Shown here: piece by piece, positions 1 through 34,135 of the stretch | How the letters are laid out: each line of letters starts with the position of its first letter | How positions within the stretch are numbered: position 1 is the stretch's first letter | Origin: an uncultured Oscillospiraceae bacterium | Lineage (GTDB): Bacteria > Bacillota > Clostridia > Oscillospirales > Oscillospiraceae | Direction: 5' to 3' | DNA length: 34,135 nt | Assembly: GCA_944386885.1 (NCBI GenBank) | Contig: CALXCU010000086.1 | Span: 1-34,135 of the forward strand | Position numbers and translations under genes: made by a program | The notes under the pieces: model-generated | Told to the model about the DNA's origin: nothing | The model's database searches: none | What the model saw: the letters and a program-made list of their open reading frames with translations, nothing else

Positions 1-1769
1 GCGCAGATCTTCTGGATGACCTTGCCGCCGGAGCCGATGACCTCGCGGATCTTGTCCACGTCGATCTTCATCTTGACCATCTTGGGGGCGGTGGGGGCCA
101 CCTCGGGCCGGGGCTCGGCGATACAGGGGAGCATAATCTCGTCCAGAATGGCAAAGCGGGCGTCCTTGGTGATCTCCAGGGCCTCCTTGATGATCTCACG
201 GGAGAGGCCGTCGTTCTTCAGGTCCATCTGGATGGCGGTAATGCCCTTCTTGGTGCCGGCCACCTTGAAGTCCATCTCGCCGTGGAAATCTTCCACGCCC
301 TGGATGTCGATAAAGGTGGTGAAACCGCCGTTGTCGTCCTGGATCAGGCCGCAGGAAATACCGGCCACCGGGGCTTTAATGGGCACGCCCGCGTCCATCA
401 GGGCCAGGGTAGAGCCGCAGATGGAGCCCTGAGAGGTGGAGCCGTTGGAGCTGAGGACCTCGCTGACCACCCGGATGGCGTAGGGGAACTCCTCCACGCT
501 GGGCAGCACGGGCACCAGGGCCCGTTCAGCCAGGGCGCCGTGGCCGTACTCCCGGCGGTTGGTGGAGCGGGGGGCCTTGGCCTCGCCCACCGAGTAAGGC
601 GGGAAATTGTAGTGGTGCATATACCGCTTCTCGCTCTCCTCCCAGATGGTGTCCAGCTTCTGGGCAGCGGAGAGGGTATTGAGGGTGCACACGCTGAGGA
701 CCTGGGTCTGGCCGCGGGTGAACAGGCCCGAGCCGTGGACCCGGGGCAGCACGCCCACCTCGGCGGAGAGGGGGCGGATCTCGTTCTTGGCGCGGCCGTC
801 CACCCGGTGGCCCTCCAGGAGCCAGGCCTTGACAATCTTCTTCTGGAACTTGTAGGTGATCTCCTCGAGATACTTGTCCATCTCAGGATAGTCCTCCAGG
901 AAGAGCGCGTGCCAGTGGTCGATCAGGGCGTTCCAGCGCTCCTCGCGGACGTTCTTGTCGTCGGTGTCCATGGCGGCCTTGGCCTCGTCCATGGTGGCGG
1001 CGACGATTTTGTCGAAGAGCTCCTGATCAAAGTCGGCGTGCTCATACTCCATCTTGGGCTTGCCGATCTCGGCCACGATGCCGTTGATGAAGGCCACCTG
1101 CTTCTTGATCTCCTCGTGGGCTTTTACGATGCCCTCGTACATGATCTCGTCGGGGATCTCGTTGGCGCCGGCCTCGATCATAACCACCTTGCCCTCGGTG
1201 GCGGCCACGGTCACGTCCATCTGGGAGGTCTTGCGCTGTTCCTGGGTGGGGTTGAGGACGATCTCGCCGCCGCAGTAGCCCACCTCCAGGCAGCCAATGG
1301 GGCCCGCCCAGGGGATCTCGGAGTAGCTCAGGCACACGGAGGTGCCGATCATGGCGGCCACCTCGGGGGAACAGTCGTAATCCACGCTCATGACGGTGCA
1401 GGTGACGCACACGTCGTTGCGGAAGTCGCTGGGGAACAGGGGCCGGATGGGCCGGTCAATGAGGCGGCTGGCCAGCACGGCAGGCAGGCTGGGCCGGCCC
1501 TCCCGGCGCAGGAAGGAGCCGGGGATGCGGCCCACGGCATAGAGCTTCTCCTCAAAGTCCACGCTCAGGGGGAAGAAGTCCACCCCATCCCGGGGACGGG
1601 GAGAGACGGTCACGGCCACCAGAACGGTGGTCTCGCCGTACTTGACCATACACGCGGCGTTGGCCAGCTCGGCCACCTTGCCGATCTCAATGGTCAGCGG
1701 CCGGCCGGCCAGGTCCATGGAGTAGCTCTTGTAGTGAGGGAACTCTCTGTGCTTGATGACGGTTGACAT
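1..1769 (-). CDS. pnp: Polyribonucleotide nucleotidyltransferase (PNPase), 3' end missing
   Basis: PNPase degrades RNA 3' to 5' by phosphorolysis and acts in mRNA turnover as a trimer. About 589 codons are present. The window edge removes roughly the last 110 residues of a protein that is usually about 700 aa. Visible in order are the first RNase PH domain (about residues 10-215, with FFPLSVDFEEK and RPIRPLFP), the all-helical linker domain (about 240-310), the second RNase PH domain (about 313-540, with GHGALAERAL) and the start of the KH domain (IREVIGSGGK, GxxG loop). The rest of KH and the S1 domain lie outside. The ATG at 1769 follows an AAGGAGG site. The gene lies downstream of rpsO on the same strand, the usual rpsO-pnp order, with a long stem-loop in the intergenic RNA. 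Confidence 0.97.
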   Translation of the reverse strand, partial: MSTVIKHREFPHYKSYSMDLAGRPLTIEIGKVAELANAACMVKYGETTVLVAVTVSPRPRDGVDFFPLSVDFEEKLYAVGRIPGSFLRREGRPSLPAVLASRLIDRPIRPLFPSDFRNDVCVTCTVMSVDYDCSPEVAAMIGTSVCLSYSEIPWAGPIGCLEVGYCGGEIVLNPTQEQRKTSQMDVTVAATEGKVVMIEAGANEIPDEIMYEGIVKAHEEIKKQVAFINGIVAEIGKPKMEYEHADFDQELFDKIVAATMDEAKAAMDTDDKNVREERWNALIDHWHALFLEDYPEMDKYLEEITYKFQKKIVKAWLLEGHRVDGRAKNEIRPLSAEVGVLPRVHGSGLFTRGQTQVLSVCTLNTLSAAQKLDTIWEESEKRYMHHYNFPPYSVGEAKAPRSTNRREYGHGALAERALVPVLPSVEEFPYAIRVVSEVLSSNGSTSQGSICGSTLALMDAGVPIKAPVAGISCGLIQDDNGGFTTFIDIQGVEDFHGEMDFKVAGTKKGITAIQMDLKNDGLSREIIKEALEITKDARFAILDEIMLPCIAEPRPEVAPTAPKMVKMKIDVDKIREVIGSGGKVIQKIC

Positions 1770-1797
1770 GCTTTGTCCTCCTTTTCTTGGCGCACAG

Positions 1798-1896
1798 CAG
1801 AGCCCGTCGGCCTTTTAGCACTTGAATCCGGGGCGAAATCCGCATTTGGCCCAGCTTCGCCGCAGATTCAACTGCTAAAAAAGCGTTCCGGCTCTG
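1798..1896 (-). promoter_or_regulatory. Long stem-loop in the pnp leader RNA
   Basis: The two arms pair almost throughout. CAGAGCC pairs with GGCTCTG (1890-1896 and 1798-1804). A run around TTTTAGCA/TGCTAAAA follows, then TTGAATC/GATTCAA, then GGCGAA/TTCGCC, with small internal loops and an apical loop of about 18 nt. It starts 29 nt upstream of the pnp start codon. A long double-stranded leader in front of pnp resembles in position the RNase III-processed stem of the E. coli pnp autoregulatory leader. Regulation here is inferred. Confidence 0.7.
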
Positions 1897-1932
1897 ACAT
1901 ATGCACTAATTCATTCGTTTCCTTGGGGTTGG

Positions 1933-1972
1933 AAGAAAGGGTGGTGCGGAGCGCCCACACCACCCTTCTTTG
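1933..1972 (-). terminator. Hairpin between rpsO and pnp, probable rpsO terminator
   Basis: On the minus strand AAGGGTGGTG pairs with CACCACCCTT across an 11-nt loop, and the 3' arm runs into TTTCTT. It lies 130 nt past the rpsO stop. The T tract is short and interrupted, so termination is probably partial and lets pnp be read from the rpsO promoter. The rest of the 336-nt rpsO-pnp gap holds the 99-nt stem-loop and no gene that I can support. Confidence 0.6.
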
Positions 1973-2105
1973 TCACGCTGCGCGTCCTCCGCAACGGCAC
2001 ACGGCGCACCGCTCCGCGAAAAATCCGCGCCTCCGGGGGCGGCACCTGCTTTTTCGTCTGCGCGGCTTGCTGTGCGCCTGCTCCCGGACACTCCGCGCTT
2101 CGTTC

Positions 2106-2372
2106 TTACTTGCGGATGCCCAGCTTGGCAATGATAGCGCGGTAACGCTCGATGTCCTTGGCAGCCAGGTAGTCCAGCATCTTGCGGCGCTTACCGACCA
2201 TCTTCAGCAGGCCGCGGCGGGAGTGGTTGTCGTGAATATGCACCTTCAGGTGCTCCGTCAGCTCCTGGATGCGGGCGGTGAGAATGGCGATCTGCACCTC
2301 GGGGGAGCCAGTGTCCGTGGGATGGGTGCGGTTGGCCTCAATGACGGCCGTCTTTTCGTCCTTGCGAATCAT
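2106..2372 (-). CDS. rpsO: 30S ribosomal protein S15
   Basis: S15 is a primary 16S rRNA binding protein of the 30S platform. The product is 88 aa, the usual length, with the hallmark stretches [25 protein letters not shown] and RRKMLDYL. The start chosen is the ATG at 2372, which has AAAGGTGG eight bases upstream. A GTG at 2384 would add four residues but sits inside that ribosome binding site, so it is unlikely. The gene has its own promoter (2500-2528) and a structured leader of about 120 nt, which fits the known habit of S15 repressing its own mRNA. Confidence 0.97.
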
Positions 2373-2384
2373 GGGAAGTTCCAC

Positions 2385-2494
2385 CTTTCTTACAATCTGC
2401 CCGAAAACTGAGTCCGGGGCGGGTGTCTCCCCCGCGTCACGCGGGCTTTTTCCACCGGACTAAGTTCTGGGTTGGGCACGCAGATTTGCGTGCC
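2385..2494 (-). promoter_or_regulatory. Structured rpsO leader, possible S15 autoregulatory element
   Basis: The transcript would begin with a perfect 8-bp hairpin (GGCACGCA/TGCGTGCC, 2475-2494). Then a long-range stem AGTCCGG/CCGGACT, extended by three more pairs beyond a mismatch (2407-2417 with 2455-2465), encloses a CCCGCGT/ACGCGGG hairpin (2431-2445). The structure ends just before the ribosome binding site. Autoregulation by S15 is known in several phyla with differing RNA folds. Assigning this leader to S15 is inference. Confidence 0.55.
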
Positions 2495-2499
2495 GTCTT

Positions 2500-2528
2500 A
2501 CTATATCACAATCTTACCCGGCTGTAAA
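2500..2528 (-). promoter_or_regulatory. Promoter of rpsO (-35 TTTACA, 17 nt, -10 TATAGT)
   Basis: The minus strand reads TTTACA at 2528-2523 and TATAGT at 2505-2500, spaced by exactly 17 nt. This is close to the housekeeping sigma consensus. Predicted transcription starts near 2493, at the foot of the first leader hairpin. Only 40 nt separate this promoter from the stop codon of the HEPN-like gene upstream. Confidence 0.75.
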
Positions 2529-2568
2529 GGAAAATATCATGGATTTCTCGTCTTTTTTGCCGTTCCAG

Positions 2569-3630
2569 CTACCAATTTCCCATCTCCATGGTCTGTGCCA
2601 TCTCCAAGACCTGGCGCAGCAGAGCGAAGTCCAGAGGCTGCAGCTCGTGCATGAGCTTATTCCGGGCCTCATAGGGCAGGCGCACCCGCTCCCACTCCTC
2701 CGCCGGGAGGAAGAACTCTCCCCGGTTCCGGTAATGGATCAGGTGGCGCAGCTCGATCTGATAGAGGCTCTCACAGTGGTTGCCGAACTCGTCCTCAAAG
2801 GGCAAAAGCGTCTGGCAGGCCCTGGCGTTCCGCTCCAGCAGAGCGAGGCGCAGATCCTCCACTAAGGGGAGGAGCAGCTGGAGCTGCGCCCGGCGGACGT
2901 GGTGGGCCGCCCTCTCCTCCGACAGCCCCAGGGCGGCCTGCGCCCGTCCCACCGGGTCCCGGAGGAGCCCCTCCCGGTCGGAGAGCAGCCGGGGCAGCCC
3001 CTCCGGATCCTCCCCCGCCAGCTCGATGCACAAGCTGGAGAGGTAGTCCTTCTCGCCGGTGTTCTCGCTCCCCTCGCCCACTGCCATGGTAGCGAGCTGT
3101 TTGACGTCAAAGGGGCGGATAAACTCGCCCGCTTCCAGGGTGCGCAGCTTCTTCTTCCGGGGTGGCCGGCGGCCGGTGGTCTCCAAAAGAAAGACGCACC
3201 GCCCGGCCTCTTTTTGAAGCGCAAATTCGGCCAGGCGCTCCACCCAGCGCTCCTGTCCAGCCTCATCCATCCCATAGAGCCAGATCATCTTCCCATCCAG
3301 GGCCCCCCGTCCCGCCAAAAAACGGGCAAAGGTCATGGCCGAGAGGTAATCCCCGGCACACTCGGGGGCAAAGGTCTCCAAAAACCAGTCCTCCCCGGTG
3401 TTTTCCAGGCCGGTACAGTCCATGGCAGGGAGGATATACCGGCGGCTGTCCCCGTTCTGGACCTCCTCCTGGACCAGGGCCCGCAGGGCCTCCGCCCAGG
3501 GGAGAGGGGCGCTGTGGTGGAGGAGGATGCAGCCCCCCGCCCCGGCGCTCTCCGCCAGGGACCGGCGGAGCTGGGCCGGGCCGTGAACCCGGGTCCACCA
3601 CTGCATCGCGTAGTCAAAGGCGGCGCCCAT
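2569..3630 (-). CDS. HEPN-motif protein paired with a STAND-type ATPase
   Basis: This 353-aa protein matches no family that I can name outright. The N-terminal two thirds looks like a degenerate P-loop or adaptor fold (CILLHHSAPLPW, KMIWLYGMDEAG, GRCVFLLETTGRR) with no intact Walker A. The C-terminal helical part ends in R323-N-K-L-M-H328, an R-N-x3-H motif typical of HEPN domains, many of which are RNases in toxin and defence systems. The ATG at 3630 is preferred because AGGAGG lies 7 nt upstream. A GTG at 3636 overlaps the ATPase stop but would have only one base of spacing. The gene directly follows the giant ATPase, so the two are very likely co-translated and act together. RNase activity is inferred from the motif only, and no terminator follows. 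Confidence 0.6.
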   Translation of the reverse strand: MGAAFDYAMQWWTRVHGPAQLRRSLAESAGAGGCILLHHSAPLPWAEALRALVQEEVQNGDSRRYILPAMDCTGLENTGEDWFLETFAPECAGDYLSAMTFARFLAGRGALDGKMIWLYGMDEAGQERWVERLAEFALQKEAGRCVFLLETTGRRPPRKKKLRTLEAGEFIRPFDVKQLATMAVGEGSENTGEKDYLSSLCIELAGEDPEGLPRLLSDREGLLRDPVGRAQAALGLSEERAAHHVRRAQLQLLLPLVEDLRLALLERNARACQTLLPFEDEFGNHCESLYQIELRHLIHYRNRGEFFLPAEEWERVRLPYEARNKLMHELQPLDFALLRQVLEMAQTMEMGNW

Positions 3631-3632
3631 GC

Positions 3633-6600
3633 TCACGCCTCCTCTCCGCCAAAGCTGTCCAGCTCATTGAGCACGGTATCCAAATCCCCCATCATATGGC
3701 GGAAATTAGCTCCGTTGAAGGTATAGCGCCCGTTGAGGCACATGAGCACGTTGAGTTCCTCCATCTCCGTGAGGAGCGTCTCCACGCTCTCCGGCGGCAG
3801 CTCCGTAATGGCGGTAATCTGCCAGTCCCGGCACACGTTGTAGATCTCCTGGGCCGTGTAGCCCTCCACTGCCCCCTCGGGCTGGTCGTAGTAACAGTAG
3901 GCCAGGGCGTAGGCCAGGATGCGGTAGTAGAGCTTATCCTCCTCCACATCCAGTGTGATGAAGAACTTCTCCCGAATTTGGCTGATAAAATCGGATTTCT
4001 GGAGCAGGAGCTGGATCTGCTCCTCCCCCATCTGGTAGGGCGGGCGGAGCTCGCCGCTGGCGCCGCTCCCCAGGGACTCAATCAGCTGGGTGCAGTAGAA
4101 GTGGATGAGGCCGGGGTAGTAGTTGGTGGTCAGGAGGATCTGGGAGATCAGCTCGCTGCCCTGGTCCGCCCCCAGGCGGAAGCCCAGGTAGTACAGCGGC
4201 TCCTCCAGCAGCTCCCGCGCCTCCTGATAGGTCAGAGGTTTAATGGTCAGGGTGCCCAGCTTGGCCAGGACGCTGTTGTTCCGGGTGGCCGAGCGGGCAA
4301 AGCGCATGACATTGTGCAGGCCAGCCAGTACATACTTGAACCGCCCCCCGGTGGCAGTCTGGAGCTGGTGGAGGCACTCCACCGGCCGGTAGCTACACGT
4401 CCCGGAGGTCTCCAGGAAGCGGTCTGCCTCGTCCATCAGAAGGAGGAAGCGCTCCACCCGCTGGCCCGGGCGGTCCATCCGCGCCCGGATGAGCTCGCAC
4501 AGCTCCTCCCAGCTCTCGGGCCCCTCCGCCTCCGGCTTGAGGAAATTCTCGGCGGTCAGGTGGGCATAGAGCTTTTTCAGGGACTCCTGATAGTCGCAGC
4601 GGCAGAGTACGTCGGTATACACCGCCCAGCGGCCGTTGGCCCGGTCATCCGCCAGGCCGGCCGCCCGGCGCAGCAGGGCGGTCTTGCCCAGCTGCCGCCC
4701 GCCATAGATAATATTGGCTCCTCCGTTGTTCAGAATATCGGTGAGTTGGCTGCGCCGGCCCATGAACATCTCCGGCGGCATGGGGGTGTCGCCCTTCACA
4801 TAGGGGTTGTAGAAGTGGAAGGGCAGGGTGCACTGGAGCAGCACCTTACCCCGCTCGGCGTCGGAGCACCCGGTCAGGAAGAGCATGAGCACCCGGTCCA
4901 ACACAATGCAGGTGGACAGGTGGGCGCTCTCCCGCTTGAGCTTGGCGGCCAGGGCGTTGCGCTCTGAGAGGGGCAGGGCGTAGTCCAGCAGGAAGAGAGT
5001 GGGCGTATCCGTGTGGCCCAGGCCGTTGATCAGGTCCACCAGCTCTCCGGCCGTCTTGCGCCCCGAGAGCACCCGCACGTTCAGCCCTGTCTGGGCCAGG
5101 CGGGTGCCAAAGGCGGCGATCGGGTGGGGATAGGTATATACGTTGGTGGCCGGCGGGTCAAACTCAGCCCGGAAGCCGGCGCTCCCCTCATAGCGGACCT
5201 GCCGGGCGGGCAGGGAGAGGCAGTGGAGCAGGTCCCGAATGGACTCGGGGCTGGGGTTGTTGTTCCGGGGCCAGGAACGGATCATCTGCCGGGCGCTGCG
5301 CTTGGTGCGGTTCTTATCCTGATTGGCGTCCCCGGCAAAGGTGTTGTAGATGTGCTCCAGGGTGCGGCTCTGGCCCCGCTCGTCGGTGCACAGACGGCTG
5401 AGCGGGCCGTACTCCCGCAGGAAGCGGCGCAGGGCGTCCCGTTCCTCGCTCATCTGGAGCGTACCGCCCTCCGGGCTCTCCCAGGCGTCCTCCCGCAGCA
5501 CCCGCTGCATGTAGTCATGGGCTACGCTGAACATCTTCTTCTGGAGCAGCACCTCAATGTCGGCAAAAATGGGGCGGTCGGGTACGCTCTGTTTGAGCTG
5601 GTCAAACTCATACCGGTAACGGGGCTCCAGGCGCTCGGCATCCCGCTGCACCGCCTCCAGGCAGGCCTCCATGGCGCGCACATAGAAGCCCCAGTTCATG
5701 GTCTCCTCGTAATGCAGGCGCTCCACCTGGGTGATGGCGTTGGCCAGGCGCTCCTTCTGGGCGTTGTCCTCGATCTGGCCATAGGTGGCGGCCAGCTCCA
5801 GCCGGGCCCGGAAACGGCTCTCCTGCTCGGCTACCCAGCCCTGTTTTTTGGCGTTGTCGCCCAGGATATCGGCCCGCTCCAGCTGCTCCAACTTCTGGCC
5901 GCGGCGGTGGGCGCAGTCCTCAATGAGCTGGGCGGTGCCGAAGTTATAGCTGTCCGGGGCACCTTTCTCGCCGCCCCAGATCCGGTCCACCACCTGCTCC
6001 CAGGCGGTGCCCTCCCCAGCGCGCAGACGGCGCACATGCTCCTCCAGCCGCGTCCAGGGTTCGCAGCCGGGGATCATATATTCCGCCGGCTCAAAGATGG
6101 GGAGCAGCTCCTCGCTGAGTTCCACCTGGCCGGTGCGCAGGAAGTCCACATAGAATTCTCTCCGGTCCACCGGCCGTCCCTCCAGGCAGTCCGAAAGCTC
6201 CCGCAGGGTGAAGTCCAGCACCATCACAGCGCCGGAATGCGCGGTGTCCTCCCGGCCGCCCAGGGCCGAGGTCTCCTCCCGGCTGGAGGCAAAGAGCTCC
6301 AGCAGGCGGCTGCGCTCCTGGAGGATCTGCCCGGCCTCCTCCTCGCCGATGGCCGCCGCGTCGGAGGACTCCAGCCACTGGGCGCACACCTCCAGGCAGG
6401 TGCGGAAGCGGCTGATGGCCGGATTGCGCACCTTGCCTTTCAGGGAGTCCTTCTGCTTATACTTGGTCGGCTGTTCCTCCCAGACCTGGTCGATGCGCTT
6501 GATGATGGCCCGCTGGTCCGGGCTGCCCAGCTCGTCCAGCAGAGGCTGACACAGCTCCCGTACCCGGTCCCGTCGGCCGGTGTCGTTCTGCTCCACGATG

Positions 6601-9158
6601 CCCAGGCACTCCATCAGATCGCTCTGGGTGCCAAACAGCGCCTCAAAGAGCCCTTTAATGCGGTTGGTGTACACATCCACCCGGAAGAAGCGCCCGCTGC
6701 GGATCTCCCGGGCCTTCTGGGCCAGCTCCCCCATCTTCTGGTTCGTCTCGCCCCACATTTGGCACTGGCGGATGAGCTGGGGCTCAAAGCCCCGGCGGCG
6801 CTCCCGCAGGGCCCGGGCCAGCAGGTCCAGTGCCGCGCGCAGGGAGGGCGCCCGCTCCAGGGTCTCCTCCCCCGCCGCGTTCTGGAGCTGGGCGGCGGAC
6901 TGGTACCAGGACTGCCCTGCCCCGGCGGTAAAGGCCATGCGCAGGTGGGCGCTCAGACTCAGGCAGTCCAGGGCCTCGCCCTCCGCGCCGCCGCTCTGGC
7001 CGCTATAGATCCGGGAGAGCCGGTCCGGCTGGTACGCACAGCCCTCCGCCGGATCGTCCAGAGCATAGGCGTACTGAAGATAGAGGGGTTCCAGGCCGCT
7101 GTCCAGGGACCGTCCCGCCCGCAGCAGGCACAATCCCGCCGGGAATTCCGCCTCGGAACACCACTGGGCGCTCCGGCGGCGCAGGGCCTCTCCGTCCGCC
7201 GCTACGTGGAACAGTCCTTGGCGCTCCCATCCGCCGGGGCCGGGCGCCGCCGCCTGCAGCTCCTCCTGTCCATGCTTCTCCGTCTCCTCAACAAAGGGCC
7301 GCTCAGGCTCTGCCGGCAGGCGCTCTTCCAGCTTCAGCACAGGGACTTCCAGTTCTTCCGGCGTGCACGCATCTGCCGGTCCCTCGGGGGACTCCGGCTC
7401 CGGCTCTTCCGGCTCCTCCAGAGGGATTTCCGGCTCACCGGCGGCAACTTCCGCTGTCTCAGATTCCGGTTCCGGCGCTTCCCCCTCCTCCGATTTTCGC
7501 TGCTCCGGCGGCTCGGCGGCCAGCTTCTCCAGGGCCTCCCGGATCGTTTTCTGCTCCTCTTCGGTCCCTGCCAGGGCCTCATCCTCCAGGGCAATAAAGT
7601 AGTCCAGCAGCTGACGGGCCTCGCCCTGGGGGGTAAACCACATGCCCGGGGCATCCAGCGCCAACCAGCGGGGCAGCGGAATCTCCCGCCCGGTGAAATA
7701 CGTTTGCCACCGGGAGATCTCCGCTTGGGTGGGGACCACCGCCCAGGCCTCGGGTATCCTGCCGTCCACGCCGATCCCCTCCAGCTTCTGCCGGCTGGTG
7801 AGCAGCCGTTCCACCTCCCGCAGCAGCCCGGCCCGGTGCGCACTGCCCGGGTCGGCAAGGACAAAGAGATTCCACGCCGCCAGCAGTCCCGGTATCTTCT
7901 CCTGCTCAAAGATGGCCACGCACTCATAGCGCACCCCGCCGCTCACATCGCAGCCCTGGACCGGAGACCAGTCGGCCAGACGCTCCTCGTCAAAGAGCCA
8001 GCCCAGTACCGTCTCCACTCCGTCCACCTGGCGCAGCAGGCCTCTGGTGACTTGGCTCTCCGCAAAGCCCGGGCGGAGCCGGGGGAGATGCCTGGTCTGA
8101 AGGTAATGCTGCACACTCTGCTTTCCCACGGCTTCCAGCAGCTTGGGAGAGGCCTGGTAATAGGCCCCGTCCGCCGTCGTCATCCGGGTCAGGTACCCCT
8201 CCCGCACCGCGAAATTCAGGCTGCTCTCCGTGAGTTCTTCTCTGGCGCAGCCCGCCCGGCTTAGGACACGCCGTTTGTAGAGCGCACGGTAGAGCTGCCG
8301 GAATTCTGTACGCTTAAACAGATCAAGAGTCTTTTTGCTCCCCGCCGCCTGGAAGCGCTTTTCTCCCGCCAGCTGGGGATGCTCCTCCGCGCCAGGGAGC
8401 TCCTCACCCGGCCAGACCAGCTCCGCCTCACGCTCCGTTTCTGCCTGGGCAGCCGGGACCTCTTCCGGCTCTTGCGGTTCCTCCAAGGGCGCTTGCTCTT
8501 CTATCTCAGGCGCCTCCTGGGCGGACAGATCCGCTTCTGCTCCCTCCGCTTGGCCTTCCGCCGCTGGAACCGGAGGAACAACCTCCGCTTCCTCTTTCTC
8601 CTGGTGCAGAGCGCCTCCCACGGCCCCCATCATCAGTGCAAATCCGAACAGATCTTGATAGGATTGCAGCTCTCCCGCCCGGCCGTAGTCGGGGCGCTCC
8701 ACCTGCTCCAGCAGCGCACGGCAGCCCGCCGTCCAGCGCTCCAGGGCCGGGTCGTCCCCCTCCAGGGCAGCGCGCAGGGCCTCCTGCCGCTCCTGAAGGG
8801 GCTCCCGGAGTTGGTCATTGTCCGTCGTCAGGCGTAAAAAGCCCCCGCAGGTCTCTTCCAGCAGGGCATGCCGGGCCAAAGCCTTCTCCTGGCCCGCGAG
8901 GAATTCCTCCATCTCCCCCATGGTCGCCGCAGGGGAGGACGGCCAGGCCTGTCCAGCCCATCGGAGAAACTCCTCCTGCCCCCGCTGCAACTGCTCCAGC
9001 GCTCCCGCCGCTTCCTCCACTTGGTCCCGCTCCAGCCATGTTCCCTTCCGGCAGGCGTCCTCCAAGGCCGCAAGCCGCATCTCCAGCGTCTCGCCCCCCG
9101 TCCGCAGCGCAGACAGGCGCTCCCGCATGGCGCGGATTTCTTCATATTCCCGATTCAA
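3633..9158 (-). CDS. Giant STAND-type ATPase, 1841 aa
   Basis: A very large NTPase, probably a switch or sensor. In order: an N-terminal helical, coiled-coil-like region (1-180), an acidic Pro/Glu-rich linker (185-265), a winged-helix-like segment (about 282-350), a second acidic linker (525-640), a long helical region (about 700-1290), an alpha/beta region, and a STAND-like P-loop ATPase. The ATPase entry NPYVKGDTPMPPEMFMGRR is followed by Walker A GGRQLGKT (K1492) and Walker B FLLLMDEAD (D1576, E1577). The C-terminus (about 1700-1841) looks like winged helices that sense or relay ATPase state. The start is a TTG at 9158 with AAGGAG eight bases upstream and a strong promoter behind it. STAND ATPases of this kind are common in defence and signalling loci. 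The partner is the HEPN-motif gene downstream. Target and trigger are unknown. Confidence 0.75.
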   Translation of the reverse strand: MNREYEEIRAMRERLSALRTGGETLEMRLAALEDACRKGTWLERDQVEEAAGALEQLQRGQEEFLRWAGQAWPSSPAATMGEMEEFLAGQEKALARHALLEETCGGFLRLTTDNDQLREPLQERQEALRAALEGDDPALERWTAGCRALLEQVERPDYGRAGELQSYQDLFGFALMMGAVGGALHQEKEEAEVVPPVPAAEGQAEGAEADLSAQEAPEIEEQAPLEEPQEPEEVPAAQAETEREAELVWPGEELPGAEEHPQLAGEKRFQAAGSKKTLDLFKRTEFRQLYRALYKRRVLSRAGCAREELTESSLNFAVREGYLTRMTTADGAYYQASPKLLEAVGKQSVQHYLQTRHLPRLRPGFAESQVTRGLLRQVDGVETVLGWLFDEERLADWSPVQGCDVSGGVRYECVAIFEQEKIPGLLAAWNLFVLADPGSAHRAGLLREVERLLTSRQKLEGIGVDGRIPEAWAVVPTQAEISRWQTYFTGREIPLPRWLALDAPGMWFTPQGEARQLLDYFIALEDEALAGTEEEQKTIREALEKLAAEPPEQRKSEEGEAPEPESETAEVAAGEPEIPLEEPEEPEPESPEGPADACTPEELEVPVLKLEERLPAEPERPFVEETEKHGQEELQAAAPGPGGWERQGLFHVAADGEALRRRSAQWCSEAEFPAGLCLLRAGRSLDSGLEPLYLQYAYALDDPAEGCAYQPDRLSRIYSGQSGGAEGEALDCLSLSAHLRMAFTAGAGQSWYQSAAQLQNAAGEETLERAPSLRAALDLLARALRERRRGFEPQLIRQCQMWGETNQKMGELAQKAREIRSGRFFRVDVYTNRIKGLFEALFGTQSDLMECLGIVEQNDTGRRDRVRELCQPLLDELGSPDQRAIIKRIDQVWEEQPTKYKQKDSLKGKVRNPAISRFRTCLEVCAQWLESSDAAAIGEEEAGQILQERSRLLELFASSREETSALGGREDTAHSGAVMVLDFTLRELSDCLEGRPVDRREFYVDFLRTGQVELSEELLPIFEPAEYMIPGCEPWTRLEEHVRRLRAGEGTAWEQVVDRIWGGEKGAPDSYNFGTAQLIEDCAHRRGQKLEQLERADILGDNAKKQGWVAEQESRFRARLELAATYGQIEDNAQKERLANAITQVERLHYEETMNWGFYVRAMEACLEAVQRDAERLEPRYRYEFDQLKQSVPDRPIFADIEVLLQKKMFSVAHDYMQRVLREDAWESPEGGTLQMSEERDALRRFLREYGPLSRLCTDERGQSRTLEHIYNTFAGDANQDKNRTKRSARQMIRSWPRNNNPSPESIRDLLHCLSLPARQVRYEGSAGFRAEFDPPATNVYTYPHPIAAFGTRLAQTGLNVRVLSGRKTAGELVDLINGLGHTDTPTLFLLDYALPLSERNALAAKLKRESAHLSTCIVLDRVLMLFLTGCSDAERGKVLLQCTLPFHFYNPYVKGDTPMPPEMFMGRRSQLTDILNNGGANIIYGGRQLGKTALLRRAAGLADDRANGRWAVYTDVLCRCDYQESLKKLYAHLTAENFLKPEAEGPESWEELCELIRARMDRPGQRVERFLLLMDEADRFLETSGTCSYRPVECLHQLQTATGGRFKYVLAGLHNVMRFARSATRNNSVLAKLGTLTIKPLTYQEARELLEEPLYYLGFRLGADQGSELISQILLTTNYYPGLIHFYCTQLIESLGSGASGELRPPYQMGEEQIQLLLQKSDFISQIREKFFITLDVEEDKLYYRILAYALAYCYYDQPEGAVEGYTAQEIYNVCRDWQITAITELPPESVETLLTEMEELNVLMCLNGRYTFNGANFRHMMGDLDTVLNELDSFGGEEA

Positions 9159-9237
9159 GGCGTCCGCTCCTTTCCATTCTCCACCGCCCGTCCCCAGGTG
9201 GGGCAGGCGGACCGGTCATTTTCTGTGATGTGTCTCC

Positions 9238-9266
9238 ATTGTAAAATTCCGCCCCTTTAAAGTCAA
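9238..9266 (-). promoter_or_regulatory. Promoter of the STAND/HEPN operon (TTGACT, 17 nt, TACAAT)
   Basis: The minus strand carries TTGACT at 9266-9261 and TACAAT at 9243-9238 with a 17-nt spacer. This is one of the closest matches to consensus in the window. It gives a leader of about 73 nt before the TTG start. It lies back to back with the miaA promoter. Confidence 0.8.
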
Positions 9267-9280
9267 GAAATTCTGCCCCG

Positions 9281-9309
9281 TTGCCTCCCCTCCCGGTCTG
9301 TGGTAAACT
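9281..9309 (+). promoter_or_regulatory. Promoter of miaA (TTGCCT, 17 nt, TAAACT)
   Basis: TTGCCT at 9281-9286 and TAAACT at 9304-9309 have a 17-nt spacer. Predicted start is near 9316, about 30 nt before the miaA ATG. Confidence 0.6.
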
Positions 9310-9345
9310 AAAACTGATTTTGAAACGGGAAAGGTGTGGAGCGTG

Positions 9346-10254
9346 ATGGCGCTGCCGAAGCTGATCGTCGTCCTGGGTCCAACCGCCTGCGGGAAGAGCG
9401 GGCTCGGGGTGGAACTGGCCAAATCCGTGGGAGGGGAGATTGTCTCTGCGGACTCCCGGCAGGTCTACCGGGGATTGGATCTGGGCACCGGAAAGATTAC
9501 CGCAGAGGAGATGGACGGGGTGCCCCATCATCTCCTGGACATCGTAGAACCCAACGAGAGCTACTCGGTGGCCCAATTCCAGCCCGACGCCTATGCTGCG
9601 ATCGACGGCATCCTGGCCCGAGAAAAGGTCCCCCTGCTGGTGGGCGGGACGGGGCTCTATATCCGCGCTGTCACAGAGGGGTATACCTTCTCAGACGCCC
9701 AGCCTGACCCATCTCTCCGCGCGGAGCTGGAGGCCATGAGCGTCGATGCCCTCTACGCCTGTTTCCAGGCCGAGACCGGCCGCACCCTCTCCGGCGGAGA
9801 GGAGCGCAACAAGCACCGTCTGGTGCGCACTTTAGAGAAAGTGCGCTCCGGCGCCCCCCTGGAAGAGGCCCCCCGCGCCCCCCGCTATCAAGTGCTCCAA
9901 CTGGGGCTGACCTATCCCCGTGAGGAGCTGTGCCGCCGGATCGATGCCCGTCTCTGGGCGCGCATCCGGGCGGGGATGATCCAGGAGGTAGCCGCCCTGC
10001 GGGAGGCAGGGGCCAGCGATGCATTCTTGGAGGGACTTGGCCTGGAGTACCGCTATATCCTGTGGTATCTCACCGGAAAGCTGGGCTCGGTGGAAGAACT
10101 GGCCGACGAGCTGGGCCGGGCCATCAAGCGCTTTGCCAAGCGGCAGATGGTCTGGTTTAAAAAGGACCGGGACGTGCTCTGGCTGGATACCGCCGGGAAT
10201 CCCCTGGCCCAGGCCCTCCGGGCCGCCCAGGCGTTTCTCTCCGATGAGATGTGA
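9346..10254 (+). CDS. miaA: tRNA dimethylallyltransferase
   Basis: MiaA adds a dimethylallyl group to A37 of tRNAs that read codons starting with U, the first step of ms2i6A synthesis. The 302-aa product has the P-loop GPTACGKS (K17), SADSRQVYRGLDLGTGK, the VPHHLLDI segment, GGTGLYI, the GLGLEYR region and the C-terminal RQMVWFKKD tRNA-contact segment. ATG 9346 is chosen because it gives the usual MiaA N-terminus. GTG codons at 9334 and 9343 are alternatives, and the ribosome binding site (GGGAAAGG, or GGAG closer in) does not fully decide between them. mutL and hfq, frequent neighbours of miaA elsewhere, are not present. Confidence 0.95.
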   Translation: MALPKLIVVLGPTACGKSGLGVELAKSVGGEIVSADSRQVYRGLDLGTGKITAEEMDGVPHHLLDIVEPNESYSVAQFQPDAYAAIDGILAREKVPLLVGGTGLYIRAVTEGYTFSDAQPDPSLRAELEAMSVDALYACFQAETGRTLSGGEERNKHRLVRTLEKVRSGAPLEEAPRAPRYQVLQLGLTYPREELCRRIDARLWARIRAGMIQEVAALREAGASDAFLEGLGLEYRYILWYLTGKLGSVEELADELGRAIKRFAKRQMVWFKKDRDVLWLDTAGNPLAQALRAAQAFLSDEM

Positions 10255-10288
10255 TTGATTTTCCGTACTCAGTATAAGGAGGTCGAGT

Positions 10289-10549
10289 ATGATGCGGCAT
10301 GGAGGACATTTTGGCGGAGGACCCAGGCCCCGGCGGGGCCCTGGGCCGGGCCCGGGAGGCGGGTTTGGCGGACCCAGAGGGGGCTTTGGTCCTCCCCGGG
10401 GCCGGCCGGGCGGACCGCCGCCCCCGCCTCCGCCGCCACACTACCACCGCCGGTACCGGGGCGGGTGCCTGCCCGGGTGTCTGGTGACGGTACTGGCCAT
10501 GGCCTTGGGCGCGGCGGGCGTGATCGCGCTGGCCTTTGCCCTGGTTTAG
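10289..10549 (+). CDS. Small Gly/Pro/Arg-rich protein with a C-terminal membrane segment
   Basis: An 86-aa protein with AAGGAGG six bases before the ATG. Residues 4-60 are low complexity, rich in Gly, Pro and Arg, with a run of eight prolines. A pair of Cys residues (GCLPGCL) comes next, and a single hydrophobic helix at about 65-86 ends the protein. It probably sits in the membrane with a basic, disordered N-terminal tail. Function is unknown. It follows miaA by 34 nt with no terminator between them, so it is probably co-transcribed, and it is followed by its own terminator. Confidence 0.7.
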   Translation: MMRHGGHFGGGPRPRRGPGPGPGGGFGGPRGGFGPPRGRPGGPPPPPPPPHYHRRYRGGCLPGCLVTVLAMALGAAGVIALAFALV

Positions 10550-10560
10550 CTGCAAATGGG

Positions 10561-10590
10561 GCGCGGGACCCTGACGGGCCCCGCGCTTTC
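10561..10590 (+). terminator. Intrinsic terminator after the small membrane protein gene
   Basis: GCGCGGG pairs with CCCGCGC, and an inner CCC/GGG stem closes a TGAC loop. A short TTT tract follows at 10587. Confidence 0.7.
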
Positions 10591-10653
10591 CCATATCTTG
10601 ATGGAATCTTTTCCAAATCTTAAAGAATTCCTCGCCGGTCCTTTTCTTTCGTC

Positions 10654-10662
10654 TGGTATACT
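10654..10662 (+). promoter_or_regulatory. Extended -10 promoter of the HD-domain gene
   Basis: TGGTATACT combines a TG extension with a -10 of TATACT at 10657-10662. No convincing -35 is present, which is usual for extended -10 promoters. The gene start is 31 nt downstream. Confidence 0.55.
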
Positions 10663-10692
10663 GGCGTTAAACGAACGAAGGAGACGGATTTT

Positions 10693-11202
10693 ATGTGGAA
10701 TTTTCGCGCATACCGCGCCTATCTGCCCCTGGTAGAGGACCTGCTGGCCGACCCGGCGGTGCGCTCCATGGACGCCCTGCCCCAACACGCCCCGGAGGTG
10801 AGCTGCCTTCGCCACAGCCTGCTGGTCTCTTACCTCAGCTTCCAGGTGTGCCGCTTCTGGGGGCTGGATGAGCGGGCCGCCGCCCGGGGCGGGCTGCTTC
10901 ACGACCTGTATCTCTACAACTGGCTGGACAAGTCCACCCATCCAGATCGCAACCACGCCTTTGAGCATCCCCGGGTGGCCCTGGCAAATGCCCGCGCCCG
11001 CTTCTCACTCACAGAGAAGGAGGCCGACATCATCCTCACCCACATGTTTCCCCTCACCATCACGCGGCCCTACGGCTGTCTGGAGTCCCTGGTGGTGAGC
11101 ACGATGGACAAGCTCTGCGCCGTGGCCGAACTCCTCCGCCTGGTCCCCCGGACCCTGCCCGGTGTGGAATTGGCGGCCCCGGGAGCGCCCGCCCGCAGGT
11201 GA
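10693..11202 (+). CDS. HD-domain phosphohydrolase
   Basis: A 169-aa protein of the HD superfamily, metal-dependent phosphohydrolases acting on nucleotides or related phosphoesters. The metal-binding set is visible: H41 (CLRHSLLVS), H70-D71 (GLLHDLYLY), H117 (ILTHMFPL) and D139 (STMDKLCA). Length and layout fit a single-domain HD protein, and the substrate cannot be told from the sequence. The ATG at 10693 has GAAGGAG nine bases upstream. The gene is transcribed alone from its own promoter and ends at a strong hairpin shared with the convergent lepA. Confidence 0.85.
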   Translation: MWNFRAYRAYLPLVEDLLADPAVRSMDALPQHAPEVSCLRHSLLVSYLSFQVCRFWGLDERAAARGGLLHDLYLYNWLDKSTHPDRNHAFEHPRVALANARARFSLTEKEADIILTHMFPLTITRPYGCLESLVVSTMDKLCAVAELLRLVPRTLPGVELAAPGAPARR

Positions 11203-11209
11203 AAAAACG

Positions 11210-11240
11210 CAGGGACGGCCCGGAGGCCGTCCCTGTTCTT
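11210..11240 (+). terminator. Bidirectional terminator between the HD gene and lepA
   Basis: A perfect 11-bp stem CAGGGACGGCC/GGCCGTCCCTG with a CGGA loop. TTCTTT follows on the plus strand. An A6 run just before the stem gives a T-rich tail on the minus strand, so it can stop both convergent genes. Confidence 0.85.
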
Positions 11241-11265
11241 TGTGTGGAGGTAGGACTGCGGGCGC

Positions 11266-13074
11266 CTACTCCTCGTCCAATTTCAGCACCGCCATAAATG
11301 CCTCCGTGGGCAGCTGCACGGAGCCCAGAGAGCGCATCTTCTTCTTGCCCTCCTTCTGTTTCTCCAGCAGCTTCTTCTTCCGGGTGATGTCGCCGCCGTA
11401 GCACTTGGCCAGCACATCCTTGCGCATGGCCTTGACGGTTTCCCGGGCAATGATCTTGCCGCCGATGGCCGCCTGGATGGGCACCTCGAAGAGCTGGCGG
11501 GGAATGTTTTCCTTGAGCTTTTCGCAGATGCGCCGGGCCCGCTTATAGGCCTTGTCCTTGTGGGCGATAAAGGAAAGGGCGTCCACCTGCTCCCCGTTGA
11601 GGAGCAGGTCTACCTTCACCAGCTCACTGGGGCGGTAGCCCTCCACCTCGTAATCCAGGGATGCGTAGCCTTTCGTGTTGGCCTTGAGTGCATCAAAGAA
11701 ATCGTAGATGATCTCATTGAGGGGCATGGAGTAGTGCAGTTCCACCAGATGGGTGTCCAGATACTGCATGTCCTTGAACTCGCCCCGGCGGTCCTGGCAC
11801 ATGGGCATAATGTTGCCCACATAGTCGGGGGGCGCGATAATAGAGACCTTGGCGTAGGGCTCCCGGGCCTCCTCGATGACGGCTGGGTCGGGGTAGTTGT
11901 GGGGGTTGTCCACATGGACCACCGTCCCGTCGGTCTTGGTGATCTCATAGATGACCGAGGGCAGGGTAGTCACCAGGTCCAGGTCGAACTCCCGCTCCAG
12001 GCGCTCCTGGATGATCTCCATGTGGAGCATGCCCAAAAAGCCGCAGCGGAAACCGAAGCCCAGCGCCACGGAGGACTCGGGCTCGAAGGAGAGGGAGGCG
12101 TCATTGAGCTGGAGCTTCTCCAGGGCGTCCCGCAGGTCGGGGTATTTGGAGCCGTCCTCGGTGTACACGCCGCAGTAGACCATGGGCTGAGCCGGACGGT
12201 AGCCGGGCAGGGCCTCGGCCGCCGGGCGCTCGGCGCCGGTGATGGTGTCGCCCACCCGGGTGTCCTTCACATTCTTGATAGAGGCGGTGAAATACCCGAC
12301 CTCCCCGGCGCACAGCTCTTGGGCGCTCTCCAGGCCCAGGGGGCGCAGATAGCCGCACTCAATGACCTCATACTCGGCGCCGGAGGCCATCATGCGCACC
12401 TTCATGCCGGTGCGGATGGTCCCCTCCATCACCCGGAAATAGACAATGACGCCCCGATAGGCATCGTACTGGCTGTCAAAGATGAGGGCCTTCAGGGGCG
12501 CTTTGGGATCGCCGGTGGGGGCGGGGATATTGTGGACAATGTCCTCCAACACCGCGTCGATATTGATTCCCTGCTTGGCGGAGATCTCCGGGGCGTCCAT
12601 GGCGGGCAGGCCGATGACATCCTCAATCTCTTGCTTGACCTTCTGGGGATCGGCGGCGGGCAGATCGATCTTGTTGACCACTGGCCGGATTTCCAAATCG
12701 TGCTCCATGGCCAGATAGGTGTTCGCCAGGGTCTGGGCCTCAATGCCCTGGGCGGCGTCCACCACCAGCACCGCTCCTTCACAGGCGGCCAGCGAACGGG
12801 AGACCTCATAATTGAAGTCCACATGCCCCGGGGTGTCGATCAGATTGAGCTCGTAGGCTTCCCCGTCCTGGGCGGTGTAGTTGAGCTTAACCGCCCGGGC
12901 CTTGATAGTGATGCCACGCTCCCGTTCCAAGTCCATATTGTCCAAGAGCTGGCTCTCCATCTCCCGCTGGGCGACTGCCTTGCACTTTTCAATCAGGCGG
13001 TCGGAAAGGGTGGATTTCCCGTGGTCAATGTGGGCAATAATGGAGAAATTACGAATTTTCAATTGGTCTGTCAC
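11266..13074 (-). CDS. lepA: Elongation factor 4 (back-translocase GTPase LepA)
   Basis: LepA/EF4 is a ribosome-associated GTPase linked to ribosome assembly and translation under stress. The product is 602 aa, the normal length. Visible are G1 [10 protein letters not shown]2 around [10 protein letters not shown]3 DTPGHVDF, G4 NKIDLP, then the EF-G-like domains and the LepA-specific C-terminus ([41 protein letters not shown]). The start is a GTG at 13074 with GGAGGTG seven bases upstream. An XRE regulator gene lies 64 nt upstream on the same strand, so the two may share a transcript. hemW and hrcA, common downstream of lepA in other Firmicutes, are absent. Confidence 0.97.
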
Positions 13075-13138
13075 GCAAAAACACCTCCATCAGAACGTCG
13101 GGCGCTCAGGCGCCCCTTGTGAGGAAAGCTGCGCCGGT

Positions 13139-13840
13139 CTATTTAAGGCTCTTCCGATATTCCATGCAGGCCGTGATGCGCACGCCCGTGTTGTGGATGA
13201 TCTGGAGCAGAGACTGGTACGCGCCGGGGTAATTCTCACCCAGGGTGTCGTGGTTAATGGGCGGAAAATAGCCCTTTTCCTTCCGGTGCTCCTCCAGGGC
13301 CTCCACATAGGCCGCCTGGGAGCTCATCATATCGGCCTGAGCCGCACCGGCGGTAAAGGCGGTGGGTGGCACCGTGAAAAAGTCCTCGTTCTGGGTGCCG
13401 TCGGCCCGGAAGAGGTGGCGGAAGAGCAGATAGATGGCGGTGGACAGGTAGTCGGCCGCCCCCTTGATGGCCCCCTTAGAGCCCGTCTTCCCCAGCAGAT
13501 CGAAGAGCACGCTGACCGAATTGACCAGCAGCTTCTTGTTCAGCGTAGCCACGATGCTCCCGTGGAGGACGTTGTCCTTCTCTGTGGAGTAGTCGTAGAG
13601 CTCCTCGGGGGAGACGATGGTGGAGCCGTCCTTCGTCAGGGTCCGCCCCAGCAGGAAGTCGGCCGAGACGTTGTAGTAGTCACAGGCCCGGGTGACAAAG
13701 GCCAGTCCGGGTTCCCGGACGCCGTTCTCATAGTGGGAGAGGAGGGCTTGGCTGATACCCAGGTCCTTGGCCGCGGCGCGCTGGGAGATCCCCTTCTCCT
13801 GCCGGAGGAGGGATAGGCAGCGAGAGAAATCGGAATGCAT
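13139..13840 (-). CDS. XRE-family transcriptional regulator
   Basis: A 233-aa DNA-binding protein. Residues about 5-62 form a helix-turn-helix of the Cro/C1 type (RQEKGISQRAAAKDLGIS, QALLSHYENG, YNVSADFLLGR). The remaining 170 residues form a mostly helical domain that I do not recognise. The ATG at 13840 has GAGGTG seven bases upstream. The frame stays open for 37 more codons but without a ribosome binding site, so the shorter form is preferred. Its promoter (13966-13994) faces away from pta, and its target could be its own promoter or the shared region. Confidence 0.85.
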   Translation of the reverse strand: MHSDFSRCLSLLRQEKGISQRAAAKDLGISQALLSHYENGVREPGLAFVTRACDYYNVSADFLLGRTLTKDGSTIVSPEELYDYSTEKDNVLHGSIVATLNKKLLVNSVSVLFDLLGKTGSKGAIKGAADYLSTAIYLLFRHLFRADGTQNEDFFTVPPTAFTAGAAQADMMSSQAAYVEALEEHRKEKGYFPPINHDTLGENYPGAYQSLLQIIHNTGVRITACMEYRKSLK

Positions 13841-13965
13841 AGCAAAACACCTCGTCTTCTGTGAGATGGGGTCCCGGGGTCCGCCGGCGCGCCGTCCCGG
13901 GGCAAAGAGAAAGAGCGGCCCCGTGCAGCGGCGACGGCTCAGGCCTCTCAAAAAACAGCGTGTAT

Positions 13966-13994
13966 AGTATAGCTTATTGAATACAAAAAGTAAA
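13966..13994 (-). promoter_or_regulatory. Promoter of the XRE regulator (TTTACT, 17 nt, TATACT)
   Basis: The minus strand carries TTTACT at 13994-13989 and TATACT at 13971-13966, spaced 17 nt. The leader is about 118 nt and contains a GC-rich GGCGCGCC stretch. The 347-nt gap between this gene and pta holds only this promoter, the pta promoter and an AT-rich stretch (14085-14130). Confidence 0.7.
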
Positions 13995-14028
13995 GCAGAA
14001 ATCGCAGGCCAAATTTGCCATTTTAGGA

Positions 14029-14058
14029 TTGTCGGAACCGCTTTTCCTGGTGTATAAT
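14029..14058 (+). promoter_or_regulatory. Promoter of pta (TTGTCG, 18 nt, TATAAT)
   Basis: TTGTCG at 14029-14034 and a perfect TATAAT at 14053-14058 with an 18-nt spacer. It implies a leader of about 120 nt. A second AT-rich stretch at 14093-14125 (GATAATAC, TATAAAC) could hold another start. Confidence 0.65.
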
Positions 14059-14187
14059 GACCATATCATACCCGGATGCATCCGTTCAATTGGGATAATA
14101 CATTTATAAACTATTTAGTTTTAAAATTCACCTGATCGTCCCTTTTGCACGCCGGACAGCATCCGAACATATGGAGGATTGATAACC

Positions 14188-15165
14188 ATGTTTGGTCAGT
14201 TGATTGCAAAGCTGAAAGCCAACCCCAAAAAAATCGTCTTTACAGAGGGCACCGACCCCCGCATCCTGGAGGCCAGTGCCCGCCTGCTGGCCGGTACCTG
14301 GCTGACCCCCGTCCTGGTTGGCAACGAGGTCGAGGTCCGCGCCGCCGCTGAGGAGGCTGGCTTCAACATCCGGGGCGCCGAGATCGTCGATCCCCTCTCC
14401 TATCCTGATATGGACGCTATGGTCCAGAAGATGGTGGAGCTGCGCAAGGGCAAGATGACCGAAGAGCAGTGCCGGGAGGCACTGAAGCATGGCAACTACT
14501 TTGGTACCATGCTGGTGAAGATGGGTGTGGCTGACGCGCTTCTGGGCGGCGCGACCTACTCCACTGCCGACACCGTCCGCCCCGCCCTCCAGCTCATCAA
14601 GACCAAGCCGGGCAATCGGATCGTCTCTTCCTGCTTTATCCTGGTGCGCCCCTCCGTGACCGGCGGCAACGATGTGCTGGCCATGGGCGACTGCGCCATC
14701 AACATTAAGCCCAGCGAGGACGATCTGGTGGAGATCGCCATTGAGATCTCCAAGTGCGCCCGCATTTTCGGCATCGACCCCCAGGTGGCCATGCTGTCCT
14801 ACTCCACCCTGGGCTCCGGCGCCGGCGAGGATGTGGACAAGATGCGCAACGCCACCGCCAAGGTCCGCGCCGCCATGCCCGACCTGCCTATTGAGGGCGA
14901 GCTCCAGTTCGACGCCGCGGTCGCTCCCAACGTTGCCCGCACCAAGTGCCCCAACTCCAAGGTGGCCGGACATGCCAATACCTTCGTCTTCCCGGACATC
15001 AACGCGGGCAACATCGGCTACAAGATCGCCCAGCGCCTGGGTAATTTTGACGCCTATGGTCCCATTCTGCTGGGCCTGAATGCCCCCATCAACGACCTCT
15101 CGCGAGGCTGCAACGCCCAGGAGGTCTATTCCATGGCCATTATCACCGCCGCGCTGGCCGACTAA
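14188..15165 (+). CDS. pta: Phosphate acetyltransferase
   Basis: Pta interconverts acetyl-CoA and acetyl phosphate, the step before acetate kinase in acetate formation with ATP gain. The 325-aa product is a standard short-type Pta with no extra N-terminal domain. Typical motifs are FTEGTDPRI, the GGATYSTADTVRP loop, the SYSTLGSG segment, GELQFDAA and FPDINAGNIGYK. ATG 14188 is chosen with GGAGG ten bases upstream. A TTG at 14179 is too close to that site. Acetate kinase is not beside it, and the gene is alone between its promoter and a strong terminator, with base composition like highly expressed core genes. Confidence 0.96.
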   Translation: MFGQLIAKLKANPKKIVFTEGTDPRILEASARLLAGTWLTPVLVGNEVEVRAAAEEAGFNIRGAEIVDPLSYPDMDAMVQKMVELRKGKMTEEQCREALKHGNYFGTMLVKMGVADALLGGATYSTADTVRPALQLIKTKPGNRIVSSCFILVRPSVTGGNDVLAMGDCAINIKPSEDDLVEIAIEISKCARIFGIDPQVAMLSYSTLGSGAGEDVDKMRNATAKVRAAMPDLPIEGELQFDAAVAPNVARTKCPNSKVAGHANTFVFPDINAGNIGYKIAQRLGNFDAYGPILLGLNAPINDLSRGCNAQEVYSMAIITAALAD

Positions 15166-15180
15166 CCTTCCGCGCTGCGC

Positions 15181-15214
15181 AAGAGCGCCGCTCCAGAGGA
15201 GCGGCGCTCTTTTC
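15181..15214 (+). terminator. Terminator after pta
   Basis: A perfect 13-bp stem AAGAGCGCCGCTC/GAGCGGCGCTCTT with a 5-nt loop (15194-15198), then TTTCC. It lies between the convergent pta and BMP lipoprotein genes, but the minus-strand side lacks a good T tract. Confidence 0.85.
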
Positions 15215-15230
15215 CGTCTTTCCGATCAAA

Positions 15231-16445
15231 TTAGCCTTGCAGCACGGTAATCCCCTCTATTATGTGATCAAAGGTGGGGGCACAGCCCTCCGCGCACTCG
15301 TCGTACCAAGCCCCTTCGCCGATCTCAAAGGCTTCTCCCTGGGCATCAGTCCACTGAATTGGCCCGGAAAAGACATGGAGCGTTCCCGCTTTCAGGGCGG
15401 CCTGCGCCTCATCCAGCGCCTCCTGGGTGCCTGGAGCGGCCAGGGCGTCATTCAGCGTGGTCAGATAGAGGGCCCCCTCTGCCCAGCCCAGGTTCCACTC
15501 CTCCGGTACGCCGGAGCCGTCCAGCAGGCCCTGAGCCGCCTGCGTAAAGTAGAGGCCCCAGTTGACCCCCGCCGAGAGCAGGGCCGCGCCGGGAGCGTGG
15601 CCGCTCTGATCGCTGCCGAAGCCCACATAAAAAGCCCCCAGCTGCTCCGCCATGGTGGCCGCGCCGGTGGAGTCGGTGTGCTGGCCCAGCACGCCGCAGC
15701 CCCGGTTGACCAGTGTCTTGGCCGCTTGGCTGTCTTGGGCGGCGTCCTCCCAAGCGCCGGTGTAGACCACATCCATTACCACCTCGGGATAGACGCTTTT
15801 TGCCCCCAAATAAAAGGCAGTAAAGCCGGAGATGACCTCGGCGCACGCCTCGGGGGCCACATAGCCCAAGCGGGGATTGCCCAGCTCTTTGGCCTTCTCT
15901 CCGGCGGCAATGCCCGCCAGATAGCGCCCCTCGTGGACAGCCGGGTAGTAGCGGTGGAAGTTCTCCGGCGTACTCCCGGTCTCTTCCCAGATCCCGCCGG
16001 CAAGCTGGCAGAACTGGACCTCCGGGTTGTCCTGAGCAGCCTGGATCACCTCTTCCCCAAAGAAAGGACTGGTCGAAAAGACAATCCGGCAACCCGCGTC
16101 GGCCAACGCCTGGGCCGCCTGGGCGGCATCCTCTTCTGTGCCCACATTGTACCGCTCCCGTATTTGTCCCTCTTCCAGACCCAGCGCCTGGGCCATTTCA
16201 TCGGCCCCGGCCGAGAGGCTGCGGGTATAGCCTTGGTCGCTCACATCCCCGGGATAGAGGAGGCCCACCAGCAGCTCCGCCTTCTCCAACCCCTCTGGGG
16301 CCGAGGTCGGGGTAGGAGTTGGGGCGGCGCTGGCCTCCGGGGCCGGGGAGGCGGCGGGAGTGGGGCGGGTCTGGGCCGGGCCGCAGGCCGACGTGCCCAA
16401 GGCCAGTGCGCCCGCCAGGAACAGAGGGATCAGACGATGTTTCAT
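15231..16445 (-). CDS. BMP-family substrate-binding lipoprotein
   Basis: A 404-aa extracellular lipoprotein of the Bmp/PnrA family, which bind purine nucleosides for ABC importers. The signal peptide ends in a lipobox-like GTSAC with C21 as the lipidation site. A Pro/Ala/Thr-rich linker (about 22-45) follows, then the binding domain with VGLLYPGDVSDQGYTRSLSAG, IVFSTSPFFGE, HEGRYLAGIAAG, GCGVLGQHTDSTG and NWGLYFTQA. Signal-like and BMP features are seen directly. The purine ligand is inferred from family and from xpt 36 nt upstream. No permease or ATPase gene is nearby, so the transporter must be encoded elsewhere or this is an orphan sensor. ATG 16445 has AAGGAGG upstream. Confidence 0.88.
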   Translation of the reverse strand: MKHRLIPLFLAGALALGTSACGPAQTRPTPAASPAPEASAAPTPTPTSAPEGLEKAELLVGLLYPGDVSDQGYTRSLSAGADEMAQALGLEEGQIRERYNVGTEEDAAQAAQALADAGCRIVFSTSPFFGEEVIQAAQDNPEVQFCQLAGGIWEETGSTPENFHRYYPAVHEGRYLAGIAAGEKAKELGNPRLGYVAPEACAEVISGFTAFYLGAKSVYPEVVMDVVYTGAWEDAAQDSQAAKTLVNRGCGVLGQHTDSTGAATMAEQLGAFYVGFGSDQSGHAPGAALLSAGVNWGLYFTQAAQGLLDGSGVPEEWNLGWAEGALYLTTLNDALAAPGTQEALDEAQAALKAGTLHVFSGPIQWTDAQGEAFEIGEGAWYDECAEGCAPTFDHIIEGITVLQG

Positions 16446-16481
16446 GGGGTCCTCCTTGTGGTCATGCCAGGGTATCAATGC

Positions 16482-17078
16482 TCAGTCCGCGCAGAATTCG
16501 ATGGAGTGGGTGGCCTCGTCCATGGACTTCACCCGGGCCAGGGACTCCACCCGCACGCCCATGGAGCGGATCAGGTCCCCGCCGGGCTGAAAGGCCTTCT
16601 CCACGCAGATGCCCGCGCCAATGAGGGTGGCTCCGGAGTCCCGGACCAGGTTGATCAGCCCCTGCAGCGCGCTGCCGTTTGCCAGGAAATCATCGATCAG
16701 CAGCACCCGGTCCTCCGGACCCAGGAACTCCTTGGAGACGATAATGTCATAGACCCGTCCATGGGTGAAAGAGGCCACTTTGGACGTATACACGTCCCCG
16801 GCGATGTTTTTGGTCTTGTTCTTTTTGGCAAAGATCACCGGTACATGGAAGAACTGGGCGGTCAGGCAGGCAATGCCGATGCCCGAGGCCTCAATGGTCA
16901 GGATCTTTGTCACATTCTCATTTTGGAAAATGCGGTAAAATTCCCGGCCAATATCATTAATGAGGTCAATATCCATCTGGTGATTGAGGAACCGGTCCAC
17001 CTTCAGTACCTCAGTCCCTCGAATGGTGCCGTCCTGGCGGATCCGCTCTTCCAGCTTTTTCATGCCCATATGTCTCAT
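16482..17078 (-). CDS. xpt: Xanthine phosphoribosyltransferase
   Basis: Xpt converts xanthine and PRPP to XMP in purine salvage. The 198-aa product has LKVDRFLNHQMD, the EASGIGIA segment, FAKKNKTKNI and the PRPP-binding VLLIDDFLANGSAL. The likely start is uncertain among ATG 17078 (AGGGA seven bases upstream), ATG 17069 (GAGG nine bases upstream) and ATG 17063, which matches the usual MKKLEERI beginning. The BMP lipoprotein follows in the same operon, joining purine uptake and salvage. No purine riboswitch fold is visible upstream although xpt often has one in Bacillus. Promoter at 17129-17157. Confidence 0.95.
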   Translation of the reverse strand: MRHMGMKKLEERIRQDGTIRGTEVLKVDRFLNHQMDIDLINDIGREFYRIFQNENVTKILTIEASGIGIACLTAQFFHVPVIFAKKNKTKNIAGDVYTSKVASFTHGRVYDIIVSKEFLGPEDRVLLIDDFLANGSALQGLINLVRDSGATLIGAGICVEKAFQPGGDLIRSMGVRVESLARVKSMDEATHSIEFCAD

Positions 17079-17128
17079 CCTCGTTTCCCTGAGATTTTTT
17101 TCAAAATTTTCTCCCTTTCTTCTCCTCT

Positions 17129-17157
17129 ATCATAGCAAAAAAATTCCCCCCCGTCAC
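17129..17157 (-). promoter_or_regulatory. Promoter of xpt (GTGACG, 17 nt, TATGAT)
   Basis: The minus strand has TATGAT at 17134-17129 and a weak -35 GTGACG at 17157-17152, 17 nt apart, with a T7 run in the spacer. The leader is too short for a purine riboswitch. Confidence 0.5.
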
Positions 17158-17200
17158 CCCCTTTCCTAAATTTTGCCCTGGGGCCCTCCCTGGGTGCCGG

Positions 17201-17229
17201 TTGCCTTTTTTTCCTGCGCCTGTTACAAT
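17201..17229 (+). promoter_or_regulatory. Promoter of the SLH/GH18 gene (TTGCCT, 17 nt, TACAAT)
   Basis: TTGCCT at 17201-17206 and TACAAT at 17224-17229 with a 17-nt spacer. It gives a leader of about 80 nt and is divergent from the xpt promoter. Confidence 0.7.
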
Positions 17230-17316
17230 GGGGGTTAACAAGAGTGCCGTCCTTTCTGCTCCCTCCGGGGGCGGCCGTCTGTCACGCTGCACACTTTTAA
17301 AGGAGGTAATCCAGAT

Positions 17317-18972
17317 ATGAAACGACGTTTGACTGCGGCGCTGCTCCTCTTCACCCTGCTTACCGCCCTGGCCGTACCGGCCTCGGCCGCCGCCTACAAC
17401 GACACCGCCGGGCACTGGGCCGCCAGTTCCATTGAAAAGGCCGCCCAATATGGCCTAATGGTGGGGGACGGCTCAGGCGCCTTCCACCCCGATACCTATA
17501 TCAACCGCGCCTCCTTTGTCACTGTGCTCTGCCAGATGTTCAACTGGACGGCGGAGAGCCCTGCCTCTCCCTCCTATTTAGACTGCCCGTCCTCTCACTG
17601 GGCCTATGGCTATGTGGAGACCGCCCTCAGCCACGATGTGATGGACGGCGGCGGCTTCTTCCGCCCTGACGACTTTATCACCCGGGAGGAGATGGCCGTC
17701 ATGCTGGTCCGGGCCTTGGGCTATCAGGATCTGGCCGAGGGCGACGCAGACGCCTCCCTCCCCTTCTCCGATGTGACGCAGAACCGGGGCTATATCGCCC
17801 TGGCCTGGCGCATCGGCATGACCTCGGGCATTGAAGAGGACGGGCAGCTCCTTTTCAAACCCACCCTCTCGGCCACCCGGGCAGAGGCTGCGGCCATGCT
17901 GGTGCGGGTGTATGAGCGCTATATCTCCAAGGTCACCTGGCTCCACGGCTTCTACGCCGTGTCCTCCTATAGTCAAATTGGCCTGACCGGCGCGATGGAC
18001 GCGGTCTCCCTGGGCTGGGCCCGTATGGAGTACACCGCCGACGGCGGCCCCACCCTAAACACCACCTCTGCCAACGGCAACAGCTGGAATATCCCCCAGG
18101 AGCCCCAGGCCGCCACCGGCTATTTTGACGAGCACGGCACGCCCTACAACCTGTGCGTATACGCCAGCGCCTCCGACTCGGTAGAGCTCCCCGACGGCTC
18201 CGCCGCCTCCACCGTGGCGGCGGTAACCGGCTCGGCGGCCAGCCGGGCCCAGGCCGTGGCCGCCCTGGCGGCAGCCGCTGGAGATTACAGCGGTCTGACC
18301 ATCGACTTCGAAGGGCTCAAGGACCAGAATGGCCTGAAGGAAAACTACGCCGCCTTCCTGTCGGAGCTGCGCGCCGCCCTGCCGGAGGATAAATCCCTCT
18401 ATGTCTGCGTCCAGCCGGGACCTTACAACGACGGCTACGATTTCCGTGCTCTGGGGGAGAGCTGCGACAAGGTCATCCTCATGGCCCACGACTACCGGCC
18501 CCCGGCCTCTGACTTGCATGTGGGGAGCGTGCCCTCGGAGAATTTTGCCGTCACTCCCTTTTACCTGGTCTATGATGCGCTCACCGAGATTACCGACCCG
18601 GAGACCGGCGTGGCCGATCTGTCCAAGGTAGCCCTGGCGGTGTCCATGGACACCACTGGCTTCCCGATCGACCAGGAAGGCCGGGTGACAGCGGCCCAGT
18701 ATGTCCGCCCTTCCCTGGAGACCCTATCCCAGCGTCTGGCTCAGAGCGATACCGTGGTGGCCTACAGTCCCACCGCCCGCAATCCCTATGCCGTCTATAC
18801 CGACGAGGCCGGCGCACGCTATCAGGTCTGGTATGAGGACGGCCAGAGCATTGCGGATAAAATGGCTCTGGCCAAGATGTTCGGCATCAACGGCCTGTCC
18901 ATCTGGCGGCTGGGCAATATCCCTACTTACGACAACTACGACGTCTGGTCCGCGGTGCTGGCCCTGCGCTGA
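17317..18972 (+). CDS. Surface protein: three SLH domains plus a GH18-like domain
   Basis: A 551-aa exported protein. Signal peptide 1-25 (cleavage near ASAAA). Three S-layer homology domains (about 27-80, 88-142, 148-208) would anchor it to cell-wall polymers. Residues about 215-551 form a GH18-type barrel like those of spore-cortex and peptidoglycan-acting YaaH-type proteins: GLTIDFEGL with D330 and E332 as the DxE pair, VILMAHDY, and GINGLSIWRLGN near the end. The first Asp of the classic DxDxE is Thr328, a change also seen in YaaH-like enzymes. A cell-wall glycosidase role is inferred. ATG 17317 follows AAAGGAGG. The YitT gene lies 63 nt downstream with no clear terminator between. Confidence 0.88.
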   Translation: MKRRLTAALLLFTLLTALAVPASAAAYNDTAGHWAASSIEKAAQYGLMVGDGSGAFHPDTYINRASFVTVLCQMFNWTAESPASPSYLDCPSSHWAYGYVETALSHDVMDGGGFFRPDDFITREEMAVMLVRALGYQDLAEGDADASLPFSDVTQNRGYIALAWRIGMTSGIEEDGQLLFKPTLSATRAEAAAMLVRVYERYISKVTWLHGFYAVSSYSQIGLTGAMDAVSLGWARMEYTADGGPTLNTTSANGNSWNIPQEPQAATGYFDEHGTPYNLCVYASASDSVELPDGSAASTVAAVTGSAASRAQAVAALAAAAGDYSGLTIDFEGLKDQNGLKENYAAFLSELRAALPEDKSLYVCVQPGPYNDGYDFRALGESCDKVILMAHDYRPPASDLHVGSVPSENFAVTPFYLVYDALTEITDPETGVADLSKVALAVSMDTTGFPIDQEGRVTAAQYVRPSLETLSQRLAQSDTVVAYSPTARNPYAVYTDEAGARYQVWYEDGQSIADKMALAKMFGINGLSIWRLGNIPTYDNYDVWSAVLALR

Positions 18973-19035
18973 GGGCCTGGCGCCGCAAAAGTGCGCTGAA
19001 CACTCAGAGAGAACGAAAAGAGAGGATCGGTTCCC

Positions 19036-19899
19036 GTGAAAATGACCTGGAAGGCCCGCACACTGGACATACTGCTCATGACGCTTGGCATTGTTCTGGT
19101 GGCCGTCGGCGTCTACTTTTTCAAATTCCCCAACCATTTTTCCACCGGCGGCGTGTCCGGTCTGGCCGTCATTCTGGCTCCTCTGTCCCCCTGGTCCTGG
19201 CTGAGCGCGTCCGTTATCAACAATGTGCTCAACATCCTATTTTTGTTTCTGGGCTTTGCCATGCTCAACAAGGGCTTTGGCCTGCGCACAGTATACTGCT
19301 CCGTGCTCTACTCGGCGGTCATCCAGATCTTTGAGTGGGTCTTTCCCATGAGCGCCCCTCTCACCGATGAGAAGCTGCTGGAGCTCTTCTTCGCCATCAT
19401 CCTGCCCTCTCTGGGCTCTGCCATTCTCTTCAACATTGACGCCTCCTCCGGCGGCACCGACATCATTGCCATGATTCTAAAGCAGTACACCGGCCTGGAT
19501 GTGGGCAAGGCTTTGCTCCTCTCGGACGTGGTCATCGCGGCGGCCACCTTCCTGATCTTTGACATCGAGACCGGCCTTTTCTCCATGCTGGGTCTGGTGC
19601 TCAAGTCGGTGCTTATCGACAGCGTCATCGAGTCCCTCAACCGCCGGAAAAACTTTTTCATCATCACCTCCCAACCGGAGCTGGCCTGCGACTACATCAC
19701 CCGCCACCTTCAGCGAGGGGCCACGGTCTGGTCCGGCGAGGGCGCCTATACACATGCCCGGCACTGGGTCATTCTCACCGCCCTCTCCCGCAGCCAGGCG
19801 GTGGGCCTGCGCCGTTTCCTTAAGGAACACGACCCCTCCGCCTTCTTTATCATCGCCAACTCCAGCGAGATCTTCGGCAAGGGCTTTCTCCGCGCCTGA
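19036..19899 (+). CDS. YitT-family membrane protein
   Basis: A 287-aa integral membrane protein of the YitT/DUF161 family. About five hydrophobic segments occupy residues 8-185 (ILLMTLGIVLVAVGVYFF, VINNVLNILFLFLGFA, FFAIILPSLGSAILF, VVIAAATFLIF). GVSGLA and SSGGTDIIA are the conserved loops. Residues about 205-287 form the soluble DUF2179 domain (FFIITSQPELACDYI, HWVILTALSR). Family members are widespread in Firmicutes and their biochemical role is not established. The start is a GTG at 19036 with AGAGG ten bases upstream. ATG 19042 is a weaker option. Confidence 0.9.
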   Translation: MKMTWKARTLDILLMTLGIVLVAVGVYFFKFPNHFSTGGVSGLAVILAPLSPWSWLSASVINNVLNILFLFLGFAMLNKGFGLRTVYCSVLYSAVIQIFEWVFPMSAPLTDEKLLELFFAIILPSLGSAILFNIDASSGGTDIIAMILKQYTGLDVGKALLLSDVVIAAATFLIFDIETGLFSMLGLVLKSVLIDSVIESLNRRKNFFIITSQPELACDYITRHLQRGATVWSGEGAYTHARHWVILTALSRSQAVGLRRFLKEHDPSAFFIIANSSEIFGKGFLRA

Positions 19900-19920
19900 C
19901 CCGCTGTTTTCTGTGTAAAA

Positions 19921-19965
19921 GCGCCCCCCGGGACGGCTGTCCCGGGGGGCGCTGTCTTTCTCTGG
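19921..19965 (+). terminator. Terminator between the YitT and thioesterase genes
   Basis: A perfect 14-bp GC stem (GCGCCCCCCGGGAC with its complement, 19921-19934 and 19939-19952) and a GGCT loop. TGTCTTTCTC follows on the plus strand, and TTTTAC follows on the minus strand. It lies between convergent genes and can serve both. Confidence 0.85.
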
Positions 19966-19974
19966 ATTGAGACG

Positions 19975-20373
19975 TCATTCCTGGCGGTAGAAGGTAAAGG
20001 TGCCGGTGGCTACCAGCTTCCCCGCCTCGTTGGTAAGGTAGGTGTCGCACACGGCGATGGTCCGCCCCGACTTCTGCATACGGCCGGTGCAGAAGATCTT
20101 CTTCCCGATCTCTCCCGCCGCGGGGCGCAGGTAATTAAGGGTACAGCTTAGGGTCACGCCGGCCCGGCCCTCGGCGGCTACGATGCTTCCGGCCACCGAG
20201 TCGGCCAGGGCGCACAGGCAGCCGCCGTGGACCACCCCCAGCATATTCAGGCTCTCCTCGGTGATGAGCAGCTCCCCCCGCACCTGGCCGTCCTGATTGG
20301 TAACCGTGATATGGTTATGGCGGCTGAAACTGCTGTGTTCGCCCTTCTGTCGCAGTTCACTGTAGGAATCCAT
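19975..20373 (-). CDS. Hotdog-fold thioesterase, PaaI type
   Basis: A 132-aa protein with the PaaI/YdiI-type hotdog fold, which hydrolyses acyl-CoA thioesters. The N-M-L-G-V-V-H-G-G segment followed by LADSVAGS is the family signature, and residues about 78-110 (VTLSCTLNYLRPA, GRMQKSGRT) fit the rest of the sheet. The substrate is not predictable. The ATG at 20373 lies inside the end of the SufB/D-like gene (17-nt overlap), so it is translationally linked to the iron-sulphur operon, with GGAG about ten bases upstream. A link between the thioesterase and Fe-S assembly is unexplained. Confidence 0.88.
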   Translation of the reverse strand: MDSYSELRQKGEHSSFSRHNHITVTNQDGQVRGELLITEESLNMLGVVHGGCLCALADSVAGSIVAAEGRAGVTLSCTLNYLRPAAGEIGKKIFCTGRMQKSGRTIAVCDTYLTNEAGKLVATGTFTFYRQE

Positions 20374-21280
20374 CCAGAATCTTCTCCTCCGCTTCCGCCT
20401 CCGTCAGGCCCAGAGTCATCAGCTTCAGAATCTGGTCCCCGGCAATGCGGCCGATGGCCGCCTCGTGGATGAGCTGGGCGTCCACATGGTGGGCTACAAT
20501 GGCCGGGATGGAGGAGATCTGGGCGTCCCCCATGATGATGGAGTCGCACTGTACATGGCCGAAGCACTTGTTTTCGCCGGTCATCTTGGGGTAGAAAACC
20601 TGGCGGGACTGGTCCTGGGCCACCGAGCGGGAAACCACCCGGCCGCTGGCCCCCTCGCCCTCCAGGAGGATCTCCATGTCCGACTCCGCGGTCTGCTTCC
20701 CATGGGTAAGGAGCTTTTCGGTAACCACGGCCTCGGCATTCTTGCCCACGACGATTTTCGTATCCCGCTTGGTGGAGTCTACCCCCCGGATCTGGGTGGT
20801 CTCCATCTGGATGGAGGCCCCCTCTTCCAGATAGACCACCGTCTGGGGGTTGAAAATGCGCTCGCCGGTCCCCTCGCCCTCGCCGTAGTGGCGCTCCACA
20901 TAGCGCACCTTGGAGTTTTTGCCAACATAGAAGGTATGGATGCCGTCGTGCTGGGTGGTCTCGCAGCCGGTGTTGTGGATGCCGCAGCCGGCCACAATGT
21001 CCACGTCGCAGTCCTCGCCGATGAAAAAGTCATTGTACACCAGCTCGCTGTATCCGGTGGCGTGGATGATGACCGGGATGTGGACGGATTCCTTTTTGGT
21101 ACCCGGCTTAACGCGAATGTCAATGCCGGGCTTCCCATCCGTCTTCGTTGTAATTTCAATGTTGGCGGTGCTGGCCCGGGAGTCCGTCTGGCCGTTCATA
21201 CGGATGTTAAAGGCCCCCTGGGGGGTCTTCTCCAGGTCCGCGATCTCCTTGAGGAGCTTCCAATCCGTCTTGTCCATCAT
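20357..21280 (-). CDS. SufB/SufD-family Fe-S scaffold protein
   Basis: A 307-aa member of the SufB/SufD family, which together with SufC forms the scaffold that builds Fe-S clusters. It is shorter than classic SufB (about 470 aa) and matches the short SufB-like subunit of minimal two-gene SUF systems found in archaea and Clostridia (sometimes called SmsCB). The beta-helix core (YNDFFIGEDCDVDIVAGCGIHNTG, VRYVERHYGEG, Q-S-R-Q-V-F-Y-P) and the C-terminal AHHVDAQLIHEAAIGRI are visible. The ATG at 21280 overlaps the sufC stop by four bases (ATGA) with GAGGAGG upstream. No sufS, sufU or sufE is nearby, so the sulphur donor is elsewhere or unusual. Confidence 0.9.
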   Translation of the reverse strand: MMDKTDWKLLKEIADLEKTPQGAFNIRMNGQTDSRASTANIEITTKTDGKPGIDIRVKPGTKKESVHIPVIIHATGYSELVYNDFFIGEDCDVDIVAGCGIHNTGCETTQHDGIHTFYVGKNSKVRYVERHYGEGEGTGERIFNPQTVVYLEEGASIQMETTQIRGVDSTKRDTKIVVGKNAEAVVTEKLLTHGKQTAESDMEILLEGEGASGRVVSRSVAQDQSRQVFYPKMTGENKCFGHVQCDSIIMGDAQISSIPAIVAHHVDAQLIHEAAIGRIAGDQILKLMTLGLTEAEAEEKILDGFLQ

Positions 21281-22020
21281 GCTTTTTTCGCCTCCTCGTT
21301 GAGATAGGAGCACCCCGCCGCCGTGTTGGCCAGGATCTTGGGGAAGATCTCCTCCTTGGGCCCGTGCTGGACCACTTTGCCGTCTTCGATCATGACGATC
21401 TCGTCCGCCAGGTTGATGATGCGCTCCTGATGGGAGATGATGATGAGGGTGTTCTCCCGCCGCTCGTGGAGGGCCTTGAACGTCTCGGTAAGCTTGGCAA
21501 AAGACCAGAGGTCAATGCCCGCCTCCGGCTCGTCAAAGATCATCAGGCCGCTCCTGCGGGCCAGGATGGTGGCGATCTCAATGCGCTTGACCTCGCCGCC
21601 GGAGAGGGAGGTGTCCACCTCCCGGTCAATATAGTCGTGCGAACACAGGCCCACCTTGGTCAAGTACTGGCAGGCCTCCTCCGTGGCCAAATTCTCCCGG
21701 CCGGAGGCCAGGCACAGCAGGTCCCGCACCCGCAGGCCCTTAAAGCGGGGCGGCTGCTGAAAGCCGTAGCTAACCCCCAGACGGGCCCGTTCGGTGATGG
21801 ATTTATCCATGAGCTCCACGCCGTTCCAGCGGATCGAGCCGCTTACTGGCTTGACCAGGCCCATAATGGCCTTGGCCAAGGTGGTCTTACCGCCGCCGTT
21901 GGGACCAGTAACGACCACAAGCTTGTTGTCCCCGATGGTCAGAGACACATCGTTGAGGATACCGAGCTCTTCGCCGGCCTCGTCCGGCACCCGGTAGGTC
22001 AGACCTTTGATTTCCAGCAT
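21277..22020 (-). CDS. sufC: Fe-S assembly ATPase SufC
   Basis: SufC is a soluble ABC-type ATPase that drives conformational change in the SufB/D scaffold. The 247-aa product has Walker A GPNGGGKTT, the Q loop (YGFQQPPRF), signature LSGGEVKR, Walker B LMIFDEPEAGID and the switch H in IIISHQER. ATG 22020 follows AAAGGAG nine bases upstream. It is first in an operon with the SufB/D-like gene and the thioesterase. Its promoter is nearly consensus, and the leader carries a stem-loop. Confidence 0.95.
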   Translation of the reverse strand: MLEIKGLTYRVPDEAGEELGILNDVSLTIGDNKLVVVTGPNGGGKTTLAKAIMGLVKPVSGSIRWNGVELMDKSITERARLGVSYGFQQPPRFKGLRVRDLLCLASGRENLATEEACQYLTKVGLCSHDYIDREVDTSLSGGEVKRIEIATILARRSGLMIFDEPEAGIDLWSFAKLTETFKALHERRENTLIIISHQERIINLADEIVMIEDGKVVQHGPKEEIFPKILANTAAGCSYLNEEAKKA

Positions 22021-22064
22021 AAACCGTAACTCCTTTGTATCTGCGGTAATTGGGTCTATTTTCG

Positions 22065-22112
22065 CTCTCCCGGGGCATTTTATACTCTGTAAGTTCTAAA
22101 CCAACGGGAGAG
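22065..22112 (-). promoter_or_regulatory. Stem in the sufC leader
   Basis: CTCTCCCG and CGGGAGAG pair (8 bp, 22105-22112 with 22065-22072) across a 32-nt AT-rich loop within the untranslated leader. It could be an RNA stem or a regulator site. No match to a known Fe-S regulator operator was made. Confidence 0.4.
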
Positions 22113-22120
22113 TTCGTTTG

Positions 22121-22149
22121 TTGTCCGAAGTGGCGGATATCATTATAGC
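22121..22149 (+). promoter_or_regulatory. Possible promoter of the ferritin-like gene (TTGTCC, 17 nt, TATAGC)
   Basis: TTGTCC at 22121-22126 and TATAGC at 22144-22149, spaced 17 nt. Its -10 overlaps the -10 of the opposing sufC promoter, so the two would compete for polymerase. Confidence 0.4.
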
Positions 22150-22170
22150 ACCCTTTTCGCGATTATACAA
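22142..22170 (-). promoter_or_regulatory. Promoter of the SUF operon (TTGTAT, 17 nt, TATAAT)
   Basis: The minus strand carries TATAAT at 22147-22142 and TTGTAT at 22170-22165 with a 17-nt spacer. It yields a leader of about 115 nt before sufC. Confidence 0.75.
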
Positions 22171-22269
22171 GTATCTCCTAGCAAATTACTATGGATTTTG
22201 TGGACCTGAGGCGCCCCGGCCCGCCCAGGCATAGGATAGAGGGAAAACAGCCGACAGGAGGTGCCGTCT

Positions 22270-22899
22270 ATGTCCAATCTTCCCGCCTCTTCCCCGGTGG
22301 ACGGCCGGGACCCGGAGGTCTTTGCCCGGCTCTGGGCGCGCGTATCCCGGCCGGAGGCCACCCCTATTATACCCAATTCTGCTCCCGCCGGGACGGCGGG
22401 AGCTACCCCCGCGCTTCCGGCCGCCCGCCCGGAGGGCCGCTCTCCCGCCCATGCGGAACCCCAGGGGCGGGAACTGGAGGAGGTCCCCTGCCTGGGGCGC
22501 GCCTCCGCCGTCCACGTTGCTCAGCTCCAGGGGCAGATTGCGGAGGAACTGGAGACCACACGGTTTTATCAGGCCCTCTCCCACCGCGTTCCGGCCGCCC
22601 TGGCCCCCACCCTGGCCGCTCTGGCCGCCCAGGAGCTCCGCCATGCCAAGCGCCTGGGCGCCGCCTGCTTCCTCATCTCCGGGGTCCGCTACTGGCCTGA
22701 CCGCCGGACTGCTGTCCCTCGGGGCGCCTGGATGGCCCTGCTGCGCCAGGCTTTTGCCGCCGAGCAGCAGACGGCCGCCGCCTACTGTGCTTCCGCAGAG
22801 GAGACCCTGGATCCGGCGCTGGGAGCTCTCTACCGGGAGCTCGCCGGTGATGAGGCCCGCCATGCCGGGGTCTTGCTGGACCTATTTGAGCGGCTGTGA
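22270..22899 (+). CDS. Ferritin-like diiron protein
   Basis: A 209-aa protein. Residues 1-75 are Pro/Ala-rich and probably disordered. Residues about 80-209 form a four-helix ferritin-like bundle. The metal ligand pattern is complete: Glu in E-E-L-E-T-T-R-F-Y (about 92-95), ExxH as E-L-R-H (122-125), Glu in AAEQQTAAAY (165), and ExxH as E-A-R-H (195-198). Such proteins hold a diiron site and act in iron storage or in peroxide and oxygen detoxification. The actual role is unknown. ATG 22270 has AGGAGG eight bases upstream (GTG 22261 lies on that site). It diverges from the SUF operon, which suggests shared iron or redox control. Confidence 0.75.
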   Translation: MSNLPASSPVDGRDPEVFARLWARVSRPEATPIIPNSAPAGTAGATPALPAARPEGRSPAHAEPQGRELEEVPCLGRASAVHVAQLQGQIAEELETTRFYQALSHRVPAALAPTLAALAAQELRHAKRLGAACFLISGVRYWPDRRTAVPRGAWMALLRQAFAAEQQTAAAYCASAEETLDPALGALYRELAGDEARHAGVLLDLFERL

Positions 22900-22908
22900 C
22901 CCAAAATG

Positions 22909-22945
22909 GCGCGCCGCGGAAGAGGCTCTTCCGCGGCGCGCTTTT
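22909..22945 (+). terminator. Terminator after the ferritin-like gene
   Basis: The arms 22909-22924 and 22926-22941 are fully complementary (up to 16 bp on paper, about 14-15 bp after a minimal loop), followed by TTTT. Confidence 0.85.
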
Positions 22946-22955
22946 CAAAAACGGG

Positions 22956-22990
22956 CTGCGCCCGGCTCCCCTGAGCGGAGCCGGGCGCAG
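22956..22990 (-). terminator. Terminator after the subtilase gene
   Basis: A perfect 14-bp stem (22956-22969 with 22977-22990) and a 7-nt loop. On the minus strand it is followed by CCCGTTTTTG. It starts two bases past the subtilase stop. Confidence 0.8.
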
Positions 22991-22991
22991 G

Positions 22992-25529
22992 TCAGTCCGT
23001 GAGGGTCAGCCTCTGGATTGTGCTGGCAATCGAAGCGCCCGTATAGTACTTGTCTGCATAGAAGAGGCTGAAATTGAGGATATACTCTCCAGAGGCTACA
23101 GAGGCATACTGGTCCTCATCCAGGGAGCAGACCACCTCCTGGCTCTCCGGCGTCAGAGGGAGGGAGAGACATTCGATCCACTCGCCCCCTACATAGAGTC
23201 CGGCCCACAGAACCAGCTCCTCCTCCACTCCGGCGGGCACCTTCACATCCAGAGTGAAGAAGGCCTTCTCCGTCCGGGATACCCGGCTGGGGCCGGAGAA
23301 AATAGCTACCTGGAAGTCCCGGCTATCATACCCGGCCACCCGCACCGCGCAGGAGGCGGATACCCCGTTGGATGCCCGTGCAGTCACGGTGCAGTCCCCC
23401 GTTCCCTCCGCCGTGATCGTGCCGTTTTTTACACTGGCCACCGCCGGATTGCTGGTGCTCCAGGTAATGCGGGTGTCGGCGGCCTCATAGGGCAGGGCCA
23501 CGGCGGTAATGGTGGTGGACTCCCCCGGCTCCATCAGGAGGGAAGTGGAGGTGAGGGCCACCCGCTCCACTTCCACCTCTTCCGCCGGAGCGGCGGTGAC
23601 TGTGACCTCCAGGGGCTCCGGCAAGGTCACCCCGCTGGCGGAGGCCATGTGGAAATTCAGGTAGGCGGTGCCCGGCGCCTTAGCCAGGAGGGCCCCGCCA
23701 GGGGCTACCTCTACCACGCTGGAATCGGAGGAATAGAGCTGCGCTTCGGCGGTGACGTCCACGTCATAGGACCCGCCCTCCTGCACATAGTGAGCCCGCA
23801 GGTAGACGGAAGTCTCCTCCCCAACGGCCAGCTCCACAAAGGAATGGGACCAGCGGAAGCCGGTCAGCTCGGCCGCCTCCGGTTCTGCGGGCGGCTCCTG
23901 GCCGGGGGACGGTGTGGGCATGGGAGTGGGCGTCACCGTAGGAGCCGGAGAGCATGTGGGGGTGGGCTCAGGCACTTCTGCCGCGCTGCGCAGGTCTAAA
24001 ATCCCCGCGCCGCCGCCGCTCTGGGCCATGGGAGACGTGCAGGCGCACAGTGCTTCCTCCAGGCGTGCGGGGGAGAGGGCCTCCCGGCTCAGGAGCACGG
24101 CGGCGGCGGCGCTGACCAGGGGGGCGGCAAAGCTGGTGCCCGAATCGGTGCGCAGCCCACCGTCCGCCCTCAGCCCGGTTACGTCTACACCCGGGGCGGA
24201 CAGGTCCACACGGTCTCCGGTGTTGGAAAAGTCCGCCAGCCGTCCGTCCGGACCGGTGGCAGCCACCACAATGGCCGCTTCACACCGGGCGGGGGAAAAG
24301 AGGGCCGTATCCGCCCCGCTGTTTCCGGCGGCCGCCACCACTGCCATGCCCCCTTCCACCGCGCTGGCCACCACTTGGTCAAAAAAGGGGCTGGCCCCCA
24401 TGGTGAAGCTCAGGTTGGCCACATCCGCCCCCGCCTCCTGGGCAAAGGTGACTGCGGCGCAGAGAATGGACAAAGGCGCCTGGCCCAAGGTGCCGCTCTG
24501 GGCAAAAGCCCGGATGGGCAGGAGGGAGACGTTCTCCGGCGTATAGGCGGCCACCAGGGAGGAGACAAAGGTGCCGTGGCCGTTGGGGTCGCCCTCCACT
24601 CCGGCGTGGCCCTCCTGAAAGTCGAAGCCCTCCTCCAACCGGCCCGCGAAGAGCCCCAGGGCCGGGGAGATGCCGGTATCGATAACCGCCACCGTGACGG
24701 CCCGGTCTCCCGCCGCAGTCTGGGCAAAGGCCTCCAGGCCGGTGGCCTCATTTTCCCAGCCGCCGGTCACCCCGCCGGAGAGAGCGGCCTGGACGGCCGA
24801 ATCGGCCGTCACGGAAAAGCCCGCCTGCTCCAGTGTCTCCTGGGCCCCAGCGGCGGCGCTGGTGGTGGAAAAGGACAGGGCAAAGAGCCCGCCCCCCAGG
24901 TCCAGCACCTCCGCCCCGGTCTCTTCTAAGGCAGGGCGGTCCCCCGCCCGGGCCAGGACCAGCAGGCGGCGGGCCGCATAGGTGTTCTCCACCGTGACGG
25001 TCTCTGTCTCTTGATCCCATGCCACGGCGCAGTCCAGGGCCTCCGTGACGCCCCGGACGGGGAGATAGGTCCGCTCTTCATAGAAGCAGGGGGCCACATC
25101 CAGCTCCACCGGCGCTCCATCCACATAGATGGTGGTATCCCCTGCCTCCAGCTGGATGGACCGGCCGCCGGCCTGAATGGCGACGCGGTTGCCCCCCTGG
25201 TACGCGATCTCGCCCCCCAGGGTCTCCACAATGGCCCGGGCGGGCAGGAGCGTGCGCTCATTCACCGCCATGGGGGCGGTGGCCCGGCCCGGATCAATGG
25301 CCACCGTCCCGGTCTCCCCCAGGGTGGTGGTGACCGCCATTTCCGTCTCTCCCAGCGTGAACGAGAGGGCGGCCGTCTCGTCCCCGGTGTCCTGGATCCA
25401 GGCGCTCAAAGTCTCATAGGCCCGGACGTCTGCCCCGACATTCTGGGCCCCGGCGGCAGGGGCGGGGAACAGGCCCGCCAGCAGGGCCAGGCTCAGCGGC
25501 AGGGCGGGAAACAGGCGGTTGAATTTCAT
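22992..25529 (-). CDS. Secreted subtilisin-family protease with accessory domains
   Basis: An 845-aa exported S8 serine protease. Order: signal peptide 1-28, a copper amine oxidase N-terminal-like domain (about 60-185, NERTLLPARAIVETLGG and RTYLPVRGVTEAL), an S8 catalytic domain (about 260-510), a Pro/Thr linker (about 525-560), and Ig-like repeats including a Big_2 domain (ITWSTSNPAVASVKNGTI). The full triad is present: D284 (AVIDTGI), H318 (NGHGTF), S466 (GTSFAAP), with oxyanion N403 (AAGNSG). A region between the two N-terminal domains may act as a propeptide. ATG 25529 follows AAAGGAGG. Probably a cell-envelope or extracellular protein-degrading enzyme. No wall anchor is visible. Confidence 0.92.
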   Translation of the reverse strand: MKFNRLFPALPLSLALLAGLFPAPAAGAQNVGADVRAYETLSAWIQDTGDETAALSFTLGETEMAVTTTLGETGTVAIDPGRATAPMAVNERTLLPARAIVETLGGEIAYQGGNRVAIQAGGRSIQLEAGDTTIYVDGAPVELDVAPCFYEERTYLPVRGVTEALDCAVAWDQETETVTVENTYAARRLLVLARAGDRPALEETGAEVLDLGGGLFALSFSTTSAAAGAQETLEQAGFSVTADSAVQAALSGGVTGGWENEATGLEAFAQTAAGDRAVTVAVIDTGISPALGLFAGRLEEGFDFQEGHAGVEGDPNGHGTFVSSLVAAYTPENVSLLPIRAFAQSGTLGQAPLSILCAAVTFAQEAGADVANLSFTMGASPFFDQVVASAVEGGMAVVAAAGNSGADTALFSPARCEAAIVVAATGPDGRLADFSNTGDRVDLSAPGVDVTGLRADGGLRTDSGTSFAAPLVSAAAAVLLSREALSPARLEEALCACTSPMAQSGGGAGILDLRSAAEVPEPTPTCSPAPTVTPTPMPTPSPGQEPPAEPEAAELTGFRWSHSFVELAVGEETSVYLRAHYVQEGGSYDVDVTAEAQLYSSDSSVVEVAPGGALLAKAPGTAYLNFHMASASGVTLPEPLEVTVTAAPAEEVEVERVALTSTSLLMEPGESTTITAVALPYEAADTRITWSTSNPAVASVKNGTITAEGTGDCTVTARASNGVSASCAVRVAGYDSRDFQVAIFSGPSRVSRTEKAFFTLDVKVPAGVEEELVLWAGLYVGGEWIECLSLPLTPESQEVVCSLDEDQYASVASGEYILNFSLFYADKYYTGASIASTIQRLTLTD

Positions 25530-25545
25530 GCTAAGACCTCCTTTT

Positions 25546-25620
25546 TCACTCAGACGATTTCCCGCGCATTGAAACCCGGTACGCGGACCGGCCCGTTGGT
25601 GGTTCCCAGCTCCAGTCCAT
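25546..25620 (-). CDS. Possible 24-aa leader ORF before the subtilase
   Basis: An ATG at 25620 lies ten bases after a strong AAGGAGG (25637-25631) and opens 24 codons (MDWSWEPPTGRSA...) that stop just before the subtilase ribosome binding site. A good ribosome binding site with no other gene to serve is unusual. It may be a regulatory leader peptide, a small product, or the remnant of a degraded gene. An alternative ATG at 25627 opens a 25-codon frame but with only 3 nt of spacing. Confidence 0.3.
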   Translation of the reverse strand: MDWSWEPPTGRSAYRVSMRGKSSE

Positions 25621-25716
25621 GGCCCATTCACCTCCTTAAGATGATTTTATTTTATCGTAAATCTACCCTTATAGGAGTCAGCAAGATTTCTGATTTTAAA
25701 AAGCTCAGAACAGAAG

Positions 25717-25736
25717 TTATCTTATATATAAGATAA
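25717..25736. repeat. Perfect 20-bp AT-rich palindrome
   Basis: TTATCTTATA followed directly by its reverse complement. It abuts the terminator of the TIR operon and precedes the subtilase promoter region. It may be an operator or part of the terminator tail. The rest of the gap (25637-25716) is AT-rich and probably holds the subtilase promoter, which I could not place with confidence. Confidence 0.6.
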
Positions 25737-25761
25737 GCGCCCTGGCAGAAGCCAGAGCGCT
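25736..25761 (-). terminator. Terminator of the TIR operon
   Basis: AGCGCTCTGGC pairs with GCCAGGGCGCT (11 bp with one G-U) around a TTCT loop, 25 nt past the last gene of the operon. The minus-strand tail is TATCTTATATA rather than a pure T run. The plus-strand side has TTTTC. Confidence 0.7.
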
Positions 25762-25786
25762 TTTCAGCGGTCTCCATGCAAACCCC

Positions 25787-28675
25787 TCACTCCGCCGGGC
25801 CGGGCGCCAGAAAATCCGGTGTGCTGCGGACGCTCTCCCGGTCATAGTCCCGGGGATCGGGGAGGTTCTTTTGGGGGTTGTGGTCGTGGACCATCCGGCT
25901 CACCCGCTCCCAGTTCTCGCTCAGCATTTCCCAGGAGCACAAGTAGGGGTGGAGCCGGGCCAGTTCCAGTTGCTGCCGGGGGTTGCCCAGGTCCAGGTAG
26001 GCCGCGAGCTGGGCCAGGCCGGCCTGCCGCCAGCCCCGGGTGTACATAAAGTAATTCCAGCGCATATGCTCGGCCTGGGCCGCCCGCTCCAATCGCTCCT
26101 TCCCCAGCGCCGGGTCCTCCAGCCAGGCCCGGTAGCGCCGGCCCAGCTCTTCCTCCGCCTGAGCGCTACCGTAGAAATGCCAGTCGGTCAAATAGACCCC
26201 CGCGGCAAAGGCCCGGTAGATGAGGTGCAGGGCAGCCAGGCGGGAGCTATCCCGGTTGTACTGGCTGCCATAGTAGTCATGGAGCGCGGCCTGGGTGGGG
26301 GCCTCCCCGGCACTGACGCCGTAGTAGGAGGCGTGGATGGCAATGGCCCGCTTTTCCAGCAGGTCCCCCTCCAGGGCGGCATAGGAATACAGCCGCCGCT
26401 CCGCGCCGAAGAACGAAAGGGCGTAATTGGCATACCACTGGTATCCAAAGGGCTGGGAGGCTCCCACCGAGAGGGTGCGGGCAATGCGGGCCGTCCGCCC
26501 CTCCCGGCAGCGCACCGCAATGACGGGCAGCCGCCGGAAAGCCGGGTCTCGGGCAAGCAACCCCCGGCGCAGCGCCATTCCCAGCTCCAGGTTCTTCCGG
26601 TCGTCCTCCTGGGCCGCCACGAAGTAATTTCCTCGGGCCAGGGCGGCCTCCACGGCTTCTTCTGTCTCTCCGGCGGCCTCCGGGCACAGAGGCAGCGCCT
26701 CCAGATCCGCCTCCAAGAATTGGGGTTGGATCTGCGACGTTCCGGAGCGGTCATAGAGGCCGGGACAGAGCTGGCGGAACCGCTTTTCCAGCCCGGCGGC
26801 GTCCGGCGCCAGAACGGCGATGTGCAGCGGATACTCCTCCAGATAGGCGGCGGCAATGGCCTCCCGGACCACCCAGAGGGCGCAGGGCGAGCCGCCCAAA
26901 AGGACCAGCTGCAGGTGCTTCTCCTCCGGGTTCTGAAGGCTGGGGACAAAGAGGGGCGTGGTGGAGAGCAGCTCCTGGGCCGCGGCCTGATCGGGGTCCA
27001 CAAGGCGCACCGGGACGTCATAGCCCTCCGTGCCGCTCAGGCAGGCATCCAGCAATGCGGCGGCCGGGTCCTGCCGGGCGCGCACATACAGGCGCAGCCG
27101 CCCGGCCAGGGTCCGCCGGTCCTCCGTTCGGTCCAGCAGGGGCAGGAGCCGCTCCAGGAGGGAGAGGGTCCCCTCCAGGTTGTCCTCCTCCCGCTCCCCT
27201 AGGAAAGCCAGCAGAAGGGGGGCGCCGTCCGAACGGGAGGACCACTCTGGCCAGACCTCCTCCAGCGCATCCGCCGCCGGCGCGCTGGAACAGACTAGGG
27301 CCGTCCCCTTTTGGGCCAGCTCCCGCTCCAGGCCGTCAAAGGTCCCCTCCCCCTGGCAGAGGACGACCCGCCAGCCCCCGCCCGGGAGGGACCGGGCTAA
27401 CATTTGGTTCCGGGGGGCGTCTCCGTCCAGCAGGCACAGGCCGGGCGCCCCGGCGGGCTCCCCCCGCCCCTCTTCCCCGGTATCCAAGGGCCGCTTCAGC
27501 TTGCGCAGGGCCTGGGCATGACCGCTCTTGGCAGCCCGCTCCAGCCACTTCTCCGCATCTTCCGGCTGTTCCTGTCCCAGGATGAGACTAAGTTGGTACT
27601 GGCACTCCGGGTCCCCGCTCTGGGGCTCCTCCGGGCGGGCCCCTTTGCGGAAATAAGCGTCCGCCTTTGAAAGATCGCCCGCCTCCTTGGCTCTCTGTCC
27701 CAGCAGGCGGCAGGCGGCAGGATGGCCCGCCTGGGCGGCAGCCTCATACTGCCCCTGCGCCTCTTCCGGGTCAGAGGCACATCCCACGCCATACTGAAGG
27801 CATTGGGCCAGTTCATAGCAGGCGGGGCCAAACCCCGCTCCGGCGGCCCGCTGGAAGCAGGCAAAGGCCTCCTCCGGCTGGCAGAGGCAGCCGTCTCCCT
27901 GCTTCAAAACGCTCCCCCGCTCATAGAGCAGCCGGGCCTGGTCCTCGCTGAGGCTCTTTTTGACTGGCAGTCCCTCCACCGCCCTGCGCAGATACTCTGC
28001 CGCCTCCTCCCGGCGGCCCTCTCGGCGCAGCAGGCCGATATACCGCAGTTGGTCCGGCGGCGTCCGCTTCTGGAACGCTTTTTCCTCCATGGGCGCAGGT
28101 TCATCCTCGTTCCACAGGCTGCGCAGCAGGTCCAGCGTCATCAGGCTGCCCACCCCCGCCGTCAGCACACATTTCGCGAGCGCTTTTGCCGGGTCTTCCT
28201 CCGCGCAGCGCGCAAGGCGGCTTTGCAGCTCTTGCTTCTCCTTCACAGACGGCCCGTCGCTCTCTTTGTAGAATTGAATCTTGTAGAAGAGCCCCTGCAA
28301 AAAACGGCCCAGAATCTGGGCGGTCTCCGCCGCAGGGAGCGCGGGCCGCCCGTCCCGGTAGAGGACGTCCCGACAGCGGGCCTGCGTCTGGCTGAAAAAA
28401 GAGTCTCCCTCTTTTTTCAGTTCCTGGACAAGCTGCCTCCCCACCGCCTTGTTTCGCTCATCCCCGTTGAGGAACCAGGAGAGCTGGGCCGAGTAGCTGC
28501 CCTTCAACTGTTCCTGAAGGGATTTCGCCCACACCTGCGGAAAAAAGAGGGCCATATAGTCCTCGTTGGTATATCTCCGCCCATCCGCCCGCCGCGTGCC
28601 GGCGAGCTGCTCAAACAGGCCGCGCAGGGTCCCCTCTTTCTTTGTCCTCTTGGGCTCAGTCTCGCGTGCCGCCAT
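25787..28675 (-). CDS. Sel1-repeat / Rossmann-like / RyR-like protein of the TIR operon
   Basis: A 962-aa protein, last gene of the TIR operon. Order: a helical N-terminal domain (1-200), Sel1-like TPR repeats (about 205-395, for example EEAFACFQRAAGAGFGPACYELAQ), an alpha/beta segment (about 410-560), a Rossmann-like domain (about 585-765) with HLQLVLLGGSPCALWVVREAI resembling a dinucleotide-binding loop, and a C-terminal helical region (about 770-960). The last part has E-H-M-R-W-N-Y-F and LHPYLCSWEMLSENWE spacing like bacterial RyR domains, thought to bind nucleotide-type ligands. The architecture suggests a sensor or scaffold for a nucleotide signal. This is inferred. ATG 28675 has GGAGGAG upstream, 40 nt after the previous stop. 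Confidence 0.65.
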   Translation of the reverse strand: MAARETEPKRTKKEGTLRGLFEQLAGTRRADGRRYTNEDYMALFFPQVWAKSLQEQLKGSYSAQLSWFLNGDERNKAVGRQLVQELKKEGDSFFSQTQARCRDVLYRDGRPALPAAETAQILGRFLQGLFYKIQFYKESDGPSVKEKQELQSRLARCAEEDPAKALAKCVLTAGVGSLMTLDLLRSLWNEDEPAPMEEKAFQKRTPPDQLRYIGLLRREGRREEAAEYLRRAVEGLPVKKSLSEDQARLLYERGSVLKQGDGCLCQPEEAFACFQRAAGAGFGPACYELAQCLQYGVGCASDPEEAQGQYEAAAQAGHPAACRLLGQRAKEAGDLSKADAYFRKGARPEEPQSGDPECQYQLSLILGQEQPEDAEKWLERAAKSGHAQALRKLKRPLDTGEEGRGEPAGAPGLCLLDGDAPRNQMLARSLPGGGWRVVLCQGEGTFDGLERELAQKGTALVCSSAPAADALEEVWPEWSSRSDGAPLLLAFLGEREEDNLEGTLSLLERLLPLLDRTEDRRTLAGRLRLYVRARQDPAAALLDACLSGTEGYDVPVRLVDPDQAAAQELLSTTPLFVPSLQNPEEKHLQLVLLGGSPCALWVVREAIAAAYLEEYPLHIAVLAPDAAGLEKRFRQLCPGLYDRSGTSQIQPQFLEADLEALPLCPEAAGETEEAVEAALARGNYFVAAQEDDRKNLELGMALRRGLLARDPAFRRLPVIAVRCREGRTARIARTLSVGASQPFGYQWYANYALSFFGAERRLYSYAALEGDLLEKRAIAIHASYYGVSAGEAPTQAALHDYYGSQYNRDSSRLAALHLIYRAFAAGVYLTDWHFYGSAQAEEELGRRYRAWLEDPALGKERLERAAQAEHMRWNYFMYTRGWRQAGLAQLAAYLDLGNPRQQLELARLHPYLCSWEMLSENWERVSRMVHDHNPQKNLPDPRDYDRESVRSTPDFLAPGPAE

Positions 28676-28715
28676 GGCCTCTCCTCCTTCTTTTCATTGC
28701 CTTTCCGGCGAATGC

Positions 28716-31073
28716 TCACTTGACCAAAAAACTCAGGAACGCCCGGTCATCAAAGGACACACACCCCGGATTGAGGCGCTTGGTCCCGATGAGCAGGCCG
28801 GTACACTCCGGGTCGATGCGCAGAGCCCGAGCCAAGTAGTCCTCACACTCCTGGAGGGAATCAAAGAGCTCCGGATACCCGTCGCTGGCCAGGATCACAT
28901 GGTCCCCCGGCGAGAGGGTATAGAGCACGACATGGCTGGGGTCGATGGCTCCGCCGTCCAGCACGTCGTAGCCAAAGGGGCCGCTGTAGTTGGCAAAGAG
29001 GGCCTGATCCTTCAGATAGGGCAGAATCTGCATGCGCCCCACATCCTCCGGCCCGGTGGGGAGCCCCTTCAGCCGGCACAGCTCGATATAAAAAGCCCGC
29101 AGGCTGCTCAAGAGCCAGTCCACCCGCTTGGAGTGGTCGTAATTGGTCCCATTGATGCGCAGCTTGCAGTCTCCAAAAGACCACACCTCACGCCGGGCGG
29201 ACGAGGCCACCAGGATGCTGGCCTGGAGGCGCTCCTCCGGGGGCAGCTCTTCCAGGGAAGTCCCCGCCTGGGCGTAGGCGTCTGCAATCTGCTTGTTAAA
29301 GAAGGTGACAGCCTCTTCGGCGGTGCTCTCCAGGGGGAGCTGCTCCAGGGCCCGGCACAGGAGCCGGGCCACAAACACGTCCCCCGGCAGGCCGTCCCAC
29401 AGCCGCGTCCCCTTAGGGGTGGCCCCGTCAATGACGGCCATAAAATGCTTGCCCTGAAACACAGCGTCACCACAGGGGCTGTCCCCGCCCGCCTTGCCCT
29501 GGACAAACGCCTCTTCCAGACGCGCCTCCATGCTCTGCCGGTCAAAGACCGTCTGCCCCACGGCCTCCAGATAGGCGCCGATGGCAAAGGCCGCCTGGGA
29601 GAGATACCGGGGATAGGAGCTGAGCAGCTCGTCCCGGAGCCTCCGCACCGGCAGGACCCGCTTTCCGGCCACTTCGAGGATGCTGTCCTTGCCCTGGAGC
29701 GGGAGGATCGCCTCCATCCGCGCCTTCTCTTCCCCCTTCAGCTCCACCGAGCAGGCCAGTCCGACCTCCAGATTGGCTTCGTTGACGAAAAGCTGGTAAA
29801 AGCGCAGGGTGTCCATGGCCACCAGCGCTTCCTCTCGCTCGATGCCCAGCTCCTCCTCCAGGCCCCGGGCTACCGCCTCGGTGAGAAGCACCGTGTTGGA
29901 GAATGCCTCATAGTCGGTGGCGGACACCCCCTCGATGACCGATACCGAGTGGAGCACCTGGCCGTAGGTCTCAGAGGCGTTGACCGAGCGGTCACACAAG
30001 AGGACGCTCCGCTCCCGCTCCTTGGCGTTGGAGAGAAGCAGCAGATTGATGCCCAGCGAGGTAAAGAAGATGCGGTCGGCGCCCAGATGGGCATAGGAAA
30101 GATTCCTGAAATGGGGATGCCCCTCCCGGTAGAGCTCCTTACACACCTCTTTCATCACCCGGTGGGTGAAGTAGTCGGTGGTAAAGAGCTCCAGCTCCAG
30201 GCAGGCCCGCTCCCCCTGGTCCTCGGTCCGGACAAAGGGCGCGATGCTGTAGATTCCAAATTTTTTGTTGTTGTAATAGGTGCCGTTCTCCTGGCTCAAA
30301 AACTGCCGGAAGACTTTGCGGCGGCTCTCCTCGATGCGCTGGACCAGGTCGGGGACGCCGGGAATCTGGGCGCAGTACGGCTCCAGCGCCGCGCCGAACA
30401 CCGTATTCTCCTCCTGGAAATGCTCGGCGGCCCACTCCCTCCGGTCCTCGGGCACCTCTTCCGCGGGGGGCGCAAGGAAGAAGTACGCCCCCTTCCGGAG
30501 GGAGACCCGCATGGTCTGGCCATAGAGAAAGTAGGGGTCCCCAGCGGCAATGGGGGTGATGGCCAGCTCGCGCAGGGGAATGCGCCTGTGCTGGGGGATG
30601 CCGGGTCCGGGCCCGGCCGTGGGGAGGATATTCCGGGCGCACAGCTCCTGCCGCATGACCTCCAGCGCCTCGGGCGGCAGGTGGTAGGCAGGGATGATCT
30701 GCGTGTTTTGCAGGACAAACTCAAATCCGTTCCTCAGGGGAGCATGGTCGATTTGCAGCGGCAGGAGCGCCTTTTGCCGGGACACAGAGAAATTGACCTC
30801 CAGAGAGACCCAGGGAGACTCCATAGCGGCTTTGGAAAGCAGGAACACCACCGCCTGGGCCGGCTCCAGATAGCCCTGGCGGACGCGGGCCTCATCCTGC
30901 TGCGGGATCTGATCCCAATTCAGCTCTCGGGCGATTTCCCGGGAAAAATCCCGGCCGCCCCGGATCTCAAAGGGCGCCAGCCAGACACCGTAGCCCTGAT
31001 CCTTGAGGTAATGGTAGGTCTGAAGGGCGTATTCCTCATCCGGGGATGCATAACTAATGAAAATCTGTGCCAT
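28716..31073 (-). CDS. TIR / Nudix-like / PP2C-like fusion protein
   Basis: A 785-aa three-part protein. Residues 1-145 form a TIR domain (IFISYAS at the start, E92 in PWVSLEV at the place of the NADase glutamate). Residues about 160-450 include R403-G-L-E-E-E-L-G-I, which matches the REUxEExGU core of the Nudix box except Gly for the first Glu, and without the upstream Gly and Glu, so this domain may bind rather than hydrolyse. Residues about 525-785 look like a PP2C phosphatase (FMAVIDGAT, VILASDGYPEL, FDDRAFLSF) with its Asp residues in place. TIR enzymes use NAD, Nudix proteins handle ADP-ribose-type compounds, and PP2C removes phosphates from Ser/Thr. ATG 31073 is set by AAGGAG about eight bases upstream. 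Upstream GTG/ATG options add 2-3 residues. Confidence 0.72.
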   Translation of the reverse strand: MAQIFISYASPDEEYALQTYHYLKDQGYGVWLAPFEIRGGRDFSREIARELNWDQIPQQDEARVRQGYLEPAQAVVFLLSKAAMESPWVSLEVNFSVSRQKALLPLQIDHAPLRNGFEFVLQNTQIIPAYHLPPEALEVMRQELCARNILPTAGPGPGIPQHRRIPLRELAITPIAAGDPYFLYGQTMRVSLRKGAYFFLAPPAEEVPEDRREWAAEHFQEENTVFGAALEPYCAQIPGVPDLVQRIEESRRKVFRQFLSQENGTYYNNKKFGIYSIAPFVRTEDQGERACLELELFTTDYFTHRVMKEVCKELYREGHPHFRNLSYAHLGADRIFFTSLGINLLLLSNAKERERSVLLCDRSVNASETYGQVLHSVSVIEGVSATDYEAFSNTVLLTEAVARGLEEELGIEREEALVAMDTLRFYQLFVNEANLEVGLACSVELKGEEKARMEAILPLQGKDSILEVAGKRVLPVRRLRDELLSSYPRYLSQAAFAIGAYLEAVGQTVFDRQSMEARLEEAFVQGKAGGDSPCGDAVFQGKHFMAVIDGATPKGTRLWDGLPGDVFVARLLCRALEQLPLESTAEEAVTFFNKQIADAYAQAGTSLEELPPEERLQASILVASSARREVWSFGDCKLRINGTNYDHSKRVDWLLSSLRAFYIELCRLKGLPTGPEDVGRMQILPYLKDQALFANYSGPFGYDVLDGGAIDPSHVVLYTLSPGDHVILASDGYPELFDSLQECEDYLARALRIDPECTGLLIGTKRLNPGCVSFDDRAFLSFLVK

Positions 31074-31078
31074 GCCCA

Positions 31079-31537
31079 TCACTCCTTTCCGTGTCTATTG
31101 GGTTCTCTCTCCCCGTCCCAGCGCCGCTCCCAGGCCTCCGCCCACCCCTTCATTTCCGCCGTCAGCGGCAGGAGCACCTTGTCGTTTCCGCCGGGGTATT
31201 TGAAGAACAGGATTTCGGTCCCCTGGGGCGATTTCTGAATATAGGGCGTTTGGGGGCGGATGACGAACACATCTCCCGCCTCCACTTGGTACTCCCGCCC
31301 AAGGGAGAGGTCTACATATTTGGCCGCCCCCTTGAGGAGCATCTGATACTCGGTGGCCTTGGTGTGATAGTGGGGCTTTTCACACTGGTAGGCGGCAAAG
31401 CGGGTGATGCCCAGCTCCACATGCCGGTCCAGGAGGTGCTCCAGCTCCTGGGGAAGCTGGAGATCGCCCACCAGGTACTGGCGGTGGCTGCGCTCCAGGG
31501 CGCCGTCAATGGCCGAGGCCCGGATGATCTCAATCAC
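31079..31537 (-). CDS. Cupin-domain protein within the TIR operon
   Basis: A 152-aa single-domain cupin. H56-x-H58-x4-E63 (K-P-H-Y-H-T-K-A-T-E) is the classic first metal-binding motif, and the second half (YQVEAGDVFVIRPQTPYI) fits the cupin barrel. It could be a small metalloenzyme or a ligand-binding protein. The substrate is unknown. The GTG start at 31537 overlaps the TIR gene's stop by four bases (GTGA) with GAGGGGG seven bases upstream. The stop falls next to the start of the fusion gene, so the three genes are translationally coupled. Confidence 0.8.
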   Translation of the reverse strand: MIEIIRASAIDGALERSHRQYLVGDLQLPQELEHLLDRHVELGITRFAAYQCEKPHYHTKATEYQMLLKGAAKYVDLSLGREYQVEAGDVFVIRPQTPYIQKSPQGTEILFFKYPGGNDKVLLPLTAEMKGWAEAWERRWDGEREPNRHGKE

Positions 31538-32547
31538 AGTGAATCCCCCTCTTCTCCGGCTATGGGCCGGGCGTGCTCCCAAATCCACTCGAACTGCCGC
31601 TGATAAAAGCAGAAGTTCTCCTCATCGTCGGCGTGGATGTACACGCACCGCCGGGCCTTGTCCTGGCAATGGAAGGAGTAGTAGTCCACCTTGACGGTGC
31701 TCTCCCTGGGGTCCTTCGCCCGGATCAGGAAAATGGCGCAGGGCAGGTAGAGGTCGGTCAGGCGCCCCTCGATCTGGGCGGGATAGCGCTCCATCCAGTC
31801 CAGCAGGTCGTCGTAAGTATTTGGAATGATCCGGCCCCGGTGGCGCAGGGAACCCCCGGCGATTTTGTACTGATAGGCCTCCTGCGCCGCCGGGGAGGCC
31901 GGGTCGTTCATGACCACCCGGATGCGGCACCCGTTCTCAGCCAACCTGTCGATATGCTCCCGGGCGTGGCTGAGCAGCGCCTGGCAGGCCATGGCGCATA
32001 CGGCCACCTCCTCCACCGCTCCGCCTAACCGCTCTGAGAGGGAATACCGGTCCTCCACGCTCTCCCGGGATTCCAGCTTGGTGCAGGCGGTGAGTCTGCG
32101 GTAAGCCCTTTCTGTCTCGTCCGTAGGGGTCATCTTGACCAGCAGATCGGCAAAAAAGGAGGAACTGAGGTAGCGGGTATCGGTGATCTCAATGGCCTCA
32201 TAGGCCTGGATCGGCCCGACCCCCTCGTACAGCTGCCCCGGAAAACGGAAACCGCCGCACAGGATGGGAATGATATTTTTCTGGAGGGCGAGCGCCCGCT
32301 CGATCTCCTGGCGGAACACGGTGTGCTCCGGCCCTTCGATCCGCTCCAGGCAATTGCCCGAGAGCACCAAAATAAAGTCCTCCGCCTCCTCGATCCCCCG
32401 CTGAAGCGCCTCAGAGAAGACGCCGCTGTAGTGATACAGGTTATTTTTGTCCCAAAAGCATGGAATCCCGTTTTCTGCAAAGAACCGGTAGATCCGCTCG
32501 GCGTAGATTTCGCCGGTTTTTTGCTGGTAGCTGATAAATGCGCCCAT
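31534..32547 (-). CDS. TIR-domain protein with PLD-like C-terminal region
   Basis: A 337-aa protein, first gene of the operon. Residues 1-125 form a TIR domain: GAFISYQQK at the start, E81 in FRQEIERALA at the usual catalytic glutamate position, and NIIPILCGGF as the following strand. Residues about 160-337 contain AVCAMACQALLSHAREHIDRLAENG and RIRVVMNDPASPAAQEAY, resembling PLD-like regions that accompany TIR or helix-turn-helix domains as sensors. The HKD catalytic motif is not seen. Bacterial TIR domains often cleave NAD or make cyclic ADP-ribose-type signals. Activity here is inferred. ATG 32547 is chosen with AGGGGGG upstream. The longer frame has no ribosome binding site. Confidence 0.78.
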   Translation of the reverse strand: MGAFISYQQKTGEIYAERIYRFFAENGIPCFWDKNNLYHYSGVFSEALQRGIEEAEDFILVLSGNCLERIEGPEHTVFRQEIERALALQKNIIPILCGGFRFPGQLYEGVGPIQAYEAIEITDTRYLSSSFFADLLVKMTPTDETERAYRRLTACTKLESRESVEDRYSLSERLGGAVEEVAVCAMACQALLSHAREHIDRLAENGCRIRVVMNDPASPAAQEAYQYKIAGGSLRHRGRIIPNTYDDLLDWMERYPAQIEGRLTDLYLPCAIFLIRAKDPRESTVKVDYYSFHCQDKARRCVYIHADDEENFCFYQRQFEWIWEHARPIAGEEGDSL

Positions 32548-32623
32548 CTGATTCCCCCCTATTTCCGGCAGGTCCTCTTTCCCCGCTTCTTCTTGCCGCC
32601 GTGCGGCCGGCGGTTGTATCAGT

Positions 32624-32635
32624 CTTATTTTACCA
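32624..32635 (-). promoter_or_regulatory. Extended -10 promoter of the TIR operon
   Basis: The minus strand reads TGGTAAAAT, with the -10 TAAAAT at 32632-32627 preceded by a TG extension. The -35 is weak (TTTCCT at 17-nt spacing). The leader is about 73 nt and has a CCGCCG/CGGCGG hairpin. Confidence 0.5.
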
Positions 32636-32690
32636 GAGTTTATACAGGAAGGAAAGAGCAAACCCTGGGCGCCCAAGCGCTTCCAATGCT

Positions 32691-32727
32691 CAAAAAGGGC
32701 CCCAAGGGACAAACGCTCCCCGGGGCC
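32691..32727 (-). terminator. Terminator after the aldo/keto reductase gene
   Basis: GGCCCC pairs with GGGGCC, with an inner GGGA/TCCC stem, followed on the minus strand by CTTTTTG. It separates the reductase from the TIR operon promoter. Confidence 0.75.
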
Positions 32728-32736
32728 TTGGTCCTA

Positions 32737-33897
32737 TCACGCTTTTCTTTTGGGGAATGCGTCCGCAGCCTCAAATGTTCCAGCCACATCTTTTAAGAAA
32801 TCCCGGATGTTCAGATGCTGGGGACAAGCCCGCTCGCATTGGCCGCAGCCGATGCAGGCGCTGGCCATGCCATGCCGGAGCGAAATATTGTTGTAGTACG
32901 CCGCATGGCTGGAAAAGCTCCCTGTGGTGCGGGAGAAGTTGTTGAACAGCGCAAAGTACTGGGGAATGGCAATGTCCATCGGACAGCCGTGGGTGCAATA
33001 GGCGCAACCGGTGCAGGGGATGGGCGTATTTTCTTCAATGATGGCAGTCGCCTGGCCGATTACCGCCCGCTCTCCCTCTGTAATGTGCCGGAAATCCCGG
33101 AAGGTTGCAGCGTTATCCAGCACCTGCTCCAAGGTGTTCATCCCGGAGAGCACCCTGACCACCCCCTCTTGGCTGGCGGCGAAGCGCATCGCCCAGGAGG
33201 CCATAGAGGCCGCCGGGTCCGCGGCTCTCAGCAGGGCCGCCGCCTTGTCCGGTAAATTCACCAGCGTGCCGCCCTTGCAGGGCTCCATGACGGCCACGTC
33301 TTTTCCATATTTGCGGGCAACCTCCAGGCATTGGCGGGACTGTACATTGGGCTGCTCCCAGTCCACATAGTTGATCTGGAGCTGAATAAAGTCCAGTCCC
33401 TCCCCGTACTGGGCGAGGATCTCATCCAAAAGCTCGGGCGTATCGTGGAAGGACATGCCTACCTGGCCGACGGCCCCCTCCGCCTTCTTTCGGGTCACAA
33501 AGTCAAAGGCGCCGTACTTTTTGCACTTTTCATAGACGTTAGTGCCCATGTTGTGGAGAAGATAGCTGTCAAAATAGCTCACCCCGCAGTGTTCCAGCTG
33601 TTCGGCGAACTTGCGCTCCAAATCGGCCTCATCCCGGAAGTCCCGCAGGGGCAGCTTGGTAGCCAGCTGAAAACGGTCCCGGGGGTGGCGTTCCACCAGG
33701 GCTTTGCGCACCGCCTCTTCGCCGTGATAGCCGTGATACGTATAGGCAGTGTCAAAGTATGTAAATCCCTGGTTCAAAAAGGCGTCAAACAATACCTCAA
33801 TCTTTTCATAGTCAAAGGAATCTGGTTCGCTGGTGCGCAACAGTGGCAGACGCATACATCCAAATCCAAGGTCCGGCTTTCCTTTCCTCTGCGCCAT
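32737..33897 (-). CDS. Aldo/keto reductase with ferredoxin-type 4Fe-4S motifs
   Basis: A 386-aa fusion common in anaerobes. Residues about 8-280 form the aldo/keto reductase barrel (GFGCMRLPLL, YFDTAYTYHGYHGEEAV with the catalytic D and Y, QLATKL, LLHNMG, GVVRVLSGM). Residues about 290-365 have two clusters, C-T-G-C-A-Y-C-T-H-G-C-P and C-I-G-C-G-Q-C-E-R-A-C-P, each fitting CxxCxxCxxxCP. It likely reduces a carbonyl substrate with electrons from NAD(P)H and/or ferredoxin. The substrate is unknown. ATG 33897 has GGAGG eight bases upstream. The frame stays open for 32 codons beyond it, without a better start. It is transcribed alone and is not evidently part of the TIR operon. Confidence 0.9.
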   Translation of the reverse strand: MAQRKGKPDLGFGCMRLPLLRTSEPDSFDYEKIEVLFDAFLNQGFTYFDTAYTYHGYHGEEAVRKALVERHPRDRFQLATKLPLRDFRDEADLERKFAEQLEHCGVSYFDSYLLHNMGTNVYEKCKKYGAFDFVTRKKAEGAVGQVGMSFHDTPELLDEILAQYGEGLDFIQLQINYVDWEQPNVQSRQCLEVARKYGKDVAVMEPCKGGTLVNLPDKAAALLRAADPAASMASWAMRFAASQEGVVRVLSGMNTLEQVLDNAATFRDFRHITEGERAVIGQATAIIEENTPIPCTGCAYCTHGCPMDIAIPQYFALFNNFSRTTGSFSSHAAYYNNISLRHGMASACIGCGQCERACPQHLNIRDFLKDVAGTFEAADAFPKRKA

Positions 33898-33919
33898 ATA
33901 TACTTCCTCCCCATTTAAA

Positions 33920-33938
33920 GGATTACCGGCTTTAATCC
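33920..33938. repeat. Inverted repeat GGATTA-N7-TAATCC before the reductase
   Basis: Two 6-bp arms (33920-33925 and 33933-33938) lie 23 nt upstream of the reductase start. They could be an operator. No regulator gene is beside it. The rest of 33939-34050 is AT-rich upstream sequence with no gene seen. Confidence 0.4.
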
Positions 33939-34053
33939 GGCCGCTCGTCTTTTTTGTTATATTTTTTTCATCCCTTTTTCGTATTTTCATCAATTGAGAA
34001 GATTCTGGAGCATACGATCACAGTCCGTTCTAAAAAGCCGTCGTAAATAATAA

Positions 34054-34084
34054 AGCCGCCTGAACCAAATTGATTCAGACGGCT
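34054..34084 (-). terminator. Terminator after tRNA-Thr
   Basis: AGCCGTCTGAA pairs with TTCAGGCGGCT (11 bp with one G-U) across a 9-nt loop, followed on the minus strand by TTTATTATTT. It starts five bases after the tRNA 3' end. Confidence 0.9.
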
Positions 34085-34089
34085 GATCG

Positions 34090-34135
34090 TGGAGCTGCTG
34101 GGCGGATTCGAACCGCCGACCTCATCCTTACCAAG
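34090..34135 (-). tRNA. tRNA-Thr (anticodon GGU), 5' part outside the window
   Basis: The minus strand shows the 3' part: anticodon loop TTGGTAA with anticodon GGT (34132-34130), variable loop, T arm GGCGG-TTCGAAT-CCGCC, and acceptor strand CAGCAGC followed by T and an encoded CCA (34092-34090). The D arm and 5' acceptor strand lie beyond the right edge. The Thr assignment rests on the anticodon. Confidence 0.92.

Follow-up and report, generated by a model that had tools for sequence, protein, structure and literature searches.

A four-gene operon with an unusual TIR-PP2C fusion is part of a wider TIR-RyR neighbourhood

Do four adjoining bacterial genes, two of which encode TIR proteins, make up a complete nucleotide-signalling or immune system, as a sequence-only reading of the locus had proposed? 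TIR domains are a kind of alarm enzyme able to cut NAD; RyR denotes the ryanodine receptors of animals, whose nucleotide-binding part g4 resembles. The genes, g1 to g4 in this order, are four linked ORFs on the minus strand spanning positions 32547-25787 of the window, i.e. of the whole stretch of 34,135 nucleotides that was analysed (contig C86 of an assembly of 2.4 Mb in 181 contigs). Their features are as follows.

31534-32547, minus strand: g1, a TIR protein with a DUF5919-like C-terminal domain (337 aa; TIR_2, DUF5919 and phmmer matches)
32233-32538, minus strand: TIR domain of g1 (residues 4-105), with Glu81 aligned with the Glu of WVHKEL in C. elegans tir-1
31079-31537, minus strand: g2, a small cupin protein, with a GTG start over the g1 stop (GTGA) and a Cupin_2 match
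28716-31082, minus strand: g3, a TIR/middle/PP2C fusion (788 aa)
30708-31064, minus strand: TIR domain of g3, with Glu95 in SPWVSLE, invariant in 3 of 3 proteins
29538-30605, minus strand: middle region of g3 (residues 160-515, 356 residues), present in three proteins
29844-29867, minus strand: Nudix-box-like motif of g3, R406-G-L-E-E-E-L-G413, with RE changed to RG
28719-29531, minus strand: PP2C-type phosphatase domain of g3 (residues 518-788)
25787-28675, minus strand: g4 (962 aa), in which Sel1-type repeats precede a Rossmann-like region and the C-terminus is RyR-like
27722-27826, minus strand: Sel1 repeat of g4 (residues 284-318; Sel1 8.9e-6, under the cut-off)
26306-26914, minus strand: Rossmann-like (TrkA_N-like) region of g4 (about residues 588-790), from alignment with membrane Rossmann-RyR proteins
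25826-26098, minus strand: RyR-like region of g4 (about residues 860-950), with H870, W873, H909 and perhaps D945
25735-25762, minus strand: terminator-like hairpin of 12 pairs, 3' of g4

This co-linear four-gene arrangement is a genuine operon. The proposed gene order and junctions (a 4-nt overlap, a near-contact and a 40-nt gap) were confirmed from the ORFs and their start and stop codons. The first two genes share a 4-nt GTGA overlap if g2 starts at GTG 31537 (the ORF list gives g2 169 aa, counted from 31588); g2 and g3 overlap through another GTGA, unless the start of g3 is an ATG 3 nt downstream; and g4, 40 nt beyond g3, is preceded by a good AAGGAGGAG-type ribosome site. A single terminator had also been predicted, and the 12-bp terminator-like hairpin after the last gene (25762-25735) agrees with it; its stem is the longest of 12 such sites found in 25500-33000, where shuffles give 6.5 (sd 2.3). 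The single promoter fared less well, as none was found upstream of the operon and the sole promoter-like match (shuffles 1.2) lay inside it, at 31266.

The composition of the four genes (third-position GC 0.80-0.82) is comparable to that of LepA (0.84) and a subtilase (0.80) in the same window, the value for the aldo/keto reductase gene upstream of the operon being 0.68. The scanned window genes to which Pfam gave a name mostly have housekeeping roles or encode secreted proteins (PNPase, LepA, an HTH protein, Bmp, a phosphoribosyltransferase, a GH18 protein, YitT, SufBD, an ABC ATPase, the subtilase and the aldo/keto reductase), and Pfam recognised no defence gene among those scanned. PADLOC gave weak matches to the operon, chiefly to its TIR parts. 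An empty-site comparison with five genomes of the same genus yielded just one 37% match to the aldo/keto reductase. Elsewhere in the window, an open frame of 1841 aa (3633-9158, minus strand) has no Pfam match at E 0.001. The same genome also encodes a canonical RyR-domain protein on another contig (C121:1734-2003; L158, L183), with no TIR gene across 12 kb.

The TIR domains assigned to g1 and g3 both scored above the TIR_2 cut-off (7e-10 and 1.2e-14, respectively). When g1 was compared with solved structures by phmmer, its TIR domain matched C. elegans tir-1 (7e-9) and SARM1 (1.8e-5); the tir-1 alignment covers residues 3-105 and places Glu81 in register with the Glu of WVHKEL, which we take to be the catalytic Glu of a TIR NADase. 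Glu95 of g3 was matched to SARM1 by motif only and is invariant in the alignment of the three family members, and a Foldseek search with the predicted model of g3 retrieved SPARTA TIR-APAZ (1.3e-5). The tail of g1 fell just under the cut-off of DUF5919 (1.3e-4; 22.3 vs 23.5 bits). It had been labelled PLD by eye; since no HKD motif is visible by eye in g1, this label remains a fold guess. A homologue search in 345 genomes gave eight matches to g1, its own included, and one other protein, L146, carries both halves. The cupin assignment of g2 comes from a Cupin_2 match that is narrowly under its cut-off (7.6e-6; 26.0 vs 27.2 bits). Relatives of g2 with 39-45% identity occur in four further genomes among 245 of the order (five matches with its own).

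The phosphatase end of g3 gave no match with the Pfam PP2C models. The PP2C fold that had been proposed for it was borne out by structure prediction: this part of the model was predicted with a block pLDDT of 82-98 and Foldseek aligned it with PstP of M. tuberculosis (1txo, 2.1e-9), PstP, RsbX and others being retrieved at probability 1.00. Six Asp residues (539, 552, 638, 734, 778 and 779) are invariant across an alignment of 25 sequences; from the PP2C motifs, we presume that the metal ligands are among them. Relatives of g3 were sought by one scan of an 84,980-species genome collection with one peptide pattern of the PP2C end, which misses relatives lacking the pattern; it returned 88 relatives and 80 kept loci, of which two, L042 and L043 (43 and 45% identical to g3), are full-length TIR-middle-PP2C proteins. 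In the other 78, the match is confined to the PP2C end (residue 464 or later) and the genes mostly stand alone. Within the family, g3 found itself only (1 match in 300 genomes). Some PP2C relatives have other architectures. One, in a Bacteroides assembly (L049:7026-8825), lies behind a part that by eye resembles a glycerophosphodiester phosphodiesterase, and the proteins of L057, L065 and L069 are similar to it in length; another, on a Streptomyces plasmid (L004:5974-6801), is annotated as two adjoining hypothetical genes although it forms one frame.

We considered whether the middle region of g3 is a Nudix domain, as had been read from its motif. The Nudix box has the consensus GX5EX7REUXEEXGU. 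In R406GLEEELG413, the R, the EE and the G of this box are kept, the Glu after the R is replaced by Gly and the earlier Glu is missing; R, G, L, E410, E411, L and G are invariant in g3, L042 and L043 (R-G-L-x-E-E-L-G). A relaxed box pattern, which was written after the sequence had been seen, had no match in 5 shuffles of 3505 ORFs; in the ORFs themselves it matched four copies of g3 itself, L042, L043 and three others, of which two conform to the strict box as well. Comparison of the middle region with Nudix by hhalign gave a probability of 15%, as against 97% for a Nudix-Nudix control. Pfam gave no match below E 0.1, no Nudix protein was present among PDB matches up to E 10, and the AlphaFold (AF2) model of the middle region alone was too poor for a structure search (pLDDT 37.9). 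Among 157 genomes of the class there was, besides g3 itself, one weak match running through stops (E 0.008). The motif thus stands, conserved in all three proteins, whereas neither profiles, PDB searches nor AlphaFold confirmed the fold, and we call the region Nudix-like, a designation that is unproved. The further proposal that it removes the signal is weakened by the loss from the motif of the Glu for the catalytic base, in a fold that was not confirmed.

A membrane protein in Acetoanaerobium, encoded in L003:4725-6804 by a gene that overlaps a PP2C gene by 14 nt, resembled the g3 middle region by eye. Two-way profile searches scored below shuffled controls and hhalign gave 0.5%; we therefore do not claim homology. 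A relative of this membrane protein is similarly placed, overlapping a PP2C gene, in Halolactibacillus (L064:4572-6648), the lengths in the two being 431/432 aa, and a 46% relative of the membrane protein occurs on an Arthrobacter plasmid (L173).

The three assignments made for g4 held in part. Its Sel1 match is below the cut-off (26.5 vs 30.7 bits), and the repeat region has a similarity to ExoR (6.8e-7) that is far under the cut-off of that model. The Rossmann-like region aligns with relatives (best single match L157, iE 0.0033), but g4 itself has no library match there. Similarly, g4 had no gathering-score match with the RyR family PF02026, and its link with RyR runs through a chain of relatives. 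From residue 487 onwards, g4 matches L037, a protein of 1039 aa (5e-58); from residue 681, it matches the membrane protein L038 (3e-19) and others more weakly; and across the order there is a gradation from Rossmann-like membrane proteins that end in a RyR domain to canonical RyR proteins, one protein in the L184 run passing TrkA_N. In hhalign comparisons with canonical RyR, g4 alone or with two relatives reached 0.2-0.7%, and a profile of g4 with 11 relatives reached a probability of 93.7 (E 2e-7); against the PDB, a profile of g4 with eight relatives retrieved a RyR1 chimera (1.8e-8) and a bacterial RyR structure (8.6e-4), both of these stronger profiles including relatives that match RyR on their own. 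These comparisons show that the C-terminus of g4 is a diverged homologue of RyR, connected through intermediates.

By motif and order, His870, Trp873 and His909 of g4 correspond to H75, W78 and H100 of the phage protein RyDEP, and Asp945 may correspond to its catalytic Asp, D117, provided that two insertions are allowed for. In L037, a close relative, Gln takes the place of the first His; a conjugation gene and the R subunit of a type I restriction system are encoded no more than 5 kb away from it. In 394 genomes of the order, g4 had 33 matches, most of them to the Sel1 part only; the C-terminal part was present in five other genomes. In 398 genomes of the phylum, this part matched itself only.

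If the four genes formed a complete system, the set might be expected to recur. Yet the exact set was not found again among 168 loci other than its own and was seen in one genome. In three of these 168, two genes of the set found a match: a PP2C and a Sel1 match in one, and in the other two a single TIR gene picked up by both TIR queries. The full-length g3 relatives L042 and L043 do not adjoin relatives of g1, g2 or g4, and a search of their genomes for g1 and g4 yielded one TIR-only match and Sel1-only matches. Plasmids were searched with all four genes and phages with g3, giving only matches to the PP2C part in three plasmids and one phage record; viral contigs contained no relative. The claim of a complete, conserved system was therefore not upheld. 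The operon belongs to a wider neighbourhood of TIR and RyR genes and is unusual in its fusion of TIR with PP2C.

This neighbourhood became apparent in the scan of the 168 loci, where a TIR gene lies 19 nt from a RyR gene in L152. A survey of RyR proteins located 20 RyR places in 15 of 147 genomes of the same order. We compared 15 RyR regions (12 read anew and L183, L041 and L039; two come from one genome) with 20 control stretches of the same genomes. TIR genes were present in 6 of the 15 regions, tight or fused in five of them, and in none of the controls (p 0.003), which were taken by arbitrary contig numbers, are shorter and total 223.5 kb; moreover, the genomes are related and not independent. 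Counting all five loci of the relatives of g4 gave 6 of 18 regions (p 0.007) and the tight cases alone 5 of 15 (p 0.009); with the controls limited to the 13 that span 10 kb or more, p was 0.013 for 6 of 15 and 0.031 for 5 of 15. The arrangements were as follows.

L184: TIR following RyR; Rossmann proteins and an FtsH-like AAA-M41 protease belong to the same run
L188: TIR, Rossmann-RyR-like protein, RyR
L190: TIR, TIR, AAA-RyR-RyR, with gaps of 45 and 23 nt
L191: TIR and RyR in one protein, both above the cut-off
L193: TIR-Sel1-TPR, then Rossmann-RyR
L194: TIR 2.4 kb from RyR, with another gene between

Gaps in the tight runs are 12-45 nt. The middle protein of L188 has no Pfam match, and its RyR end is weak (E 0.02). 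TIR genes were absent from L185-L187, L189, L192 and L195, from the 3-kb RyR loci L165, L166 and L170, from the five loci of the direct relatives of g4 and from the 78 PP2C loci (1.1 Mb); the Sel1 part of g4 had no match in the RyR regions. The adjacency of TIR and RyR genes in several related bacteria hints at a little-explored signalling or defence system. As a separate observation, RyR-domain genes in L184:6567-14431 and L041:8982-15745 have as neighbours membrane proteins of Rossmann-RyR-like type and an FtsH-like AAA-M41 protease, L184 alone adding a TIR gene, with a second TIR match at 15819-17000.

How might the products of the operon work together? Since TIR enzymes produce 2'/3'cADPR and phage RyR domains cleave or sequester this compound, g4 is best read as a putative receptor or eraser of such a signal. 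The phage precedent is given in the available passages of a 2026 preprint, according to which one phage RyR-domain protein cleaves 2'/3'cADPR and other RyR (PF02026) proteins sequester it (PMC13232231). We hypothesize, giving it about an even chance of being right, that the operon is a co-transcribed TIR nucleotide-signalling module in which the RyR-like protein receives or removes the signal and the TIR-(Nudix-like)-PP2C protein couples it to dephosphorylation. Once triggered, g1, with its DUF5919-like presumed sensor, and the TIR domain of g3 would cleave NAD+ to an ADP-ribose-type signal. The RyR-like end of g4 would bind this signal and perhaps cleave it, and the Sel1 and Rossmann-like parts may pass the bound state to a partner. 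The middle region of g3 would act between TIR and PP2C as a presumed nucleotide sensor of Nudix-like type with its base lost, comparable to NUDT9-H of human TRPM2, so that signal making, sensing and dephosphorylation would be joined in one chain. With a presumed nucleotide-sensing region in this position, the nucleotide state would control the dephosphorylation of a target. The cupin g2 may be an accessory small-molecule or metal protein, and the module would probably serve in a stress or anti-phage response. The enzyme activities, the ligand, the direction of signalling, the target and the defence role are what we infer from these comparisons. The earlier idea of an ADP-ribose-type TIR system with a RyR-like receptor gains support from the Glu in both TIR domains, the putative ligand residues of g4, the phage proteins (PMC13232231) and the RyR genes beside TIR genes in related genomes. 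The proposal that PP2C resets a phosphorylated state is plausible, though none of the four operon genes has a kinase match.

We considered the possibility that the four genes are an assortment, namely a SARM1-like TIR protein, a cupin, a TIR-PP2C regulator and a Sel1-Rossmann-RyR protein, which belong to separate pathways and have only the transcript in common. The relatives of each gene do stand apart elsewhere (L042 and L043 for g3, L146 for g1, L142-L145 for g2, L037-L041 for the C-terminus of g4). Yet, the overlapping start and stop codons, the presence of a hairpin only past the last gene and the occurrence of two TIR genes and a RyR gene in one run in L190 (TIR-TIR-RyR) make this explanation unlikely. 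The patchy spread of g3, which in the family was found in its own genome only (1 of 300), and the restriction and conjugation genes within 5 kb of L037, the closest relative of g4, speak against a stress or metabolic regulator of NAD+/ADP-ribose or of the phosphorylation state with no part in phage defence, which we regard as quite improbable, even though it would fit the mostly housekeeping or secreted neighbours (PNPase, LepA, SufBD, subtilase, aldo/keto reductase) and the 78 of 80 g3-scan loci that match the PP2C end only and mostly stand alone.

A further question is whether g4 acts as an effector or, with its RyR-like part erasing the signal like phage RyDEP, as an off-switch of the TIR proteins (an immunity protein). 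The correspondence of His870, Trp873 and His909, and possibly of Asp945, with the RyDEP residues is what one would expect of an eraser. However, the assignment of Asp945 rests on an alignment with insertions and L037 lacks the first His; in addition, according to the passages available, six of eight phage homologues bound the signals and, of those tested, only RyDEP of DyoEdafos cleaved (PMC13232231). The eraser role is therefore doubtful, and we retain the broader module, in which the RyR-like protein would either receive or remove the signal.

Extending this module to the related loci, we tentatively propose that the TIR-RyR operons of this order may form one class of TIR systems, for immunity or signalling, whose built-in receptor or eraser of the TIR product would be the cell's own RyR-type domain and whose further modules vary (TIR-Nudix-like-PP2C here, an FtsH-like AAA protease in L184, AAA in L190). 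If this is correct, the making of cADPR-type signals by TIR enzymes and their binding or cutting by RyR domains, hitherto known apart, would be joined within NAD-derived signalling, and operons with both would allow a direct test of whether RyR domains evolved as receptors of what TIR enzymes produce, which has been asked of animal ryanodine receptors too. The R12 domain of these receptors would gain a bacterial counterpart working with its own TIR enzyme, and phage RyDEP would be a captured host part. With the TIR-PP2C fusion, the potential outputs of TIR signalling would come to include the dephosphorylation of proteins. Among titles and the starts of abstracts, a coverage that did not extend to a likely source, the 2015 survey of nucleotide-centric conflict systems, no paper dealt with TIR together with RyR in operons of bacteria or with a fusion of TIR and PP2C. 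In the available passages of PMC7159879, Nudix is one of the domains associated with NAD-linked conflict systems, and a different system has a PP2C gene next to one for a kinase; RyR is not mentioned in these passages.

Compared with known systems, what is unusual here is a TIR-RyR neighbourhood with a TIR-PP2C fusion, in an exact gene set that our searches found nowhere else. Bacterial PP2C phosphatases (PstP, RsbX, SpoIIE) share the fold and the conserved Asp of g3, which differs in being fused behind a TIR domain and a familyless middle region and in escaping the Pfam PP2C models. For that middle region, NUDT9-H of human TRPM2, described in the accessible parts of two papers as a Nudix domain that has lost catalysis and senses ADPR (PMC6461439, PMC5671594), is an analogy only, as its Nudix identity and homology to NUDT9-H are unproved. 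SARM1 and C. elegans TIR-1 resemble g1 in the TIR domain, whereas g1 has a DUF5919-like C-terminal domain and no ARM or SAM match. In Thoeris (ThsB TIR with a ThsA-type effector), as in the operon, a TIR protein stands beside a presumed nucleotide-binding partner and an ADPR-type signal is expected. The operon differs by its Rossmann-RyR-like partner and by the second TIR fused to PP2C; g3 scored under the cut-off of ThsB_TIR (0.016), and Pfam, PADLOC and NCBIfam found no ThsA, SIR2, SLOG, Macro or other known Thoeris effector in the four proteins. Finally, g4 shares with phage RyDEP and the RyR (R12, PF02026) proteins, as far as the preprint passages describe them (PMC13232231), a RyR-type domain, in which His/Trp/His of g4 fit the ligand residues by motif and order. 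RyDEP, however, is a phage counter-defence protein, while g4 is encoded by the cell, has diverged with insertions and is fused to Sel1 and Rossmann-like parts in an operon with TIR.
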